A stretch of 64,000 bases of DNA from Gracilibacillus caseinilyticus (GTDB taxonomy: Bacteria; Bacillota; Bacilli; Bacillales; Amphibacillaceae). Shown one piece after another: positions 1 through 64,000 of the stretch. Each line of letters opens with the position of its first letter. The stretch's first letter is position 1. A program made the position numbers and the translations under genes. Below the pieces are notes generated by a model. That model saw only the letters and a list, made by a program, of their open reading frames with translations, did not search any database and was not told the origin of the DNA. The DNA is taken from NCBI RefSeq assembly GCF_022919115.1, contig NZ_CP095072.1, positions 2,046,001 to 2,110,000 of the forward strand. The letters run 5' to 3'.

Positions 1-2
1 CA

Positions 3-203
3 CTAGCTAGTTGGGCACAACGCTTAGTATTAGCGAATAGCACATGTATGGCTGCACAAAATTTCGATAGTGAAAACCAATGGAAGGATTTTGTTGATTA
101 TTTGCAATATGCTGTGGATAAACACGATTATGATCTATTGTCTGAACTTCTGTTCTCTATTCAGAATAAAAAAGTATTAACAAAAGAACCAGCGAATGTA
201 TAA
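3..203 (+). CDS. C-terminal end of an unrecognised protein (5' end outside window)
   Basis: An open frame runs from the window edge to a TAA at 201-203, giving 66 residues with ordinary composition (several W, Y and D residues and a hydrophilic tail ending EPANV). No family is recognised. The start lies outside the window, so length and function cannot be judged. It is called coding because the frame is uninterrupted and protein-like. Confidence 0.5.
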   Translation, partial: LASWAQRLVLANSTCMAAQNFDSENQWKDFVDYLQYAVDKHDYDLLSELLFSIQNKKVLTKEPANV

Positions 204-330
204 ATGTACCCATCTATTGATGAAGTCAAAAGTGAAGAGCACTAGCACTGCCAATATAGGGAAGAATAGGGACAAAGTGAAATGAAAGGAAATTCTCTAG
301 AACCATCAGAACCTTCAACTATCACCAACA

Positions 331-463
331 CAAAATATAAAAACGGCATGATTTAACTATTGGAATGAGCCAACAAGAAATATACAATTTAATTGGCGAG
401 TCAGGTGTGATGGGCTATGATGATGTGAATACTGAACCGATATTGCTCTATAATTTTGATTAA
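331..463 (+). pseudogene. Remnant of a small protein with a GMSxxEIYNLIG motif
   Basis: Two frames join into one plausible protein: NTKYKNGMI in one frame, then after a one-base shift LTIGMSQQEIYNLIGE and on to LLYNFD and a TAA. The G-M-S-x-x-E-x-x-x-x-I-G pattern resembles the SmpA/OmlA (BamE-like) fold found in small Bacillus lipoproteins, but the N-terminal half and any signal peptide are missing. Read as gene debris. The family assignment is a guess. Confidence 0.35.
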
Positions 464-569
464 AACAAGACTATATGTATCCAATTCCGTTTTAAACGAG
501 GACGGTAGTCAGTCAACTATCATTTATCAGAGAACGGATCAACCAAGAGAAACAGTAAGGAATAAGCAG

Positions 570-601
570 AAAAAGGCACCCACTAGAGGTGTCTTTTTTT
601 G
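570..601 (+). terminator. Rho-independent terminator
   Basis: AAAAAGGCACC and GGTGTC form a stem with a short CACTA loop, followed directly by seven T. It ends the debris region before the sugar-sensing operon. Confidence 0.7.
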
Positions 602-757
602 TAGTAATGTAGAGAGAATTGGAGATTGTCGCAAAAATAGTCTAATGCCTTAATAGCAGATCAAGCTCCAAAGATTTGTCATATTAAATATATATCAGAT
701 TAATTTCAAGATAATATATTTATTATCTCACTCATCACACACAATAGACAAATAAAA

Positions 758-771
758 TGTAAATGCTTACA
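758..771 (+). promoter_or_regulatory. cre-like operator before the sensor operon
   Basis: TGTAAATGCTTACA has perfect TGTAA/TTACA arms and differs from the catabolite-response consensus (TGWAANCGNTNWCA) only at the central C, which is T. It lies about 25 bp before the start of the sugar-binding sensor gene. CcpA control is inferred from the motif. Confidence 0.5.
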
Positions 772-797
772 ATGAAATAAGACAGGAGGCGATACCT

Positions 798-1793
798 ATG
801 AAATACCTAAAAAAAGGGAGTCTGCTCATACTGTTTTTAGTACCTTTTTCCCTAATGATTTACTATGGAAAGGAAACATTTTATATTGAAAGTGAAATGA
901 CGGCAGCGCATTCCTATGATTACCATTTTGTCCTGATTACAGAGGAAGTCGGCAATGATTATTGGCGACTGATTGAAAAAGGGGCAAAAGAAGCAGCCGC
1001 GAAGCATAATAGTTATTTAGAATATATTGGACCGAAAGTAACAGATACCGAGGAGCGGCTCGCCACGCTTGACCGCATGATAGCGGCGGGTGTTGATGGC
1101 ATTATTACAAAAGGAATGAATGACGACACCTTTCAGGAACTGATTCAAAAAGCAGCCAACCGCAATATTCCGGTTGCGACGGTAGATACCGATAATGCCC
1201 AAAGTGGCCGTGCTTTCTATGTGGGGACCAACAATTATCAGGCCGGCTATTTGGCTGGAAAGAGGTTAATCGAAGAAACAGAAGGCCCGCAAAAGGTTGG
1301 CGTCATTATCGGATTGTCCTCTGCGCAAAATCAAGTCGAGCGGCTTAATGGCTTCCGGGATTCGATTAATGAATCCAACCGCATTGAACTGATTGACGTA
1401 GCAGAATCCCATATAACCGAGTTAGGTGCAGCGCAAGCGACCTATCAGTTACTGAAGGTTCATCCTGATATTACCGCTTTTTTTGGCACGAGTGCACTTG
1501 ATGGCATCGGCATTGTCCAAGGGATCAAGGAGATGGAGCCGGTGCAGCGTCCTTACGTGATCGCGTTCGACATTTTACCAGAAACACTCGAAGAAATGGA
1601 AAAAGGGCACATTGACGCCACTGTTGCCCAGTATCCTGAAGAAATGGGGATACGAGCGGTTAACCTGATGTATCAATTGAAACAGCATCAGCACGTATCA
1701 CCGATTTACTTTACCGATACAGGCATCGTAGATTCTTCCGATATCCATAATGGAGAATTGATCGCACCAATCGAAGCAGGTGAAGCACAATGA
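798..1793 (+). CDS. Membrane-anchored periplasmic-type sugar-binding protein (sensor component)
   Basis: A 331-residue protein with one N-terminal hydrophobic segment (about residues 8-24) and no lipobox cysteine. A type I periplasmic-binding domain of the RbsB/LacI kind follows (about 44-315: VLITEEVGNDYWRLI, then GIITKGMND and VGTNNYQAGYLAGKRL). It is probably anchored outside the membrane, where it binds a sugar. It starts after an AGGAGG at 784-789 and its stop overlaps the kinase start (ATGA). That coupling and the lack of transporter genes directly beside it suggest that it feeds ligand information to the kinase instead of serving transport. The ligand is unknown. Confidence 0.8.
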   Translation: MKYLKKGSLLILFLVPFSLMIYYGKETFYIESEMTAAHSYDYHFVLITEEVGNDYWRLIEKGAKEAAAKHNSYLEYIGPKVTDTEERLATLDRMIAAGVDGIITKGMNDDTFQELIQKAANRNIPVATVDTDNAQSGRAFYVGTNNYQAGYLAGKRLIEETEGPQKVGVIIGLSSAQNQVERLNGFRDSINESNRIELIDVAESHITELGAAQATYQLLKVHPDITAFFGTSALDGIGIVQGIKEMEPVQRPYVIAFDILPETLEEMEKGHIDATVAQYPEEMGIRAVNLMYQLKQHQHVSPIYFTDTGIVDSSDIHNGELIAPIEAGEAQ

Positions 1794-3238
1794 AGCAATG
1801 GTTCTATCATCATATCAGCGGACGGACGATTCAATCGAAGCTAACAGTTATTTTTGCCGTTATTATTCTATTATTTAATATTGTTACGATTTCCATTTAC
1901 GTCAGCTCCAATCAACTAATGAAGCAATACCATGACAGCTTTACCTCTCTACTGAGGCTCAATACGATTTCACAAACAGCGATCGAATTGTCTGATGCGA
2001 CCAAGGCTTATGTGCTGGAACGTGAACAGGCAGATCTGGCAGCTTATTACGACACGCGCAGCACACTGAAAGAGCAGGTCGAGCCGTTACTGACAGACAG
2101 TACACCGATTCAGTATAAAAACTATACAAATATGATTGACGCCTTAATCTACCAGTCGGAATTGACCGTTGGTTTCGTATTGCGTGACGACATCGAGCAA
2201 TACACCGCACATATGAAAGAGGTGCAGAGCACGGCCAATTACATACAGGAAACAACCCTGGAATTATTGGATACATCTTTGACAGATTACCAGACGCTTT
2301 ATGTAGATATGCAAGAGCGAAATCAAATGTTTAAATATTTTACGCTTTTCCTGCTGATCACGAGCATTATCTTTGGCGGGTACATCGCTATCCGTTTTGC
2401 ACGTGGCATTCACCGCCCGGTCGAAAAATTATCAGAGGCAGCCAAAGAGGTATCGGATGGTCATTTTGATGGAGAGCTGATTCAAATTGATTCGAGTGAT
2501 GAACTGCAATTGCTCGGTGATTCCTTTAACAACATGCGAACCAACATCCAGCAGTTGATCAAAGAAATCAAAGGTCAATCAGAGCAGGATATGTTAATGA
2601 AGGAACTGGAATTAAAGCACCTGCAAAATCAGATTCACCCGCATTTTTTGTTCAATACCTTAAATACAGTAGCGAAGATGGCTTATTTGGAGGATGCACC
2701 GTCAACATCGGATCTGATCGAATCCTTGGCCTCGATGATGCGTCACAGTCTCGGTGATTTACATAAATTTGTCCATCTCGAAGACGAACTGAAAATGGTA
2801 CACGATTATGTCCATATTCAGCGGATGCGTTTTATGGAGCGGATCGAATTCGAAATGGAGCCATTAGCCGATCATCTGAATATCGTGATTCCACGCCTCA
2901 CGCTGCAGCCAATTGTCGAGAATGCGTTTATTCACGGTCTCGAATCGTTGGAGCAAGGCGGCAAAATCAAGGTAAATATGATCGAAAAAGCGAACGAAAT
3001 CTGGATGGAAGTAAAGGACAACGGAGTAGGCATTAGTGAGGAGGAGAAAGAGAGACTGCTTCAGATGAAGGATGAGGAGCACATTGGCCATGTCACTGGA
3101 ATTGGACTTGCCAATGTCATCAAGCGATTACAGCTGTTTTATCAGGAAGAGCATGTAATGGAGATTGATTCAACCATTGGAAAAGGTACGACCATTCGTC
3201 TCATTTTGCCGAAGCAGCCATTAGTAACCGAACAGTAA
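1790..3238 (+). CDS. YesM/LytS-type sensor histidine kinase
   Basis: A 482-residue kinase with TM1 at about 17-38, an external region to about 181, TM2 at about 183-203 and a HAMP segment at about 205-258. The His_kinase motif QIHPHFLFNTLN has its phospho-acceptor His at about 283, and an HATPase domain carries DNGVGIS and GIGLANV. This is the family that partners AraC-type response regulators controlling carbohydrate transport. It overlaps the upstream sugar-binding gene by 4 nt and is followed by its regulator 35 nt downstream. The likely role is to read the binding protein and phosphorylate that regulator. Confidence 0.93.
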   Translation: MKQWFYHHISGRTIQSKLTVIFAVIILLFNIVTISIYVSSNQLMKQYHDSFTSLLRLNTISQTAIELSDATKAYVLEREQADLAAYYDTRSTLKEQVEPLLTDSTPIQYKNYTNMIDALIYQSELTVGFVLRDDIEQYTAHMKEVQSTANYIQETTLELLDTSLTDYQTLYVDMQERNQMFKYFTLFLLITSIIFGGYIAIRFARGIHRPVEKLSEAAKEVSDGHFDGELIQIDSSDELQLLGDSFNNMRTNIQQLIKEIKGQSEQDMLMKELELKHLQNQIHPHFLFNTLNTVAKMAYLEDAPSTSDLIESLASMMRHSLGDLHKFVHLEDELKMVHDYVHIQRMRFMERIEFEMEPLADHLNIVIPRLTLQPIVENAFIHGLESLEQGGKIKVNMIEKANEIWMEVKDNGVGISEEEKERLLQMKDEEHIGHVTGIGLANVIKRLQLFYQEEHVMEIDSTIGKGTTIRLILPKQPLVTEQ

Positions 3239-3273
3239 CAACAACGGAAACAGAAAAAAAAGGGGGAAGTGGC

Positions 3274-4590
3274 ATGAGAATCGTGATAGCGGAAGACGAA
3301 ATGCTCGAGCGCAAAGCGATGCGCAAATTTTTAGAAGAGCATTTTCACGATATGGAAGTAGTGGGGGAAGCGGTCAATGGACGGACAGCGATCGAGCTCG
3401 CCGAATCACTGATGCCCGATATTATGCTGATGGATATCAAGATGCCGGGACTGAACGGTCTCGAAGCGATGGAGAAGATTTATCTAGCCCATCCCATGAT
3501 TAAATTTATTATGGTGACTGCTTATGATTCGTTTGATTATGCCAAACAGGCGATGAAGATAGGCGTGCGCGAATACATTCTGAAACCGAGCAAAAAGGGA
3601 GAAACGATCCGGGCGATCCGTCGTGTCGAATCCGAAATTAACAAAGAACGACAAATCATCGAGAGCAGACGCAGCCTTTTTCTTACAAAATTGATCCAGG
3701 GGGAAGATGCCGCGGAGCTGCAGCAAAGTCTTTTTCCAGATATGCAAAGTGGCTTCTTCTTTGTTATGAGTGAGCAAGTCGATCTGCCAGCGCCATACAT
3801 CCAGTATCAGAAGATAGGCTTCTATCCATCACAGTCACAGCTCGACAATGCCACCGTGTTAAAAAAGATGCGCCAGCTCCAGCTCGAAACAGGTATCTAT
3901 ATCGGGATTGGTCATCCGTATTCACAATTGGAGCAGCTATCACATTCCTATTATGAAGCGAAACAAGCATTGCGCCGATTGACAGAGGCAGGGCAGAAGC
4001 AATATGGCTTTCCGCCGAAACAAATAGAAACGACGGATATCACACCATTTATGGCTGCACTTCATGAGGGAGATGAACAGCAGGTGTGGTCGCTGTTTGA
4101 TGAGATTGCAGCGGAATTAGATATGGAAGCCTATTTCAAAATCAAACAAATGATCGAGCAGAAAGGCTGCCATTTTCCTGATATGGCAGTCGAGAACCTT
4201 TATTCCAAGGAGACGTGGCATGATTTCATTCATCTCGTCTGTCTGGAATTGCGTCATTATTACCATTCCAAGAACAAGATGGAGCGTGCCAGGCAATATA
4301 TTGAAGATCATTATCATGAGCAGATCAGTCTGGAGGATGTCTCGTCCTACACCAATCTTAGCACTAATTATTTATCGAATTCCTTTCGGGAGGCGACCGG
4401 CACTACCTTCAGTGACTACCTGACTGAGATCCGGATTACCAAGGCAAAGGAAATGCTCCAGCAAAATCAGGCGACATTAAAACAAATCAGCTCGGATGTC
4501 GGCTATCGCGACCCGAACTATTTTAGCAGGGTATTCAAGAAACAAGTCGGCCTGTCCCCGAAGCAATATCAACAGCACATCTTAAAATAG
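3274..4590 (+). CDS. YesN-type response regulator, receiver plus AraC DNA-binding domain
   Basis: A 438-residue regulator. The receiver domain (about 1-120) has acidic residues E7 and D8, phospho-acceptor D54 in LMDIKMPG and the conserved Lys in YILKPSKKG. A middle linker region is followed by a C-terminal AraC/XylS double helix-turn-helix (about 335-436: ISLEDVSSYTNLSTNYLSN and the ending VGLSPKQYQQH). An AGGGGGAAGTGG ribosome site supports the ATG. It probably activates the adjacent ABC importer genes when its kinase senses sugar. Confidence 0.93.
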   Translation: MRIVIAEDEMLERKAMRKFLEEHFHDMEVVGEAVNGRTAIELAESLMPDIMLMDIKMPGLNGLEAMEKIYLAHPMIKFIMVTAYDSFDYAKQAMKIGVREYILKPSKKGETIRAIRRVESEINKERQIIESRRSLFLTKLIQGEDAAELQQSLFPDMQSGFFFVMSEQVDLPAPYIQYQKIGFYPSQSQLDNATVLKKMRQLQLETGIYIGIGHPYSQLEQLSHSYYEAKQALRRLTEAGQKQYGFPPKQIETTDITPFMAALHEGDEQQVWSLFDEIAAELDMEAYFKIKQMIEQKGCHFPDMAVENLYSKETWHDFIHLVCLELRHYYHSKNKMERARQYIEDHYHEQISLEDVSSYTNLSTNYLSNSFREATGTTFSDYLTEIRITKAKEMLQQNQATLKQISSDVGYRDPNYFSRVFKKQVGLSPKQYQQHILK

Positions 4591-4648
4591 TGAAGATTTT
4601 CGTAATATATTACAGAAATGGAATAACCAATCGTAAGCGTTTTCTCTA

Positions 4649-4674
4649 TATAATCATAGTTGAAAGCGCTTCTA
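4649..4674 (+). promoter_or_regulatory. Promoter -10 and cre site for the ABC importer
   Basis: TATAAT at 4649-4654 is followed by TGAAAGCGCTTCTA at 4661-4674, a good match to the catabolite-response consensus placed around the expected transcription start, where CcpA would block initiation. A second cre-like sequence, CGTAAGCGTTTTCT, lies at 4632-4645. No good -35 is seen, which suits an activated promoter (the upstream response regulator). CcpA repression is inferred. Confidence 0.65.
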
Positions 4675-4695
4675 TTATTTCAAGGGGGTAAAAAC

Positions 4696-6027
4696 ATGTT
4701 GAAAAAAAGTTTAGCGTTGCTTGCATTATTATGTTTAACGTTTGCGTTAGTCGCGTGTGGAGGAAATGAGGATGCTTCCAATGATGCTAGCGACACCACC
4801 GATGACAGTACATCCGAAGATACTTCATCAGACTCCGAAGAAGCATCTGGAGACGGTGGCAAAGTCGAAATCTTCAGCTGGTGGACTGGTGCAGGGGAAG
4901 AAGATGGTTTATTAGCACTTATTGATTTATTCGAGGAAAAGCATCCAGATATAGAAGTAGAGAATGCGGCGGTTGCCGGTGGAGCAGGTACCAATGCCAA
5001 AGCGGTTCTTGCTGCGCGTATGCAAGGGAATGATCCGCCATCCACTTTCCAGGTTCACGGTGGTGCCGAATTGAATGAAAGCTGGGTAGCAGCAGACATG
5101 ATGCAACCATTAAACGATTTCTATGAAGAACAAGGCTTAATGGATAAATTCCCACAGGACTTAATCGACATGGTAAGTAAAGACGGCAATATTTATTCCG
5201 TTCCCGTCAATATTCACCGTGGCAACGTCATTTTCTACAACAAAGCAGTATTTGAGGAAAATGGCATTGAAGTACCAACAACTATCGACGAATTTATCAA
5301 CGTCCTAAGTCAGCTCCAAGACGCAGGTGTCACACCTTTAGCACTAGGGGATAAAGAAGCATGGACAGCAACCCAAATCTTCGAGAACCTACTATTAGCA
5401 TCACTAGGTCCAGATGATTACCGCGCTTTATTCGCAGGCGAAATCGGCTTCGATGACGAACGCGTCCGCGAAGCAGCAGAAAATTTCAAAACGATCTTAG
5501 GCTATATCAACGACGACCACGCCTCTCGTAACTGGCAAGATGCTTCCCAATTAGTTGGAGAAGGAGAAGCAGCGATGACGAATATGGGAGACTGGGCAAA
5601 AGGGTACTTCAACAACGATCTTGAGCTCGAAACAAATGTCGACTTCGGCTACTTCGCCTTCCCAGGTACAACCGAAGACTTCATGGTCATCACCGATACA
5701 TTCGGTCTGCCACAAGGCGTAGAGAATCCAGATCAAGTGAAAGAATTCTTATCCGTACTAGGCTCTGTAGAAGGGCAAGACGCCTTCAATCCATTAAAAG
5801 GCTCGATCCCTGCACGAGTGGACGCAGACAAATCCAAATACGATGAATATGGCACCGACACGATGGAAGACTTCCAAAACAACAACCTGACACCAAGTCT
5901 GGCTCACGGCTCCGCCGCAGCAGAAGGTTTCCTGACCAAAGTCAACCAAGAAGTCAACATCTTCGTCACCCAGCAAAACGTCGACCAATTCATCGAAAAA
6001 CTACAACAAGCAGCAGGAGACCTATAA
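4696..6027 (+). CDS. Carbohydrate ABC transporter solute-binding lipoprotein (CUT1)
   Basis: A 443-residue protein with a lipoprotein signal (KK, hydrophobic core, lipobox LVAC with Cys21), an acidic Asp/Ser/Glu linker to about residue 55, then a type II sugar-binding fold (VEIFSWWTGAGEEDGL, VPVNIHRGNVIFYNKAVFEE). It captures an oligo- or monosaccharide for the two permeases downstream. The ATG at 4696 is chosen because of AAGGGGG just upstream and the signal peptide; an in-frame start at 4660 would add an unsuitable leader. No ATPase gene is present, so a shared MsmX/MsmK-type ATPase probably energises it. Confidence 0.9.
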   Translation: MLKKSLALLALLCLTFALVACGGNEDASNDASDTTDDSTSEDTSSDSEEASGDGGKVEIFSWWTGAGEEDGLLALIDLFEEKHPDIEVENAAVAGGAGTNAKAVLAARMQGNDPPSTFQVHGGAELNESWVAADMMQPLNDFYEEQGLMDKFPQDLIDMVSKDGNIYSVPVNIHRGNVIFYNKAVFEENGIEVPTTIDEFINVLSQLQDAGVTPLALGDKEAWTATQIFENLLLASLGPDDYRALFAGEIGFDDERVREAAENFKTILGYINDDHASRNWQDASQLVGEGEAAMTNMGDWAKGYFNNDLELETNVDFGYFAFPGTTEDFMVITDTFGLPQGVENPDQVKEFLSVLGSVEGQDAFNPLKGSIPARVDADKSKYDEYGTDTMEDFQNNNLTPSLAHGSAAAEGFLTKVNQEVNIFVTQQNVDQFIEKLQQAAGDL

Positions 6028-6032
6028 AATCA

Positions 6033-6056
6033 ATGGCTCGCGCTAGCGCGAGCCAT
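6033..6056 (+). other. Perfect 24-bp palindrome between binding protein and permeases
   Basis: Positions 6033-6056 are an exact inverted repeat (ATGGCTCGCG arms around CTAG) directly after the binding-protein stop, with no T run. A strong stem-loop here most likely protects the upstream mRNA or partly stops transcription, so that the binding protein is made in excess over the permeases. A similar stem sits at the same place in the second sugar locus of this window. Confidence 0.75.
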
Positions 6057-6072
6057 CGTTATGAAGAAGTGG

Positions 6073-6106
6073 GAGTCGCGGATAAAGTGTGAGAGTCGCG
6101 AATAAA
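6073..6106 (+). repeat. Short direct repeat GAGTCGCGRATAAA, two copies
   Basis: GAGTCGCGGATAAA (6073-6086) and GAGTCGCGAATAAA (6093-6106) lie exactly 20 bp apart between the stem-loop and the permease gene. The unit differs in composition from the flanks and may belong to a dispersed intergenic repeat. No further copy was noticed in this window. Confidence 0.6.
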
Positions 6107-6183
6107 TCCATCCGCCACATGACAAAGCAGCACCACATAGCAAACAAGAACGAAAAAGAAAACAATGATGGGAGGACAATCCA

Positions 6184-7092
6184 ATGAGAATCACGAAAGA
6201 TCAGCTTATGGCATTATTATTCCTGACGCCATCTTTTATCCTCATCCTGATATTTGTGTATGGCTTTATCGGCTGGACCGGATGGGTGTCGCTCAGTAAC
6301 TGGAACTCGCTGATGCCGGATCTATCCTTTGCTGGTTTGAAAAATTATATCTATCTATTTGGCGATTACCGATTCCAGGCGGATTTACGGAACACCGTCT
6401 TTTTTACGATTTTATTTATTGGATTGGTTATTTTAGTCGGATTAACATTAGCGATCCTGCTCGACCAAACCAAAAAAATGAATGCACTTTTCCGCAATAT
6501 TTTTCTATTCCCGATGGCTCTTTCCTTCGTTGTCACTGGTGTCGTATGGCAATGGCTATTGAATCCATCTACCGGATATAACCAATTCTTAAAATTATTT
6601 GGAATGGAACCACTCTGGTATACCGACACCAATATATTGGCTGGCTTCCAGTGGGGCAGTATCGAATTCGGTCTACCTGTAGCCATCATCTCCGTCGTGC
6701 TCGCTGCGGTATGGCAGATGACAGGCTTCTCACTTGCGATGTATGTCGCTGGACTGACCGGCATACCGGATGAGCTGAGAGAAGCGGCCCGAATCGATGG
6801 AGCGTCCGAACTGCAAATTTATCGCAAAGTGATTTTGCCGATGCTGACGCCGATTACGATGAGTGTCATCATTATCATGGCCCATATTTCATTGAAAATA
6901 TTTGATCTGATTTATGCGATGACCGGTTCCGGTGCCAATTTCGTAACCGATGTGCCCGGTGTCTATATGTTCGAGACGACCTTCCGTGGTAACTATTATG
7001 CTAACGGGGCAGCGATCGCCATTATCATGTTATTACTTGTCGCCGTCTTTATCGTACCGTATTTGATCAACTCCAGAAGGGGGGCATCCTAA
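6184..7092 (+). CDS. Carbohydrate ABC transporter permease, MalF-like
   Basis: A 302-residue inner-membrane protein with six predicted helices and the permease EAA loop ([20 protein letters not shown]), which docks on the ATPase. It starts at an ATG after GGGAGGA, 157 nt beyond the binding-protein gene, and its stop overlaps the next start (TAATG). It forms the transmembrane channel with the second permease. Confidence 0.92.
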
Positions 7093-7904
7093 TGGTCATA
7101 AAAAAAGTCAGCAAATATGCAGTCTTGTGCGTCGTCGCGCTCTTTTTCCTGACACCTGTATACGTCATGCTGATCACAAGTGTCAAGCCAATCGATGAAG
7201 TGTCGTTATCGGAAATGTGGACCTTGCCATCTACGCTGGACTTTACCAGCTACAGTGAAGCATTCTCCAAGCTGGCGCCAAATTTCTTAAACAGTTTATA
7301 TTTGGTCATTCCAGCGACATTAATATCCGCAATCTTAGGTGCCATGAATGGCTATGTCTTGTCCAAATGGCGATTCAAAGGTTCTGAAGTTATTTTCACG
7401 ATGATCTTATTCGGGATGTTTATTCCGTATCAAAGTATCCTGATTCCATTAATCCAATTCTTGAATTCGATCGGTCTCTATAATTCCATTTACGGTCTGA
7501 TCTTCACACATGTCGTTTACGGCTTACCGATTACAACATTGATGTTCCGCAATTTCTATGCGAACATTCCGGATTCAATGGTAGAAGCAGCACAAGTGGA
7601 TGGCGCAAGCTTTCTCGGTATTTTCCGACGAGTCATCCTGCCATTATCGATTACCGGATTCGTCGTGGTAGCGATCTGGCAATTCACGAACATCTGGAAT
7701 GAATTCCTCTTCGCTGTCACGATTACCAACAATGATGCCCAGCCTGTCATGGTGGCATTGCAGAACTTATCCGGCAGTCAAATCGTCCAGTGGAACGTGC
7801 AGATGGCAGGTGCCTTGCTCGCCGCCATGCCGACTTTATTAGTCTATATTTTATTAGGGAAGTACTTTGTCCGTGGTTTATTAGCAGGCTCGGTCAAAGG
7901 ATAA
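7092..7904 (+). CDS. Carbohydrate ABC transporter permease, MalG-like
   Basis: A 270-residue protein with six predicted helices and the EAA loop [20 protein letters not shown]. The start codon shares one base with the upstream stop, implying translational coupling. It pairs with the preceding permease as the CUT1 importer channel. The operon ends at a terminator immediately after the stop. Confidence 0.92.
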
Positions 7905-7936
7905 ACATGGATCAGCTCTTGATCCATGTTTTCTTG
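7903..7936 (+). terminator. Terminator of the sugar importer operon
   Basis: ACATGGATCA and TGATCCATGT form a 10-bp stem with a GCTCT-type loop, followed by TTTTCTTG. It closely resembles the terminator after the catalase gene (10256-10289). Confidence 0.85.
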
Positions 7937-8321
7937 TATACAAAGAAGGAGAGCGGATAAAGACTGTCAGAAATGAAATATGTTTGAATACCACTCCCGG
8001 AGACCACTTCGCTTCCTAAAAGGGTATACATGGTTGATTCTAATAAATAACCTAATGCCTATCACCACTGCTATTAGCTGTACCTAACGATGTAGCACTC
8101 CCTTAAGCGTAGGAAATATGCGGTTACTAATAACACAGGTCGTGTCCGAAAATCCCACTGGAAAAGGTTTTTCTTTCTAAAGAAGCACTCCTAAAATACA
8201 AATAAGGGTGTCTTCAGTGAGAGTTATAATTTTAATGTGAAACATCTCCCACTGACAACACCGCATGAAACAACTACATATTATAGGACATTGCTTCGAT
8301 ATGTTACTCTTTTTCTATTTC
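7937..8321 (+). other. Intergenic, no gene seen
   Basis: No frame here has a ribosome site with protein-like composition. It lies between the importer terminator and the end of a minus-strand lipoprotein gene and may hold the lipoprotein's 3' untranslated sequence. Confidence 0.5.
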
Positions 8322-8462
8322 CTATTCCTCCTGATTTTGTTCTTCAGAAGGCTCTTCGGTTGGATCTGGTTCTTGTTCATCATTACCATTTCCGCACCCG
8401 ACTAATAAGGAAGTGGAAAGAATGGCGGTAAATACACCAAATGCTAATTTCTTAAATTTCAT
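8322..8462 (-). CDS. Very small secreted lipoprotein (46 aa)
   Basis: The minus strand encodes 46 residues: MKFKKLAFGVFTAILSTSLL, then lipobox VGC (Cys23), then a Glu/Pro/Gln-rich tail with DEQEPDPTEEPSEEQ. GAGGTGAG lies just upstream of the ATG (reverse strand). The signal peptide and lipobox are textbook, and the mature part is only about 24 acidic residues, so it probably has no folded domain. The function is unknown; it could be a cell-surface tether or a decayed longer lipoprotein, since the reading frame after the stop also stays acidic. Confidence 0.7.
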   Translation of the reverse strand: MKFKKLAFGVFTAILSTSLLVGCGNGNDEQEPDPTEEPSEEQNQEE

Positions 8463-8754
8463 TATGCTCACCTCATTTCAATAATTTGTTTGCTTATTAT
8501 TTCAAATTTATTCTTAAATATGCATGGATTCTAACAGGGGATCGTCAGATTTAATCGGTTAGATTGCGATAATTCCAGCTTTCTGATGGACTCATAATTG
8601 TCACAGCTTTAGATAATCGGCTTCCTATGTCTACCAGCTATTGGGTGGTACCCCTTGAAAATTCTTTTCATCATGCTTAATACGGAACGATTTATCTTGT
8701 TGTTATATGTATTAAGTTCCTATCATACTCTTTAAAGAAATAAGTCTGAAAAGG
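8463..8754. other. Intergenic between divergent lipoprotein and catalase genes
   Basis: The region should contain promoters for both genes, but no convincing -35/-10 pair or PerR box was recognised. No coding frame is supported. Confidence 0.4.
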
Positions 8755-8768
8755 ATGGTGGGGAATTT

Positions 8769-10184
8769 ATGAGTAATAAGGATACAAATCTGCAAAATAA
8801 CCATACTTCACGGAATCCTTCCAAGCAAACGCAATCTTCAGCAAGGACCTATAAATGGAATATAGACCTGCCAGCTAAGCTTCACTCGCAAACAGTAGGC
8901 AAACGAGGGCCAATTGTCAAACAAGACAGTATAGAACATGAAACATTACAGACATTTATCCACGAGAAGATTACAGAAAGGCCAGTGCATGTGAAGGGAT
9001 GGGGTGCTTTTGGTTACTTTGAAACCATATATTCTATGACTAATTATACGTCTCTTTCATTTTTACAAGAACCAGGAACGCAGGTGCCGGTATTTGTAAG
9101 ATTTTCACTTGCTGTTAGTACAAAAGGAACACCAGATACATCCAGAAATGTGCGGGGTTTTTCAACCAAATTTTATGCAGAAGAAGGCATTTTTGATCTT
9201 ATGTGCAATCATATACCAGTATTTTCGGTACGTGACACGATTCGCTTCCCTGAAGCGATTAAGGCATTTCTTCCATCATCCAAAAACAACTTAATCGATC
9301 CGACCCGTTACTGGAACTTCGTTGCGAGAGCACCAGAGTCATTATTATTCACACTACTTGTGTACTCTAATCTCGGTACAGTTAAAAGTTTGCGACATAT
9401 ACCAGGCTATAGTGTGAATACATATGTTTGGAAAAACGCAAAAGGAAAGCGATATTATGTCAAGTATGTTTGGTCACCAATGGCAGGGCAACAGTATATT
9501 CGTAATGATGAAGCAGTGAAATTAGCAGGGGAAAACCCGGATATTGCCGGTCAGGATTTATATGATACGATTGAAAAAGGAGAACCTGTGGAATATGGAT
9601 TGTATGTCCAGGTGATGGATCCAGATCAAGCAACTAACCTCCCGTACGACCCATTAGATGATACGAAGATTTGGGATCAGCAACAATTTCCGTTTCATCC
9701 TGTCGGTCGTATGGTGTTAAACAAAAATCCGGATAACTACATGGAGCAAGTAGAAAAGGCTGCCTTCTCCCCATCGAATTTATTGGAGGGGGCTGAGCTA
9801 TCCGATGATAAAATGTTACAAGGTCGTGCAAATATATATTGGGATTCTCAACGTTATCGTATTGGTCCGGATTTCCGAAATGTACCAGTAAACAAAGAGG
9901 CAGATTGGTGGCCAGGTGATTTAGTTACTAGCGGTAATGATCGATTTGTAGAAGGTACACTTCAACGATCTGACATTGAAAAACAGAATGATTTTACACA
10001 AGCAGGACTTTTTTTTGAATCACTTTCCCAGAAAGAACAAGGAGATTTGATTGAAAATATAGCAGATGGATTGGCTACAGTTTCCTCAGACGTATTGGAT
10101 ATTATATACCAATATATGCAACATGCATCCGGTGATTTAGCAGGGAAACTGAAAAAAGCTGTGACGAAGAAAAAAGAGAAATAG
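8769..10184 (+). CDS. Divergent monofunctional heme catalase
   Basis: A 471-residue catalase-family protein that would convert hydrogen peroxide to water and oxygen. Distal His74 lies in RPVHVKGWGAFGYFE and distal Asn147 in DLMCNHIPVFS. The proximal heme ligand Tyr357 lies in RANIYWDSQRYRIG, with Arg353 and Arg364. The motifs are unusual: the family normally has VHARGAGAHGYFE and VGNNTP. The key residues are kept but many neighbours differ, and the C-terminus has no flavodoxin-like domain. The N-terminus is Gln/Asn/Ser-rich. It stands alone with its own ribosome site (GGATGGTGGGG) and terminator. Peroxide removal is likely, and a related heme-protein role cannot be excluded. Confidence 0.85.
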   Translation: MSNKDTNLQNNHTSRNPSKQTQSSARTYKWNIDLPAKLHSQTVGKRGPIVKQDSIEHETLQTFIHEKITERPVHVKGWGAFGYFETIYSMTNYTSLSFLQEPGTQVPVFVRFSLAVSTKGTPDTSRNVRGFSTKFYAEEGIFDLMCNHIPVFSVRDTIRFPEAIKAFLPSSKNNLIDPTRYWNFVARAPESLLFTLLVYSNLGTVKSLRHIPGYSVNTYVWKNAKGKRYYVKYVWSPMAGQQYIRNDEAVKLAGENPDIAGQDLYDTIEKGEPVEYGLYVQVMDPDQATNLPYDPLDDTKIWDQQQFPFHPVGRMVLNKNPDNYMEQVEKAAFSPSNLLEGAELSDDKMLQGRANIYWDSQRYRIGPDFRNVPVNKEADWWPGDLVTSGNDRFVEGTLQRSDIEKQNDFTQAGLFFESLSQKEQGDLIENIADGLATVSSDVLDIIYQYMQHASGDLAGKLKKAVTKKKEK

Positions 10185-10255
10185 AGCATACCAATCTGAT
10201 GTGTCTACATTTGATTAAGTAAGAACTTCGTCCGTTGATAGGTTAAGTACAAGGA

Positions 10256-10289
10256 TAAACATGGGTCAACTATAGATCCATGTTTTTTG
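10256..10289 (+). terminator. Terminator after catalase
   Basis: ACATGGGTC and GATCCATGT form the stem (one G-U pair), followed by six T. The flanking GGATAA and TTGTAT match the terminator at 7903-7936. Confidence 0.85.
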
Positions 10290-10441
10290 TATCAACTAAC
10301 AAATTTATACGATTCGTCAAAATCCAACAATAATACAATTTATTCGCTATTGAAAACCTACTAATCTATTCGGTATAATAAAAAAACATTGAATTCAAGA
10401 TAAATGGATGAACAAACCTTATAAAAAAAGGATGATCATGT

Positions 10442-10522
10442 ATGGTCTTACAATCGCTTCTGATTATATTTTTACTATCTGCCTCCTTGTATCTTTCCTA
10501 CATAACCAGCCGAAAAAGATAA
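10442..10522 (+). CDS. Possible 26-residue single-helix membrane peptide
   Basis: ATG at 10442 opens a 26-codon frame: MVLQSLLIIFLLSASLYLS followed by YITSRKR and a stop. One hydrophobic helix with a basic cytoplasmic end is typical of small regulatory membrane peptides. AAAGGATGAT lies about 10 nt upstream. An overlapping 62-codon frame exists but is less protein-like. The support is composition and ribosome site only. Confidence 0.35.
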   Translation: MVLQSLLIIFLLSASLYLSYITSRKR

Positions 10523-10677
10523 CTATCCCCAAACCCTCTCTTTCTATCAATGTCAAAAACAGATCATTTTCGACAGAACTCAGCAATTTCATATAGTTCA
10601 TTCAGCCTTTATAAATGGATTTTTCTTCAATTTACCATGTCATTTGATTCATTTTCGCTATTAGAATATTATGGTTA

Positions 10678-10706
10678 TTGCAATTAAACTAGGAAAACGG
10701 TATGAT
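10678..10706 (+). promoter_or_regulatory. SigA-type promoter of the riboswitch transcript
   Basis: TTGCAA (10678-10683), a 17-bp spacer and TATGAT (10701-10706) form a good vegetative promoter. The predicted start near 10713 lies about 20 nt before the riboswitch. Confidence 0.65.
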
Positions 10707-10730
10707 AGACATAGATAATTAAAGTATTTG

Positions 10731-10823
10731 ATAAAGGCAAACTGCTCGAAAGGGTAGGACGCAAAGCCTAGGGTCTACGGGTTTTTAATTCGACATCTTA
10801 TACCTATGATCGCCTGGTTACCT
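10731..10823 (+). ncRNA. Cyclic-di-GMP-I riboswitch (GEMM-I)
   Basis: The conserved parts appear in the right order. AAAGGCAAAC comes first, then a hairpin of CTGCTC and GGGTAG closed by the GAAA tetraloop. The GGACGCAAAGCCTAGGG core is next, then a second variable hairpin, and the closing CGCCTGGTTACC acts as tetraloop-receptor side and 3' strand. This is the GEMM-I architecture, whose ligand is the second messenger cyclic di-GMP. An intrinsic terminator follows 55 nt downstream and then the LuxR-type regulator gene, so control is probably by conditional transcription termination. Whether ligand turns the gene on or off cannot be decided by eye. Confidence 0.9.
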
Positions 10824-10877
10824 AAAATTACACTAATCGGATACGTGTGTGTGACGAAGAAAGTTTTTGTCATTTTA

Positions 10878-10918
10878 GGCTATTTCTGTGCTTTTTTTCA
10901 GGAATAGTCATTTTTTTT
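10878..10918 (+). terminator. Riboswitch expression-platform terminator
   Basis: GGCTATTTCTG pairs with CAGGAATAGTC (two G-U pairs) and is followed by eight T. It lies between the cyclic-di-GMP aptamer and the ribosome site of the regulator, so it decides whether the gene is transcribed. Confidence 0.85.
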
Positions 10919-10944
10919 GGGAATAAAAAAGAGGAGGTAAAAAC

Positions 10945-11574
10945 ATGCGAATTGCAATTGTGAAAGAAGCTTCTATTTATCGCGAGGGTTTGGTAGGGGT
11001 GCTTTCGACGGAATTCAAGAACTATGATGTAATCGCAGTGGAACCGAAACAACAGGAGAAATTACGTGACTATATCATTGATTTGTTAATCATTGATATC
11101 GATACGAAAAATGACATAATGTCACTTGTTGAAAAATATGTGGAAAATAACAAGAAAATCATCATCTGGACGGAGAATCCACATCACAATAATCTAACCG
11201 AACTGTTCAAAATGAATTTACACGGCTATTTCTTTAATGGAATGGAAAAAGAAGAACTGATTGATGCCATTGATAAAATCGTTGCAGGGAATCATTATAT
11301 TCACCAGGATCTTGCACCTGTCCTATTAGGGGATTATCGCCAAATTTATAATCGTAAAGAGTCAAGACCAGTTGGCGTCTTTACCAATCGCGAGTGGGAA
11401 GTCATGGAGCTCTTAACGAAAGGTTACAGTAATCAGCGGATCAGTCAAAAACTCTATATCACCGATAAGACAGTTAAAAATCATATTAGTTCCATCTTAC
11501 GCAAATTGGAAGTGCCGGACAGAACGAATGCTGTTATAACGGCATTTCGTAATGAATGGTTTCATGTATCATAA
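10945..11574 (+). CDS. NarL/LuxR-family regulator with degenerate receiver
   Basis: A 209-residue protein. Residues 1-125 look like a receiver, with IYREGLVGVL matching the usual helix 1 and an Asp at 51 in LLIIDID. The usual acidic pair of IVDDHPLFREGL, however, is Lys7-Glu8 (IVKEASIYREGL), so magnesium-dependent phosphorylation may be lost. The LuxR HTH is intact at about 145-203 (FTNREWEVMELLTKGYSNQR, ITDKTVKNHISSILRKL). GAGGAGG precedes the ATG. No kinase is adjacent. The likely input is transcriptional, through the upstream cyclic-di-GMP riboswitch, and the output is probably the polysaccharide cluster that follows. Confidence 0.88.
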   Translation: MRIAIVKEASIYREGLVGVLSTEFKNYDVIAVEPKQQEKLRDYIIDLLIIDIDTKNDIMSLVEKYVENNKKIIIWTENPHHNNLTELFKMNLHGYFFNGMEKEELIDAIDKIVAGNHYIHQDLAPVLLGDYRQIYNRKESRPVGVFTNREWEVMELLTKGYSNQRISQKLYITDKTVKNHISSILRKLEVPDRTNAVITAFRNEWFHVS

Positions 11575-11583
11575 GTAAGTGAG

Positions 11584-11617
11584 AAGCCTGTGTCACTAAG
11601 TGCACAGGCTTATTTTT
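11584..11617 (+). terminator. Terminator after the LuxR-type regulator
   Basis: AAGCCTGTG and CACAGGCTT form a perfect stem followed by ATTTTT. It separates the regulator transcript from the polysaccharide genes. Confidence 0.85.
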
Positions 11618-11763
11618 GTGTATTTATACAATTTATGTATGAATTTTACATAAAAGATGAGAATTTATATGTCATAAAAAATACTATTATGTTATAATTT
11701 CGAATATAGTGTGTCTTGGACAGCAGCAGTCAGAAATACATTACATGCGGAGGTTACAAAAAT

Positions 11764-12528
11764 ATGGAAGAAACGATATCACTCAAAGAGATTTTTGAAG
11801 TGTTAAAAAAGCGTTTACTGCTCATTGTTTTGTTAATGGTTGGTGCAGCAGGAGCAGCAGCAATTATCAGTTTTTTTATTTTAACCCCAACCTATCAATC
11901 TAGTACGCAGTTTATAGTTAATCAGGATACAAGTGAAACGAATAGTGTCGATATCAATCAAATTAGATCTAACTTAGAAATTATCAATACATATAATGAC
12001 ATTCTCACAAGTAATCGTATATTAGATCAAGTGATTGAAGAGTTGAATTTAACGATCTCTCCTAGTGCTCTTAGCGAGAAGATATCTGTGGCCAACTCAG
12101 AAAGCTCTCAAGTAGTGAAACTATCCGCGACCGATACAGATCCTGATGTAGCAGCTGACATTGCTAATACGACGATAGCCATCTTCCAAGAGGATTTACC
12201 CGAATTAATGAACGTTAATAATGTCAGTGTCTTATCGGAAGCAGTAGTACCAGCAGACCCAACACCTGTAAATCCGAAGCCAATGTTGAATACAGCGATT
12301 GCCCTTGTCATCGGTGCCATGATCGGAGTAGGTTTAGCGTTCTTATTTGAATACCTCGATAACACGGTGAAGACAGAACAAGATGTAGAAAAAACATTAG
12401 AATTACCTGTACTTGGTGTGATCTCCCATATTGATGAGAAAGATATGATGTCAATGGGAAAGCCCGTTTCCATCAGTCACAAACGAGAGAGGGGGAGCTT
12501 TAGTGGTCAGAAGAAAAAAACAGTCTAA
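11764..12528 (+). CDS. Chain-length determinant / kinase activator (Wzz, CapA/EpsA type)
   Basis: A 254-residue protein with a Wzz domain, two transmembrane helices (about 17-40 and 175-198) and an external loop between them. The conserved Pro-rich segment VVPADPTPVNPKPM precedes TM2. The cytoplasmic tail normally binds and activates the tyrosine kinase encoded next. The ATG at 11764 is preferred over an upstream in-frame ATG because GGAGG lies 9-10 nt upstream. A -10-like TATAAT lies at 11693-11698. It overlaps the kinase gene by 26 nt. Confidence 0.9.
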   Translation: MEETISLKEIFEVLKKRLLLIVLLMVGAAGAAAIISFFILTPTYQSSTQFIVNQDTSETNSVDINQIRSNLEIINTYNDILTSNRILDQVIEELNLTISPSALSEKISVANSESSQVVKLSATDTDPDVAADIANTTIAIFQEDLPELMNVNNVSVLSEAVVPADPTPVNPKPMLNTAIALVIGAMIGVGLAFLFEYLDNTVKTEQDVEKTLELPVLGVISHIDEKDMMSMGKPVSISHKRERGSFSGQKKKTV

Positions 12529-13195
12529 AGTATCGAACGTTCGTCACTTAATTACGAAATTGAACCCACGCTCCCCGATTACTGAGCAGTACAAAACAAT
12601 TCGAACGAATTTACAGTTCTCTTCCGTTGACGGAGATTTAAAAACCATGCTGGTTACGTCGTCTGGTCCGTCAGAAGGAAAGTCATCGACTACCGCTAAC
12701 CTTGCGATTGTATTTGCGCAACAAGGTAAGAAGGTGTTGCTTATTGATGCCGATATGCGGAAGCCAACGTTGCATTATACATTTCGCATGGATAACAGAA
12801 GAGGATTAAGTAGCGTTTTAGTAGGAGAGTCAATCTTAGAAGAATCTGCATCCAGCAGTGATGTGGAAGGTCTCGATCTGTTAAGCTGTGGTCCTATTCC
12901 ACCCAATCCATCTGAATTATTAGGTTCCAGAGCAATGGAGAACATGATTGGAAGAGCGAAAGAAGAATATGACATCATTTTGTTTGACACCCCACCGGTT
13001 CTTGCGGTTACCGATGCCCAAATACTAGCGAATATATGTGATGGTGCGGTGATGGTTGTTCGAAGTAACCAGACGGAAAATGATGCAGCAATCAAGGCGA
13101 AAGAGTTATTAGAGGTTGGCAATGCAAAGTTGTTAGGAGTCGTGTTGAACGACCGCGAACAGAATAAAGCGCACTATTATTATTACGGAAATTAA
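12503..13195 (+). CDS. Bacterial tyrosine kinase (CpsD/CapB/EpsB type)
   Basis: A 230-residue BY-kinase. Walker A is SSGPSEGKSSTTANLA (Lys60), Walker A' is LLIDADMRKPTLH, Walker B is DIILFDTPPV, and the C-terminal Tyr cluster HYYYYGN is where autophosphorylation occurs. It starts at GTG 12503 behind GAGGGGGAGC and overlaps the Wzz gene, the usual split arrangement in Firmicutes. It controls polysaccharide polymer length and export through cycles of phosphorylation, normally reversed by the CpsB-type phosphatase found downstream. Confidence 0.93.
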   Translation: MVRRKKQSKVSNVRHLITKLNPRSPITEQYKTIRTNLQFSSVDGDLKTMLVTSSGPSEGKSSTTANLAIVFAQQGKKVLLIDADMRKPTLHYTFRMDNRRGLSSVLVGESILEESASSSDVEGLDLLSCGPIPPNPSELLGSRAMENMIGRAKEEYDIILFDTPPVLAVTDAQILANICDGAVMVVRSNQTENDAAIKAKELLEVGNAKLLGVVLNDREQNKAHYYYYGN

Positions 13196-13208
13196 TAATA
13201 TACGTACA

Positions 13209-13257
13209 GAAAAGCCTGTTGACGAACGAATATATAGTCAGCAGGCTTTTCCTTATT
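13209..13257 (+). terminator. Terminator after the tyrosine kinase gene
   Basis: GAAAAGCCTGTTGAC pairs with GTCAGCAGGCTTTTC (one G-U pair), followed by a T-rich CTTATTTTA. It separates the kinase pair from the phosphatase-like genes. Confidence 0.8.
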
Positions 13258-13391
13258 TTACCTGTTCGATTGTAAAATTAATGTAATACGTCGAGTTATG
13301 CTTCTCAAACTATAACGAATGTGATATTCTTTATACAGAACGATACGGAAGTCTTGTAAATTTCTGAGTTCTCAAGGAAAGGGTGGTAGAA

Positions 13392-14153
13392 ATGTTGGAT
13401 ATCAATCCATATATTCTTCCAGTAAATCAGGATAGTGTGAAAGATAAACTAGCTGCGCTTCAATTAGCGAAAGAAGCAGAAAAAGCTGGCATCAAGACTA
13501 TTATTGCTACTCCGAAATATGTACAAGGCATACAAGAAATTAATAAAGATACGATCACGAGTTATGTAGAAACATTGAATCAAAAATTGATAGAAGAAAG
13601 TGTGAACGTGGAGATATTACCTAGTCAGACAGTTCGAATCCACGGTAATTTAGAAGAAGATTTGGAAAAAGGAAAGTACATGACATATGGTAACGACCCA
13701 ACCTACATATTTCTAGAATTGATGCATGACCAAATCCCCCAGTATACAACGCAACTCTGCTATGATCTACAATTAAAAGGCTACAAACCGATTCTTGTAC
13801 ATCCTGAGAAGAATATTGATATTCAAAAGGATGTAAATATTTTATATAGCCTGGTTAAGAATGGTGCACTGGTACAAATAAGTGCTAGAAGTATCAATGG
13901 CAAGAAGGGTAAAAAAATTCAAAAGACCACTCAACATTTATTAAAACACAACCTTGTTCACTTTATAAGTTCAGATACTGCTGATGCTAAACAGTTTTAT
14001 TTACAGCCAGCTTGGGATTCTTTGAAGAAGACATTATCTATCGAGCAAATTTATGTCTTGCAAGAGAATAGGAGCCTCTTATTAGATGGAAGAATAGTAC
14101 AAGGGGAGGAGCCGGTTCGAATCAAGAAAAAGAAGATTTTTGGTTTGATATAA
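13392..14153 (+). CDS. CpsB/YwqE-family protein without metal ligands (pseudo-phosphatase)
   Basis: A 253-residue protein (ATG 13392; GTG 13383 is also possible) that aligns almost without gaps to the intact phosphatase encoded next. The metal-site residues of that enzyme are replaced, numbering from GTG: H8 to N, H10 to Y, H45 to K, H46 to Y, E83 to T and H200 to A. E112, H140 and D198 remain, and R143 is K. The fold-supporting parts (YTTQL.YDLQLKGYKPILVHPE) and the C-terminal basic tail RIKKKKIFGLI are kept, so it is a maintained protein and not random decay. Phosphatase activity is very unlikely. A role in binding the tyrosine kinase or its partner is inferred. Confidence 0.85.
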   Translation: MLDINPYILPVNQDSVKDKLAALQLAKEAEKAGIKTIIATPKYVQGIQEINKDTITSYVETLNQKLIEESVNVEILPSQTVRIHGNLEEDLEKGKYMTYGNDPTYIFLELMHDQIPQYTTQLCYDLQLKGYKPILVHPEKNIDIQKDVNILYSLVKNGALVQISARSINGKKGKKIQKTTQHLLKHNLVHFISSDTADAKQFYLQPAWDSLKKTLSIEQIYVLQENRSLLLDGRIVQGEEPVRIKKKKIFGLI

Positions 14154-14311
14154 GCCAAAAATGGAGTCCTCCACAATTATTTTACAAAATAAATCAAAAT
14201 CGACAAAAATCGTTTCCATTCTACTGTTTTCATTTCTTCCAAGTACTGCTATAATTATTCTAAAATAACAATGTGACACAAATGTGACAATTTAGATTAT
14301 ATAAAGGGGCG

Positions 14312-15088
14312 ATGAATCAGATGATTGATATTCATTGTCATATCCTTCCAGGTATAGATGATGGTGCGAAACATACCGAGGAAAGTGTGCAAATGGCGAA
14401 AATTGCCGTATCGCAAGGAATTACAACGATTATTGCAACTCCACATCATCTAAATGGCAGCTATGATAACTACAAAGATGATATTATATCAGCAGTAGAT
14501 CAATTGAATACTAGACTACAAGAAGAAGCAATACCTCTAACAATCCTACCCGGTCAAGAAACACGGATAAATGGAGATATGGTTACCGATTTAGAAGAAG
14601 GGAATTTACTACCACTTAATGAGAATAGTGGTTATTTATTCGTGGAATTGCCTTCCAACCATGTCCCGCGTTATACGACACAATTGATGTTTGATCTGCA
14701 ATTACAAGGAATCAAGCCAATCATTGTTCACCCCGAGCGTAATAAAGAAATTATGGAAAACCCGAATATATTATATGACTTAGTGAGTAATGGTACATTG
14801 ACTCAGTTAACTGCTGCAAGTATCGCTGGAAAGTTTGGGAAAAAGATCAAGAAATTAAGTTTGCAATTAATAGAAGCTAATCTAACGCATTTTATCGCCT
14901 CTGATGCACATAACACTAGAACACGAGGTTTTGTTATGCATGATGCACATACCGTCATTAAGGATGAATTTGGAACCGATGTGCTTTATTGGTTGATGGA
15001 AAATGCACAGTATATGGTGAATGGTGAGCATGTGATCGGAGAAGTTCCGGAAAGAGTTAAGAAAAGAAAGATTTTGGGAATTTTCTAA
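14312..15088 (+). CDS. PHP-type tyrosine-protein phosphatase (CpsB/YwqE/CapC)
   Basis: A 258-residue manganese-dependent phosphatase of the PHP family. All expected ligands are present: H8 and H10 in DIHCHILPGIDDGA, H45/H46 in ATPHH, E83 in GQE, E112, H140 in VHPER, and D198 and H200 in SDAHN. It removes phosphate from the BY-kinase Tyr cluster. Starts at 14312 and 14321 are both possible behind AAAGGGG; the family usually begins near the MID. It lies 158 nt after its inactive paralogue. Confidence 0.92.
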   Translation: MNQMIDIHCHILPGIDDGAKHTEESVQMAKIAVSQGITTIIATPHHLNGSYDNYKDDIISAVDQLNTRLQEEAIPLTILPGQETRINGDMVTDLEEGNLLPLNENSGYLFVELPSNHVPRYTTQLMFDLQLQGIKPIIVHPERNKEIMENPNILYDLVSNGTLTQLTAASIAGKFGKKIKKLSLQLIEANLTHFIASDAHNTRTRGFVMHDAHTVIKDEFGTDVLYWLMENAQYMVNGEHVIGEVPERVKKRKILGIF

Positions 15089-15173
15089 TTGTTAAGGCAT
15101 GAAGGATACAGTCTAGTATTAAAGGTGTATTTTAAATATATCTTTAAAAAGGCGATTTGGAGGATGATGATCC

Positions 15174-16055
15174 ATGGAAAAAGTCAGAAAAGCAATTATT
15201 CCTGCAGCTGGTTTAGGGACAAGGTTTTTACCGGCTACGAAAGCAATGCCTAAGGAAATGTTGCCAATCGTTGATAAACCAACGATCCAATACATAATAG
15301 AAGAAGCCATTGCATCAGGAATAGAAGATATTATTATTGTAACAGGAAAAGGGAAACGTGCGATTGAGGATCACTTTGATAATAACTTTGAGTTAGAAGA
15401 TAACTTACTGAAAAAGGGAAAGTTAGAGCTGTTAGAAAAAGCAAAACAACCTGCCAGTGTGGATATACACTATATTCGACAAAAAGAACCATTAGGACTT
15501 GGTCATGCTGTATGGTGTGCTCGCAAATTTATCGGAAATGAACCATTCGCGGTATTGCTTGGTGATGATATTGTCCAGTCAGACAGGCCATGTTTGGAAC
15601 AATTGATTGATGAGTATGAACGCACAGGTGGTTCCATCATCGGCGTGCAACAGGTACCGGAAAACGAAACACATCGATATGGCATTGTGGATCCAAATCA
15701 AAAGGATGGCAACAGTTACTCTGTCAAGCAGTTTGTAGAGAAACCAGAAAAGGGTACAGCACCATCGAATCTAGCGATCATGGGACGTTATGTCCTTTCA
15801 CCAAAAATTTTTCAATATTTAGAACAAAAAGAAATTGGTGCCGGTGGTGAAATTCAATTAACCGACGCTATACAGCAATTAAATCAGTCTCAAAGTGTAT
15901 TTGCTTTGGATTTCGATGGAAGAAGATATGACGTAGGTGAAAAGCTTGGTTTTATCAAAACGACGATTGAATTTGCGATACAAAATGAAGAAATAGGTCC
16001 TGAAGTGCGCGAATTAATTGATCAACTGGCAAGTGAATGTAAAGTGAGACAATAA
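15174..16055 (+). CDS. galU: UTP-glucose-1-phosphate uridylyltransferase
   Basis: A 293-residue nucleotidyltransferase with the signature [20 protein letters not shown] and the GalU-specific [10 protein letters not shown] and [12 protein letters not shown] ([15 protein letters not shown]) segments. It makes UDP-glucose from UTP and glucose-1-phosphate, the precursor for UDP-glucuronate made by the dehydrogenase at the end of this cluster. GGAGG lies 13 nt before the ATG. A second complete galU and a galU fragment occur 19 kb downstream. Confidence 0.95.
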
Positions 16056-16079
16056 TAATGAGATGGAAGGGATCTACTG

Positions 16080-17909
16080 ATGGGGTATAAACAACGAATA
16101 TTATTATTAGTGTTACTAGACTCAATCATTGTAAGCACAGCCATTTTTATCGCTTCCTGGATAGTCTATCCGAATTATTCGTTAGAGAATATGAAAGTAG
16201 TGGCAATTACGTCCATTGCGCTGCTTCTCTTTCATCACTTGTTTGCCTCTATTTATAAGCTCTATCACAAGGTATGGGCATATGCGAGTGTTGGTGAATT
16301 AATTGCGATTGTGAAGGCAATAACCTTTACAATCGTAGCGACAGCAATTGTACAGTACTTATTCAATGATTTTACGATTTATAAGCGAGCACTTATTGTT
16401 ACATGGCTACTACATATTATGCTTATCGGAGGATCGCGATTTGTCTGGAGAGTTTACCGCGACCGTTTTATGCACGATAAGAAAAACAAAAAACGAACAT
16501 TAATTGTCGGTGCAGGATCAGCTGGTGCTATGATCGCAAGGCAGTTAAAAAATGAACAGCAGCATAATGATCTATTGCCCGTAGCCTTTGTCGATGATGA
16601 TATATCGAAGCATAAAATGCAATTGTATGATATTCCGGTTGCAGGAAGCACAGCAGAAATTCCTGAGGTAGTGTCTAATTTAGAAATCGATCAAATCGTT
16701 ATTGCAATCCCTTCATTAACAAATGCCGCATTATCTGAATTAGTTACTATTTGCAATAACACTAATAAAAAAGTACAGATGGTGCCGAAAATCGAGGATA
16801 TAGTCTCGGGTAAAATTTCAGTTAGTTCATTAAAAAATGTCGATGTAGAAGATGTACTCGGTCGAGAGCCAGTCGAATTAGATATTGATTCTATTTCAGA
16901 ATATGTCACAAATAACACCGTGATGGTAACGGGAGCAGGAGGCTCAATCGGGTCTGAAATTTGCAGGCAGTTAATCCGATTTACGCCAAACAAGATTCTA
17001 TTAGTCGGACACGGTGAGTTTAGTATTTACTCAATTGACATGGAGTTACGAAATAAATACAAAGATTCAGATATTGAAATTATTCCTATTATTGCAGATG
17101 TACAAGACCGTGAACGAATTTTCGAAATTGTTCAGGATCATAATCCGAGAATTATCTATCATGCAGCAGCACACAAACATGTTCCATTAATGGAATACAA
17201 TCCACACGAAGCAGTCAAGAACAATATCATTGGTACAAAGAACGTAGCGGATGCGGCGGATACTTTTGGCATTCATACTTTTGTTTTAGTTTCTACAGAT
17301 AAAGCCGTTAACCCTACTAATGTAATGGGCGCAACAAAACGTGTGGCTGAGATGGTTGTGCAGAACTTAGCCAAATCAAGTAAGACAAAATTCGTTGCTG
17401 TACGATTTGGTAATGTACTTGGTAGTCGTGGTAGTGTAATTCCACTGTTCAAAAAACAAATTGAAAAAGGTGGTCCGGTTACAGTTACACACCCTGATAT
17501 GACAAGATATTTTATGACGATTCCGGAAGCATCAAGACTCGTTATTCAAGCAGGTACACTAGCACGTGGTGGAGAGATTTTTGTATTGGATATGGGTGAG
17601 CCTGTTAAAATTGTCGATTTAGCAAGGAATTTGGTTAAGTTATCTGGTTACACAGAATCTGAAATTCCAATTAAATATTCTGGTATTAGGCCTGGTGAGA
17701 AATTGTATGAGGAACTGTTAGGAGAGGATGAAGTACACCCTAAGGCAATTTATGAAAAAATATATATTGGAAAGACAATTGCAGTAGAGCAAGATAGCTT
17801 ATTTGAATTGATAAATACATTTACAAAGCATGATAAACAGCAATTAAAGGAACATTTAATGGACATTGTATATTCCAAAAAAATCAAAAAAGTTGAGTCT
17901 GTTAATTAA
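16080..17909 (+). CDS. Membrane-bound UDP-sugar 4,6-dehydratase (EpsC/CapD/PglF type)
   Basis: A 609-residue protein with four N-terminal transmembrane helices (about 8-120). A nucleotide-binding CoA-binding-like domain follows (LIVGAGSAGAMIARQL, about 141), then a C-terminal SDR domain with TGAGGSIGSEICRQL and STDKAVNPTNVMGATKR. The latter carries Met instead of Tyr in the catalytic triad, as in long membrane dehydratases. It probably converts UDP-GlcNAc to the 4-keto-6-deoxy sugar used by the aminotransferase and acetyltransferase that follow, giving a bacillosamine-type sugar. Confidence 0.9.
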   Translation: MGYKQRILLLVLLDSIIVSTAIFIASWIVYPNYSLENMKVVAITSIALLLFHHLFASIYKLYHKVWAYASVGELIAIVKAITFTIVATAIVQYLFNDFTIYKRALIVTWLLHIMLIGGSRFVWRVYRDRFMHDKKNKKRTLIVGAGSAGAMIARQLKNEQQHNDLLPVAFVDDDISKHKMQLYDIPVAGSTAEIPEVVSNLEIDQIVIAIPSLTNAALSELVTICNNTNKKVQMVPKIEDIVSGKISVSSLKNVDVEDVLGREPVELDIDSISEYVTNNTVMVTGAGGSIGSEICRQLIRFTPNKILLVGHGEFSIYSIDMELRNKYKDSDIEIIPIIADVQDRERIFEIVQDHNPRIIYHAAAHKHVPLMEYNPHEAVKNNIIGTKNVADAADTFGIHTFVLVSTDKAVNPTNVMGATKRVAEMVVQNLAKSSKTKFVAVRFGNVLGSRGSVIPLFKKQIEKGGPVTVTHPDMTRYFMTIPEASRLVIQAGTLARGGEIFVLDMGEPVKIVDLARNLVKLSGYTESEIPIKYSGIRPGEKLYEELLGEDEVHPKAIYEKIYIGKTIAVEQDSLFELINTFTKHDKQQLKEHLMDIVYSKKIKKVESVN

Positions 17910-17917
17910 TCTACTAT

Positions 17918-17947
17918 TAACCATACTAATAGTACTTAGTATGGTTA
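17918..17947 (+). other. Perfect 12-bp stem-loop between cluster modules
   Basis: TAACCATACTAA and TTAGTATGGTTA pair exactly around a 6-nt loop right after the dehydratase stop, with no T run. It could be a weak terminator or an mRNA-processing stem. Confidence 0.6.
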
Positions 17948-18050
17948 TAGGATTGTTCATAGAAAATTGTTTAAATTGAAATGAAATCAAACTTTAAAGG
18001 AAATTAATTTTGTTAAGTCATATTAAATACCGGGAAGGAAGTCTAGCGTT

Positions 18051-19166
18051 ATGGCAGAAAGGATTTATCTCGCATCTCCTCATATGAGTGAGGAAGGCTA
18101 TGAACAAAAATATGTTCAAGAAGCATTTGATACTAATTGGATAGCACCTCTTGGAACTAATGTCAATGAATTTGAAAAAGAATTGGCTACTAAGGTAGGA
18201 ATTAAATCAGCAGCAGCACTAAGCTCTGGTACTGCTGCAATTCATCTAGCACTTAAAGCAGCTGGAGTAGGTGAAGGAGATATTGTGTTTTGCCCGACAT
18301 TAACCTTCTCTGCAACTGCTAATCCGATAATCTATCAAAATGCAACTCCAGTGTTTATCGATAGTAATGAAGAAACTTGGAACATGGATCCTACAGCTTT
18401 GGAAGAGGCGTTTAACAAATACCCAGAAGTAAAAGCTGTGATTGTTGTTCATTTATATGGCTTATCAGCTGATATGGATAGAATTATGGAGGTCTGTAAT
18501 AAACACAAAACAATAGTAATTGAAGATGCAGCAGAATCCTTGGGAGGATTTTACAAAGGGAAACAGACTGGTACATTTGGGGATTATGGTATCTACTCAT
18601 TTAATGGGAATAAAATTATTACCACTTCTGGTGGCGGGATGCTTATTTCAAACAATGAAGAAAAAATTGCAAAAGCTAGGTTTTGGGCGACTCAATCTAG
18701 AGATCAAGCTCAACATTATCAACATAGCGAACTTGGATATAATTATAGAATGAGTAATGTAGTAGCTGGTATAGGCCGCGGGCAACTGAAAGTGTTAGAC
18801 AAACGAGTAGAGAAGAAGAAGTATATATTTGAATATTATAAAAAGGAGCTGAGTAATTTAGAGGGAATAGAATTTATGCCTGTTAATGAATGGGATGAGC
18901 CAAATTATTGGTTGAGTTCGTTTACTCTTTCAGGATTAGTGAGACCAAACGACATATTTGAAGCACTTGAAAGAGAGAATATTGAATCCAGACCTATATG
19001 GAAACCAATGCATATACAGCCCTTTTTTGAGAAATATGATTTTGTAGGGTTCAATGTATCCGAGCAGTTATTTGAAAATGGAGTATGTCTACCTTCTGAT
19101 ACGAAAATGACGGATAGTGATTTATGTAAAATTGTAAAAATTATCAAAGGGTTGTGGTTGCAGTAA
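18051..19166 (+). CDS. DegT/EryC1 sugar aminotransferase (EpsN/PglE type)
   Basis: A 371-residue PLP enzyme with the catalytic Lys188 in YSFNGNKIITTSGGGM, Asp159 in IVIEDAAES and the N-terminal SSGTAAIHLAL. It transfers an amino group from glutamate to the C4 keto position of the nucleotide sugar made by the upstream dehydratase. GGGAAGGAAG precedes the ATG. The stop overlaps the next start (TAATG), tying it to the sugar-phosphate transferase gene. Confidence 0.93.
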   Translation: MAERIYLASPHMSEEGYEQKYVQEAFDTNWIAPLGTNVNEFEKELATKVGIKSAAALSSGTAAIHLALKAAGVGEGDIVFCPTLTFSATANPIIYQNATPVFIDSNEETWNMDPTALEEAFNKYPEVKAVIVVHLYGLSADMDRIMEVCNKHKTIVIEDAAESLGGFYKGKQTGTFGDYGIYSFNGNKIITTSGGGMLISNNEEKIAKARFWATQSRDQAQHYQHSELGYNYRMSNVVAGIGRGQLKVLDKRVEKKKYIFEYYKKELSNLEGIEFMPVNEWDEPNYWLSSFTLSGLVRPNDIFEALERENIESRPIWKPMHIQPFFEKYDFVGFNVSEQLFENGVCLPSDTKMTDSDLCKIVKIIKGLWLQ

Positions 19167-19801
19167 TGAAAAGATTCAGAAGTAATTTTTATTGTAGCTT
19201 TGTCAAACGACCATTGGACTTCATTTTATCCTTGTTAGCAATTATTGTTTTAAGTTTTGTATTTATTGTGATAGCAGTTTTAGTAAAAATCAAACTAGGT
19301 AGTCCAGTACTTTTTAAACAACAAAGACCAGGGATGGATGAAAAAATTTTTATGATGTATAAGTTTCGGACGATGACTGATGAAAAAGATAAGGAAGGAG
19401 ATTTATTGGCTGATCATATCAGATTAACGAAATTTGGGAAGTTTTTAAGATCAACATCTCTAGATGAGCTCCCTGAATTATTTAATATTCTTAAAGGTGA
19501 TATGTCAATTGTTGGTCCAAGACCATTATTAGTTCAATATCTTTCTCTTTATAATGAACAACAAAGACGTCGCCATAATGTAAGACCAGGTTTATCAGGG
19601 CTAGCACAGATTAGTGGAAGAAATACAATTAGTTGGGAAGATAAATTTAAACTAGACGTTGAATACGTTGAAAGTGTGAATTTTGCTTTGGACTTAAAGA
19701 TAATATTTTTCACATTTAAGAAGGTATTTGTTAGAGAAGGAATTAATTCAGAAAGTTCAGCTACTGTTGAACCATTTAAAGGCTATGAACAGGAAAGGTA
19801 G
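19166..19801 (+). CDS. Priming undecaprenyl-phosphate sugar phosphotransferase (EpsL/PglC type)
   Basis: A 211-residue polyprenyl-phosphate sugar-1-phosphate transferase with one N-terminal hydrophobic hairpin (about 16-40). The catalytic core includes KFRTM, STSLDELPELFNILKGDMS, VGPRPLL and RPGLSGLAQISGRN. It loads the first sugar phosphate on the lipid carrier and so starts repeat-unit assembly. The ATG at 19166 shares a base with the preceding stop, which argues against the in-frame GTG at 19154. Confidence 0.93.
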   Translation: MKRFRSNFYCSFVKRPLDFILSLLAIIVLSFVFIVIAVLVKIKLGSPVLFKQQRPGMDEKIFMMYKFRTMTDEKDKEGDLLADHIRLTKFGKFLRSTSLDELPELFNILKGDMSIVGPRPLLVQYLSLYNEQQRRRHNVRPGLSGLAQISGRNTISWEDKFKLDVEYVESVNFALDLKIIFFTFKKVFVREGINSESSATVEPFKGYEQER

Positions 19802-19805
19802 ATTT

Positions 19806-20423
19806 ATGAACAAAAAATTGTTAATCATAGGTGCAAGTGGTCATGGGAAGGTAGTAGCTGATATTGCATTGAAGATGAAAAATTGGGAGACAGTTGTATT
19901 TCTTGATGATAATGAAAAAATCACAAAATCATTGGGATTAAAGGTCGTTGGAACTTCCAAAGATATTGATGATTATTTAGATGAATATGATATATTTGTC
20001 GGTATTGGAAATAACAATACAAGAGAGAAAGTCCAAAATAAGTTGATTTCAATAGGGGCAAGTATTCCTTCATTAATTCACCCCAATGCCATTATTGGAG
20101 AAGAAGTAGAAATTGGAAAAGGAACAGCTATAATGGCGGGTGCTATTATTAATTCTTGTACAACAATAGGAAACGGCTGTATTATCAACACCGCTTCTAC
20201 TATAGATCATGACAATATCGTTAAAGATTATGTTCATGTATCGCCTGGAGCACATCTAGCAGGTACAGTAGAAGTAGGTAAAGCTTCATGGATTGGAATT
20301 GGTAGTATAATAATTAATAATACTAGTATCAAAAATGATTGTATAGTTGGTGCTGGAGCAGTAGTGATAAATGATTTGACGGAATCAGGAACTTATGTTG
20401 GAGTTCCTGCAAAAATTACATAA
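19806..20423 (+). CDS. Sugar O/N-acetyltransferase with hexapeptide repeat (EpsM/PglD type)
   Basis: A 205-residue protein. The N-terminal Rossmann-like PglD domain contains LIIGASGHGKVVADIA. A left-handed beta-helix follows (GEEVEIGKGTAIMAGAIIN, IINTASTIDHDN with the catalytic His), ending in GVPAKI. It would acetylate the 4-amino sugar to give an N,N'-diacetyl-bacillosamine-like precursor. It starts 4 nt after the phosphotransferase stop. Confidence 0.92.
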   Translation: MNKKLLIIGASGHGKVVADIALKMKNWETVVFLDDNEKITKSLGLKVVGTSKDIDDYLDEYDIFVGIGNNNTREKVQNKLISIGASIPSLIHPNAIIGEEVEIGKGTAIMAGAIINSCTTIGNGCIINTASTIDHDNIVKDYVHVSPGAHLAGTVEVGKASWIGIGSIIINNTSIKNDCIVGAGAVVINDLTESGTYVGVPAKIT

Positions 20424-20451
20424 AAGAGCTGAAGCTAGAGGGAGACATTTT

Positions 20452-21618
20452 ATGGAATTGTTATGGGAGATTCTATTTTATCTTAGTGGCTTTATAATAG
20501 TGTGGGCTATGGTAGGATACCCGTTGTCTTTAAAACTAATTGGTCATCTATATAAAAGTAAAACTCTAAAAAAAGATTATTCGCATCAACCTACTGTAAC
20601 TCTTATGGTAGTTGCTCACAATGAGGAAAAAATAATACTCGAAAAATTAAATAATATCATAAAATTAAACTATCCAAAAGAAAAATTAGAGTTTTTAGTT
20701 GCTTCGGATAATAGTACAGATAAGACTAATGAAATTGTAACGAAGTTTATAAATGAGCATTCAGAATATAAGATTCGACTATACGAAGTGAAAGCCCGAA
20801 AAGGTAAAACTAATGCTCAAAATGAAGCTCAGAAAACCGTAGATACAGACTATCTTGTAATGACTGATGCAAATTCTATGATGGATAAGAATTCCGTTAA
20901 AGAATTAATGGCAGCTTTTACCTCAGATGATATTGCATATGTGACTGGTGGTTTGCGTTTTGTCAATCAAGAATCTAGTGATGTGAGTAATGCTGAATCA
21001 AGCTATTGGGATTCGGACTTGTTAACTAGAAATATTGAAAGTAAAATTCAAACAATTACTGCAGGTAATGGCGCTATATATGCTTGTCGAACAAAGGACT
21101 ACTATGATTTTGATCCAATTGAGTGTCATGACAGTGCTATGCCAACTTTATATGCAATTCAAGGTAAGAGAGCTATTGCTAATCATGATGCGATAGCATA
21201 TGAAAAGGCTGGAGAAGTAATAGAAGATGAATTCGGTCGCAAAGTAAGAATGAATCGAATAATTTTGAAGTATATTTTACCAGATATACGAATTTTGAAT
21301 GCCTTTAAATACAAATGGTTCACTTATTTTTATTTAGGTCATAGAACCTTTAGATATTTATTATGGATATCACATTTTATTTTATTTATATCCAATGCTA
21401 TCTTAATGCTAGACTCATGGATATATACTGCTACTTTTTTCATGCAACTGCTGTTTTATTTATTAGGCTTTATTAAAAAAATAACAAAATCAAACAATAA
21501 GTACTTAACTTTAATATACTATTATTGCATTACAATACTTGCCCAATGGGTTGGTGTATTTAATGTGATGACAGGAGAGGCGAAACCATTTTGGGAGAAA
21601 GCAGAAAGTACTAGGTAA
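20452..21618 (+). CDS. Membrane glycosyltransferase, family 2
   Basis: A 388-residue GT-A enzyme with an N-terminal helix (about 6-28) and a catalytic domain (VTLMVVAHNEEKIILEKLNN, SDNSTDKT, then MTDANSM as the DxD-like metal site). C-terminal transmembrane helices begin at about 300. It adds a sugar at the cytoplasmic face. The ATG 20452 is chosen for GAGGGAG 8 nt upstream; the longer frame lacks a site and would overlap the acetyltransferase. Confidence 0.87.
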   Translation: MELLWEILFYLSGFIIVWAMVGYPLSLKLIGHLYKSKTLKKDYSHQPTVTLMVVAHNEEKIILEKLNNIIKLNYPKEKLEFLVASDNSTDKTNEIVTKFINEHSEYKIRLYEVKARKGKTNAQNEAQKTVDTDYLVMTDANSMMDKNSVKELMAAFTSDDIAYVTGGLRFVNQESSDVSNAESSYWDSDLLTRNIESKIQTITAGNGAIYACRTKDYYDFDPIECHDSAMPTLYAIQGKRAIANHDAIAYEKAGEVIEDEFGRKVRMNRIILKYILPDIRILNAFKYKWFTYFYLGHRTFRYLLWISHFILFISNAILMLDSWIYTATFFMQLLFYLLGFIKKITKSNNKYLTLIYYYCITILAQWVGVFNVMTGEAKPFWEKAESTR

Positions 21619-21647
21619 TAAAAAAATATAAAAATGGAGTTTGAAAA

Positions 21648-22733
21648 ATGAAAATATGTTATTTGGCAGATATTAATAATTATCACACAAAAAAATGGGT
21701 TGAATATTTTTCGTCTATAGGTCATGAAATTATTGTGATATCTTTAGCAAATGGACAAATAAAAAACTGCAAGTCATATTGTTTCGGGTTTTCTAATGTT
21801 AAACATACTAGTTTATTTAAAAAGGTAAAATATTTAACTTATATAAAAAAAATTAAAGAGATATTAAAAAAAGAGAAACCAGATTTACTTCATGCTCATT
21901 ATGCAAGTAGTTATGGCTTATTAAGTGTTTTATCAGGATATAAACCTAGTATAGTATCACTTTGGGGTTCTGATATTTTGTTATTTCCTAAAAAAACATT
22001 TATTCACAAATTTATAATTACACGAGTATTGAATGGCGATAACTTTTTATTTTCAACAAGTGATTATATGATTAGTGAATCCAAACAATATCTAAAAAAA
22101 AATAAACAAATTCATTTAACTCCTTTTGGTGTTAACACCAATAAGTTTAAACCAGTTGAAAATAAAGATAAAAAAAATGAAACTTTTATTATAGGAGTTA
22201 ACAAATCACTTGAAACTATTTCTGGAATTGATGTTCTACTTAAAGCATTTAATCAATTTATGAAAAAAAATGATCGTCCACAGGTAGAGTTAAGAATTGC
22301 AGGAAAAGGAAGTAAAAAAGGATATTTTTTGGATTTATGCAAAGAATTAAGTATAGAAAAATACGTAAAGTTCTATGGGTACTTAAATGAGGATGAGGTG
22401 GTTAAATTTTTACAAGATTTAGATTTAGCTGTATATCCTTCAAGATCAGAAAGTTTTGGAGTTTCAGCAGTTGAGGCTCAAGCATGTGGTATACCTGTTA
22501 TTGCAAGCGATGTAGATGGATTCAAAGAATCTACAATGCCTGGGGAAACAGCATTATTATTTGAAAGTGAAAATGAATTAGAATTATGCCATAAGATACA
22601 AATTTTATATAGAAATCAGGCAAAAAGAAAATCAATGAGTCAAAAAGCTATAGGTTTTGTTATTGATAAATTTAATTTACGGAACAATTTTAATGAAGTT
22701 GAGATAAAATATATAGAAATATCTAACTCTTAA
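21648..22733 (+). CDS. Glycosyltransferase family 4 (GT-B)
   Basis: A 361-residue GT-B enzyme with an N-terminal acceptor domain (LLHAHYASSYGLLSVLSG, SLWGSDIL). The C-terminal donor domain has the ESFGVSAVEAQACGIPVIAS motif containing the E-x7-E pair. It starts behind TGGAGTTTGA, and the codons become strongly AT-rich from here. The donor sugar is unknown. Confidence 0.9.
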   Translation: MKICYLADINNYHTKKWVEYFSSIGHEIIVISLANGQIKNCKSYCFGFSNVKHTSLFKKVKYLTYIKKIKEILKKEKPDLLHAHYASSYGLLSVLSGYKPSIVSLWGSDILLFPKKTFIHKFIITRVLNGDNFLFSTSDYMISESKQYLKKNKQIHLTPFGVNTNKFKPVENKDKKNETFIIGVNKSLETISGIDVLLKAFNQFMKKNDRPQVELRIAGKGSKKGYFLDLCKELSIEKYVKFYGYLNEDEVVKFLQDLDLAVYPSRSESFGVSAVEAQACGIPVIASDVDGFKESTMPGETALLFESENELELCHKIQILYRNQAKRKSMSQKAIGFVIDKFNLRNNFNEVEIKYIEISNS

Positions 22734-22819
22734 TAATTTGATTAAATGTATAGATGAATATTTTATCTGAGGATGTTAAAAATTCAAAAATGGTTGTATA
22801 CGAATGAGGTTCTGAATAA

Positions 22820-23944
22820 ATGTTTCATATAGACTTAAAATCGTTAGTAATCTACTCAAGTGTATTTATTGTATCAATTTTATTTATAAAAGAATATCAG
22901 AAGAAATGTAGTTATTACGATTCAAGTGTTGAGATTAAATCAAATGATATTGTAAAAAGGTATACGTGTCTTTTTTTTGTTTCGCTAATTCCTACATTAA
23001 TCGCAGGTTTAAGATATGGTGTAGGTACAGATTATTTTAATTACTGGGACATGTTTTATTGGTATAATGACCTATCTTTAAAGGAGCTACTAATTAATGA
23101 AAATGAAAGATTTTTTAAACTTGTAATAATAATTTCAGATTTTCTTTTTCAAAATCCAATTTGGATGTTTGTATTAAGTCATTTTATTACAATGATGTTT
23201 CTTCTAGCTGCTGTGACTACATATAAAAATAAGTTTTCGTATTCATTTTCTTTGTTTATTTTCTTTATGTCATTTTGGTCATTTTCTTTAAATATAACTA
23301 GGCAGTTTATTGCAGTTACTATTGTGTTGTTTGCTATAAAATATATCTTACGTAGATCTTTTGTTAAATACGTAATTTTCATACTAATAGCTACTCAGTT
23401 TCATATGTCAGCTATAATTTGCATTATTTTTTATTTTTTAAATTTTAAAAAATCAACTTTAATACAGTATTTGTATTATTTAATGATAATATTTACTCCT
23501 ATAGTGTTGCCTTTTTTAATTATTTTAATAAGTAAAATACCTCTTTTTCAAGAATATACTACGACATATGAACTGGGAAATCCATTTCAAATTGATTTTA
23601 TATACTCAGCTAAAACATTTTTTTGGTTTTTAATATTAGTAGGTCCAATAATATTTTATAAGAACGGTGTAGTTAATCAAAAATATAATGTGTTATTTAA
23701 TATTTTAATATTAGAATTGCCACTAGTGTATATGGGTAATTTTAATCTGTTTGCAAATCGACTAGCTTTATTCCCCCAAATAATTCAAATTATTATCATT
23801 CCTTTAGTAATAAGTTCTATAAAGAATCCTAAAGAGAAGAGGCTAGTTTTTGTTTATTATTGTATTTTATATTTGTTTATATATTTACAGAGGTTTGTGT
23901 TCTCAAACCAAGGAGATATATTTCCTTATATAAGTATTTTTTAA
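22820..23944 (+). CDS. EpsG-family polysaccharide polymerase (Wzy role)
   Basis: A 374-residue protein with about 10-11 hydrophobic segments. The EpsG-family signature includes LIAGLRYGVGTDYFNYWDMF and NITRQFIAVTIVLFAIKYI, followed by FILIATQFHMSAII. Such proteins polymerise lipid-linked repeat units outside the membrane. It has no clear ribosome site (TGAGGTTCTGAAT lies upstream). It is very AT-rich, typical of the serotype-specific centre of a cluster. Confidence 0.85.
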   Translation: MFHIDLKSLVIYSSVFIVSILFIKEYQKKCSYYDSSVEIKSNDIVKRYTCLFFVSLIPTLIAGLRYGVGTDYFNYWDMFYWYNDLSLKELLINENERFFKLVIIISDFLFQNPIWMFVLSHFITMMFLLAAVTTYKNKFSYSFSLFIFFMSFWSFSLNITRQFIAVTIVLFAIKYILRRSFVKYVIFILIATQFHMSAIICIIFYFLNFKKSTLIQYLYYLMIIFTPIVLPFLIILISKIPLFQEYTTTYELGNPFQIDFIYSAKTFFWFLILVGPIIFYKNGVVNQKYNVLFNILILELPLVYMGNFNLFANRLALFPQIIQIIIIPLVISSIKNPKEKRLVFVYYCILYLFIYLQRFVFSNQGDIFPYISIF

Positions 23945-23961
23945 AGGAAGGGATATAAGTA

Positions 23962-24909
23962 GTGAATGATTTAATTAGTGTAATAATGAGTACCTACAAT
24001 GAAAATAGAAGCGAATTGTTTGACTCTATAAATTCAATTTTAAATCAAAGTTATAAAAATTTAGAATTTATTATTGTTTTAGATAAACCTGATAATTTTG
24101 AGATAAAAAAAATACTTGATGAATTTAAAATAAATGATAGCAGAATCAAAGTTATATTTAACAAAAAAAATCTAGGTTTAGCAGAATCATTGAATGAAGG
24201 TATTTATACTGCCAAAGGAACTTTTCTAGCAAGAATGGACGCTGATGATATTGCTTTTCCAGATAGAATTGAAAAACAATTAAATTATATTAAAAATTAT
24301 GACTTCGACATGATCTCTACCAATAGAATTGATATAGATGAATCAGGCAAAGAAATTTCAAATAAATCTTCTTTGCCAAAAAATAGTGAAATTCACAAGT
24401 TGTTACCGGTTGGGAATTTTATTAATCATCCTACTGTTTTTATTAAAAAGGAAGTTATTAAAAAAGTCGGAGGATATAGAAATTTTAAATCTGCTCAAGA
24501 TTACGATTTATGGCTAAGGCTTTTATCTAGTGGGTATAAGATTGGTATACTTGACGAGCCTTTGTTGTATTATAGAATAAGAAATCAAGGGATATCACAG
24601 AGCGATAAATATAGACAATTTCTATTTACTCAGTATCAACAAAAATTATTTTATGAAAGAATGGAAGGAAAAGAAGATAGCTTTTCAGAAGAAAATTTAG
24701 AGTTGTTTTTAAATAAAAACAGATACAATGATCCTGTTTATAAGGAAAAATTTAATACTGTAAATCAGAAACTGGAAAAAGGCTTGTTGCTCTTAAAAAG
24801 AAAAGAATATAGAAAATCTTTTGCATTACTTTTACAATCAATGCTACTGAACAAACATGTTGCTAAGAAATTTTTTAGTATTATGAAATATAAAATATAT
24901 TCGTCTTGA
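23962..24909 (+). CDS. Glycosyltransferase family 2 (EpsE/CpsJ-like)
   Basis: A 315-residue GT-A enzyme with SVIMSTYNENRSELFDSINS, the metal-binding RMDADDIAFPDRIEKQ and AQDYDLWLRLLSSGYKIG. GTG start at 23962 behind AAGGAAGGG. It lacks membrane helices and is probably cytoplasmic, adding one sugar of the repeat unit. Confidence 0.9.
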   Translation: MNDLISVIMSTYNENRSELFDSINSILNQSYKNLEFIIVLDKPDNFEIKKILDEFKINDSRIKVIFNKKNLGLAESLNEGIYTAKGTFLARMDADDIAFPDRIEKQLNYIKNYDFDMISTNRIDIDESGKEISNKSSLPKNSEIHKLLPVGNFINHPTVFIKKEVIKKVGGYRNFKSAQDYDLWLRLLSSGYKIGILDEPLLYYRIRNQGISQSDKYRQFLFTQYQQKLFYERMEGKEDSFSEENLELFLNKNRYNDPVYKEKFNTVNQKLEKGLLLLKRKEYRKSFALLLQSMLLNKHVAKKFFSIMKYKIYSS

Positions 24910-24930
24910 AATAAAAATTAATTTGAGAGT

Positions 24931-26202
24931 GTGATTAAACTGCAAAAAGGAGTTTTTAGTAACCCTTATATTGTTTCAATTATATCTAAACTTAATATGG
25001 TGATTCTTGGCTTTGTTAATTCGGTATTAATAAGTAGATATTTAGGACCTGAGTTGCTTGGACATTATTCGTATATTATTAATTTTGTGAATATATTTTC
25101 ATTAATGTTAACTTTGAGTATTGGTCAATCATATCCATATTTTAAAAAAAAATATGGAGAAAAGGTACAATCTAAATTTATAAATATTATCTATATTCAA
25201 CTTTTAGTATACTTGTTCTTAGCTTTTTCAATATTTTCTTTAAGTGATAATAAGACTGCTAATATTATTGTTGTGGTTAGTATTTTAACTCAATTCAACT
25301 TACAAATTGGCTTCATTTCTTTAATAATTAATTTATTTAGGAAAAACGTTATTACTATTTATACCTCTATAATAAATACTTTACTGCTTTGTTCAGTTTT
25401 CTTTTTGTCTGTTAAAAATCTTGATTTAGTAATTTTTGTATTGATTTTTAATTTAATTTTAAATTCTTTATGGCTTATATTTAAAATTAAAATTTTTCCA
25501 ACATCATTAGAGTTTAGTTTTTCATTTTTTAAGAATGTTTTATTTTTTGCTTTTTTTCCGATGATGACCAGTTTATTAATTATGCTTAATTATAATTTAG
25601 ATATTATCATATTGGAAAGGTTTGTTGGCTTTGAGGAGATTGGTATATATAGTGTAGGCGTTACATTAGCAAAAATGCTTTGGATAATTCCTGATGCATT
25701 TAAAGATGTGTTATTTAATAAAACTGCCAATAAAGATTCCATAGAAGATATAAAATTTAGTATAAAGATTAATGTGATTATAAGCTTTCTTGTGATTTTG
25801 TGTTTTTCATTCTTGGGACACCTGTTTATTAGATTATTTTATGGTAATGAATTTATTAATTCTTTTGATATTACTCTAATATTATTTCTCGGAAGTGTGC
25901 CGATGATATTTTTCAAAATGATAAACACTTTGTATATTGCTAATGGGAAACAGAAGTTCTCTTTTGTTATCTTGTTATTAGCAGTAACATCAAATGTTGT
26001 TTTGAACTGTATATTCATACCATTATTCGGGTTATATGGTGCCGCAATCACATCAGTTTTAACTTATACTTTTAGTGGAGTAATCTTCTTAAGGTCATTT
26101 ATGAAAAGTTATAAAATTAGTGTTAGAGAAATTTTTCTAATTGAAAGAAGTGAATTTGATAAATTAAAAGAAATTACGAAAAAGAAAGTAGGCAAGTCAT
26201 GA
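24931..26202 (+). CDS. Wzx-type polysaccharide flippase
   Basis: A 423-residue protein with about 12 hydrophobic segments and the start SIISKLNMVILGFVNSVLIS followed by RYLGPELLGHYSYI, typical of MATE/MOP repeat-unit flippases. It moves the lipid-linked unit outward for the polymerase. The GTG start has only a weak GAGAG site. It overlaps the acetyltransferase gene by 4 nt (ATGA). Confidence 0.88.
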   Translation: MIKLQKGVFSNPYIVSIISKLNMVILGFVNSVLISRYLGPELLGHYSYIINFVNIFSLMLTLSIGQSYPYFKKKYGEKVQSKFINIIYIQLLVYLFLAFSIFSLSDNKTANIIVVVSILTQFNLQIGFISLIINLFRKNVITIYTSIINTLLLCSVFFLSVKNLDLVIFVLIFNLILNSLWLIFKIKIFPTSLEFSFSFFKNVLFFAFFPMMTSLLIMLNYNLDIIILERFVGFEEIGIYSVGVTLAKMLWIIPDAFKDVLFNKTANKDSIEDIKFSIKINVIISFLVILCFSFLGHLFIRLFYGNEFINSFDITLILFLGSVPMIFFKMINTLYIANGKQKFSFVILLLAVTSNVVLNCIFIPLFGLYGAAITSVLTYTFSGVIFLRSFMKSYKISVREIFLIERSEFDKLKEITKKKVGKS

Positions 26203-26672
26203 GACTTTTTAAAAAAATATATCAGTTTCTATTTCATCCATCAATAAAGTCAGTGAGATTAGCTAGATTAACAGTTAAGGCACATGCAAAGAATTATATA
26301 ATTATTTCTAATATGTTTAGAAATAGATTATTACATAAGTATGGTATTCATATCGGGAAAAAAACTCAACTTGGAGAGAATCTAAAGTTCCCACATCCTA
26401 ATGGTATAATTATAGGAGATGATGTGGTTATAGGAAGTAATTGTACAATTTACCATCAGGTTACTCTCGGCAAAAAGAATGGTAGTTTAGACTACGAAAA
26501 AGATTATCCTGTTATAGGAAATAATGTTACTATTTTTCCTGGAGCAAAGATTATCGGAAAAATAACTATAGAAGATAATGTAACTGTTGCAGCAAATAGT
26601 GTTGTCTTGGCTGATGTAGAAGCAAATAGTGTTTGTGCTGGTATTCCAGCTAAAGTCATTAAGAAAAAATAG
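26199..26672 (+). CDS. Serine-acetyltransferase-like hexapeptide acyltransferase
   Basis: A 157-residue protein with a short N-terminal helical part and a beta-helix of hexapeptide repeats (GEN-LKFPHPNGIIIGD, VVIGSNCTIYHQVTLGKK with the catalytic His, VCAGIPAKVIKKK). Homologues in polysaccharide clusters O-acetylate sugar residues. Its position inside the cluster favours that over cysteine synthesis. Confidence 0.85.
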   Translation: MRLFKKIYQFLFHPSIKSVRLARLTVKAHAKNYIIISNMFRNRLLHKYGIHIGKKTQLGENLKFPHPNGIIIGDDVVIGSNCTIYHQVTLGKKNGSLDYEKDYPVIGNNVTIFPGAKIIGKITIEDNVTVAANSVVLADVEANSVCAGIPAKVIKKK

Positions 26673-26828
26673 ATAAAAGACTACTAATAAGAATGAAAAT
26701 ATTTAGTTAACCTTTAACAATTAGAATATAAGTTATTTTTAGTTCCTAAATTTACGTGGTTATTCATATTAAACTCTGAACTTGGAAGAATATTTATTTG
26801 ATTTGTTTAATAATCGGGGAGGAATTTT

Positions 26829-27896
26829 ATGATGCATTTGAATAATAAAAAGGAAAAAAAAACCTATTTAGTAACAGGTTCGGCAGGTTTTATAGGATAT
26901 TTTGTATGCAAAAAGTTACTATTTCAAGGGTCTTCGGTAATAGGGATAGACAATTTAAATGATTATTATGATGTTAACCTCAAACAAACTCGATTGGAAG
27001 ATCTTAATACTTATGAAAATTTTACTTTCTTTCAAGAAGATATCTCTGATAGGAGTGCACTTGAGAATGTTTTCTTAAAATATAAACCTAACATTGTAAT
27101 AAATCTAGCTGCACAAGCAGGTGTTCGTTATTCTATAGAAAACCCAGATGTTTACATGCAAAGTAATGTAACAGGTTTCTATAATATATTAGAAGCTTGC
27201 CGTCATTTTCCAGTTGATCATTTAATCTATGCCTCATCTAGTTCCGTGTACGGTGCAAATAAAAAAGTCCCATTTGAAGAAACAGATTTTGTCGACCATC
27301 CAGTATCACTTTATGCATCAACAAAGAAATCAAATGAATTAATGGCTCATACGTATAGTCACCTTTACGACATCCCAGCAACTGGTTTACGCTTCTTTAC
27401 CGTGTATGGTCCTATGGGTAGACCGGATATGGCATATTATGGTTTTACAGATAAATACTTTGCAGGTGAACCAATAAAGATCTTTAATAACGGTGATTTT
27501 GAAAATGATTTATATCGTGATTTTACTTATATTGATGACATAGTAGAAGGAATAGTTAAGCTAATTCCACGCACCCCAAGTGGTGAAGGCGATGTAAAAC
27601 ATGAAATCTTTAATATCGGTAATAACAACCCAGAGAAATTGATGCATTTCATTACTTCTTTAGAGAATGCCCTTAGTAAGTCCTTGGGTAAAACAGTCGA
27701 GTTTAACAAAATCTATGAACCAATTAAACCAGGTGATGTACCGAGAACATATGCATCTACTGACCGATTACATCAGGCAGTGGGATTCAAGCCAAAAACA
27801 TCGATTGAGGAAGGTTTGCAAAAATTTGCAGATTGGTATGTCCAGTATCACAAGTTAACTGAAAATGCGAAGGAAGTGCAAGTTACTAACTCATAA
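26829..27896 (+). CDS. UDP-glucuronate 4-epimerase
   Basis: A 355-residue extended SDR with NAD-binding TGSAGFIGYFVCKKL, the Tyr-Lys pair in SLYASTKKSNELMAH, and the features of the UDP-glucuronate epimerase group (GVRYSIENPDVYMQSNVTGF, RFFTVYGPMGRPDMAYYGF). It would interconvert UDP-glucuronate and UDP-galacturonate. Its neighbours are a galacturonokinase-like kinase, a nucleotidyltransferase and UDP-glucose dehydrogenase, which supports a uronate role. GGGGAGGA precedes the ATG. Confidence 0.88.
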   Translation: MMHLNNKKEKKTYLVTGSAGFIGYFVCKKLLFQGSSVIGIDNLNDYYDVNLKQTRLEDLNTYENFTFFQEDISDRSALENVFLKYKPNIVINLAAQAGVRYSIENPDVYMQSNVTGFYNILEACRHFPVDHLIYASSSSVYGANKKVPFEETDFVDHPVSLYASTKKSNELMAHTYSHLYDIPATGLRFFTVYGPMGRPDMAYYGFTDKYFAGEPIKIFNNGDFENDLYRDFTYIDDIVEGIVKLIPRTPSGEGDVKHEIFNIGNNNPEKLMHFITSLENALSKSLGKTVEFNKIYEPIKPGDVPRTYASTDRLHQAVGFKPKTSIEEGLQKFADWYVQYHKLTENAKEVQVTNS

Positions 27897-27912
27897 ATGG
27901 GGTTATATAATC

Positions 27913-29112
27913 ATGCAGGAACTTGTTAATAGATTTAATCAAATATTTGGCGAGAAAGAAGTAGAAATGATTCGTTCACCTTTACGAATATGTCCATTAG
28001 GTGCACATGTAGACCACCAAGGCGGTATCGTAACTGGTATGGCATTAGATGCTAATGTAGAGATGGTTTTTGCACCTTCAAATGACGGTTATATTCAGGT
28101 AAGAAGTATGGATTTTGCGGATGAGGAGTACTTTCATATGGATCGAGTACCGGAGATGTTACCTGGATTTTGGGGTAACTATCTTCGTGGTACAGTTCTT
28201 TCCTTGCAACAGAATCGGAAATTACAGTATGGCTTAGAAGCAGTGATTAGTGGGAAATTACCAATAGGTGGATTAAGCTCTTCTGCAGCAGTAACAACTG
28301 CCTATTTGATGGCTTTAGCAGAAGTGAATGATTTAGACATCACGAAGGAAGAATTGGTTGGCTACAGTCACTGGGTTGAGACTGAATTTATCGGCTTAAA
28401 GAATGGTATTTTAGATCAGTCTGCTAATATCTTGAGTAAGAATAATCAATTGCTAGTAATGGACTGCAAATCAAGCGAGCATTATTTAGTAAACAAATCG
28501 AATGACATGCCTAACTTTGAAGTGATTGTCGTTTACTCTGGTGTAAGCAAGGCATTGATTGGTACTGATTATAATAACAGAGTGGATGAATGTAAAGTTG
28601 CAGGCTGGATTGTGGAAGACTTGGCTGGGAATGAACGTACTTCATTGCAAGATGTGAGTTTAAGAAATATTTCAGAATCGAATTATCATAAGTTCGGTGA
28701 CCAAGTACCAGGTAAATTTCGTAAGCGAATGGATCACTTTTTTACTGAACAACAACGTGTACAACAAGGAATAGAGGCATGGGAACAAGGTAATATTGAG
28801 CAATTTGGTAAATTGATGTTTGAATCGGGGGAAAGCTCCATTTATCAATATGAATCCGGTTGCCCAGAGCTGATCACTATTTATGAACTGTTAAAAGAAA
28901 CAGAAGGTGTTTATGGGGCACGTTTCAGTGGTGCAGGTTACAGAGGATGTTGTATTGGATTGGTTAATCCAGCATATAAGGAACAAATCAAAGAACACAT
29001 CGATAAAATTTACCCCATTCAACATCCTGCATACAAATACAAATACAAAGTTCACTTTTGTAAATTAAATGATGGTGCACATATTGTAGATCGTATAAAA
29101 TTAAACCAATAA
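27913..29112 (+). CDS. Galacturonokinase-like GHMP sugar kinase
   Basis: A 399-residue GHMP kinase. SPLRICPLGAHVDHQGG is the N-terminal sugar site, IGGLSSSAAVTTAYL the ATP-binding motif and GARFSGAGYRGCCIGL the third motif. The wording PLGAHVDHQGG (galactokinases have GEHTDYNGG) and GLKNGILDQSA resemble the plant galacturonokinase as I recall it. Together with the uronate genes on both sides, GalA to GalA-1-phosphate is the best guess. The ATG 27913 is chosen by comparison with the family; the upstream site is weak. Plain galactokinase activity is the alternative. Confidence 0.8.
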   Translation: MQELVNRFNQIFGEKEVEMIRSPLRICPLGAHVDHQGGIVTGMALDANVEMVFAPSNDGYIQVRSMDFADEEYFHMDRVPEMLPGFWGNYLRGTVLSLQQNRKLQYGLEAVISGKLPIGGLSSSAAVTTAYLMALAEVNDLDITKEELVGYSHWVETEFIGLKNGILDQSANILSKNNQLLVMDCKSSEHYLVNKSNDMPNFEVIVVYSGVSKALIGTDYNNRVDECKVAGWIVEDLAGNERTSLQDVSLRNISESNYHKFGDQVPGKFRKRMDHFFTEQQRVQQGIEAWEQGNIEQFGKLMFESGESSIYQYESGCPELITIYELLKETEGVYGARFSGAGYRGCCIGLVNPAYKEQIKEHIDKIYPIQHPAYKYKYKVHFCKLNDGAHIVDRIKLNQ

Positions 29113-29155
29113 TCAAACTAAAAATTGTTCAACCATGCTTTCTGGAGGGAAAAAG

Positions 29156-29884
29156 ATGAAATGTATTATTTTAGCTGCCGGCTATGCCACAAGATTATAT
29201 CCCTTAACGAAGAATAAAGCGAAACCTTTACTGGAAGTAGCGGGGAAACCAATATTGAATCACATTATCGAAAAGGTGGAGAAAATAGATTCAATAGACG
29301 AAGTATACATAGTCACCAATGAGAAATTCACTTCAAGTTTTCAAGAATGGGTTACTAACTATCAAGGGGATAAACTAGTAACCGTTGTAAATGATCATAC
29401 AACAACAAATGATAATCGATTAGGTGCAATTGCTGATATACAGTATGTATTAGAGCGTCATGAGATCAATGAAGATATAATGGTCTTAGCAGGTGATAAT
29501 CTCTTCGAATTTGAATTATTAGATTTCGTGCATTTCTATCACGAGGTGAATGCAGATTGTATTTCCTCACATGAATTAGATGACATTGAAGAAATGAAAC
29601 GAACGGGGATTGTCGAAGTGAATGAAGAGGGGATTGTAGCTTCCTTTGAAGAGAAACCATCAAAGCCGAAATCAAATTTAGCTGTACCACCATTTTATTT
29701 ATATAAATCATCAACTCTACCGTTATTCAAGCAATATTTAGCAGAAGGAAATAATCCGGATGCTCCGGGTAATTTTATTCCATGGCTGATTCAGCGACGA
29801 AATGTATATGCCTTTACTTTTGAAGGTTTGCGACATGATATTGGTACCATGGAAAGCTATGAGAAAGTACAAAAATTATTTTAG
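29156..29884 (+). CDS. Sugar-1-phosphate nucleotidyltransferase
   Basis: A 242-residue nucleotidyltransferase with LAAGYATRLYPLTKNKAKPL, MVLAGDNLF (metal-binding Asp) and a C-terminal GTMESY motif. It lacks the GalU hallmarks. Directly following the kinase, it would convert the sugar-1-phosphate, probably galacturonate-1-phosphate, to its UDP (or other NDP) form. TGGAGGG lies 7 nt before ATG 29156. Confidence 0.82.
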   Translation: MKCIILAAGYATRLYPLTKNKAKPLLEVAGKPILNHIIEKVEKIDSIDEVYIVTNEKFTSSFQEWVTNYQGDKLVTVVNDHTTTNDNRLGAIADIQYVLERHEINEDIMVLAGDNLFEFELLDFVHFYHEVNADCISSHELDDIEEMKRTGIVEVNEEGIVASFEEKPSKPKSNLAVPPFYLYKSSTLPLFKQYLAEGNNPDAPGNFIPWLIQRRNVYAFTFEGLRHDIGTMESYEKVQKLF

Positions 29885-29898
29885 GGGAGTAGAGAGAA

Positions 29899-31065
29899 AT
29901 GAAAGTAACAGTAGCGGGGACAGGCTATGTCGGATTATCTAATGCCGTTTTATTAGCGCAGCATAATGAAGTGACAGCAACCGATATTATGGAAGAGAAA
30001 GTTAGGATGATTAACCACAAGAAATCACCAATAGTTGATGATGAAATTCAAACTTATTTGGAAACAAAAGATTTGAATTTGGTAGCGACAACCGATGTAC
30101 ATCAGGCTTATGAAAATGCTGAATTTGTGATTATATCCACACCAACCAATTATGATCCAGATCGTAATTATTTTGATACAAGTACTGTTAATAATGTAAT
30201 TGAAACTGTTTTGAATATTAATCCTGAGGCTGTAATGGTCATTAAGTCTACGATTCCAGTAGGTTATACATTGGAACTTCGAGAAAAGTTTAAAACAGAT
30301 AATATAATATTTTCACCAGAATTTTTACGTGAAGGACAGGCTTTATATGATAATTTGTATCCATCTCGAATTGTTGTAGGTGAGAAATCAGAGCGTGCTC
30401 GTACGCTTGCAAACCTTCTAGCCGAAGGTGCGATCAAAGATGATATTAAAATTCTGTATACGGATTCAACAGAAGCAGAAGCGATAAAATTATTCGCAAA
30501 TACATATCTAGCTATGCGTGTTGCGTTTTTCAACGAGTTAGATACTTATGCAGAAGTACGTGATTTAAATGCCAAACAAATAATTGAAGGAGTCGGTTTG
30601 GATCCGCGTATTGGAGACCACTATAATAACCCTTCATTTGGATATGGTGGTTATTGCTTGCCAAAAGACACGAAGCAATTACTAGCTAATTATCAAGATG
30701 TACCAAATAATATTATTGGTGCAATTGTAGATGCAAATAGAACCCGTAAGGATCATATTGCGGACAGGATTCTTGCGAAGAAGCCATCTGTTGTAGGTAT
30801 TTATCGTTTAACAATGAAAAAAGACTCTGATAATTTCAGACAATCTGCTATACAAGGTGTAATGAAACGTATTAAAGCTAAAGGTATAGAGATCGTTGTC
30901 TATGAACCGGTATTAACTGAGGATGAATTCTATGGTTCTCGTGTAGTGAAGGATTTTAGAGAATTTAAAGGCATATCAGATGTAATTGTGGCGAATCGGC
31001 TGACAGATGATGTTAGAGATGTTGAGGAAAAAGTATTTACGAGGGATTTGTTTAGTAGAGATTAA
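29899..31065 (+). CDS. ugd: UDP-glucose 6-dehydrogenase
   Basis: A 388-residue enzyme with the NAD-binding start [34 protein letters not shown] and the catalytic Cys253 in [15 protein letters not shown]. It oxidises UDP-glucose twice to UDP-glucuronate, linking GalU to the 4-epimerase of this cluster. It begins 14 nt after the nucleotidyltransferase and ends at a terminator, the last gene of the polysaccharide transcript. Confidence 0.95.
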
Positions 31066-31078
31066 GAGATTTGAGAAC

Positions 31079-31110
31079 ACCAACCACTTGATAAAGTGGT
31101 TGGTATTTTA
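31079..31110 (+). terminator. Terminator of the polysaccharide cluster
   Basis: ACCAACCAC and GTGGTTGGT form a perfect 9-bp stem followed by ATTTTAG. Confidence 0.8.
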
Positions 31111-31120
31111 GTCAGATATA

Positions 31121-31128
31121 GAAAAGTA
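31121..31128. repeat. Left 8-bp target-site duplication of the IS
   Basis: GAAAAGTA here recurs exactly at 32494-32501, directly outside the two inverted-repeat ends. Eight bp is the usual duplication of ISL3-family elements. Confidence 0.9.
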
Positions 31129-32493
31129 GGCTCCATTATATATGTTGGGGTTTGAAAAAATTAAGCATAATAAAACACGCAAGCTCCTATATCCTTTACA
31201 CTTGAATGGACTAGAAACAAACCAAAGGGATAGGAGATGCGTGTACATGCAGTTTAACATGAATTTACCAGGATTAGAAAGTGTTATTGTTACTAAGATG
31301 GAGGAGTTGGAGGGGGACTTTTACTTACATATAAAGTTGCCTGTTAAGAAACACCGTTGTCCTGCTTGTGGGGAAAGAACAAGCCACGTCCATGACTATA
31401 GAATACAAAAGGTACAACACTTAAAGCTCTTTGAACGAACATCTTATCTGTTTTATAGGAAGCGAAGATACGTTTGTACTTGTGGAAAGAGGTTTCCTGA
31501 GAAAAACCAAGTTGTAGGGCGATATCAAAGACATTCAAAGGAATGGAATCAAGCCCTAGGGCTTCGTGTTATCCATTAAAGATACTGCTGGTCAGTTCAG
31601 AACTTCTCAAACAACAGCTATTCGTCGATTTGATCAACTAGCAGCTACTAGTTTAAAAGAAGTGGACACGTTACCACCAGTAATAGCTATCGATGAATAT
31701 AAAGGGGATACAACAGAAGGTAAATACCAAGTAATCATCGCAAATGGAGAAACAGGTGTCCCGCTTGATATATTACCGAATCGCTCTGTACGTACGATTA
31801 AAAAGTACTTAGCCAAAAAAGGATCTCAAGTAAAGATGGTTGTCATGGATATGAGCTATAGCTTTAAGTCAGCAGTTCAAAAGGCTTTGGGGAACCCCAT
31901 CATCATTGCAGATCGCTTCCACTTTTGTCGGTATATTTATTGGGCTTTAGAACGAGTGAGAAGACGTGTTCAAAAAGAATTCCATGATTACGACCGCAAA
32001 AAGTGCAAGCGTATGAAACACATTTTTTATAAACGATATGAAGAACTGAGTAGTAAGCAACACTGGTATTTAGACAGATATTTAGGCTTGTCGGAGGATT
32101 TACGACAGGCCTATGGTTTAAAGGAAGCATTCCGCTCCTGGTTTGAAGGAGCGAAAAAGGTTGGAACAAAAGATTTAGGTGAAGTAAAACAAGGACTGTA
32201 TAACTATTACAAACAGGTAGAAAAAGCAGGACTAGATGAGTTCATCAAAGCCGCTGGTACACTCAAGAACTGGCAAGCAGAAGTTTTAAATAGTTTTGCC
32301 TTTGACTACAACAATGGATTTGTGGAGGGCTAAATAACCAAACAAAGGTTATTAAACGTAATGCATTTGGCTTTAAACGATACGATCGATTAAGGTTACG
32401 TGTATTACTGCATCATCAATTTAAAAACCTAGATTTTCAAGTTGGTTAAGGGATAGGAGCAAAGATTCCTACCCCAACATTTGACGCAGAACC
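31129..32493 (+). mobile_element. ISL3-family insertion sequence (1,365 bp), inactivated
   Basis: The ends are imperfect inverted repeats. The left begins GGCTCC and reaches ATGTTGGGGT; the reverse complement of the right begins GGTTCTG and reaches the same ATGTTGGGGT. It is flanked by an exact 8-bp duplication. The inside encodes one ISL3 transposase broken by two frameshifts, so it can move only if a related transposase acts in trans. It sits between the polysaccharide cluster and LCP/galU debris. Confidence 0.92.
31247..32449 (+). pseudogene. ISL3-family transposase, two frameshifts
   Basis: Three pieces follow one another. The first, from ATG 31247, holds a zinc-finger region (HRCPACGERTSHVHDYR, CTCGKRFPE). 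After a shift near 31570 come the HTH and DDE parts (IAIDEYKGDT, MDMSYSFKSAV, ADRFHFCRYIYW) up to NGFVEG at about 32330. A second shift gives LNNQTKVIKRNAFGFKRYD to the stop at 32449. Rejoined, they make a near-complete ISL3 transposase of about 400 residues. Confidence 0.9.
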
Positions 32494-32501
32494 GAAAAGT
32501 A
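32494..32501. repeat. Right 8-bp target-site duplication of the IS
   Basis: GAAAAGTA matches the left copy at 31121-31128 exactly. Confidence 0.9.
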
Positions 32502-32586
32502 TACTAATATAAATTTACAAATTATATAAATAAATGCAAAGTATGACTTTTGTTATATACTATATTTTGTAATAAATTTATAGTGG

Positions 32587-32903
32587 GGTGGAAGAAAATT
32601 AAAAAATCCTTAGTTCCTAAAAATGATCCCATGCAACTAGTAAGTATTCCCCTTGATACAAGAACTTAGATAGTCAAAAAAGGGAAAGATGATAAAATCA
32701 ATCATGCATATGCCTTTGGTGGTGTAGGTTTGTCTATTAATACTGTGAAGAATTATCTGGATATTGAATTAGACTACTATGTTCGAATGAATATGGAAGG
32801 GTTATCAGACTTAGTCGATTCATTGGGTGGTATCTATTATTTAATGGTGTCGGATGAAGCAGTAAACAAGGTTCATAACATGTTAATCAAGTCAGAATCA
32901 TAA
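32587..32903 (+). pseudogene. LytR-CpsA-Psr (LCP) ligase fragment
   Basis: The frame reads KSLVPKNDPMQLVSIPLDTRT, then an in-frame TAG at 32667, then GKDDKINHAYAFGGVGLSIN and YYVRMNMEGLSDLVDSLGG before a TAA. These are the central LCP motifs (SIPRDTR, KINHAYAFGG, NMEGF). LCP enzymes attach polysaccharides to peptidoglycan. Here the membrane anchor and C-terminal part are missing and a stop interrupts it, so it is a relic of an attachment enzyme once beside the cluster. Confidence 0.88.
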
Positions 32904-32959
32904 ACTTTACATAGTGTTAATATTATCTTCATAAATTACATTGTAAACTTTTTGGCCAT

Positions 32960-33185
32960 TTAGATGCTCAAAAGATTGTGCTGGAGGGGAGATACAATTA
33001 ACCGACGCTATTCAGCACAAGACCAAAGTGTATTTGCTTATGATTTCACAGGTAAGCGATATGACGTTGGTGAGAAATTAGGTTTTATTAAGACAACGAT
33101 TGAATTTGCATTGGAGAATGAAGAAATTGGTGAGGACGTCAGGAAGATTTTGCAGGAACTGATGGAAACAAATTTGCAGAAATAA
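32960..33185 (+). pseudogene. 3' fragment of galU
   Basis: LDAQKIVLEG..., a small frameshift, then [20 protein letters not shown] through EDVRKILQELMETNLQK. It is nearly identical to the end of the full galU at 34531-35409. Even the upstream sequence is duplicated (CATAAACTTTACATAG before both), so this is a duplicated galU whose 5' three-quarters were deleted. Confidence 0.9.
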
Positions 33186-33193
33186 TAATGAGT

Positions 33194-33227
33194 AATACTT
33201 CCCTGGATATTCAGGGAAGTATTTTTT
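33194..33227 (+). terminator. Terminator after the galU fragment
   Basis: AATACTTCCCTG and CAGGGAAGTATT form a perfect 12-bp stem followed by six T. Confidence 0.88.
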
Positions 33228-33437
33228 GTAATATATATATATGAATATATGAGCATAGGTGATTTTATATTTACTACAAGACTCCAGAGTACTAATTATA
33301 AAAGTTCATTACATTGTATTTGCTGGCAATTGATCCTCGAGTACAGGGACAATTCCCTACACTGTATCAACTGCTAGTGTGTGTGCCTTGCTAGTTTTTA
33401 GTTGATGACAATAAACAATAACTATAGGAAATAGGTG

Positions 33438-33899
33438 TCAGTTCCACTGCTGAAACAATGTAGCACACATCCCAGCCCGTTCTTTCTGCATTTTCAATGA
33501 ATGAATCGATTCTTTAATGGTAAGCGGTGAATGATGATCGAAATAAATCTTCGTTTCTTGCTTCGATATACGTTCTATAAGATGAAGATGACGCCAGAAC
33601 AGCCAGATACAATCAGGATCTCTAGCGGGTTTTGTGGGGGAAGCGATGATGGATGCTGCCGGATGAATTGGTATCGGGGTCTTTTGGGAGAAGGACAGGT
33701 GGTAACGAACTGCTGCCCGCCTGCCTTCGAAAGTAGAGCCATGTCGTAAGCAATTTTCTTTCACAATGGCTAAAGGAGTCTGTGTACTATATAATTCATT
33801 CGTTGTTTCGATAATTTTTGTTGGATATGTTGGATGAGCGGCAGGCATGATTACTAGTGTTATATCGGTGACACGATAGTTAGTCGTCACTGCTATCAT
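33438..33899 (-). CDS. ComK-family protein, short at the C-terminus
   Basis: A 153-residue protein alignable to the competence regulator ComK: YRVTDITLVIMPAAHP, TPLAIVKENCLRHGSTFEGR (ComK has PLQIVDRSCRFFGSSYAGRK), PIPIHPAASIIASPT and CIWLFWRHLHLI. ComK of B. subtilis is 192 residues, and about 35 C-terminal residues are absent here, the part linked to activation. It overlaps the upstream XRE gene (TAATG), so the two are coexpressed. It may bind DNA without activating, may modulate a full ComK, or may be a decaying copy. Confidence 0.75.
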   Translation of the reverse strand: MIAVTTNYRVTDITLVIMPAAHPTYPTKIIETTNELYSTQTPLAIVKENCLRHGSTFEGRRAAVRYHLSFSQKTPIPIHPAASIIASPTKPARDPDCIWLFWRHLHLIERISKQETKIYFDHHSPLTIKESIHSLKMQKERAGMCATLFQQWN

Positions 33900-34186
33900 T
33901 AGTTGATCCTGTTTCCCATACGCGCAATACGCTGCTGCATGGCTTCCTGGAGGTATTCCGTATGTAGGTCAGTAAGTACGCTCTTGGGAAGATCGAGAAA
34001 TGCAAATAAATTTGTTACGTAATAGATGCCCACATTACTATCCCCTTTTTCAAATTTCTCTAATCCATCCACACTCATATCAATCACTTCGGCCACCTGT
34101 TGTCGTGTATAGCCTTTCGCCTTACGTGCCTGTTGGCAATAACTGCCTAACGCATATTGAAAATTATCCTTTTCTTTACTACTCAT
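33899..34186 (-). CDS. XRE-family helix-turn-helix regulator
   Basis: A 95-residue protein with an HTH_3 domain (about 9-65: LGSYCQQARKAKGYTRQQVA, VIDMSVDGLEKFEKGDSN). AGAGGTTAAAAA precedes the ATG on the reverse strand. Its stop shares a base with the start of the ComK-like gene, forming a two-gene operon. It probably regulates its own operon. Confidence 0.85.
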   Translation of the reverse strand: MSSKEKDNFQYALGSYCQQARKAKGYTRQQVAEVIDMSVDGLEKFEKGDSNVGIYYVTNLFAFLDLPKSVLTDLHTEYLQEAMQQRIARMGNRIN

Positions 34187-34430
34187 TTTTTAACCTCTTA
34201 TTTATTTTCATAGATTCAAGAGGCGAATAGAACCGATTATAGTACGGTTTATGTTAATATTTTACATTAATAGAGAACTAATATTACAAATGCCTGATCT
34301 TCTGGAATAAGGGGATATGGTTAGTGATGCTTTTTAATTTTGGAATTTGTTTATGGATTGATTGCTTCATAGTATGCGACCTTAATGAAGCAACGATTGA
34401 TAACAAATTGATTCCGTCACAAGCATAAAC

Positions 34431-34469
34431 TTTACATAGCGTTCATACTAACTTCATACATTTTATAGT
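34431..34469 (+). promoter_or_regulatory. PhoP-box-like repeat array and -10 before galU
   Basis: TTTACA (34431), TTCATA (34442) and TTCATA (34453) recur with an exact 11-bp period, and a -10-like TATAGT (34464) continues it. The PhoP box of Bacillus is TT(A/C/T)A(C/A)A repeated every 11 bp, and phosphate starvation there induces teichuronic acid genes that use UDP-glucose. The degenerate copy before the galU fragment (32905-32940) keeps the same spacing. PhoP binding is inferred. Confidence 0.5.
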
Positions 34470-34530
34470 AAACTGGTACTAATTTATTGAAATAGGATTG
34501 CCTTGTACAATGATTCTTGGAGGGATGACA

Positions 34531-35409
34531 GTGAAGAAAGTAAGAAAAGCCATTATACCCGCTGCAGGTCTTGGTACTCGTTTTTTACCTGCTACCAAAG
34601 CAATGCCGAAAGAAATGCTTCCGATCGTAGATAAGCCGACCATTCAATACATAGTGGAGGAAGCCATCGAATCCGGAATTGAAGATATTATTATCGTCAC
34701 GGGTAAAGGGAAACGGGCCATTGAAGATCATTTCGATCATAATTTTGAATTAGAAGATAATTTAATGAAGAAGAATAAATTTGAGCTCTTGGAAAAGGCA
34801 AAACAGCCTTCACAAGTTGAATTGCATTATATTAGACAGAAGGAACCTCTAGGGTTAGGTCATGCCGTATGGTGTGCACGAAAATTTATAGGGGATGAAC
34901 CTTTTGCTGTATTATTAGGGGATGACATTGTTCGTGCGGAGAAACCTTGCTTAAAACAAATGATCGAACAGTATGAATCACATGAGGCTTCCATCTTAGG
35001 TGTACAACAAGTGCCTGACCATGAAACGCATCGTTATGGAATCGTAGATATTCTAAATAAAAATGGCAACTTATATAACATTAAGAATCTTATAGAAAAA
35101 CCAGAACAAGGAACAGCACCATCCAACCTTGCTATTATGGGACGTTATCTATTGTCTCCGGACATCTTTCGTTTCTTGGATATGCAGAAGGTTGGCGCTG
35201 GAGGAGAGATTCAACTAACAGACGCTATCCAGCAATTAAACGAAAATCAGAGTGTGTTTGCCTATGATTTTAAAGGGAAGCGATATGACGTTGGTGAGAA
35301 ATTAGGATTTATTAAAACTACAATTGAATTTGCATTAGAGAATGAAGAAATCGGTGAAGATGTAAGAAAGATGTTACAGGAACTGGTGGAAACGAATGTG
35401 CAGAAATAA
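34531..35409 (+). CDS. galU: UTP-glucose-1-phosphate uridylyltransferase (second complete copy)
   Basis: A 292-residue GalU with [30 protein letters not shown] and [16 protein letters not shown], very similar to the copy inside the cluster. The GTG at 34531 is preferred: GGAGGG lies 8 nt upstream and the protein then starts KKVRKAII, as in the first copy. It is a monocistronic unit with its own promoter and terminator, and is possibly phosphate-regulated. It may be the housekeeping copy. Confidence 0.94.
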
Positions 35410-35453
35410 TACTGTAAGTGATCAACAAGTTTGAGATAACAAAAATGTTGTGA

Positions 35454-35500
35454 AAAATGCGGCACTCGCTAAGAAACAAGACGAATGCCGCAATTTTCTT
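35454..35500 (+). terminator. Terminator after second galU
   Basis: AAAAATGCGGCA pairs with TGCCGCAATTTT (one mismatch) across a long loop, followed by CTTATT. Confidence 0.7.
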
Positions 35501-35559
35501 ATTATCTATTTAAATACATGATCATGTAGTGTATGTTATTCCAATAATCTATTTATCTT

Positions 35560-35850
35560 TCAACGTGTACTACTTATAAAGCAGTTCATTACATCGACTG
35601 GCAATAAATACTCAACAGGTACCATTTCATAAAAGGGCGCTACTCCTTTCTTATTTGGAATATAACGAATCAATCCTTTTGAGAGGAGTACGGCTCGTCC
35701 ATTTTTCCTGCCTTTGTCCGATAATTTCGTTAATTGATGAAGGAATCGCTTCCGAAGCTTCCAATTCTTTCTCCCATGCGACAGCACTGTTTATTTGCAG
35801 CAAGGTATGCCATAATAAAATCGCATTACGTGGTAGTCTATGAATATCTT
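35560..35850 (-). pseudogene. Fragment of a DnaD-like replication protein, frameshifted
   Basis: On the minus strand one frame reads KDIHRLPRNAILLWHTLLQI and INSAVAWEKELEASEAIPSS. The next frame continues KLSDKGRKNGRAVLLSKGLI and RYIPNKKGVAPFYEMVPVE. The pattern LWHxLL..N...W, then (T)KLSDKGR..LLSKGLIRY, resembles the N-terminal winged-helix of DnaD-like phage and plasmid replication proteins. One frameshift separates the halves and no C-terminal domain remains. Confidence 0.4.
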
Positions 35851-36265
35851 TCCCTTTATCATTGTAAATGGTCTATTCACTTCTATAATCAAATAAAGTT
35901 AGCGTTGGGTGTCTACTTTTTCATGAAAATAATGAATTGTTTGATGTGTGATAGATCCAGGGGTACAATGTAATGATAGGAAGTAGTTTTGAAATGTTAT
36001 CGAATCTTTACTGTATAAATGGACTCATTTCTAATTAAGTAAAAGATTCATTATGTGGATCGTCTTATTTGACTATGATTTGGTAAACTATACTTAGTCA
36101 ATCCATGGATAGTTGTGACCGTCAACTAAAATGAAACAGTTTCTGCTTAATTATCAGAAACACTTAACTGTAAATTACCTTTCCCATTTGTAATGAATTC
36201 AGCCTTTCATCACAAGATATATGTTAATCATGGTCTAAATTTCTTACGTAAAGATGGAAGAACAA
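35851..36265. other. Non-coding stretch, nothing recognised
   Basis: Only short interrupted frames occur. A weak hairpin (GTTTCTG/CAGAAAC near 36139-36161) is visible. It may be decayed sequence between the replication-protein remnant and the methyltransferase terminator. Confidence 0.4.
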
Positions 36266-36314
36266 GGAGCCAGTATATACATTGATATGCATAAATAATG
36301 TATATATTGGCTCC
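36266..36314 (-). terminator. Long hairpin, probable terminator of the methyltransferase gene
   Basis: GGAGCCAGTATATACATT pairs with AATGTATATATTGGCTCC (18 bp, one G-U). Read on the minus strand it is followed by TTGTTCTT, and it lies 70 nt after the methyltransferase stop. Confidence 0.65.
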
Positions 36315-36386
36315 ACTTAAATATTAGAGTTGTTGAACTATTGCACCCTTTAGTTTAAATGATGTATTTCACAATTGTTTTTTCAA

Positions 36387-37028
36387 TTATCTAGTTGTAT
36401 AAGATATCCACCAAAAACATTGACCGTAATGAACCTCTAGATCATTGGAATAGGGTCCAAAAATATTTCTTAACTCAGTTTCAGTATAATAATTTTTAAT
36501 TATTTCGTATTTTGAACCATTTTCTAATGTCCTTATTTTATAAGTATTTTCATCATTTTCTTTTTTAATTAATGTACCTCCCAATGCTCGAATGTACACA
36601 TTATCAGCCATGAAAATTCTTGATCCTTCCCCTAATTTAAAATGTAGTTGTTTTAGAAATTCTTGTATTCTTGCTTTCGGAATATGGGAAAACCAAAAAT
36701 TAGCTAAGCCTGCATCAAAATTACCTGTGATAGATTCCAAGTTATATGCATCACCTCGAAGGAAAGTAACTTTATTTGAGGGAATATCTTTTTCCTTTGC
36801 TATGGATAAGACTTCAGGTGAAAAATCAATGGCTGTTATATGCTCGGCTTCTTGTTGCACAAATTGAGTCCAATACCCTGTACCACATGCTATTTCTAAT
36901 ACATTTCTATTTTTGAAAAATTCTTTCATGGTGCCTTGTATATTTATTTGCCCTTGTTGTCGTATGGGATCGTCTCTAAAATATACTCTTTCGTATTCTT
37001 TTGCTCGATCTGAGTAATATAGTTTCAT
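36387..37028 (-). CDS. Class I SAM-dependent methyltransferase
   Basis: A 213-residue protein with motif I VLEIACGTGYWT (about 43-54), ITAIDFSPEVLSIAKEK (motif II with the acidic ribose-binding Asp), FLRGDAY and the FDAGLANFWFSHIP region (motif IV). Helical insertions follow motif IV. The substrate is unknown. GGAGATATAGT precedes the ATG. It stands alone among accessory genes and its AT-rich codons suggest recent acquisition. Confidence 0.88.
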   Translation of the reverse strand: MKLYYSDRAKEYERVYFRDDPIRQQGQINIQGTMKEFFKNRNVLEIACGTGYWTQFVQQEAEHITAIDFSPEVLSIAKEKDIPSNKVTFLRGDAYNLESITGNFDAGLANFWFSHIPKARIQEFLKQLHFKLGEGSRIFMADNVYIRALGGTLIKKENDENTYKIRTLENGSKYEIIKNYYTETELRNIFGPYSNDLEVHYGQCFWWISYTTR

Positions 37029-37180
37029 ACTATATCTCCTCTCTCTACAAATTAACTTATTGTAACAAAAATCGATAATCGTTTCAAATTAAATAATCAC
37101 CTCCTAATATTATCCTTTTTAGCTCATTAAATAGATTTTTCTGATAAGCTAAAAGGGTCTAGTCAAAGGAGGTATAAATT

Positions 37181-37288
37181 TTGAATGTTAATGAGTTTCA
37201 GGAATGGGTAAAAGCGTACTATAATGAGAGAGGGTGGTCAGAGTTAGATATTTTTATTCGAATTAGGTTTTTAACCTGTACTTCATAG
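37181..37288 (+). pseudogene. N-terminal fragment of a MazG-like pyrophosphohydrolase
   Basis: Behind a perfect AAAGGAGG, TTG opens a frame reading VNEFQEWVKAYYNERGWSEL followed by DIFIRI and a premature stop. It matches the start of small MazG-like nucleotide pyrophosphohydrolases, which continue with the EEVGE metal-binding helix. That helix is missing, so the gene is truncated after about 33 codons. Confidence 0.65.
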
Positions 37289-37356
37289 TAGACTTTATAC
37301 GTTGCAACAAACGGGCCAGATTGTTGTATCACAACTTGGGGTAGAAAGGGTTGTCT

Positions 37357-37884
37357 ATGGAGTTTTTTACAGTTTTACCAATGCGAAAATACTTAGATAA
37401 GCAGATTGTAATTAGTGATTCAGATAGTACGAAGGTTGGTTTTATTCAGAGAAGGTATAAAAGCCGTTTGGATAAAGTTATTAATTATTTGCCGTTATCT
37501 TTTTTGGAAACCAGAAACATTGATGGTGAAGGTGGTGGTTATCAATTAAAGATAAGGGAGCAGTCCTTTAAATCAAATTTAACCAAGTTAAAGTGGGATG
37601 TGTATTTAAAAGACGTTAATAAAGAGAGCAGTTTCTTGTTAAGAGACAAAACTAAAATAAGCACAAATCCGCGTATGGTGTACCATAAAAATAACAAGGA
37701 ATACGTTTTTAAAAAAGATATATTTAACCGTACCTGTGACATCAGCATAGATGGTCATATCAGCTGCGCTGAAATCAAGATGGATAAAAAGTTTCCTCCG
37801 TCATTAAGAATCAAAGTAAAGACAGATGATCTTACAGTTGCCGAGGTACTTGGAGTTTACTACATAATAAATTTGGTTTATTAA
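37357..37884 (+). CDS. Uncharacterised protein, possibly tubby/LURP-one-like
   Basis: A 175-residue protein starting MEFFTVLPMRKYLDKQIVIS behind AAAGGG. It is predicted mostly beta (alternating charged and hydrophobic strands: YQLKIREQSF, WDVYLKD, MVYHKNNKEYVFKKD, CDISIDGHISCAEIKM) and ends with LTVAEVLGVYYIINLVY. The layout of an antiparallel barrel closing on a hydrophobic C-terminal helix recalls bacterial tubby-C-terminal-like (LURP-one) proteins; this is a tentative match. There is no signal peptide and no operon partner. Confidence 0.65.
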   Translation: MEFFTVLPMRKYLDKQIVISDSDSTKVGFIQRRYKSRLDKVINYLPLSFLETRNIDGEGGGYQLKIREQSFKSNLTKLKWDVYLKDVNKESSFLLRDKTKISTNPRMVYHKNNKEYVFKKDIFNRTCDISIDGHISCAEIKMDKKFPPSLRIKVKTDDLTVAEVLGVYYIINLVY

Positions 37885-37924
37885 TGCCGCAATAGGGCGC
37901 ATTTGCGGCATAAGGATCTGATTT

Positions 37925-38058
37925 TTAAACGACTTTAGTGTAATTTCCATAATTGTGTATTCAGTAATTGTACAAGAAATTAAACGACTTTACTTTTACA
38001 CCGTCCACATTTTTGGGCGGTGTAATGCGTTTTTTAGCTTCAAAATTAAACAACTTTA
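37925..38058 (+). repeat. Three copies of TTAAACGACTTTA in helical phase
   Basis: TTAAACGACTTTA occurs at 37925-37937 and 37980-37992, and TTAAACAACTTTA at 38046-38058. A weaker relative (CTTAAGCGACGTTG) lies near 38077. The intervals are 55 and 66 bp, both multiples of 11. They flank a hairpin and may be protein-binding sites (replication, recombination or regulatory). Confidence 0.6.
37998..38036 (+). terminator. Rho-independent terminator
   Basis: ACACCGTCC pairs with GGGCGGTGT (one G-U) across a short loop, then AATGCG and six T. It probably ends the 37357-37884 gene transcript, after a first T-less stem at 37884-37911. Confidence 0.75.
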
Positions 38059-38230
38059 TTATCATTACACACTTAAGCGACGTTGTATTATCCAAGATTG
38101 TGAGTTGAGTTGACACAGAGGGTTGTTCATTTTTTTGAAAGAAAATACAAATGAGAGCTTTCTAGCAACACTTAAATCGTAGCAAAAACCTCAATTCGCG
38201 ATTCTGTGTTGCCTAAAAGTCTGCTCATCA

Positions 38231-38360
38231 CTCGTAAGCTAGCTAAAAACACTAGCTAACGAGCTGATGGCATTTCGCTTCCCTCTAAAACAATCGATAA
38301 CAACAAACTGTAGATTGATGGCCAACTATAAGAAAGTGTATAGTTAGCTATCATCTACAG
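38231..38360. other. Two stem-loops in a non-coding stretch
   Basis: CTCGTAAGCTAG/CTAGCTAACGAG (38231-38263, one mismatch) and a longer imperfect stem beginning CTGTAGAT and ending ATCTACAG (38308-38360) lie between the TTAAACGACTTTA repeats and a small frame. Neither is followed by a T run. Clustered hairpins and repeats are typical of plasmid or element replication or transfer origins, but no replication gene is adjacent. Confidence 0.5.
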
Positions 38361-38403
38361 GTTGTAAGTTCCTGTTTGTTTCTTAACGAGTGAACGACAA
38401 ACT

Positions 38404-38619
38404 TTGTTAAAAAAAATCAAAAAGGATGAGCACGAGTACTGTTTTGATCGCTCTGATTGTCCCGATGACACCTGGGAAAAAAATAATCCAGGAGAAGACC
38501 GAGAGACAGATTTCTACGAATCATTAAAATACTTTAATGAATTGACTACTGAGGAAATTTTAAGAATTTTGGGAGATAAATATGATTACGTTTCAGAAAT
38601 GCATAAGAATGCGAACTAA
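38404..38619 (+). CDS. Small acidic protein of unknown function, or a C-terminal remnant
   Basis: A 71-codon frame (TTG start) encoding KKDEHEYCFDRSDCPDDTWE, then KNNPGEDRETDFYESLKYF and ELTTEEILRILGDKYDYV. The composition is protein-like, with a helical end. No ribosome site precedes it and the frame is open about 36 nt further upstream, so it may be the tail of a lost larger gene. No family is recognised. Confidence 0.4.
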   Translation: MLKKIKKDEHEYCFDRSDCPDDTWEKNNPGEDRETDFYESLKYFNELTTEEILRILGDKYDYVSEMHKNAN

Positions 38620-38723
38620 ATACAAAAGATCCTATAAGAGTGATGAGCTTAAAAGGGGCTCAGACAGCAAAACGGAAATATCGTACGTTAAGGTTACAAC
38701 CGTTGGTATAATATGAGTAGAAT

Positions 38724-38764
38724 CTAGATCACCTCTGGTAAAATTAGAGGTGATCTAGTTTATT
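38724..38764 (+). terminator. Perfect 13-bp stem terminator
   Basis: CTAGATCACCTCT and AGAGGTGATCTAG pair exactly around a 9-nt loop, followed by TTTATT. It may serve both directions, since the minus-strand gene ends about 70 nt away. Confidence 0.75.
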
Positions 38765-38835
38765 AATTGATTAAAATTGTTTTTATTATAGTAATACAAT
38801 AAGCTACATTTATAAGTAGTGTTGTTTAAGTAATT

Positions 38836-39464
38836 CTATGTTTGTGACCCAATACTTACAACAACTGGAGGATCAGTATGGGTCGCCGTTAAAGCTATGC
38901 CACTACCATTACTATGATATGATACAGTAGCTGTACCAATTGCTAATAGTCCAGCTGCAATACCGGTAGCAACGCCAGCACCAATATTAATAGGGGCTGC
39001 TATTGCTGTTGCAATAGTTGCTAGTCCTGCCGATACGCCCAACAAATAAATAAGATCTTTGGTTATGCAGTGGTCAAGACCAATATAATAGTAATCAGTA
39101 CTTTCTCCCACGTGATTTAAACCAGGACATGAACTAGCCATAGTGGTTACTGAACGGTTTTCTTTTTCCAACTTGTTATTAAGTTTTTCAAAATCTTGTT
39201 TTGTTTGAGTAATTAATGAATCTCTCACACCAGCTTCTTGGGCAGCTTCCGAATCAAAAATGTATCTACATCACTTGAAACCTCGAGATATTTCTGAATA
39301 GTTTCAACATCTTTTACATCTTGCTCAGAATAATCAGTAGACACATTGACAGATTGAAAATTAGTTGATTCTAAACCAGCATTTGCGTTAGCGAATGCTG
39401 GACTTACTGTCATCACACGCATAGCTAGAATACAAGATACAACTACATTTTTGAAAAAACTAAT
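38836..39464 (-). pseudogene. Secreted bacteriocin-like precursor, frameshifted and without normal start
   Basis: Behind AAAGGAGGA the minus strand reads from an ATT codon: SFFKNVVVSCILAMRVMTVS then PAFANANAG, a signal peptide with an AFA cleavage site. After DVDTF a run of five T (six expected) shifts the frame into DSEAAQEAGVRDSLITQTKQ. A Cys-containing region (SSCPGLNHVGESTDYYYIGL, DHC) leads to a long Gly/Ala-rich hydrophobic hairpin (GVSAGLATIATAIAAPINIG, AGVATGIAAGLLAIG). The layout suggests a secreted membrane-active peptide. The start and frame defects indicate loss or phase variation. Confidence 0.6.
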
Positions 39465-39575
39465 AATATATTCCTCCTTTGTGTAATATCCATATTATGT
39501 TAAAATATTATATATGATTTGTAAATCCTTTATTGGTAATAAAATACATTTTTTGTTAAACGGGAGGTAGAAACA

Positions 39576-39851
39576 GTGATGAATTCTACGAAAGTTTTTA
39601 TTATTTCAGATTTGTTACTTATCCTAAGTTTTGTTGTAGGTTTCTTTATTTTGTTCTTTTCTGGTATTTCTGAAGGAAATGATTTTATACCACTATTAAT
39701 AATACTTGTATTTGGGTTAATGTCTTTCTTTAGTAAAGCTGTTTTCCATACAATTAGTAAAGATTTTTGGAAGTCAATTGCATTTTACTTTCTGTCTTTC
39801 TTCTTCTTAGTAATATTTTTTGTGAATTTAACACTTATGCTAAAAAGTTAA
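39576..39851 (+). CDS. Small three-helix membrane protein
   Basis: A 91-residue protein with three hydrophobic segments (about 6-28, 37-56 and 66-88) and few charges. GGGAGG lies 8 nt before GTG 39576, and an ATG follows at 39579. It is transcribed divergently from the bacteriocin-like gene with 111 nt between them, so an immunity or accessory role for that peptide is possible. No family is recognised. Confidence 0.65.
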   Translation: MMNSTKVFIISDLLLILSFVVGFFILFFSGISEGNDFIPLLIILVFGLMSFFSKAVFHTISKDFWKSIAFYFLSFFFLVIFFVNLTLMLKS

Positions 39852-39870
39852 TTATTAGATATTGTTCTTA

Positions 39871-39917
39871 AACAGAGAAAGAGAGAGGTAATAACATGCT
39901 CTCTCTTTCTATTACTA
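39871..39917 (+). terminator. Hairpin after the small membrane protein gene
   Basis: AGAAAGAGAGAG pairs with CTCTCTCTTTCT around GTAATAACATG. The T run is weak (ATTACT). Confidence 0.55.
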
Positions 39918-40138
39918 AACTTTAACTTTCCAATACAAACTAACATGTCTCAAAAACTCTTTCTAGTTCAAATTCAAATATTCCATAGAGGGGTACAGAC
40001 AACATTTCAGAAATTTTGTACGCTAAGCTAAATAATCTCCCAAATATGCCAATTATATGTACGTTAAGATCTTTCAAATTGCTGAAATTTTTAGGTTATA
40101 AGTATTTATAAACAACTTGTTCTTCCTAGTCTATTTTT

Positions 40139-40585
40139 TTATTTTACCGGTACGCATATTTCGCAATAGGGGTTGTTAATCATATTACCGACGTATTTTT
40201 CCATAATTGGTTTGTTATCCATTTGATATCCATCCTATTGTAGGGATGGAAAAATATTAGAATAGGCTTTTTGGATATCTTTCGCTGTATGTTCGATTTC
40301 GTAAACAAGGTAATTCCCACCAGGAATTTCACCTTCATAAATTGAATTATCCATTTGATAATCCTTTGAAAGTACAATACACGCATCGAATCTGCAGTTC
40401 TCTGGCAGTGTTGTTTTAGGATTATCTTGTGGAACTGCAAATAGGGTTGCCGATTCAAGAAGATTTCTGTCCTTAGCCCATTTTTTTAGTCCTTCTATTA
40501 CTTCGATATTGGCAGAGCCATATGGACCAACCCTTCGCATATAAGCGATACGATAATCTGGAAATGTTTCGACTTTAAATTTCAA
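40139..40585 (-). pseudogene. GyrI/AraC effector-binding-like protein with a nonsense codon
   Basis: The minus strand reads MKFKVETFPDYRIAYMRRVG through AVPQDNPKTTLPENCRFDAC and GEIPGGNYLVYEIEHTAKDI to IFPSLQ, then TAG at codon 117. It continues in the same frame with DGYQMDNKPIMEKYVGNM and ends NNPYCEICVPVK. The full 148-codon frame matches the GyrI-like small-molecule-binding domain; homologues usually have Lys where the TAG stands, a single-base change. A strong ribosome site precedes it (AAAAGAGGAAGTGGC). The truncated product loses the last fifth of the domain. Confidence 0.85.
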
Positions 40586-40974
40586 TTTGCCACTTCCTCT
40601 TTTTTGTTATTTTTTTTGGTGCAATTTGAATGTATCATGCTTTAAATATATATACATTTCAATTTTTGAAATTTTATGAGATGGTTCTTACATCAATAAC
40701 AATCTTCAAGAAAAGGGCGCAATTCTTGAACAAGAAACAGCGCTAGTATTGCATATAAAGGCCATATTGTGGAATAACATAGGTATAAAAAGATCAAACC
40801 TTTTCACAAAAATCCTTCAGATGAAATGTTATAAGAAGAGTCAGTTTTAAATCTTTTTTTCTATAGTGGGTTCTGGACTATTTATTGAATCGTGCCATTT
40901 TGTTGGGGGCATCAAGCATAAGTTTGCTCAACGGCAAATCTATGCTTGAATATCGGGATAACAGAGTTTATAGA

Positions 40975-41014
40975 ATAAAAAATTGACAGTAGGAACGTGT
41001 TAGGTTCCTGCTGC
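40975..41014 (-). terminator. Minus-strand terminator beyond the hydrolase gene
   Basis: CAGCAGGAAC/GTTCCTACTG stem followed on the minus strand by TCAATTTTTTATT. It lies 140 nt after the hydrolase stop. Confidence 0.65.
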
Positions 41015-41151
41015 CAAAATAAGGTGTCAGCATCTTTCGAAGTCGTTTCCATATTGACCCAGTTGTTTCAACTCCAACTTCGATTGTCATATGGCATTGG
41101 GTGGGTGAACAACACTGTTACGACCGTCAAGTCAATGCGCTTATCCTGCCC

Positions 41152-42093
41152 TTACTTAAACTCGATGCGACCAAGCGAGTTATCGCTCTCTTCCAGAGCC
41201 GCGCAAGCCGCCGACCAGCTGGAATGTTCAATGTCGAGAGCATGGCGGAGATAGGCCCATGTGACTCGTTGGATCAGAGCGACCCGCGCGGGGTTATCGT
41301 CCGTTGTTTCCTGGACCTCGTAGCCGGCAATACCGCCGAGCGAGTGTTCTGCTCCGAAGAGGGTGAGCAGGCTCTCGGCGCCAGGGCTGAGAAAGTAGGG
41401 ATCGGTCATCCAGTCCGGCCCGCGGACGGTCAGCTGATACTTGTTCGGGATGTTGTCTTGGTCCCCGACAATCACGAGAGTGGGTGTGGTCATGTGCGCG
41501 AAACTCACGTTCAGGTGCGGCATGTTCTCGGCTGCGAACGGTGTCAAGCTGTCCCCACCTTGCCCAGCGGTGGCGAACAGCAGGCCTGCTTTGATACGCG
41601 AATCGGACAGATCCTCTTCCTTCTTGGTCTCCGGGTTGAGGACTCGCAAGCCCAAAAGATTGCCCGCCGTTTGACCGCCGAAGGAGTGTCCAGCTGTAGC
41701 GATGCGGCTTCTGTCTAGGCGCCCGCTTAGACCGGGAACGGCAGATTCTAGAAGATCAAGCTGATCGAGAACGCGATTCATGTCCTCGACTCGGAAACGC
41801 CAGATCCGTGGTGTACGGGGGTCGTCCTGAGGAAGGCCCACTGTCCTCGAGTCAAGATGGGTGGGTTGAATGACTACGAAGCCGTGTGCCGCCCAAAAGT
41901 CGACCAAGGGACCGTAGCCCTCTAATGACGAACCAGATCCATGTGAGAAAACAATGATGGGTAAGTTACGGCCGGTCGTCGGCGCGGAAACTTTCACCTT
42001 CAGACCTTCACCACGGCCTGGGGCTGATAGGACTACCGGCTTCACCGAGACGACTGGGGTGGGGTCACTAACTTTAATTTCTGCAATATCCAT
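41152..42093 (-). CDS. Alpha/beta-hydrolase (chlorophyllase/PET-hydrolase-like)
   Basis: A 313-residue cytoplasmic esterase-like protein with the oxyanion region PIIVFSHGSGSSLEGYGPLV, nucleophile elbow TAGHSFGGQTAGN (Ser in GHSFGG), the acidic residue in VIVGDQDNI and the catalytic His in FGAEHSLGG. Codon and base use are markedly GC-rich compared with all flanking genes, pointing to transfer from a high-GC donor. It diverges from a MerR regulator and has its own MerR-type promoter. AAGGAAAGGAACG precedes the ATG. The natural ester substrate is unknown. Confidence 0.88.
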   Translation of the reverse strand: MDIAEIKVSDPTPVVSVKPVVLSAPGRGEGLKVKVSAPTTGRNLPIIVFSHGSGSSLEGYGPLVDFWAAHGFVVIQPTHLDSRTVGLPQDDPRTPRIWRFRVEDMNRVLDQLDLLESAVPGLSGRLDRSRIATAGHSFGGQTAGNLLGLRVLNPETKKEEDLSDSRIKAGLLFATAGQGGDSLTPFAAENMPHLNVSFAHMTTPTLVIVGDQDNIPNKYQLTVRGPDWMTDPYFLSPGAESLLTLFGAEHSLGGIAGYEVQETTDDNPARVALIQRVTWAYLRHALDIEHSSWSAACAALEESDNSLGRIEFK

Positions 42094-42260
42094 AATAAAC
42101 GTTCCTTTCCTTCTTTAAGAAATAATAATTTTTCCTATACTTCGATCACTATACATACTTAGCATCAGCAGTTATCAGTGCAAGATATAACGTTTACTAA
42201 AGCTCGATGTAGATCTCCTCCTCCTTCATATGGACGGGATTTTTCTTCCTGTCAGAGCCT

Positions 42261-42291
42261 ATTATAAAAGTTCGACTCGAATCTAAGTCAA
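42261..42291 (-). promoter_or_regulatory. MerR-type promoter of the hydrolase (19-bp spacer)
   Basis: On the minus strand TTGACT (42286-42291) and TATAAT (42261-42266) are separated by 19 bp, the stretched spacer of MerR-regulated promoters. Inside lies the dyad TTCGAGTCGAA. The spacing and position imply activation by the divergent MerR protein. Confidence 0.75.
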
Positions 42292-42340
42292 GGTGCAAAA
42301 ATACAGAAATTGCCCAAGGATAAGAGATGGGGGAATAAGT

Positions 42341-42371
42341 TTGACTTGGAGTCGGCTCTAAGGTGTATCAT
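42341..42371 (+). promoter_or_regulatory. MerR-type promoter of the regulator (19-bp spacer)
   Basis: TTGACT (42341-42346) and TATCAT (42366-42371) are 19 bp apart, with the dyad CTTGGAGTCGGCTCTAAG across the spacer. The MerR gene starts 32 nt further on, so it is probably autoregulated. Confidence 0.75.
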
Positions 42372-42402
42372 ATACAAAATGGTAATTTCAGGAGGAGTTG
42401 CA

Positions 42403-42894
42403 ATGGAAGAACAAACGTTTACGATCAAGCAAGCCGCTAAGCAAACCGGATTTTCCGAGGACACGATCCGTTTTTACGAAAAGATCAAGCTGTTGCCACA
42501 GGCAAAACGAAAGGAAAACGGACATCGCATCTATCGAAAAGAGGAAATCGATAGGATAAAGCTGATATCTTGCCTGAAAAAAACGGGATTGTCGCTCGAG
42601 GCTATGCGGCCATTTTTATCGGTCTCGACCGACAATGATTCCGCAGGATATACCGAACTGGTGGACCAATTAAGAAATCACCGCGAAAATATCGTAAATC
42701 AAATCTCCACCCTTCAGCAGTTGGTTGATTTTATTGACATAAAGCTGAAAGAAGGGGAACCTCGCCAGGATTACTCAGATCAAAGTCAAGACGAAGTTTT
42801 AGAAGAACACAAGGAAAAAGCAAAAATAAGGCCCATTTCTGTCGTTGAGATGAGTTATTTTTCCACATCTGCGAAAATGGACAAATCAGATTAG
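42403..42894 (+). CDS. MerR-family transcriptional regulator
   Basis: A 163-residue protein. The winged HTH (FTIKQAAKQTGFSEDTIRFY, EKIKLLPQAKRKENGHRIYR) is followed by a dimerisation coiled coil (about 75-120: TELVDQLRNHRENIVNQIST) and a hydrophilic tail. It lacks conserved metal-binding Cys, so an organic ligand is more likely. GGAGGAG precedes ATG 42403. It diverges from the hydrolase, and both promoters have 19-bp spacers. Confidence 0.92.
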   Translation: MEEQTFTIKQAAKQTGFSEDTIRFYEKIKLLPQAKRKENGHRIYRKEEIDRIKLISCLKKTGLSLEAMRPFLSVSTDNDSAGYTELVDQLRNHRENIVNQISTLQQLVDFIDIKLKEGEPRQDYSDQSQDEVLEEHKEKAKIRPISVVEMSYFSTSAKMDKSD

Positions 42895-43050
42895 AAATGG
42901 TGTCTATCATACCAAATAATACGTTCAATACGAACGACTACAGGATGCGAATTTAAAAAATCTCCTTGATCGACTGACGGAAGATTAAACTAACGGAAAC
43001 GATAGTTGAATCAAATGGCAGCAGCAGGATGACAGCTGAATACAAAATAT

Positions 43051-43096
43051 CAAAAGTCGGTAATCCTTAGCGCAGAAAAGCCGACTTTTGCTTTTG
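43051..43096 (+). terminator. Terminator in the MerR 3' region
   Basis: CAAAAGTCGG and CCGACTTTTG form a perfect 10-bp stem around a 20-nt loop, then CTTTTG. Confidence 0.75.
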
Positions 43097-43306
43097 TGAA
43101 AATTGTCTTAGCGTCGGTTTTACGTTCATTGGTAGGCTGTACCCCTGTAGAACAATTTTGATTTGCTGGAACGCGTTAAACTCTTCCCATGAATTCTAAT
43201 AAGTTTTCACAACTATAAAAATACAGGTTGAATCAAACCGCCTCAATCCCATACTAGGATGAGATCGCATAAATTAAAGTCCAACTCTATTAAACATAAT
43301 TTCTGA

Positions 43307-43651
43307 ATTGGTTCAGATGATGAAATTGTAAGCAACAGTATTGAAAAGTTAGATGCTGAAAAAGAAAACAATCTTGAGCCAATGGTGAAGGAATTAGAAG
43401 TTTATCAATCAAAGTTGAATTCTCTAAAGGCTAAACTAGCAAAAATAGATAAAGATTATTTTGATGATAAAATTGAAATAACGAATTATAACCGTTTATC
43501 TTTAAACACTCAATCTGACATTGGCAATTTTGAACAGAAGGTTAATCAACAAAAGAGTGAGATTGAAAAGCTATCTAGTTCAAATAAAATAGCTCTATCA
43601 AGTAACCCCGTTGAGTTAAACGTGAAGCCAAGACTCCTGATGCTCCTGTAA
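43307..43651 (+). pseudogene. C-terminal coiled-coil fragment of a large serine recombinase
   Basis: The open frame after a TGA at 43304 reads DDEIVSNSIEKLDAEKENNL through ELEVYQSKLNSLKAKLAKID, then KDYFDDKIEITNYNRL and NFEQKVNQQKSEIEKL. Paired helices with a D-x-x-x-D-K-I-x-x-x-x-Y turn are the usual tail of large serine recombinases and integrases. The catalytic and DNA-binding domains are absent. It marks an old integration event in this accessory zone. Confidence 0.6.
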
Positions 43652-43675
43652 TGAACCATGTCTGCATGATAAATA

Positions 43676-43722
43676 CCCTCCAATCGTTGTTATCCACTAA
43701 ATCATACGAACAACTGGAGGGA
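43676..43722 (-). terminator. Hairpin beyond the MmyB-type regulator gene
   Basis: CCTCCA..GTTGTT and AACAAC.GGAGG pair across a loop. On the minus strand TATTTATC follows. It could end the regulator transcript. Confidence 0.4.
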
Positions 43723-43763
43723 GCTAGCCACAGCATGTCTATTCTATTAACGGGAGTAACTGT

Positions 43764-44627
43764 CTAAGGGAGCCGCCTGTCTTGCTCAAGTAAACGTACT
43801 AATCTCTCCTCCGTACCTGAACCGGGCACCGGAACAAAGAAACACCAGTGCAGTCCCGGATCATTATCGATTAAAGCCGAGGAATGGAGCTCGAACTCCA
43901 TCTCCTGTGCGTCAGGAAGACGGAATAAAGCGGTGGCCACGCGTTTTTGCTTGATTTCATATAGTTCCCAGAAATGCACGAATTCCACGCTTTCCCGCCT
44001 CAAGCGTTCGAAGCGTTCCATATAGAACGGGTTATTCTTGTAAAGATCGAATCCTGCCCGCAGAACGGCTACAGCGTAACGGGCAAAGCTTTCCCAATTC
44101 ACCAGTCTGTTGCGGTAATCCGGCCTTAAAAACATAATGTTCATCATATTCCGTTCGTTGTCCGGCAGACTGCCGAAATCGGCTACAATCAGTTCTGCCG
44201 CCCGATTCCAGACGATAATATCTGTACCTTCGTCTGTGATAAAAGAAGGATAATGCAGTTGATCTACAATTTGCTGGAAAACTTTCGTATCCGGCTCTCT
44301 GTTATTTGTCGCTGTGACGACGCTCGCCATGTCTACGTTGACCAGATCGAACAGATGCTTCTGCTCGTCTTCGTCAAGCTGAAGCGCTTTGCTGATACTT
44401 AGCAGGACTTCCGGCGAAGGATTAACCTCTTTGCCTTGTTCCAGCCAGGCATAGTAAGTCACGCTAATATGGGCAAGATAAGAGACTTCTTCTCTTCGAA
44501 GTCCCGGAGTGCGTCTTCGTCCGGGAAGCGGATGAATCCCGGCCTCTGAAGGCTGTAACCGTTCTCTGCGCGATTTAAGGAAGTCACCCAATGCGGATGA
44601 GGAACGATTCTTTTTCAAGTGAATCAC
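43764..44627 (-). CDS. XRE-family regulator with MmyB-like ligand-binding domain
   Basis: A 287-residue protein. The N-terminal HTH (LGDFLKSRRERLQPSEAGIH, RRRTPGLRREEVSYLAHISV, TYYAWLEQGKEVNPSPEVLL) is the classic MmyB-group start. The C-terminal PAS-like MmyB domain includes PSFITDEGTDIIVWNRAAEL and LFRLPDAQEMEFELHSSALI. This family binds fatty-acid-like ligands and often controls an adjacent oxidoreductase. Here a divergent short-chain dehydrogenase lies 234 nt away. The codons are more GC-rich than in the flanks. Confidence 0.92.
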   Translation of the reverse strand: MIHLKKNRSSSALGDFLKSRRERLQPSEAGIHPLPGRRRTPGLRREEVSYLAHISVTYYAWLEQGKEVNPSPEVLLSISKALQLDEDEQKHLFDLVNVDMASVVTATNNREPDTKVFQQIVDQLHYPSFITDEGTDIIVWNRAAELIVADFGSLPDNERNMMNIMFLRPDYRNRLVNWESFARYAVAVLRAGFDLYKNNPFYMERFERLRRESVEFVHFWELYEIKQKRVATALFRLPDAQEMEFELHSSALIDNDPGLHWCFFVPVPGSGTEERLVRLLEQDRRLP

Positions 44628-44861
44628 CTCTATTTACTCATATGGAAGATACATATCGCTAGTAACCAAATGGACCAAAAGCACATTATATATGATTATT
44701 ATAAGCTATGTTAATTGCCGTTTCCACAAAAGAGAACCATAACAAGTACCGAAGCTGTTAATCCCATTAATAGTATAAACATGATGTGGTTAACTCCCTC
44801 CATAGACAGTAGAATGAAGATAATTCACAGCAGAGATGGTGTTGGATAGGAGGTTTGCATC

Positions 44862-45662
44862 TTGGAAAAGTATTCATATCGAAACAAGCTAGCAGTAGTC
44901 ACCGGTGCTTCATCAGGGATTGGGAAAGCATATGTGAAAGAATTGGCTTCAAAAGGCTGTCATGTCGTTCTGGCAGCGCGCTCGAAGGACAGACTGGATG
45001 CAATGGCTAAAGAAATCAACCTTCAGTATGGCGTGGAGGCTTATGCATTGGCTTGCGATTTGTCCAAAACGAATGCCCCGCGTCAACTGGCAGAACAAAT
45101 CTCCCAACTGGGCTTGTCTGTTGATATTCTCATCAACAATGCAGGCGTTGGCACCTATGGCCGTTTCGAGGAAATAGACCCAGAGCGCGAGCAGGAAGAG
45201 ATTATACTGAACACGGCTGCATTAGTCGATCTCACGCATCGGCTGCTGCCCGATATGCTCAGGAGAAAGGATGGAGTCATCGTTAACGTGGCCTCGATGG
45301 CTGCGTTCATGCCTTGTGCTTATTCTTCAGTTTATGGGGCTACCAAAGCATTTGTATTGTCCTTCTCTGAGGCGCTATGGGCGGAAACGCGTAGGCGAGG
45401 CGTTCGCGTTCTCGCACTGTGCCCGGGTGCAACAGATACGGGGTTTTTCGAAGCGGTCGGCAGTGAGGAGATGGCAGCAGGTCAAAAGCTCTCTACCCCG
45501 GAGAAGGTTGTACTGGCCGGATTTCGCGGAATCGATCAGGGACACAGCTATATCATCGATGGCCGTAACAATTTCTTTATGGCTCACATGATCCGATTTT
45601 TTAGTAGGCGCAGAGTGGCTTTGATCATGGAGCGCATGTCAAAACCAAAAAAACACTGTTAG
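44862..45662 (+). CDS. Short-chain dehydrogenase/reductase
   Basis: A 266-residue classical SDR with TGASSGIGKAYVKELASKG, NNAGVGTYG, the catalytic YGATK in SSVYGATKAFVLSFSEALW and PGATDTGF. Starting at TTG 44862 is supported by AGGAGG 8 nt upstream. A short hydrophobic/basic C-terminal extension (HMIRFFSRRRVALIMERM) hints at membrane association. It is probably controlled by the divergent MmyB-type regulator. The substrate is unknown. Confidence 0.9.
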   Translation: MEKYSYRNKLAVVTGASSGIGKAYVKELASKGCHVVLAARSKDRLDAMAKEINLQYGVEAYALACDLSKTNAPRQLAEQISQLGLSVDILINNAGVGTYGRFEEIDPEREQEEIILNTAALVDLTHRLLPDMLRRKDGVIVNVASMAAFMPCAYSSVYGATKAFVLSFSEALWAETRRRGVRVLALCPGATDTGFFEAVGSEEMAAGQKLSTPEKVVLAGFRGIDQGHSYIIDGRNNFFMAHMIRFFSRRRVALIMERMSKPKKHC

Positions 45663-46035
45663 TGGGCTGCATCATACGTGACGGGCGTCGTTCTAAAGGT
45701 GGATGGTGGTGCGAGAGCATAATCCAGGACAAAAAGATGTAGCACAAAGGGGGCATTGACCCGGAATATTAGCCGTTCGTACCGAGCAACTCTCTAGTAA
45801 CATGAATAACGGAACGGAGCTCGTTCCTATTCAAGAGTTGTGAGGTCGCAGCTCGCCAGATACCACGCTTAAGTATGTCACGAAAGAAAACGTGAGCAGC
45901 ATAAGAGATATCTAATATAATAATTGTCATTAGACGTATACTGTGCAACAAACGGACCATAAGAGAACAAGGTCTTCTTATAAAGAAGTCCTCGGTTAAA
46001 TTTCTGAGTAAACAGTCTTCAGCAAAACTACAGGT
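45663..46035. other. Intergenic, no convincing gene
   Basis: A minus-strand frame of 104 codons overlaps this stretch, but it has no ribosome site, it reads through a terminator stem, and its composition is poor. The stretch is treated as decayed or non-coding. Confidence 0.45.
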
Positions 46036-46080
46036 AAAGAATCCATTTTGACTCATTCTTTTTTCAAAATGGATTCTTTT
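46036..46080 (+). terminator. Long perfect-stem terminator
   Basis: AAAGAATCCATTTTGA pairs with TCAAAATGGATTCTTT (16 bp), followed by T. The loop itself is T-rich, so it may act in both directions. Confidence 0.75.
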
Positions 46081-46250
46081 CATAGAACAATCAGAAGATA
46101 AAAGAGATCAAGTTTGAATAACGATTTGGCCCTCTCTTCCGCCGTCAGTGGCTCTTTTATCGGCAAATGAAGGCTCAAAACTTCGCACAGCTGGCTCAAT
46201 CTTTCCGCAATACTCAATTTGATTAATAGTGCTATTCATCAGTAAAATGC
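46080..46250 (-). pseudogene. Possible C-terminal gene remnant
   Basis: A minus-strand frame reads LIKLSIAERLSQLCEVLSLH then LPIKEPLTAEERAKSLFKLD and a hydrophobic end. It is opened by stops, has no start site, and is more GC-rich than the following SDR gene. The helical, amphipathic look suggests the end of a lost gene. No family is recognised. Confidence 0.25.
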
Positions 46251-46261
46251 ACCCTGTTAAA

Positions 46262-47008
46262 TTAAACCTGTGCTTGCCCGCCATCTACAAAAAATTCACC
46301 ACCTGTCATGTAGTTGCTTTCGTCTGAAGCAAGGAAAGATACAACGTTTGCTACTTCTTCAGGTGTCCCAACTTTTTCGGCTGGAACAGTATTTCTTGTA
46401 TGTTCAAGTACTCCTTCAAGTGCATCACCAAAAAGCTCATTGTAGGCAGGTGTATGAATAACTCCTGGGCTAACCACATTTACACGGATTCCAGTTCCTT
46501 TCAGGTCAAGAATCCAGTCGCGAACTAGAGTTCTTAGTGCTGCTTTAGATGCTCCATATACACTGAATGCTGGGTTGCCAATTGATCCAGCAGTAGATCC
46601 CGTTACAATAATGGAACCTCCTTTGTTCGGGAATAGTGATAATGCTTTTTGAACAGTAAAAATCGTTCCTTTAACGTTAATGGCGAACGTTCGATCAACC
46701 TGCTCTTCAGTAATTTCACCTAATGGAAGAAAGCTGCCGACCCCTGCATTAGCAAAAAGAATGTCCAACTTACCTTTTTCCTGCTTTATAATGTCATATA
46801 GTTTGTCTAAGTCCTCAAGCTTAGAAATATCCCCTTGAACTCCGGTTACGTTCTTGCCAATTTGGTTAACAGCTTTATCAAGTTCGTTTTGTCTGCGTCC
46901 AGTGATATAAACATATGCACCTTCGTTTACAAACTTTTGTGCTGTAGCAAGACCAATGCCACTTGTACCGCCCGTTACAAGCGCTATTTTACCTTCAAAT
47001 TTATCCAT
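46262..47008 (-). CDS. Short-chain dehydrogenase/reductase (FabG/glucose-dehydrogenase-like)
   Basis: A 248-residue classical SDR with [19 protein letters not shown] (NADP-binding), FANAGVGSF, the catalytic Ser in [27 protein letters not shown] and the C-terminal [15 protein letters not shown] 47008 is chosen because AAAGGAGTG lies 7 nt upstream. It diverges from an HxlR regulator, the usual pairing for stress- or aldehyde-responsive reductases. Confidence 0.93.
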
Positions 47009-47046
47009 ACTTAACACTCCTTTAGCGTTCATTTTGTTTTATGTCT

Positions 47047-47123
47047 AGTACCTTTAAGTACTTGAAAAACATCTTACAAGATATAGTGTCTATCAGTAAT
47101 CACTTTATTGCAAGTACCTACTT
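47047..47123. promoter_or_regulatory. Repeated AGTAC operators between SDR and HxlR genes
   Basis: AGTACCTTTAAGTACTT (47047-47063) and AAGTACCTACTT (47112-47123) share AGTAC half-sites and sit in the divergent promoter region. HxlR regulators bind such short inverted repeats, so these are the best operator candidates. Confidence 0.45.
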
Positions 47124-47176
47124 TTTTGTGATATAGTAACTAAAAAGTAATAAATGTGAAATGAAGGGGTTTATAC

Positions 47177-47533
47177 ATGAAAAAATTTAGTTGTGGTTTT
47201 GAAGTAACAATGGAAGTTATTGGTGGAAAATGGAAAGGTCTTGTATTATACTTTTTAATGGATGGACCAAAGAGAACGAGTGAATTAAAGCGCATTATCC
47301 CAAATATAACTCAGAAAATGCTGATTCAAACACTGAAAGATCTTGAAGCTAGTGGACTTGTGAACAGAAAGATGTATAATCAGGTACCGCCGAAGGTTGA
47401 ATATTCACCCACCGAACTTGGAGAATCTCTTAAACCTATTTTGCAGGAATTCTGTCTATGGGGAAGCCATTATGCGGAGCAAGTGTATGCAGAAGGTGAA
47501 TTCGAAATCGTATCACCAGAAGAGGCTTCTTAA
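47177..47533 (+). CDS. HxlR-family transcriptional regulator
   Basis: A 118-residue winged-helix protein with the family signature: conserved Cys6 in FSCGFEVTMEVIGGKWKGLV, RTSELKRIIPNITQKMLIQT and LKDLEASGLVNRK, then the wing VEYSPTELG. In this family the N-terminal Cys often senses electrophiles or oxidants. It is divergent from the SDR gene, which it probably controls. AAGGGG lies 8 nt before the ATG. Confidence 0.93.
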   Translation: MKKFSCGFEVTMEVIGGKWKGLVLYFLMDGPKRTSELKRIIPNITQKMLIQTLKDLEASGLVNRKMYNQVPPKVEYSPTELGESLKPILQEFCLWGSHYAEQVYAEGEFEIVSPEEAS

Positions 47534-47551
47534 TAAGGAATACAACTTTTT

Positions 47552-47579
47552 AACACCTTTTATGTAAGGTGTTTTTTTG
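47552..47579 (+). terminator. Terminator after hxlR-type gene
   Basis: AACACCTT and AAGGTGTT stem with loop TTATGT, followed by seven T. Confidence 0.85.
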
Positions 47580-47807
47580 TTGCACTGAGATGAGGTCAGG
47601 AGGCAACTTTTTTAGTTACCCCATTAGAGTAGTAATTTATTAGTTAAAAATAAAGGTATCTAATTTTTGGTGCAATTACCGAATAACACTCCATAACTGT
47701 AACAACGCGACAAAATCGTTTAAATGGATGGGGTGTTCAACAATCGCGTTTGTGGAAGAGAATTATTCATGCATGATGGACTAACTGATCCAAATTCTAT
47801 AATATTC

Positions 47808-48494
47808 TTATGTTAAAATTCGATAAAGTTCCTCAAGCATTTGAATCTCATAGGTTGGAATAATATCAGTGTTATTGGGCTTCATTTCAGCGTTTAACCA
47901 ACATGTATCTATCCCTGCTAGCTGTCCTCCTTTAATATCCGCACTTAAGGAATCTCCTATAATTAATGCTTGTTTCTCGTCAAAGTTAGGAATTCTCGCA
48001 AATACATAATCAAAATATTCCTTCATTGGCTTCTGAAAGCCAGTGTCCTCTGATACAAAAATATCTTTAAATAACGGATGTAATCCTGAAGCACGTAAGC
48101 GTTTATACTGAGTCTTGGAAACACCATTCGTAACAATATATAAATCATATTGATGTTGTAGGTCTGTTATCACTTCAAGGGAACCATTGACAAGCTGTTT
48201 TCCCTCTTCTAAGTAACTGCGATAGCTCTTTTCCAGTAAAGCTCCATCAACCTCTCGATTATATGCCTTGAACAAAATCGAAAATCGAGTATTCAAGACC
48301 TCGTCACGATCTAATTTTCCTTCTTCAAAGGACTTCCAGAGACCTTGATTTATTTTTTTATAATGTGTTTTGATTTCAGCGGTTAAGGCCATGTTTTGCT
48401 CCACGAAAAGCAAGCGTAAAGCTTCCCTTTCAGCTGCGCCAAAATCCAGTAATGTATCATCTACGTCAAATAATAAAGTTCTGTACTTTTTCAA
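47808..48494 (-). CDS. HAD-family nucleotidase (YjjG/YfnB type)
   Basis: A 228-residue HAD phosphatase with motif I LLFDVDDTLLDFGAAE (Asp nucleophile), the cap domain, motif II YIVTNGVSKTQ, the conserved Lys in GFQKPMKEYF, and motif III ALIIGDSLSADIKGG. The subgroup removes phosphate from (non-canonical) pyrimidine nucleotides. GGAGAGATAATTTT precedes the ATG. It appears to be an ordinary housekeeping gene. Confidence 0.9.
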   Translation of the reverse strand: MKKYRTLLFDVDDTLLDFGAAEREALRLLFVEQNMALTAEIKTHYKKINQGLWKSFEEGKLDRDEVLNTRFSILFKAYNREVDGALLEKSYRSYLEEGKQLVNGSLEVITDLQHQYDLYIVTNGVSKTQYKRLRASGLHPLFKDIFVSEDTGFQKPMKEYFDYVFARIPNFDEKQALIIGDSLSADIKGGQLAGIDTCWLNAEMKPNNTDIIPTYEIQMLEELYRILT

Positions 48495-48700
48495 AATTAT
48501 CTCTCCATTTCCTGCTTTTGTTATCCAGTATTATTGTCGAACTGATTGATATTATGCTGCTTTTGGGTTTAACGCCTAATATAAGCGCTTCTAGGTCGAT
48601 AAACAGACGTAATCATTCCTATCAAAAGTTTAACTTTTTAGAAACAGTGTAACTTTATTTTAAACCTAAACTTATACGAAAATACAATCCTGTGATTAGG

Positions 48701-49309
48701 ATGTCTTGCAAAAAACTTGGTAAAGAACTAGCAAAACGAAATATTGCTCTTGTTTATGGTGGGGCAAGTGTTGGAGTTATGTGCTGTTGCAGATCCAGTT
48801 TTAGTAGAAGGAGGCTACGTAATTGGTGTTATGCCTAGATTTCTAGATGATAGAGAGATTGCCCATAAAAAAACTTAACAGAGCTGATCATTGTAGATTC
48901 TATGCATGAAAGAAAAGCGAAGATGGCAGATGGATTTATAGCTTTGCCTGGTGGGCCAGGAACTTTAGAAGCATTCTTTGAAATTTTTGCGTGGGCTCAA
49001 TTAGGACTTCATCATAAACCATGTGGTCTCTTAAATAGTAATCATTATGCTCCTCTTATCACGTTATTTAATCATATGTCATACGAACAGTTTTTACATC
49101 AAAAATACCGTACAATGGCATTAGTCGAGAGTGAACCAAAAGGGATACTTGATAAATTCAATACATCTGAACCACCGACCGAAAAATCTTACATTAATAA
49201 AAAAACAGATCTGATAGATAAAAAAAGACCGCTTTATTACCCTTGGTCTGTTATCCTATTGAGAATGAACATTTCTATAAATCCGTTGCCTATCCTGATC
49301 AAAAGGTAA
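48701..49309 (+). pseudogene. LOG-family protein (YvdD-like) with two frameshifts
   Basis: The pieces CKKLGKELAKRNIALVYGGA, then AVADPVLVEGGYVIGVMPRF and LTELIIVDSMHERKAKMADG followed by FIALPGGPGTLEAFFE, lie in three frames. They form most of a LOG-family phosphoribohydrolase including the PGGxGTxxE motif. The shifts occur near 48778 and in the A run near 48872. The first about 25 residues are also missing. Confidence 0.9.
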
Positions 49310-49330
49310 AAAGAAGCTGGGACAAAAACC

Positions 49331-49370
49331 AAAAACACCATTTGTCTACTCAAGAAAAAAGGTGTTTTTG
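49331..49370 (+). terminator. Terminator
   Basis: AAAAACACC and GGTGTTTTT pair across a 21-nt loop. Being A-rich before and T-rich after, it can act in both directions and is the nearest stop for the minus-strand LysE gene as well. Confidence 0.65.
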
Positions 49371-49482
49371 TGGTGTGGTGAATTTCTTCAAAATAAGCGC
49401 AGGTTCTTTCCAGAAATGCACCAGTTATTTAAGTGCATTTATTCACAATCTGAGAATCAAGTACATTTTAAACTCTAATTTT

Positions 49483-50070
49483 TTAGTGTAGTAAAAGAGC
49501 AACAGCACATTGCAAAAGTAATAACGCCAATATAATATTTATTATTCGATAATGTTTGAAATATGTCTTTTGTAATATCCCGCCGAAAAATACCCAAGAC
49601 AAAGTAGCAATCGTACCTACTGTAGCAATAAGTATTTCAAAAAATAAAAGCGTTCCCAGTGATGAGTAATAAGGTGTAATATATCCTGTTAATGCGGTAA
49701 TTCCAAATAAAAATATTTTCACATTAACAACTTGCAGGACAAATCCAATCCAAAAAGAAGGCTGTTTGTCAGATGTTTTATTGTCAGGCTTACTGATTGC
49801 AACCCGATAGGCAAGCCATAAAATATAAATAGCTCCCGCATATGTAAGTACATTCATAATTGGATTTATTAAGTTATTTAGTCCAAAAATAAAGAAGGCA
49901 CATAACGCTTGTACGAAAAAATACCCTGCAAAGATCCCGAAGTATAAAGGTTTTCCTTTTTTCCATCCATAATTCGTCATTGTATTTAATGCCAGAATAT
50001 TACCCGGACCCGGTGTAAAGGCATTTATTAGTGCGTAGATAACAAATGAATACAATACTTGAACTCCCAT
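49483..50070 (-). CDS. LysE/RhtB-family amino-acid exporter
   Basis: A 195-residue protein with six hydrophobic segments and the family start AFTPGPGNILALNTMTNYGW followed by KKGKPLYFGIFAGYF. ATG 50070 is chosen because GGAGAGTG lies about 9 nt upstream. It would export an amino acid or related metabolite. A LysR regulator gene lies 137 nt upstream on the same strand and may control it. Confidence 0.9.
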   Translation of the reverse strand: MGVQVLYSFVIYALINAFTPGPGNILALNTMTNYGWKKGKPLYFGIFAGYFFVQALCAFFIFGLNNLINPIMNVLTYAGAIYILWLAYRVAISKPDNKTSDKQPSFWIGFVLQVVNVKIFLFGITALTGYITPYYSSLGTLLFFEILIATVGTIATLSWVFFGGILQKTYFKHYRIINIILALLLLQCAVALLLH

Positions 50071-50207
50071 ACAACAATCACTCTCCAATTTCAATCATTA
50101 CACATAATTATAAGGGAGCTTACTCGTAATAGCATAATACTTAAACGGCATAGCCTGATATAATTAAAAGTTATATCAGAAAGGCTATTTACTAAGACAA
50201 TTTTTAT

Positions 50208-51113
50208 TTATAATTCCTGTGCAACACTTTCTAAAGCTTCCACATATATTTCACCAAGTCTTGATAATGTGACATCTCTATGCTGCATTATTCCTACACG
50301 TATAAGTGCATCTACATTAAGAGGAACAGCAATAATATCTTCCCCATGAAGATATTTAGGAAAAACTCCCGAAGAAATGGTGTAACCGTCAAGACCAATC
50401 ATAAAATTAACAATAGCTGCCCTGTCACTGACTTTAATGCTTTTCTTCACACTTCTAGTACTTAGAATTTCTTCTGAAAAATAAAAAGAATTGTACTCTC
50501 CTTGTTCGAAAGAAAGGCAAGGGTAGTCATCTAATTCTTCCAGATTAATCGATTCTTTGCCAGCTAATGGATGTCTTTTACTAATAAACACGTGTGGTTT
50601 TGCAGTAAATAATTCTGAAAAGGTCAAATCCCTTTCTTTTAACAATTTTAATAAAACAGATTCATTATAATTACTTAAATAAATAATACCTAACTCACTT
50701 CGTAAATTTTTAACATCTTCTATTATTTCAAAAGTTTTCGACTCACGAAGTGTAAACTCATATTCAGAAGCCCCAAATTCTTTAACAAGTTCCACAAAAG
50801 CATTGGCTGCAAAAGTATAATGCTGGGTTGAAACACAAAAATGTTGCTTAGCTGGTTTTTTACTTAAATATTTTTCTTCAAGCATGTTAAACTGCTGTAA
50901 TACTTGTCTAGCGTAACCTAGAAACCCGGATCCTTCATTAGTAATGGTAACTCCCCGATTGGTTCTAATGAATATAGTGATTTTAATCTCCTTTTCTAAC
51001 TCCTTAATCGCATTCGATAATCTTGGCTGGGAGATGAATAAATCTTTTGCTGCTTCATTCATGGATCCCTTACTTGCTACTTCTAATGCATATTTTAATT
51101 GTTGTAAAGTCAA
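50208..51113 (-). CDS. LysR-family transcriptional regulator
   Basis: A 301-residue LTTR. The N-terminal wHTH (LTLQQLKYALEVASKGSMNE, AAKDLFISQPRLSNAIKELE) precedes a substrate-binding domain (about 90-295) similar to the CysB/CbbR fold. TTG 51113 is preferred over the upstream ATG because AGAGAGGTG precedes it and the protein then starts at the normal LTLQQL position. Possible target: the LysE exporter. Confidence 0.9.
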   Translation of the reverse strand: MTLQQLKYALEVASKGSMNEAAKDLFISQPRLSNAIKELEKEIKITIFIRTNRGVTITNEGSGFLGYARQVLQQFNMLEEKYLSKKPAKQHFCVSTQHYTFAANAFVELVKEFGASEYEFTLRESKTFEIIEDVKNLRSELGIIYLSNYNESVLLKLLKERDLTFSELFTAKPHVFISKRHPLAGKESINLEELDDYPCLSFEQGEYNSFYFSEEILSTRSVKKSIKVSDRAAIVNFMIGLDGYTISSGVFPKYLHGEDIIAVPLNVDALIRVGIMQHRDVTLSRLGEIYVEALESVAQEL

Positions 51114-51149
51114 TTTGAACACCTCTCTTTCAAAGTTCCAATCCTTCAT

Positions 51150-51522
51150 TTAACAATAGATTTTACCACTTTTCTGTCAAACATATTCAATTTTATAGGA
51201 TTCTCAAGATGCTTTTTTCCGTTAAATGGTTCGATTGATGAATAAGAATTTTTTCTTAAATATGCATAAAATTAATGCCATATATACTATTGTTATTTGT
51301 AATTATATACGCTATATTGCTTTTTGCAACCCTATCACAATATGATAGTGAGGATTTCAACTGGAACACAATAGCCCTATTTTAATGAAGGTGAAGAATT
51401 TAGGAGTAAATTATCTTGATAAATATGGATATCAGGTTGTGAAACAAGCGAAACAACTGTAATTGGTTTCGTTATTTTCAAAAAAGTACGGTATTTCTCC
51501 GAACTGTATGAGAAAGCTCTTT
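51150..51522. other. Intergenic with a short frame, otherwise unassigned
   Basis: At 51390 a short frame (MKVKNLGVNYLDKYGYQVVK then QAKQL) is protein-like but only 25 codons long and without a good ribosome site; it may be debris. Nothing else is recognised before the promoter elements of the sigma-factor gene. Confidence 0.35.
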
Positions 51523-51619
51523 TTCTCTAGAGAAGTGCTTCAAAATCGATCAGGAATAGCGATTATTGCTGATTCAGAACGAAATACCGGTATGTGACCT
51601 GCACATGCATTCCCGCTAT
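51523..51619 (+). promoter_or_regulatory. Unusual promoter-like element before the sigma-factor gene
   Basis: TTCTCTAGAGAA (perfect palindrome, 51523-51534) is followed by CGGTAT (51588-51593), exactly 17 bp and TCCCGCTAT (51611-51619), 60 nt before the sigma-factor start. The same pieces, with the same 17-bp gap, precede the next gene (52322-52394). The boxes are GC-rich and unlike SigA sites, suggesting recognition by an alternative sigma factor, possibly the one encoded here. Confidence 0.65.
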
Positions 51620-51678
51620 GATAGACATACCGCGGAATACTGGATAAGTGCTTATCACCTAGCAGGTGCAGGAGAAAG

Positions 51679-52158
51679 ATGGAATTTCAAGAAGTATTGG
51701 AAGAGCATGAACGCATGATCCACCATTTTATTCATCGTTATCAGATACGGGATGCAGAGGGTGAATTTTATCAGGAGGGCCTAATTGCTGTCTGGCATGC
51801 TTATCAACAACATGATCCTTCTAAATCGAAATTATCCACGTTTATTTACAGCTCCATTTCCAGACGTTTTCTCAATATGATCCAGAAGAACAACCGTGAC
51901 CAGGAGAAGCAGCAGGACTGGCTGGAACAGGTGAGGGAAGACGACTTATGGAAAGAGGATAGCTATCCACTCGATAGTTACCTGATGGACACGTTCAAAC
52001 AAGTATTATCAGAAAAACAATGGTGCTGGCTGGTCGAATTTGTCATAGAGGATCAATCTGTAAAATCCATTGCAGAGCGTCACGATACGACAGAGGTTGC
52101 CGTGAAGAACTGGGGCAGAATGGCGAAGCAAAAGATTCGGAAGGTGATGGAGCAGTAA
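51679..52158 (+). CDS. Small sigma-70-family RNA polymerase sigma factor
   Basis: A 159-residue protein with a region 2 (EGEFYQEGLIAVWHAYQQHD, PSKSKLSTFIYSSISRRFLN) and a region 4 HTH (LSEKQWCWLVEFVIEDQSVK, SIAERHDTTEVAVKNWGRMA) joined by a charged linker. There is no region 1 or 3 and no anti-sigma gene next to it. It resembles the ComX/phage-type small sigma factors of Firmicutes. AGGAGA lies 5 nt before the ATG. A phage-type replication gene follows under an apparently identical promoter, so it probably drives a small regulon that includes itself. Confidence 0.85.
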   Translation: MEFQEVLEEHERMIHHFIHRYQIRDAEGEFYQEGLIAVWHAYQQHDPSKSKLSTFIYSSISRRFLNMIQKNNRDQEKQQDWLEQVREDDLWKEDSYPLDSYLMDTFKQVLSEKQWCWLVEFVIEDQSVKSIAERHDTTEVAVKNWGRMAKQKIRKVMEQ

Positions 52159-52218
52159 GGGGAGGTGGAGAAGGCTTTTTTGATAGAAAATCTTTTCAGC
52201 ATTTCATAGATAGTGATA

Positions 52219-52252
52219 AAGCCCTTGTTGAACAAGCAAGGGCTTAATTTAT
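52219..52252 (+). terminator. Terminator after the sigma-factor gene
   Basis: AAGCCCTTG and CAAGGGCTT form a perfect stem around TTGAACAAG, then AATTTATT. Confidence 0.75.
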
Positions 52253-52321
52253 TAAAATTTGTAGCGTATATTAGTCAAGCAGGCAGAAAAAGCGATTTTC
52301 TAAATGGAAAATCTAATTTTC

Positions 52322-52394
52322 TCTCTAGAGAATTGCTTTTTCTACTATGCTCACATAAATATCGGTATATGCTAAATCTTCCGTCTCCCGCTAT
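52322..52394 (+). promoter_or_regulatory. Second copy of the unusual promoter-like element
   Basis: TCTCTAGAGA (52322-52331), CGGTAT (52363-52368), a 17-bp gap and TCCCGCTAT (52386-52394), 53 nt before the next gene. ATAYCGGTAT and TCCCGCTATNATRGA are shared with the element at 51588-51625, while the spacer sequences differ. This is the pattern of a promoter and not of a simple duplication. Confidence 0.65.
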
Positions 52395-52446
52395 CATGGA
52401 AGCACTGCTTATTATACTATAAGTGAATGAAGAGAGGGGAATGGAT

Positions 52447-53466
52447 ATGGCAAATCCGCAAGTGGAAGATGGGTACATAAGAATAGCAAATGAGTTATGG
52501 AATGAAGTATTACGACGAGCTTTCTCAAAGAGGCAGACGAATCTGATTCTGTTCATCTGGCGGTTATCATACGGAACCGGACAGAAGGATTGCATGATTC
52601 CAAGCTTTATGAACTTTGAATTAGCAGGCATGTATAAACAGGACGTGAAGAAGGAGCTTACTTTTTTACGCGATTGTGCCGTCCTGGATTGGGATCCACA
52701 AACAATGGTGTTTTGCATTAATAAAAACTATCATCTCTGGCAAATTACACCGAATAAGAAATGGGACAATGAGCGCTTTAACCAGCTTCTGAAAAAGAAT
52801 GTACATCGCAAGAAAGCGAATACCTCAGATGCACAACCTGTTACGGCAGAAAGTAAGCAGGTAAGTCATTCACTGACGAAACCGAATAAACAGGTAAGTA
52901 AATCACTTACCACCAAGTTAGTAAAATACTTACCCGAAAATGGTGATAAGCCAATGGTGGTAAAGGATCCAGCTTCCCGAAAGACAGAAGAGAGGAAAGA
53001 TAGAAAAGAATGTAATAGTTATAGAGACCCGCACTTTTGCGAATTATTGCAATTTTATCGTGAAAATTTACAAATAGGAATCACGGATTCGCCATATAAC
53101 TATGAATTACTGACCCAATGGTATGAGGAGTATGGCTATGAGCTGGTAATGGAGGCGATGAGAATTGCTACCAAGGCCGAAGCGAAGGGGGTGAAATATT
53201 TAGAAAGTGTCCTGTTGAATTGGGCACAGATGGGTGTGAAAACAGCAGCGGATGTGAAGGTGATGGTAAAACAACGAAAAACAAATCATATGAAGCCGGC
53301 CTATCAGAAAAATCGTGCTGATGTTAAGCGGGATATTATACCGGATTGGTATGTGAGACAGAGAGAGCAGCCGGCAAAACAAAATACGGAGACAGAGGCG
53401 GAGAAGGAGAGAAAAGCGGCAGAGGTGGATCGGATGCTGGAGGCGTATTTGATGGGGGAGGTTTAA
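52447..53466 (+). CDS. Phage replication protein O / DnaD-like protein
   Basis: A 339-residue protein. The N-terminal phage-O winged helix (DGYIRIANELWNEVLRRAFS, KRQTNLILFIWRLSYGTGQK) is followed by a Ser/Lys/Thr-rich linker (about 125-190) and a DnaD/DnaB_2 domain (YEEYGYELVMEAMRIATKAE, GVKYLESVLLNWAQMGVKTA). Such proteins load the replicative helicase on phage or plasmid DNA. ATG 52447 is preferred, with GAGAGGGG 7 nt upstream. No helicase loader or integrase is next to it, so it is an isolated phage-derived gene. Confidence 0.88.
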   Translation: MANPQVEDGYIRIANELWNEVLRRAFSKRQTNLILFIWRLSYGTGQKDCMIPSFMNFELAGMYKQDVKKELTFLRDCAVLDWDPQTMVFCINKNYHLWQITPNKKWDNERFNQLLKKNVHRKKANTSDAQPVTAESKQVSHSLTKPNKQVSKSLTTKLVKYLPENGDKPMVVKDPASRKTEERKDRKECNSYRDPHFCELLQFYRENLQIGITDSPYNYELLTQWYEEYGYELVMEAMRIATKAEAKGVKYLESVLLNWAQMGVKTAADVKVMVKQRKTNHMKPAYQKNRADVKRDIIPDWYVRQREQPAKQNTETEAEKERKAAEVDRMLEAYLMGEV

Positions 53467-53666
53467 AAATGAGATATTGGATCTAATATAAATTATGTAT
53501 AAAGTAGTATTATTCTCGTGTTTTAGTTAGTAAAGAGTAACACATAGCCCATTTCTACGCTTGAATATTGTCTTTATTTGTCGAAAGTGTTGCGATGTTT
53601 GATTTTCTTTAGTACTTTTTACTTATAATAGTAAAAAAGAATCATGAAATTAACAGGGGGATCAAG

Positions 53667-54236
53667 ATGAATATAACAAACATTACTAACGAAATAAATT
53701 ATTTGAAAGATATATTATTAAAATACGAGGAATTAGAAGCCGAGCGATCTAATATTTTTAAAAAACCATTATCAAATATGAGTATAGGAAAGAAAATATT
53801 GCTATTTATTGGAATGTATATGGTAAGTGGCTTTATTTATGCGATACCGAATTTAAAATATTTATCTATCTTTGTGCTTTTAGGAAGTGTTTATTTTATA
53901 TTCTTTTGGCCAAATAGAAAGGTTAAATCAAATATTGCTCAAAACAAATCAAGAATTGAGGAGATAGACACAAAAATTTTATCTTTAAGTCAAAAGATTC
54001 GCCCTAATTATATACCAGAAAAATATATTCATTTACATGCTTTAAATTCATTAGAAAGTTATTTTTCTAACAAACGAGCGGCATCATTAAAAGAAGCATT
54101 AAATTTATATGAAGAAGAAATAAGACATATGCAACATTTAAAAGAAATGAATATGCTACAAGAGATGCAAAACGCTACTTATAAAAAAGCACAGGAAGCT
54201 ACAACAATAGGTTGGATAAATATGTTTCGACGATAA
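53667..54236 (+). CDS. Membrane protein with two helices and coiled coil, unknown function
   Basis: A 189-residue protein. An N-terminal helix (about 1-30), a transmembrane hairpin (IGKKILLFIGMYMVSGFIYA, then YLSIFVLLGSVYFIFFWP, about 43-85), and a coiled coil of the heptad type (about 90-115 and 135-175). AGGGGG precedes the ATG. No family is recognised. It stands alone with its own terminator. Confidence 0.75.
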   Translation: MNITNITNEINYLKDILLKYEELEAERSNIFKKPLSNMSIGKKILLFIGMYMVSGFIYAIPNLKYLSIFVLLGSVYFIFFWPNRKVKSNIAQNKSRIEEIDTKILSLSQKIRPNYIPEKYIHLHALNSLESYFSNKRAASLKEALNLYEEEIRHMQHLKEMNMLQEMQNATYKKAQEATTIGWINMFRR

Positions 54237-54276
54237 TGGATTTTCAATGTGAAAATAAAATAGTGGGACAAAGGGG

Positions 54277-54301
54277 ACAAGAAACGATTCTTGTATTTTA
54301 T
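54277..54301 (+). terminator. Terminator after the membrane coiled-coil gene
   Basis: ACAAGAA and TTCTTGT stem with loop ACGA, then ATTTTAT. Confidence 0.65.
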
Positions 54302-54342
54302 CTATGAATGAACCGTTCTTGTATCACCCTTATGGATAATTT

Positions 54343-55224
54343 TCACCCTTTAATCCCAGTAATCGCAACACCCTCAATAATTTGCTTCTGAGAAAAGATA
54401 TACACAATCAATACAGGAATAACAGAAATCACAGTTCCCGCCATCATTAATGGCCAGTTAGCGGTGTATAAACCTTTGAACGAGTTTAATAAGATTGGTA
54501 CGGTAAACTTCTCCGGTGTGTTTAAATAGATTAATGGATCAAGGAAATTGTTCCATGATTGTAAGAAGGTGAAGATTGCGATAGCTGCAAGGGCTGGTCT
54601 AATCAGAGGAAGGATAATATTCCAATAGATTCTCACATAGCCAGCTCCATCCATGATGGCAGCTTCCTCCAGTTCTTTCGGGATACCCATAATAAATTGT
54701 CTCAATAGGAATACAGCAAACGCATTAAACAAAGCCCCTGGTACAATAAGGGAATAATGGGTATCTAACCAATTTAATTGATCCATTACTAAGTATAGAG
54801 GAATCATCGTGACTTGCTTTGGAATCATCATCGTGGCCAGGAAGAGAATAAACAGGATGTTCGCACCTTTGAAGTTAATTTTTGCAAATGCATAGGCGGC
54901 CATCGAAGCGGTAATTAATGTACTAAAAACGATCAACACCGTAATGTAGAAACTATTAAAATAGGCTAAGCCAAACGGCATTGCCAATAGCGAGTCTATA
55001 TAGTTACTCCACATAACCGGATCTGGTATCCATTGAGGTGGAATAACAAATATTTGCGACATATCCTTTAATGAGCTTAAGATCGTCCAAACGAAAGGGA
55101 AAATCATGATGAATGATCCGGTAATCAGCATGATATGGAGCAAGATTTTGGTCCAGTTGCCATTCTTTCTTGTTTGAGCCTGATTCGCTATGGTTGCAGG
55201 TTGTAATTCCAGATTATTTTTCAT
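54343..55224 (-). CDS. Carbohydrate ABC transporter permease, MalG-like
   Basis: A 293-residue permease with six predicted helices and EAA loop ELEEAAIMDGAGYVRIYWNI. It overlaps the upstream permease by 11 nt and starts behind GGTGGG. It is the last gene of the minus-strand sugar operon. Confidence 0.92.
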   Translation of the reverse strand: MKNNLELQPATIANQAQTRKNGNWTKILLHIMLITGSFIMIFPFVWTILSSLKDMSQIFVIPPQWIPDPVMWSNYIDSLLAMPFGLAYFNSFYITVLIVFSTLITASMAAYAFAKINFKGANILFILFLATMMIPKQVTMIPLYLVMDQLNWLDTHYSLIVPGALFNAFAVFLLRQFIMGIPKELEEAAIMDGAGYVRIYWNIILPLIRPALAAIAIFTFLQSWNNFLDPLIYLNTPEKFTVPILLNSFKGLYTANWPLMMAGTVISVIPVLIVYIFSQKQIIEGVAITGIKG

Positions 55225-56086
55225 AGAAAACCCACCTGTCTTGGAATTTAAATTGAATAAGCGTGAAGATCAGAATGATAATAAACAAAATAATCGCTGC
55301 AGAAGAGCTTTGTCCCATTGTGAAATCTACAAAGGCTTGTTCATAGATATGAAATACTATGGTATAACTAGCTTTGGCAGGACCACCCTGTGTCATTACG
55401 AATGCTTGATCAAACACTTGAAAGGATGAAATAATCGTCATAATCGTGACAAAGAAAGTAGTCGGTGTTAATAGCGGCAAGGTGATATGCCGGAATTTCT
55501 GAAATACATTCGCCCCATCTATGGAAGCTGCTTCATAATAACTCTTGGAGATCCCTTGAAGTCCGGCTAAGAAGATGACCATGTTATAACCTAATCCCCA
55601 CCAGATACTTAAAATCGCGATAGATGGGATGACCCATTTCGTATCGGTTAACCACATTGGTCCATCTATCCCGACAAGAGCTAGTAATTGGTTTAAAATA
55701 CCAAAGTCGCCGTTTAGTATCCACATAAAAATAATCCCGACAGAAACAGAACTCGTGACAACTGGCATAAAGAAAAATACTCGGTATATTTCTTTCCCTT
55801 TAATTTTATTTAGGCCAATCGAAAGAATAAGGGAAATGAAAATCCCAATCGGTACCACAAGTACCATGTAATAGATCGTGTTCAGCATTGCCTTCCAAAA
55901 TTCTGGGTTTTGGAACTGTTCTATATAGTTAGCTAAACCGATGAATTGAAAGTCACCAAATCCATTCCAATCGGTAAAGCTTAGTGTGAAAGCATAGACT
56001 AACGGAATTAAAGAAAAGATCAGTAAACCAATTAATTGAGGAGCAATAAAAAAATATCCCCATACATTTGGTCTGTTCCGGTTCAT
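55214..56086 (-). CDS. Carbohydrate ABC transporter permease, MalF-like
   Basis: A 290-residue permease with six predicted helices and EAA loop YYEAASIDGANVFQKFRHIT. ATG 56086 is chosen because GAGGTG lies 6-7 nt upstream; the in-frame GTG three codons earlier overlaps that site. It forms the channel with the following permease. Confidence 0.92.
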   Translation of the reverse strand: MNRNRPNVWGYFFIAPQLIGLLIFSLIPLVYAFTLSFTDWNGFGDFQFIGLANYIEQFQNPEFWKAMLNTIYYMVLVVPIGIFISLILSIGLNKIKGKEIYRVFFFMPVVTSSVSVGIIFMWILNGDFGILNQLLALVGIDGPMWLTDTKWVIPSIAILSIWWGLGYNMVIFLAGLQGISKSYYEAASIDGANVFQKFRHITLPLLTPTTFFVTIMTIISSFQVFDQAFVMTQGGPAKASYTIVFHIYEQAFVDFTMGQSSSAAIILFIIILIFTLIQFKFQDRWVFYEK

Positions 56087-56102
56087 TTTTTTCACCTCGT
56101 TT

Positions 56103-56140
56103 GCAATATGCCAAGTGAACGGATCATCTTGGCATATTGC
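56103..56140 (-). other. Perfect 13-bp stem-loop between binding protein and permeases
   Basis: GCAATATGCCAAG and CTTGGCATATTGC pair exactly, with no T run, between the binding-protein stop and the first permease on the minus strand. It is the same arrangement as at 6033-6056 in the other sugar operon and probably sets a higher level of binding protein. Confidence 0.75.
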
Positions 56141-56153
56141 TATTATTGGATTT

Positions 56154-57461
56154 TTACTTGGTATGTTCCTGAATGACTTCGACTACTTTATCAATCGTCG
56201 TATCTGCATCTTGTTTTCCGAGGAACATTAAATCAATCGTTTCGGTTATATCTGTATTAAGGCCAGGGTAATGGGCATCCTTCGCTAAATTAGATCCATG
56301 TGTAAAGCCATCTTCACGGGCATTAAACATATATTCAATATGCTTATCGGTGGTATCGGCAAGTGCTTCCGAATTAATAGTATTGATCGAAGGTAAAGCA
56401 CTTCCTCCTTCCCCTGTACGAACTTCCTGACCAGCTGTACTGACATAATAAGAAACGAATTTCATCGCTTCCTCTACATGATCATTTTTACTGTTTACAG
56501 CCAGATAAGCTACAGGAACTCCTACTTCCTCCACTTTGTTGCCCGTATTCGTAGGGAAAGGAATATAATCGTATTCTAAAGCTTTATTTTGGTCGAATTG
56601 AGGTGTGAACCAGCGTCCGCCTGCGATCATACCTACCTGGTTGGACATAAACATCGCATCTACGCCTTGTCCTTGAGGCAGGGATCCAGCATACACGGCT
56701 TTTTCAGATTGTACGAGATCATGCATGAAATGGAAGGCTTCCTTCGCTTTATCATTTTCTTGCAGCACTACTTCACCATTCTCATCGAAAATTAAGCCAT
56801 CATTGGACCATACCCAGCTATACCAATGTGCCCACCAGTTCTCCATTACTAGTCCTGTTTTGCCAGATTCTTTGATCTTTTCGGATACTTCAAGAAAAGC
56901 ATCCCAATTCCAATTCCCTTCGTCATAATATTCTTGTGGGGACTTCGCACCCGCTTCTTCAAATACCTTCTTATTGTAATAGATCACCATTGGGTTCGCA
57001 TCAGGTGTAATACCATAGGTGACATCATCACTTCTTGCTGGACCAAATAATCCTTCTGAGAAATCATCGAGACTTGCATAACTTTCGTCACTTGCAAAGA
57101 AATCATCCAGTGGTTGCACAACACCGGCATCTATCAACTCAGGCATCGTCGGTTCATATGCATAGAATATATCAGGGCCTTTACTTCCTTGAAGAGATGT
57201 CATGAGCTTTTGTTCATATTGATCACTAGCAACAGAAACTAAGTCTACTTTAATGTTAGGATTTTCCCCCATAAAACCATCAATGGCTCGTTGGTATACC
57301 TTTAATTCTTCTGGATTCCCCCAAGCTTGCATAGTTAAATTAACCGTTTCTCCGCCTGAATCGTCTGTAGAATTGCTGGTTTCCGTATCATTACTGCACC
57401 CAACTAAGAACAATATAAATCCAATCATGAATAAAAAGCTATTAATCGGCAATTTTTTCAT
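56154..57461 (-). CDS. Carbohydrate ABC transporter solute-binding lipoprotein
   Basis: A 435-residue protein with a lipoprotein signal (MKKLPINSFLFMIGFILF, lipobox LVGC with Cys22) and a type II sugar-binding fold (VNLTMQAWGNPEELKVYQRA, MVIYYNKKVFEEAG). ATG 57461 follows GGGAGG, and the first 20 nt overlap the end of the glycosidase gene, so the two were translated together. No ATPase is encoded in the locus. Confidence 0.92.
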   Translation of the reverse strand: MKKLPINSFLFMIGFILFLVGCSNDTETSNSTDDSGGETVNLTMQAWGNPEELKVYQRAIDGFMGENPNIKVDLVSVASDQYEQKLMTSLQGSKGPDIFYAYEPTMPELIDAGVVQPLDDFFASDESYASLDDFSEGLFGPARSDDVTYGITPDANPMVIYYNKKVFEEAGAKSPQEYYDEGNWNWDAFLEVSEKIKESGKTGLVMENWWAHWYSWVWSNDGLIFDENGEVVLQENDKAKEAFHFMHDLVQSEKAVYAGSLPQGQGVDAMFMSNQVGMIAGGRWFTPQFDQNKALEYDYIPFPTNTGNKVEEVGVPVAYLAVNSKNDHVEEAMKFVSYYVSTAGQEVRTGEGGSALPSINTINSEALADTTDKHIEYMFNAREDGFTHGSNLAKDAHYPGLNTDITETIDLMFLGKQDADTTIDKVVEVIQEHTK

Positions 57462-58615
57462 TACCTTTAACCTCCCTTTTATTGGAATGTAATGCTTGTG
57501 TGGCAGCTGGTCTTTCCTGTGCTTTATCAGCTTGTGCCTCATTATTAGCAGTAGCTTTCCTATCTTGGGCTAGCTCTTCGACCGACTTGATCGGTAATCT
57601 CGCTGCACCGTGATATTCTTTGGTAGGAAGTACTCTGTCATCTTGTAATCTAACTTTTGCTTCTGCTATTTCGTGTTGATATTGTGGTAACCATTTCTCC
57701 TGGCTTACTAGTAATTCGTCTACCATTTGCCAAATTTCTTGAGGATTGCAAATTGCCCCAACGAGAGGGTCCATCATCATCGCCTGTCGCAGTAAATCGA
57801 TATCACCACGGACTGCTGCTTCAACAGCGAGGTGTTGTACAGAAATACTAGTATAACAAACAGCCGCACAACTGAGTGGTAACTCACCAATGACTGGCAT
57901 ATGAATACCATTTCGATCGACATATCCTGTTGCTTCGATAATCGCATCATTTGGTAAATTCGCAATGACACCATTATTTACTGTATTAAAATGATCCCGA
58001 TAAATACGCCCGGTTTCCAGCCCTTTAATGATATAAGAGCCATGCTCTTCACTTCGCAACGCTTGTTTGTATTCATATGGAGGGTCTTCCAGCCAATTTG
58101 GGAAAGCTGTTTTAAACCAGTTTCTTCCCTCTGTACAAACACGTAAATAGCCACCTGTTTCCCGGTTGATCCAGGAACCAAGATCAATCCATTTTTCAAT
58201 TTCATCAGGGCGCTTTCGATACCATGGCAAGTACTCGCTTAGATGCCCATTTGATTCGGTGCTGTAGTAACCGAATCTTTTTAACATATCGATGCGTACT
58301 TTTTCTGTTTCTTTAAAATGGGGATGGGATTGGAATGCTTCCAGTAACTTACCTGTCATATCTTCCCCTTGATAGTTGACTTGGATATACCATGTTTGAT
58401 GATTTCCGATCTGTTGTTGCTTCAATGGTAATGTTCAGGCCATTTTCATCAATATCATGCTGACAGAGGCGTCTTACCATGTCCAAGTTTTCCTCAGAGA
58501 TATCTGTAAAAGCTATCGAGATGTTGTGAAATGCAGGCACTGAAAGTAAATCGCGTAATAGACCACGAGTAAACCCGATACTTCCGGCACCGATAAATGT
58601 GACCTTGCATGTCAT
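57442..58615 (-). pseudogene. GH4-family glycosidase with internal deletion (MelA/AglA-like)
   Basis: The start is a normal GH4 NAD-binding end (VTFIGAGSIGFTRGLLRDLL, FTDISEENLDMVRRLC) up to IEATTDR. The DNA then jumps, out of frame, to NHQTWYIQVNYQGEDM and the C-terminal GH4 half (GYYSTESNGHLSEYLPWYRK, GVIANLPNDAIIEATGYVDR, GELPLSCAAVCYTSISVQHL). About 110 codons are missing near 58405, including the metal-binding CHS/CHG motif, so the alpha-galactosidase/glucosidase/galacturonidase activity is lost. AGGAGGGG precedes the ATG. Confidence 0.88.
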
Positions 58616-58656
58616 GAGCTTCCCCTCCTTTAGATAGCATCATAACACCAGAAAAA

Positions 58657-58670
58657 TGAAAACGCTTTAA
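58657..58670 (-). promoter_or_regulatory. cre site before the glycosidase-ABC operon
   Basis: On the minus strand TTAAAGCGTTTTCA, close to the catabolite-response consensus, 42 nt before the glycosidase start. It indicates glucose repression through CcpA. Confidence 0.6.
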
Positions 58671-58711
58671 TAAATCTAATCAGGTCATCTGATTTTGTGT
58701 AAAATTCTCAT

Positions 58712-59581
58712 CTATTTCTCACAGCTTGCTAATTCTCGATATGCCAATGGACTGACACCCATTTCCTTTTTGAATACTTTACTAAAGTATTGACTACTGT
58801 TTATGCCTACAAATCCTGATATCTCTGTGATCGACATTTCTGATTTAGATAACAGCATTTTGGCCTTGTCTATTCTTATTTTTGTTAAATATTCAATGAT
58901 GGTACAGTTCATGGTGTTCTTAAAAATTTTGTGTAAGTAATTAGGATGGAGGTGAACCAGCTGTGATAACTCGGTGGTTTTAATGTCACAATCATAGTTC
59001 TCATGAATATAATTCACTATTTTGGAAACGTAATAATCAGCATCTTGCAGCTCTCTTTCCTGTGATTCCAATTGATTACGAGAAATCTGGATTAAGAGCT
59101 GAGCTATCAATAGGTTCACCATTAATTTTTTCTCGTATTTTTGTGTATCCAGTTCAAGGACTAAGCTTCTCAGGGAATGATAGACCTCGTTAATATCCTT
59201 TTGGATGATGAACGATTTTTTGTTCTGCAGAAATTCTTTCACTTCTTTGCATTCTAATGCTAATGAGCCTAATACCGAGTTTTGGTCTTTGCAATCTTGG
59301 AGTATGAATTCGATATTCAACATTCTGCAAGGTTTGCCTTTTTCGACAATAAGCCGGTGTGGAACATGACTATCAATGAGAATGTATTGTTTTTGTTTTA
59401 ATAAGAATGTATGGTTATGCACTTCAATTTTACTTTGACCATTTACCATATACATGATCTCGATCGCGGGATGGTCATGTGTAGGCATATGAAATTCATT
59501 CCAATCCTTATAGTAATAATAGGTAATTCGTGGGTTGATAAAGTGGTGTTGAAAACTATTATAAATACTATATTTATTCAT
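58712..59581 (-). CDS. AraC-family regulator with cupin sensor domain
   Basis: A 289-residue protein. The N-terminal cupin (FHMPTHDHPAIEIMYMVNGQ, HVPHRLIVEKGKPCRMLNIE) is followed by a C-terminal AraC double HTH (TELSQLVHLHPNYLHKIFKN and VGINSSQYFSKVFKKEMGVS). It lies directly upstream of the GH4/ABC operon on the same strand and is its probable activator, with the sugar as ligand. Confidence 0.93.
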   Translation of the reverse strand: MNKYSIYNSFQHHFINPRITYYYYKDWNEFHMPTHDHPAIEIMYMVNGQSKIEVHNHTFLLKQKQYILIDSHVPHRLIVEKGKPCRMLNIEFILQDCKDQNSVLGSLALECKEVKEFLQNKKSFIIQKDINEVYHSLRSLVLELDTQKYEKKLMVNLLIAQLLIQISRNQLESQERELQDADYYVSKIVNYIHENYDCDIKTTELSQLVHLHPNYLHKIFKNTMNCTIIEYLTKIRIDKAKMLLSKSEMSITEISGFVGINSSQYFSKVFKKEMGVSPLAYRELASCEK

Positions 59582-59967
59582 TTTGATCCCATCCTTTCTT
59601 TTACATATATGATTTACTAGAGTGATTTATTTGTAAAATGCTGAAGATGGGGGGACGGGACTAGGAGAGGGGAGTGCTATATTGGATGGTATGTTTGGGA
59701 ATCTATTATTTAATGTTAGGTAAAAAAACTGGACCTTAGTTAAGCCTGTTAAGTTGTTTGATAAGGTGGATGATGTGGCGGGGTTGGGGGGAACAGCTTG
59801 GTAGTGGGAATAAGGGGATAATAAAACTGGAAGGACATTTTGCTAAACATGGAAAAGAATTTGGTGGACTATATTAAAATACAGACGAGTATCTTTCAGG
59901 AGCAAAAAAGGTTATTAATATTGGTATAAAAAGTTGAATACGAATATAAAGGAGAAGTAAAGACAGG
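59582..59967. other. Intergenic, nothing recognised
   Basis: The stretch is partly G-rich (around 59640-59830) with no frame of coding character. It may contain the AraC gene promoter near 59600-59620. Confidence 0.4.
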
Positions 59968-60014
59968 ATATGTTAAGCAGAGGCTTCTGATAGAAGAGCC
60001 CCAACTTGACATAT
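59968..60014 (-). terminator. Hairpin beyond the MFS gene
   Basis: ATATGTTAAG pairs with CTTGACATAT, with an inner GGCTTCT/AGAAGAGCC stem, just after the MFS stop on the minus strand. The T run after it is weak. Confidence 0.5.
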
Positions 60015-60027
60015 ACTTTTCACAGTG

Positions 60028-61212
60028 TTAGAAGCTGTGCTGTTGTATTCTTTTATCCTTGATCAACAAGGAGATGTACAATAATATGGATGTCATGATG
60101 GAAACGGCAGCTGTGATATAAATATAGTGATAGCCAAATGCAGATGCAATAAAGCCAAAACCAATCGCGCCGACACCTACCCCCAAATCGAAGAAGGAGA
60201 AGAAGGTCGCATTTGCCATGCCTTTACGATTATCAGGTGCCTGATTCACCGCCCATGCCTGAAGCGCAGGTTGTACTGTACCAAACCCCAATCCATATAA
60301 TGCAGCAGCTAAAAATAGTACAAACGAATTTGGCAGCCAAGCTAATAATATCATTGCTGTAAAAATAGAAATCGTCCCAGGCAAAAACACGACTATATGC
60401 CCTTTTCGATCATACAATTGGCCCGCATACGTTCGAGTAATCATCAAAAAAATCGCAAACACAAAGAAGTAAATCTCGATCCCTGCAATACCCTCTTGCT
60501 CTGTATATAAAGGCAGGAAAGAGGCAATTCCGCCAAAAGCTGTTGTAATAAAAAATAACAATAACGATGGTCGTAATGCCCTTTTCTCCAATACATCAAA
60601 CCGGGGAGCAACCGCTTTTTTCGCTTCCGGATCGACAGGTTTGTACGTAATCTGGCTAGACAATAAGAACGCCACTAATCCCAGCGCCGAACAAATTAAA
60701 AACAACTTAGTAAAAGAAATATACCCGTATAAAGTGAGCCCTAATGCTGGTCCAAAGGCAAGCGCCAAATTACCTGAAAGACCAAAATAGCCCATTCCTT
60801 CGCCACGCCTGCTCTTCGGAATTAAATCCGTAGCAATCGTCCCAGTGGCCGTGGTAGAAAACCCCCAGCCTAACCCTTGTACACAACGCATAATGAACAA
60901 AAAGATAATACTTGTAATAAACGCAAACGATCCAATCGAAATCACAAAAATTCCAAGGCCAATCATATAGACATACTGTCGCCCCTTTGACTCCAATGCA
61001 TGTCCGGCAGTGGGACGTAACATTAATGCTGAAAACGTAAAAATACCTGTAATAATTCCAATTAATTCATCACTGCCACCTAATTGTTGTACAAATAACG
61101 GTATCGTCGGTAATGTCATCTGAAAGCCTAAAAATATAAAAAAATTTGCCAAACAAATGAGGGCAAAATCCTTCGTCCAAATCTTGTCTTTTTTTATAGT
61201 CGCACCATCCAC
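60028..61212 (-). CDS. Major facilitator superfamily transporter
   Basis: A 394-residue protein with about 12 transmembrane segments. The MFS signatures are LRPTAGHALESKGRQYVYMI (motif A region) and RCVQGLGWGFSTTATGTIAT, and the second half carries RTYAGQLYDRKGHIVVF. GTG 61212 is chosen because AAAGGAG lies 8 nt upstream; the TTG two codons earlier is too close. It resembles drug or metabolite exporters of the YwoG/YfhI kind. The substrate is unknown. Confidence 0.88.
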   Translation of the reverse strand: MDGATIKKDKIWTKDFALICLANFFIFLGFQMTLPTIPLFVQQLGGSDELIGIITGIFTFSALMLRPTAGHALESKGRQYVYMIGLGIFVISIGSFAFITSIIFLFIMRCVQGLGWGFSTTATGTIATDLIPKSRRGEGMGYFGLSGNLALAFGPALGLTLYGYISFTKLFLICSALGLVAFLLSSQITYKPVDPEAKKAVAPRFDVLEKRALRPSLLLFFITTAFGGIASFLPLYTEQEGIAGIEIYFFVFAIFLMITRTYAGQLYDRKGHIVVFLPGTISIFTAMILLAWLPNSFVLFLAAALYGLGFGTVQPALQAWAVNQAPDNRKGMANATFFSFFDLGVGVGAIGFGFIASAFGYHYIYITAAVSIMTSILLYISLLIKDKRIQQHSF

Positions 61213-61218
61213 AAACAA

Positions 61219-61838
61219 AACTCCTTTAATTCGGTAGTCGAAATATATTATAACGTATTGGTATTCACTCTAATAACAATATGCATTTTAATATGCTGCT
61301 AATCATGGGTATGGTTCTCGGTTGACATCGTTAAACTAATACGATCTGCCTTTCTGTACCAACTATGAATCATATTCTAAGCTATCGTGTTGTAGTTGCC
61401 AGATGTTCTCTTCATAAGGTCTCAGAGGGCGATGATGGTCTCTGCACTGGTCTGAGCAATTTTCCGTCTTCTTATTTGAGCAATGAAGAAGCTCGACGTA
61501 GTGAAAATTTAGCGTGTACCAAGTAATAAGAATGACTACTGGACTTGCTAAAGGACGAGACAAATGCCGAGTTTTTCCAATAATCAAAGAAAGTAGATAA
61601 TTCCTTCATTAAAGCCGTAGTATCAAAATTCGATTAAGAGCGAGAGGATAATAGTGTAGGAGCTTATAATTCGGATTAAGTAAAGTCAGAGGAGTGATCA
61701 ACTATCCAATAGAGAGAACTTTCATCAGTACTAGCACCAGCCTATCCTGCGTCATCCTCATAAAAACTCGTTAGCACATGGTCAGTGGGTTTTTGTTCGG
61801 TTTTTCTTATGGAGCAGGAAGTATGTTCACTTATCCCC
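61219..61838. other. 620-bp stretch without a supported gene
   Basis: Several minus-strand frames of 60-80 codons exist (for example 61363-61587) but lack ribosome sites and family resemblance. The stretch may be a decayed gene. Confidence 0.4.
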
Positions 61839-61877
61839 AAAAAAAGCAGGCACCACAGACTGTGATACCTACTTTTC
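61839..61877 (-). terminator. Terminator of the sulfur-transporter gene
   Basis: On the minus strand AAAAGTAGGTATCACA pairs with TGTGGTGCCTGCTTTT through G-U pairs that would be mismatches on the other strand, and a T run follows. The direction is therefore clear. Confidence 0.85.
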
Positions 61878-61878
61878 T

Positions 61879-63135
61879 TTAACAAAACGAATCTTTTGGT
61901 TTTGGAACGGATAGTCCAAACATCGGTCGCAGATAAAGTGCGACAAACGTTCCTGCTAACGCTAGAATTCCCCAAATGTACCCGTGAAGGCTGAATGAAG
62001 CAATGCCACCGAAATACGCACCAATGTTACAGCCAAAGGCTAATCGCGCTCCATACCCCATCAGTAATCCACCGATGATGGCTGCAAGAACATTTTTAAT
62101 AGTTAATCGGGTAAACTTGAAAAGTCCTCCCGCAGCGGAAGCTAAAAATGCACCAAGAATAACACCTAGGTTCAATACGGTAGTTGAATCAGCAAATATA
62201 GATGCTTCTAATGCTTGAGCATTTGCTCCTTGCCAGAAACCCCAACTTGCGGCATCCATACCGAAAAATTGTGCTACTTTTGATCCCCATAATGCAAAGG
62301 CAGAAGTAACCCCCCATGGTGCACCACGAGTCATTAGCGTTAATGCATTTAACACAGCTAGAGCAATGGCTGCTGCAAATAACGGCCAAGAACCACGGAA
62401 AATACGCTTCCAGCCAGTGGTAGTTGGCAATGCAGCCATTTTTGGTGCTTTTCTTTTTCTTTCGACTACTAGCGTAATCCATGCAATGAAACCAAATAAC
62501 AAGATCGATACGACCCATGCACCACCATAACCAAGACCAGTAGAGGTAGCTAATGAAACAGGTTCAAAAGCTGGCAGGTCCTGTGTCCAAAATGTAAAGT
62601 GAGCAGCTCCAATGGTAGAGCCCACTATAAAAAATAATAATGTGATTAACATGACAGTACGTCCGCCACCAACGGCATAAAGTGTACCAGACGCACATCC
62701 ACCGCCTAGCTGCATACCTACACCAAACATAAAGGCACCGACAAGCAGACTAATCCCTATTGGCGATACATAACCTGAGGTACCCGTTCCAAAGAACGAT
62801 ACGCCAAATGCTAGAATCGGAGCAAATAATGTTACGGCAACTGCTAGCATAAGCATGTGAGCCCTTAATGCTTGTCCATTCCCTACAGATGCAAGCCGAC
62901 GAAAGGCGGAGGTAAAGCCAAAACGAGCATGGAATAATGTATAACCAAGTAATAATCCTATTACTAATAATAATGACTGAGAGATATCTTGCGTTACCAT
63001 TAAATAGATAAGCAATACGATCCCTATAATAAGCGCACCGATAATTAGTGGCATCTGTGGAGCATTTAACTCTTTTTGTTGTGGTGCCAACTGATCACTT
63101 TGCTGAGCAGTTAGATTCTTTGCGGTTGTTGCCAC
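61879..63135 (-). CDS. YeeE/YedE-family (TsuA-like) thiosulfate/sulfur transporter
   Basis: A 418-residue protein with about ten hydrophobic segments and the paired YeeE/YedE repeats: FGVGMQLGGGCASGTLYAVG and LLMGYGARLAFGCNIGAYFG. The Cys in GGGCASG and in AFGCNIGA are the conserved residues that relay thiosulfate in TsuA. GTG 63135 follows GGGAAAGGGTG. The sulfurtransferase (TusA-like) often found beside it is absent. It probably imports thiosulfate or a related sulfur compound. Confidence 0.9.
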   Translation of the reverse strand: MATTAKNLTAQQSDQLAPQQKELNAPQMPLIIGALIIGIVLLIYLMVTQDISQSLLLVIGLLLGYTLFHARFGFTSAFRRLASVGNGQALRAHMLMLAVAVTLFAPILAFGVSFFGTGTSGYVSPIGISLLVGAFMFGVGMQLGGGCASGTLYAVGGGRTVMLITLLFFIVGSTIGAAHFTFWTQDLPAFEPVSLATSTGLGYGGAWVVSILLFGFIAWITLVVERKRKAPKMAALPTTTGWKRIFRGSWPLFAAAIALAVLNALTLMTRGAPWGVTSAFALWGSKVAQFFGMDAASWGFWQGANAQALEASIFADSTTVLNLGVILGAFLASAAGGLFKFTRLTIKNVLAAIIGGLLMGYGARLAFGCNIGAYFGGIASFSLHGYIWGILALAGTFVALYLRPMFGLSVPKPKDSFC

Positions 63136-63250
63136 TTAAAACACCCTTTCCCTATTAATTTTATCGGAATAATACTTTTTAATGGTAATGATAGACTCTA
63201 ATATTGTCAACCTTAATGTTCGGAGGCAGCCTCTGATATCACAAAAGATA

Positions 63251-63305
63251 TTGACAACCCTTATAAATAGACGTACTATAATTAATATTGATAATCATTA
63301 TCAAT
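63251..63305 (+). promoter_or_regulatory. Promoter with Fur box
   Basis: TTGACA (63251-63256) with TACTAT (63274-63279, 17-bp spacer) or TATAAT (63277-63282) as -10. Right after it lies ATTGATAATCATTATCAAT (63287-63305), a perfect 9-1-9 inverted repeat containing the Fur 7-1-7 consensus TGATAATNATTATCA. Iron repression of the following lipoprotein gene is expected. Confidence 0.88.
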
Positions 63306-63346
63306 TATTAATGTTTAGCGAGTACATAATAAGGAGAGGAAATAAC

Positions 63347-64000
63347 GTGAAGAAAGTACTTATCGCATTTTTATTTGTAACAGCGCTTTTATTAGCAGCT
63401 TGTGGGAACACAGAGGATTCCACTAGCACAGATGAAGCAGATACTCAAGAAACTAGCAATCAGGAGCAAGCAGCAGAAGAAGCGTCTTCTTCTGAAACTT
63501 TCACATACGATTCAGAAGAAGGGCCGATGGAACTACCTGCTAACCCACAACGTATTGTGGCGCTATCATACGCACCGAATGTACTTGCATTAGGTGGAAA
63601 CGTCGTTGGTGTAGACGAATGGACATATAATAATCCCATCATGGAAGATAAATTAGAAGGCATTGAATCTGTAACAGAAGAAAGCTTAGAGAAAATCATT
63701 GAACTAGATCCGGACTTAATCATCGTAGGTTCCTGGTTGAAAAACATTGATAAACTGAAAGAAATCGCACCGACCGTTTCTTTCACTTATGGTAAGTTAA
63801 GCTACTTGGAACAACACGAGGAAATCGGAAAAGTTCTTAACAAAGAGCAAGAAGCAAAAGATTGGGTAGAGAATTTCAAAGCTCGTGCAACACAAACTGG
63901 CGAAGAGATCAAAGCCAAGATCGGGGAAGATGCGACCGTTTCCGTTCTCGAAAATGATGTGAAACAAATGGCTGTATTTGGCGACAACTGGGGACGTGGA
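63347..64000 (+). CDS. Iron-siderophore ABC transporter binding lipoprotein (N-terminal part)
   Basis: 218 codons up to the window end. The signal KKVLIAFLFVTALLLAAC carries lipobox LAAC (Cys18), an acidic Gln/Glu/Ser linker (about 20-50), then a type III (FhuD/FeuA-like) binding domain: PANPQRIVALSYAPNVLALG and LEKIIELDPDLIIVGSW. GTG 63347 follows AAGGAGAGGA. The Fur box upstream supports ferric-siderophore uptake. The C-terminus and any permease genes lie beyond the window. Confidence 0.92.
   Translation, partial: MKKVLIAFLFVTALLLAACGNTEDSTSTDEADTQETSNQEQAAEEASSSETFTYDSEEGPMELPANPQRIVALSYAPNVLALGGNVVGVDEWTYNNPIMEDKLEGIESVTEESLEKIIELDPDLIIVGSWLKNIDKLKEIAPTVSFTYGKLSYLEQHEEIGKVLNKEQEAKDWVENFKARATQTGEEIKAKIGEDATVSVLENDVKQMAVFGDNWGRG

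Follow-up and report, generated by a model that had tools for sequence, protein, structure and literature searches.

The window under study, a 64,000-nt stretch of the genome of Gracilibacillus caseinilyticus, a salt-loving relative of Bacillus (NZ_CP095072.1, assembly GCF_022919115.1), contains a gene for a small sigma-70-family factor, a neighbouring replication gene of the DnaD/O type and a ComK2-type gene (Table 1). The best match of the sigma protein is PRK06759 (NCBIfam NF005248), with a score of 78.4 bits that lies below the curated equivalog cut-off of 133. Relatives at E 0.001 or better have been detected in 154 of 159 family genomes, some of them not orthologues, and a homologue search with 89 proteins added no regulatory evidence. 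The replication protein carries both domains of a DnaD/O helicase loader, Phage_rep_O at 82.1 bits (cut-off 28.7) and DnaD/DnaB_2 at 45.6 bits (cut-off 22), and matches PHROG 16826, a DnaD-like helicase loader (E 1e-53). Its start has been placed by eye at ATG 52447, behind a GAGGGG ribosome site; an in-frame GTG at 52423 also opens the frame. The ComK2-type protein belongs to the ComK family (Pfam ComK, 111.5 bits; cut-off 22.3) and is one of two found in a genome-wide search, the other having 175 aa, with the ComK2-type protein shorter at the C-terminus in a pairwise alignment.

Table 1. Features of the window, with positions and strands.
Feature	Position	Strand	Remarks
ComK2-type gene, 153 aa	33438..33899	-	Pfam ComK E 4e-32
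Decayed DnaD-like gene fragment behind GACACC-N16-TGATTATA	35711..35845	-	Frame broken; resembles the DnaD-like protein of L363 (tblastn E 5.7e-4)
GACACC-N16-TGATTATA	35884..35913	-	One letter off the promoter of other genera; loose scan
Inverted repeat CTTTTTCTCTAGAGAAGTGC, centre CTCTAGAGA	51519..51538	+	Proposed distal operator (degenerate K-box core)
Proximal element AAATACCGGTATGTGACC, sigma gene	51582..51599	+	Palindrome ATACCGGTAT abutting weak -35 GTGACC (51594-51599); AAATA-N5-A-N-RTG pattern
-10 hexamer TATGAT, sigma gene	51617..51622	+	17 bp after GTGACC; predicted start site A51629
Leader, ACCGCGGAATA plus palindrome GATAAGTGCTTATC (51643-51656)	51629..51656	+	Downstream of predicted start site, upstream of ribosome-binding site
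Small sigma-70-family factor, 159 aa	51679..52158	+	Sigma70_r2 plus YlxM-like HTH; Pfam Sigma70_r2 E 1e-10
Three AT-boxes, 21-bp period	52287-52299, 52308-52320, 52329-52341	+	Third with one mismatch
Proximal element AAATATCGGTATATGCTA, DnaD/O gene	52357..52374	+	-35 position ATGCTA (52369-52374)
-10 hexamer TATCAT, DnaD/O gene	52392..52397	+	17 bp after the -35 position
Replication gene (DnaD/O), 339 aa	52447..53466	+	N-terminal Phage_rep_O E 4e-23; C-terminal DnaD/DnaB_2, DnaB_2 E 6e-12

A promoter common to the sigma and DnaD/O genes

A preliminary description of this DNA had reported two boxes upstream of both genes, and this repeat is real, with CGGTAT-N17-TCCCGCTAT occurring at 51588-51619 and 52363-52394 in a scan of the window and in none of 100 dinucleotide shuffles of it. 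Further sites elsewhere in the genome had also been suggested, but a scan of all 4,509,959 bases (one contig) returned only these two copies, preceding the sigma and the DnaD/O gene, and none in the reversed control; the extended form ATAYCGGTAT-N17-TCCCGCTATNATRGA likewise gave the same two sites alone with up to three mismatches allowed. The start codon follows the end of TCCCGCTAT after 59 nt at the sigma gene (ATG 51679) and after 52 nt at the DnaD/O gene. The CTCTAGAGA palindrome is present upstream of both genes as described, at 51525-51533 and at 52323-52331. Its spacing from CGGTAT is not constant, however, being 63 nt and 40 nt respectively from start to start, so that the palindrome does not form a rigid unit with the box.

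The boxes themselves had been misplaced, as the hexamers of sigma-A type stand elsewhere, as TATGAT and TATCAT. Outside this genome, the TCCCGC of the GC-rich boxes recurs only at the sigma gene of a sister genome (G032), whose DnaD/O genes carry TTCCGC or unrelated letters at that place, and the CGG of the other box is conserved only partly among relatives. In relatives the layout is a weak -35 (RTGAC) separated by 17 bp from a -10 resembling that of sigma-A; the DnaD/O copies of G032, that of G029 and the paralogue read TATTAT, TATCAT, TATAGT, TATGAT and TATGGT at the -10 position. A TAnnnT in constant position, with 17 bp between it and the -35, agrees with a sigma-A-type promoter whose -35 is weak, matching the sigma-A consensus TTGACA at four of six positions for the sigma gene and three of six for the DnaD/O gene. 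Across 17 genomes the strict pattern AAATA-N5-A-N-RTG precedes nine sigma and five DnaD/O genes. RTG/TATnnT at 19-nt spacing is common to both gene types, which make up 14 of the 39 pattern matches (reversed control, 11). The claim of a common promoter is thus upheld, with the layout kept in part of the genus.

The leader of the sigma gene is an element that 44 of the 80 named sigma loci (best 80 of 142) share, in eleven named genera and one MAG, 43 of these having been aligned. All 46 leader-bearing loci aligned have TAnnnT ahead of ACCG, at 6 nt in 44 of them and at 7 nt in 2, compared with a mean of 4.8 and a maximum of 15 when the upstream 40 nt were put through 500 mononucleotide shuffles. 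A -10 of sigma-A type throughout these loci does not support the earlier proposal that the small sigma factor recognises the shared promoter. An Rfam scan of positions 50000-55000 gave five matches, none reaching its gathering score. As a general regulatory site ACCGCGGAATA has been discarded, since 14 of its 22 matches in 17 genomes lie at sigma genes and the other eight appear by eye to be T-box-leader-like (two; L109 and L121) or intragenic (six), pointing to an element specific to the sigma gene in Gracilibacillus. In the leader palindrome, stems of at least 4 with a 4-nt loop occur in 23 of 46 loci (300 shuffles: mean 3.1, maximum 9), and mean stem length is 4.07 with a 2-nt loop against 3.80 with a 4-nt loop. 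Given that the 2-nt-loop stems are no shorter, a DNA dyad would fit as well as or better than an RNA hairpin. The leader palindromes are out of register in alignment A2.

AT-box arrays and linkage to ComK2-type genes

Upstream of the DnaD/O promoter, the first two AT-boxes form a perfect K-box, AAAA-N5-TTTT-N8-AAAA-N5-TTTT, at 52287-52320. The genome has perfect K-boxes at three distinct sites. Two precede DnaD/O genes; the third (3085385) overlaps an AGGAWW-N14-CGAATA promoter and is probably due to chance. With at most one mismatch there are 12 matches per strand, compared with 4 in the reversed control. K-box-like arrays (at most two mismatches) precede DnaD/O genes at nine of 13 loci, with p 0.005 or lower in 200 shuffles each, and the four loci lacking them count against an involvement of ComK2. 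These 13 loci omit L057 (a weak N-terminal piece, by the E-value filter), where no array is seen by eye, and L061 (a match lacking the N-terminus).

The CTCTAGAGA palindrome forms the spacer of an inverted repeat, which ahead of DnaD/O genes is a component of the K-box-like arrays. At 13 of the 17 sigma loci of Gracilibacillus, the best match to GATTTTC-N6-GAAAATC is found between -153 and -162 relative to the start; the copy in the window has five mismatches of 14 and is weak alone. The strict K-box score is significant at one of these 17 loci, and the best 8-bp-spaced match at the window sigma gene has six mismatches; moreover, the 6-bp spacer is not unique, spacers of 7, 12 and 14 being equal or better. 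Both points weigh against ComK2 acting at the sigma gene.

The gene linkage has been assessed among the best 80 of 142 sigma loci, with a match cut-off of 1e-12 for ComK2, which excluded one weak match (L312, E 2.6e-5). Of the 44 leader-bearing loci, 18 have a ComK2-type gene within 10 kb, in 12 cases within 2.5 kb, compared with one of 36 other sigma loci; the remaining 26 leader-bearing loci, which count against a role of ComK2, have none in the flank examined, some flanks being shortened by contig ends. The ComK2-type gene is divergent from the DnaD/O gene in G029 and from the sigma gene in G030; G033 has two sigma genes, and it is divergent from one of them. At comGA no good K-box was found in 17 loci of the genus (best, 3 to 6 mismatches), a point against the ComK2 reading, as the ComK proteins of the genus may not use sites of the B. 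subtilis type.

A second motif in related genera

A different sequence, GACACC-N16/17-CGATWATA, has 69 matches in 159 genomes, compared with 14 in reversed controls. Thirty of the 69 were read in context, and 11 of these precede DUF1659-DUF2922 pairs (6), HTH-DnaD-like genes (4, one with a broken frame) or a sigma gene (1), the other 19 being intragenic, before unrelated genes or unclear. Among the best 80 of 142 sigma loci, GACACC/CGATTATA is found at 13 of 36 without the leader and at none of 44 with it. A GACACC/CGATTATA-like site is missing within 400 nt in 16 of 24 loci with the other type of DnaD-like gene, and four of the eight loci having one had been fetched for that site. The sigma gene of Salirhabdus, Paraliobacillus and Aquibacillus has TAnnnT plus the leader and GACACC/CGATTATA stands on other genes, so that the sigma promoter there differs from the presumed target type. 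GACACC-N16/17-CGATTATA is probably the recognition sequence of the sigma factor in relatives, a pairing that we infer, and the small sigma factor probably reads a sequence other than the shared promoter. In other genera one unusual promoter, of the sort that self-recognition would predict, can stand before both a sigma gene and the DnaD-like gene beside it, although GACACC/CGATTATA fits such a scheme only in part. The motif is absent from 16 of 17 Gracilibacillus genomes; in the window, a near match precedes a decayed DnaD-like fragment (Table 1), and the same loose scan gave one more, at 55469 on the minus strand.

Another candidate target, AGGAWW-N14-CGAATA, is found exactly before comGA (picked by eye among T2SSE matches) in 16 of 17 Gracilibacillus genomes and also precedes coiA-like genes in this genus. 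It was rejected, as it also stands before spo0A-like (L213) and histidine-kinase genes (L200, L218, L220, L227), named by eye, which makes ordinary sigma-H more likely and does not separate the two sigma factors.

Proposed regulation and comparison with known systems

The reading preferred here, with a probability of roughly 0.57, is that a ComK2-type protein and sigma-A switch on both the sigma and the DnaD/O gene. Sequence comparison has brought out the shared promoter, its -10, the arrays, the gene linkage and the second motif; from these we infer binding of ComK2 in the window and the use of sigma-A. The shared sequence would be a positively controlled sigma-A-type promoter (weak -35 RTGAC, 17-bp spacer, -10 TATgAT), with a ComK2-type protein placed on AT-box/inverted-repeat elements (TTTTC-N6-GAAAA) about 45-65 bp upstream of the -35, arranged before the DnaD/O gene as K-box arrays. 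The AAATAnCGGnA element abutting the -35 may be bound by a second factor or by the same one, and the bound factors would recruit ordinary RNA polymerase to both genes. The small sigma factor would be one output of the ComK2 circuit, reading GACACC-N16/17-CGATTATA in relatives at some DnaD-like genes, at DUF1659-DUF2922 pairs and, in some genera, at its own gene.

Self-recognition by the sigma factor, as first proposed, would require that the Gracilibacillus protein changed specificity and now reads the shared promoter, activating itself and the DnaD/O gene. Several observations are compatible with this. No third gene type recurs among the 35 of 39 pattern matches inspected in context, leaving the sigma and DnaD/O genes as the only recurring carriers; GACACC-N16/17-CGATWATA is missing from 16 of 17 genomes of the genus; region 2.4 differs, Gracilibacillus having R at residue 62 (15 of 17) and N at residue 66 (14 of 17), against K/S or N/D most commonly elsewhere; and in other genera GACACC/CGATTATA is shared by leader-less sigma genes (13 of 36 loci) and certain DnaD-like genes, at L316 on both sides of one divergent pair, so that a self-recognition loop may exist in the family. 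However, the -10 is sigma-A-like and unchanged in leader-bearing genera with CGATTATA sites elsewhere, and the region-4 helix (AVKNWGR-A-K) is nearly invariant, for which reason GACACC should remain the -35. Self-recognition at the window promoter is therefore possible but disfavoured, and a changed specificity is considered unlikely. Also unlikely is a rewired circuit, in which the founding GACACC/CGATTATA targets (DnaD-like, DUF1659-DUF2922) would have been lost, leaving the fossil at 35711-35913, the -10 reading of the sigma factor (region 2.4) would have changed, and a new adjoining O/DnaD gene on a new shared promoter would be read by ComK2 and the altered sigma factor in a feed-forward loop driving a chromosomal phage-derived replication loader.

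Phage O proteins bind iteron-type repeats, and inverted repeats of 21-bp period directly precede the Phage_rep_O gene, which raises the prospect that the array is an iteron set from a former phage or plasmid origin, bound by the O-like protein and resembling K-boxes incidentally. This is improbable, as a related element keeps a constant position ahead of 13 of the 17 Gracilibacillus sigma genes, most of them without an O gene in the loci examined, and two more distant O/DnaD genes in surroundings phage-like by eye (L058, L059) lack the array. A recent copy by duplication or gene conversion, without common control, would suit the co-occurrence of CGGTAT, TCCCGCTAT and CTCTAGAGA in a single genome, the sister genome showing it only in part, but is very improbable. 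The two 17-bp spacers are unrelated in sequence, CTCTAGAGA stands 23 bp farther off in one copy than in the other, and the G029 DnaD/O gene, 44 kb from the sigma gene of that genome, is likewise preceded by the general pattern.

Activation by ComK2 is suggested by the AT-box arrays, the linkage of ComK2-type genes and data from Bacillus cereus (PMC3128618). In the portion of that study available, comK2 overexpression is reported to raise the adjacent sigma gene BC5251 more than 1000-fold, compared with 1.9-fold for B. subtilis ComK and 2.6-fold for ComK1, and the lowered comG expression also reported counts against the ComK2 reading (PMC3128618). The same portion describes no promoter, leader, target motif, DnaD gene or purpose for the comK2-BC5251 pair (PMC3128618). 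A literature search found no paper joining ComK, this small sigma factor and DnaD. ComK2 proteins have no clear role in competence. The present proposals would add a sigma gene that is linked to ComK2 and carries an unusual leader, a probable recognition sequence for the sigma family and domesticated phage-type loaders as common targets; if true, part of the Bacillaceae ComK network governs DNA-replication genes, not DNA uptake.

As far as the available part of the B. cereus study goes, ATCC 14579 resembles the window in having a C-terminally short ComK2-type gene and a small sigma gene, the likeness of BC5251 resting on the eight residues QCGLIGLW read from qPCR primer qBCE19, against QEGLIALW in the family block (PMC3128618). 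The two genes adjoin in B. cereus, whereas they are 18 kb apart in the window. Within the sigma family, all 24 members that were aligned match PRK06759 with E values of 0.001 or lower. Sigma-H/ComX-type factors are likewise small with Sigma70_r2, and the best solved-structure sequence match is 3mzy, called a sigma-H factor (profile positions 27-81), but the window promoters do not match AGGAWW-N14-CGAATA. The K-boxes of B. subtilis ComK, in the accessible account, are AAAA-N5-TTTT pairs with 8-, 18- or 31-bp spacers (PMC3536758). The sites described here differ in having up to three tandem boxes at 21 bp and, at the sigma gene, the inner half only, and resemble them in the perfect 8-bp-spaced K-boxes that precede several DnaD/O genes.

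The shared promoter and the leader of the sigma gene

The arrangement given in the preliminary description, with CGGTAT and a second box 17 bp apart in front of both the sigma gene and the DnaD/O gene, is present exactly as described, and a whole-genome scan revealed no further copy. Domain searches placed the 159-residue sigma product in the sigma-70 family, with region 2 and a YlxM-like helix-turn-helix, and showed the DnaD/O product to join an N-terminal Phage_rep_O to a C-terminal DnaD/DnaB_2 domain. Of 159 family genomes, 154 contain a relative of the sigma gene, and the upstream regions of the best ones were aligned. In 44 of the 80 named loci (the best 80 of 142), a leader, ACCG(n)CGGAATA plus a palindrome, separates the promoter from the ribosome site; 43 sequences were taken into its alignment. 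The palindrome is GATAAGTGCTTATC in the window, with AAGGCGCCTTT and further forms in relatives, and, being often symmetric about its centre, would suit a DNA dyad. Exact leader matches in the genus occur at sigma genes in 14 of 22 cases, the remaining eight appearing incidental. The leader is preceded by a TAnnnT hexamer at a spacing of exactly 6 nt at 44 of 46 loci and of 7 nt at the remaining two; 500 shuffles gave a mean of 4.8 and a maximum of 15. In the window the end of the second box overlaps this hexamer, there TATGAT; the first box abuts the upstream side of the -35 position. This position, 17 bp upstream of the -10, reads GTGACC in the window and ATGACA, ATGACT, ATGATA or similar in relatives, some of which diverge more in the alignment. 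Beside the sigma-A consensus sequences, the -10 is of sigma-A type and the -35 weak.

Coordinates of features in the window
Feature	Position	Strand	Remarks
Exopolysaccharide genes near the sigma gene	11716-31065		Sugar epimerase, nucleotidyltransferase, UDP-sugar dehydrogenase (names by eye); also near it in at least four other genomes, G029, G030, G033, G035 (loci L089, L097, L102, L241)
Two neighbouring open frames	31142-32333		Appearance of a split ISL3-type transposase (by eye)
ComK-family gene	33438-33899	minus	Pfam ComK, 111.5 bits
Second motif, one letter off	35884-35913	minus	Then fragments of a decayed DnaD-like gene
-10 hexamer TATGAT	51617-51622		Sigma gene promoter
Leader ACCG(n)CGGAATA plus palindrome	51629-51656		Upstream of sigma gene; 44/80 loci in L258-L337
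189-residue membrane protein	53667-54236		Very weak NCBIfam KwaB (anti-phage) match, 20 bits against a cut-off of 200

The suggestion that both genes have a common promoter has held, with the same layout (ATGCTA-17-TATCAT) preceding the DnaD/O gene. It recurs at the DnaD/O genes of two further genomes, G029 and G032, and at a broken paralogue at 1231278 of this genome; those of G024, G034, G035 and G037 match it badly or not at all. Scanning 17 Gracilibacillus genomes for the pattern AAATA-N5-A-N-RTG(A/C)-N19-TATnnT gave 39 matches, and its reversed control 11; nine of the 39 lie at sigma genes and five at DnaD/O genes. No third recurrent gene was found among 21 of the other 25, which are scattered, many within genes. 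Five matches belong to this genome, including the two window genes, the broken paralogue and a site upstream of a polysaccharide pyruvyl transferase-like gene (named by eye). The paralogue, a second DnaD/O gene at 1231127-1232330 (L035, L048), has frameshifts and stops; it carries three AT-boxes as well as the shared pattern.

A second motif as probable target of the sigma factor

A different motif, G(A/C)CACC-N16/17-CGATTATA or a one-letter-off form, was found upstream of sigma genes at 13 of 36 leader-less and none of 44 leader-bearing loci, the former in Halobacillus, Salimicrobium, Thalassobacillus, Virgibacillus and Oceanobacillus. The motif also stands before DnaD-like genes in Salirhabdus (L271), Paraliobacillus (L300), Halobacillus (L316) and, as a GCCACC version, Virgibacillus (L322), HTH-DnaD-like pairs at four loci, and a peptidase-like gene (named by eye) at L324. 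As a point against, 16 of the 24 loci holding such DnaD-like genes lack it within 400 nt, and four of the eight that have it were fetched for that motif. Six DUF1659-DUF2922 pairs (L340, L341, L342, L345, L349, L365; assignment Pfam-checked on one) are likewise preceded by GACACC-N16/17-CGATTATA, which offers a clue to what these small proteins do. Across the 159 family genomes, exact GACACC-N16/17-CGATWATA gave 69 matches against 14 in reversed controls; of 30 read, 11 lie before sigma, DnaD-like or DUF1659-DUF2922 genes; for the remaining 19 this is not the case or the context is unclear. The single exact match in Gracilibacillus is upstream of an unrelated gene. Halobacillus hunanensis (L316) has a divergent sigma/DnaD-like pair with the motif on both sides, an arrangement near that of the preliminary description but with a different sequence. 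In relatives, this motif is probably the sequence read by the small sigma factor itself.

Proposed control by sigma-A and a ComK2-type activator

The palindrome CTCTAGAGA, noted upstream of both genes, proved to form the spacer in an inverted repeat, TTTTC-N6-GAAAA, which ahead of the DnaD/O gene belongs to a set of three AT-boxes with a 21-bp period, the first two forming a perfect K-box. Repeat arrays are also familiar as phage iterons. The K-box of ComK consists of AAAA-N5-TTTT pairs, described with an 8-bp spacer (PMC3536758). The best 8-bp-spaced K-box has 0 to 2 mismatches in nine of 13 DnaD/O loci (each p 0.005 or lower, 200 shuffles per locus); by the same score the array is absent at four (L054, L056, L058, L059), and L058 and L059 have phage-like surroundings by eye. 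All three AT-boxes are perfect in two G032 copies and the broken paralogue (L092, L083, L048). Under strict scoring, one of 17 sigma loci reaches significance. Relative to the start codon, the inner repeat is placed at -153 to -162 in 13 of the 17 Gracilibacillus loci, and it occurs with four or fewer mismatches in 16 of 32 sigma loci (shuffles: mean 8.2, maximum 15). Since other spacers score equal to or better than 6 bp at these 32 loci, an inverted-repeat operator there is suggestive only.

The window ComK has 153 residues against 175 in the second ComK of the genome, the 22-residue difference falling mostly at the C-terminus; its relatives adjoin a sigma gene or a DnaD/O gene in several Gracilibacillus genomes. 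Among the named loci (best 80 of 142), 18 of 44 leader-bearing ones have a ComK2-type gene no more than 10 kb from the sigma gene, at 12 of these no more than 2.5 kb away; at leader-less loci this 10-kb linkage holds for one of 36.

Aquibacillus, Paraliobacillus and Salirhabdus, all leader-bearing, combine TAnnnT and leader at the sigma gene with GACACC/CGATTATA at other sites, so in these genera the promoter that drives the sigma gene is not of the presumed target type. Because the Gracilibacillus sigma promoter is of this same non-target type, control of the sigma and DnaD/O promoters by sigma-A with a ComK2-type activator is ranked first, at a probability of roughly 0.57. The original proposal, that the small sigma factor recognises the shared promoter, is disfavoured by the same distribution and ranks second as an unlikely alternative. 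The many DnaD-like genes lacking the second motif alter this weighting only very slightly. The near loss of the GACACC motif from Gracilibacillus would accord with it, as would the differences at residues 62 and 66 (R/N against K/S and N/D), which we take to lie in region 2.4, but the region-4 helix is conserved in the Gracilibacillus sigma. Regions 2.4 and 4 are DNA-contacting parts of sigma factors.

Separately, a sigma-H-type promoter, AGGAWW-N14-CGAATA, precedes comGA in 16 of 17 Gracilibacillus genomes (L137-L153), loci at which no good K-box was found upstream of comGA. It also precedes coiA-like (L201, L221, L222) and spo0A-like (L213) genes and, repeatedly, NERD-like protein genes (L195, L196, L197, L208, L212, L214), all named by eye. 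Competence in Gracilibacillus may be run by sigma-H, as it is in Staphylococcus.

Relation to known systems

In the open-access literature searched, no promoter, leader or target motif was found for this sigma family, nor any work joining ComK, sigma and DnaD. A comK2-BC5251 link has already been published: in B. cereus ATCC 14579, expression of BC5251, the sigma-factor gene next to comK2, rose more than 1000-fold in qRT-PCR when comK2 was overexpressed, compared with 1.9-fold for B. subtilis ComK and 2.6-fold for ComK1 (PMC3128618). The single direct sequence tie of BC5251 to this family is a primer published there (PMC3128618), encoding QCGLIGLW, which fits the conserved block of the window sigma's family. 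The case belongs with two known kinds of system, ComK-controlled genes and small alternative sigma factors.
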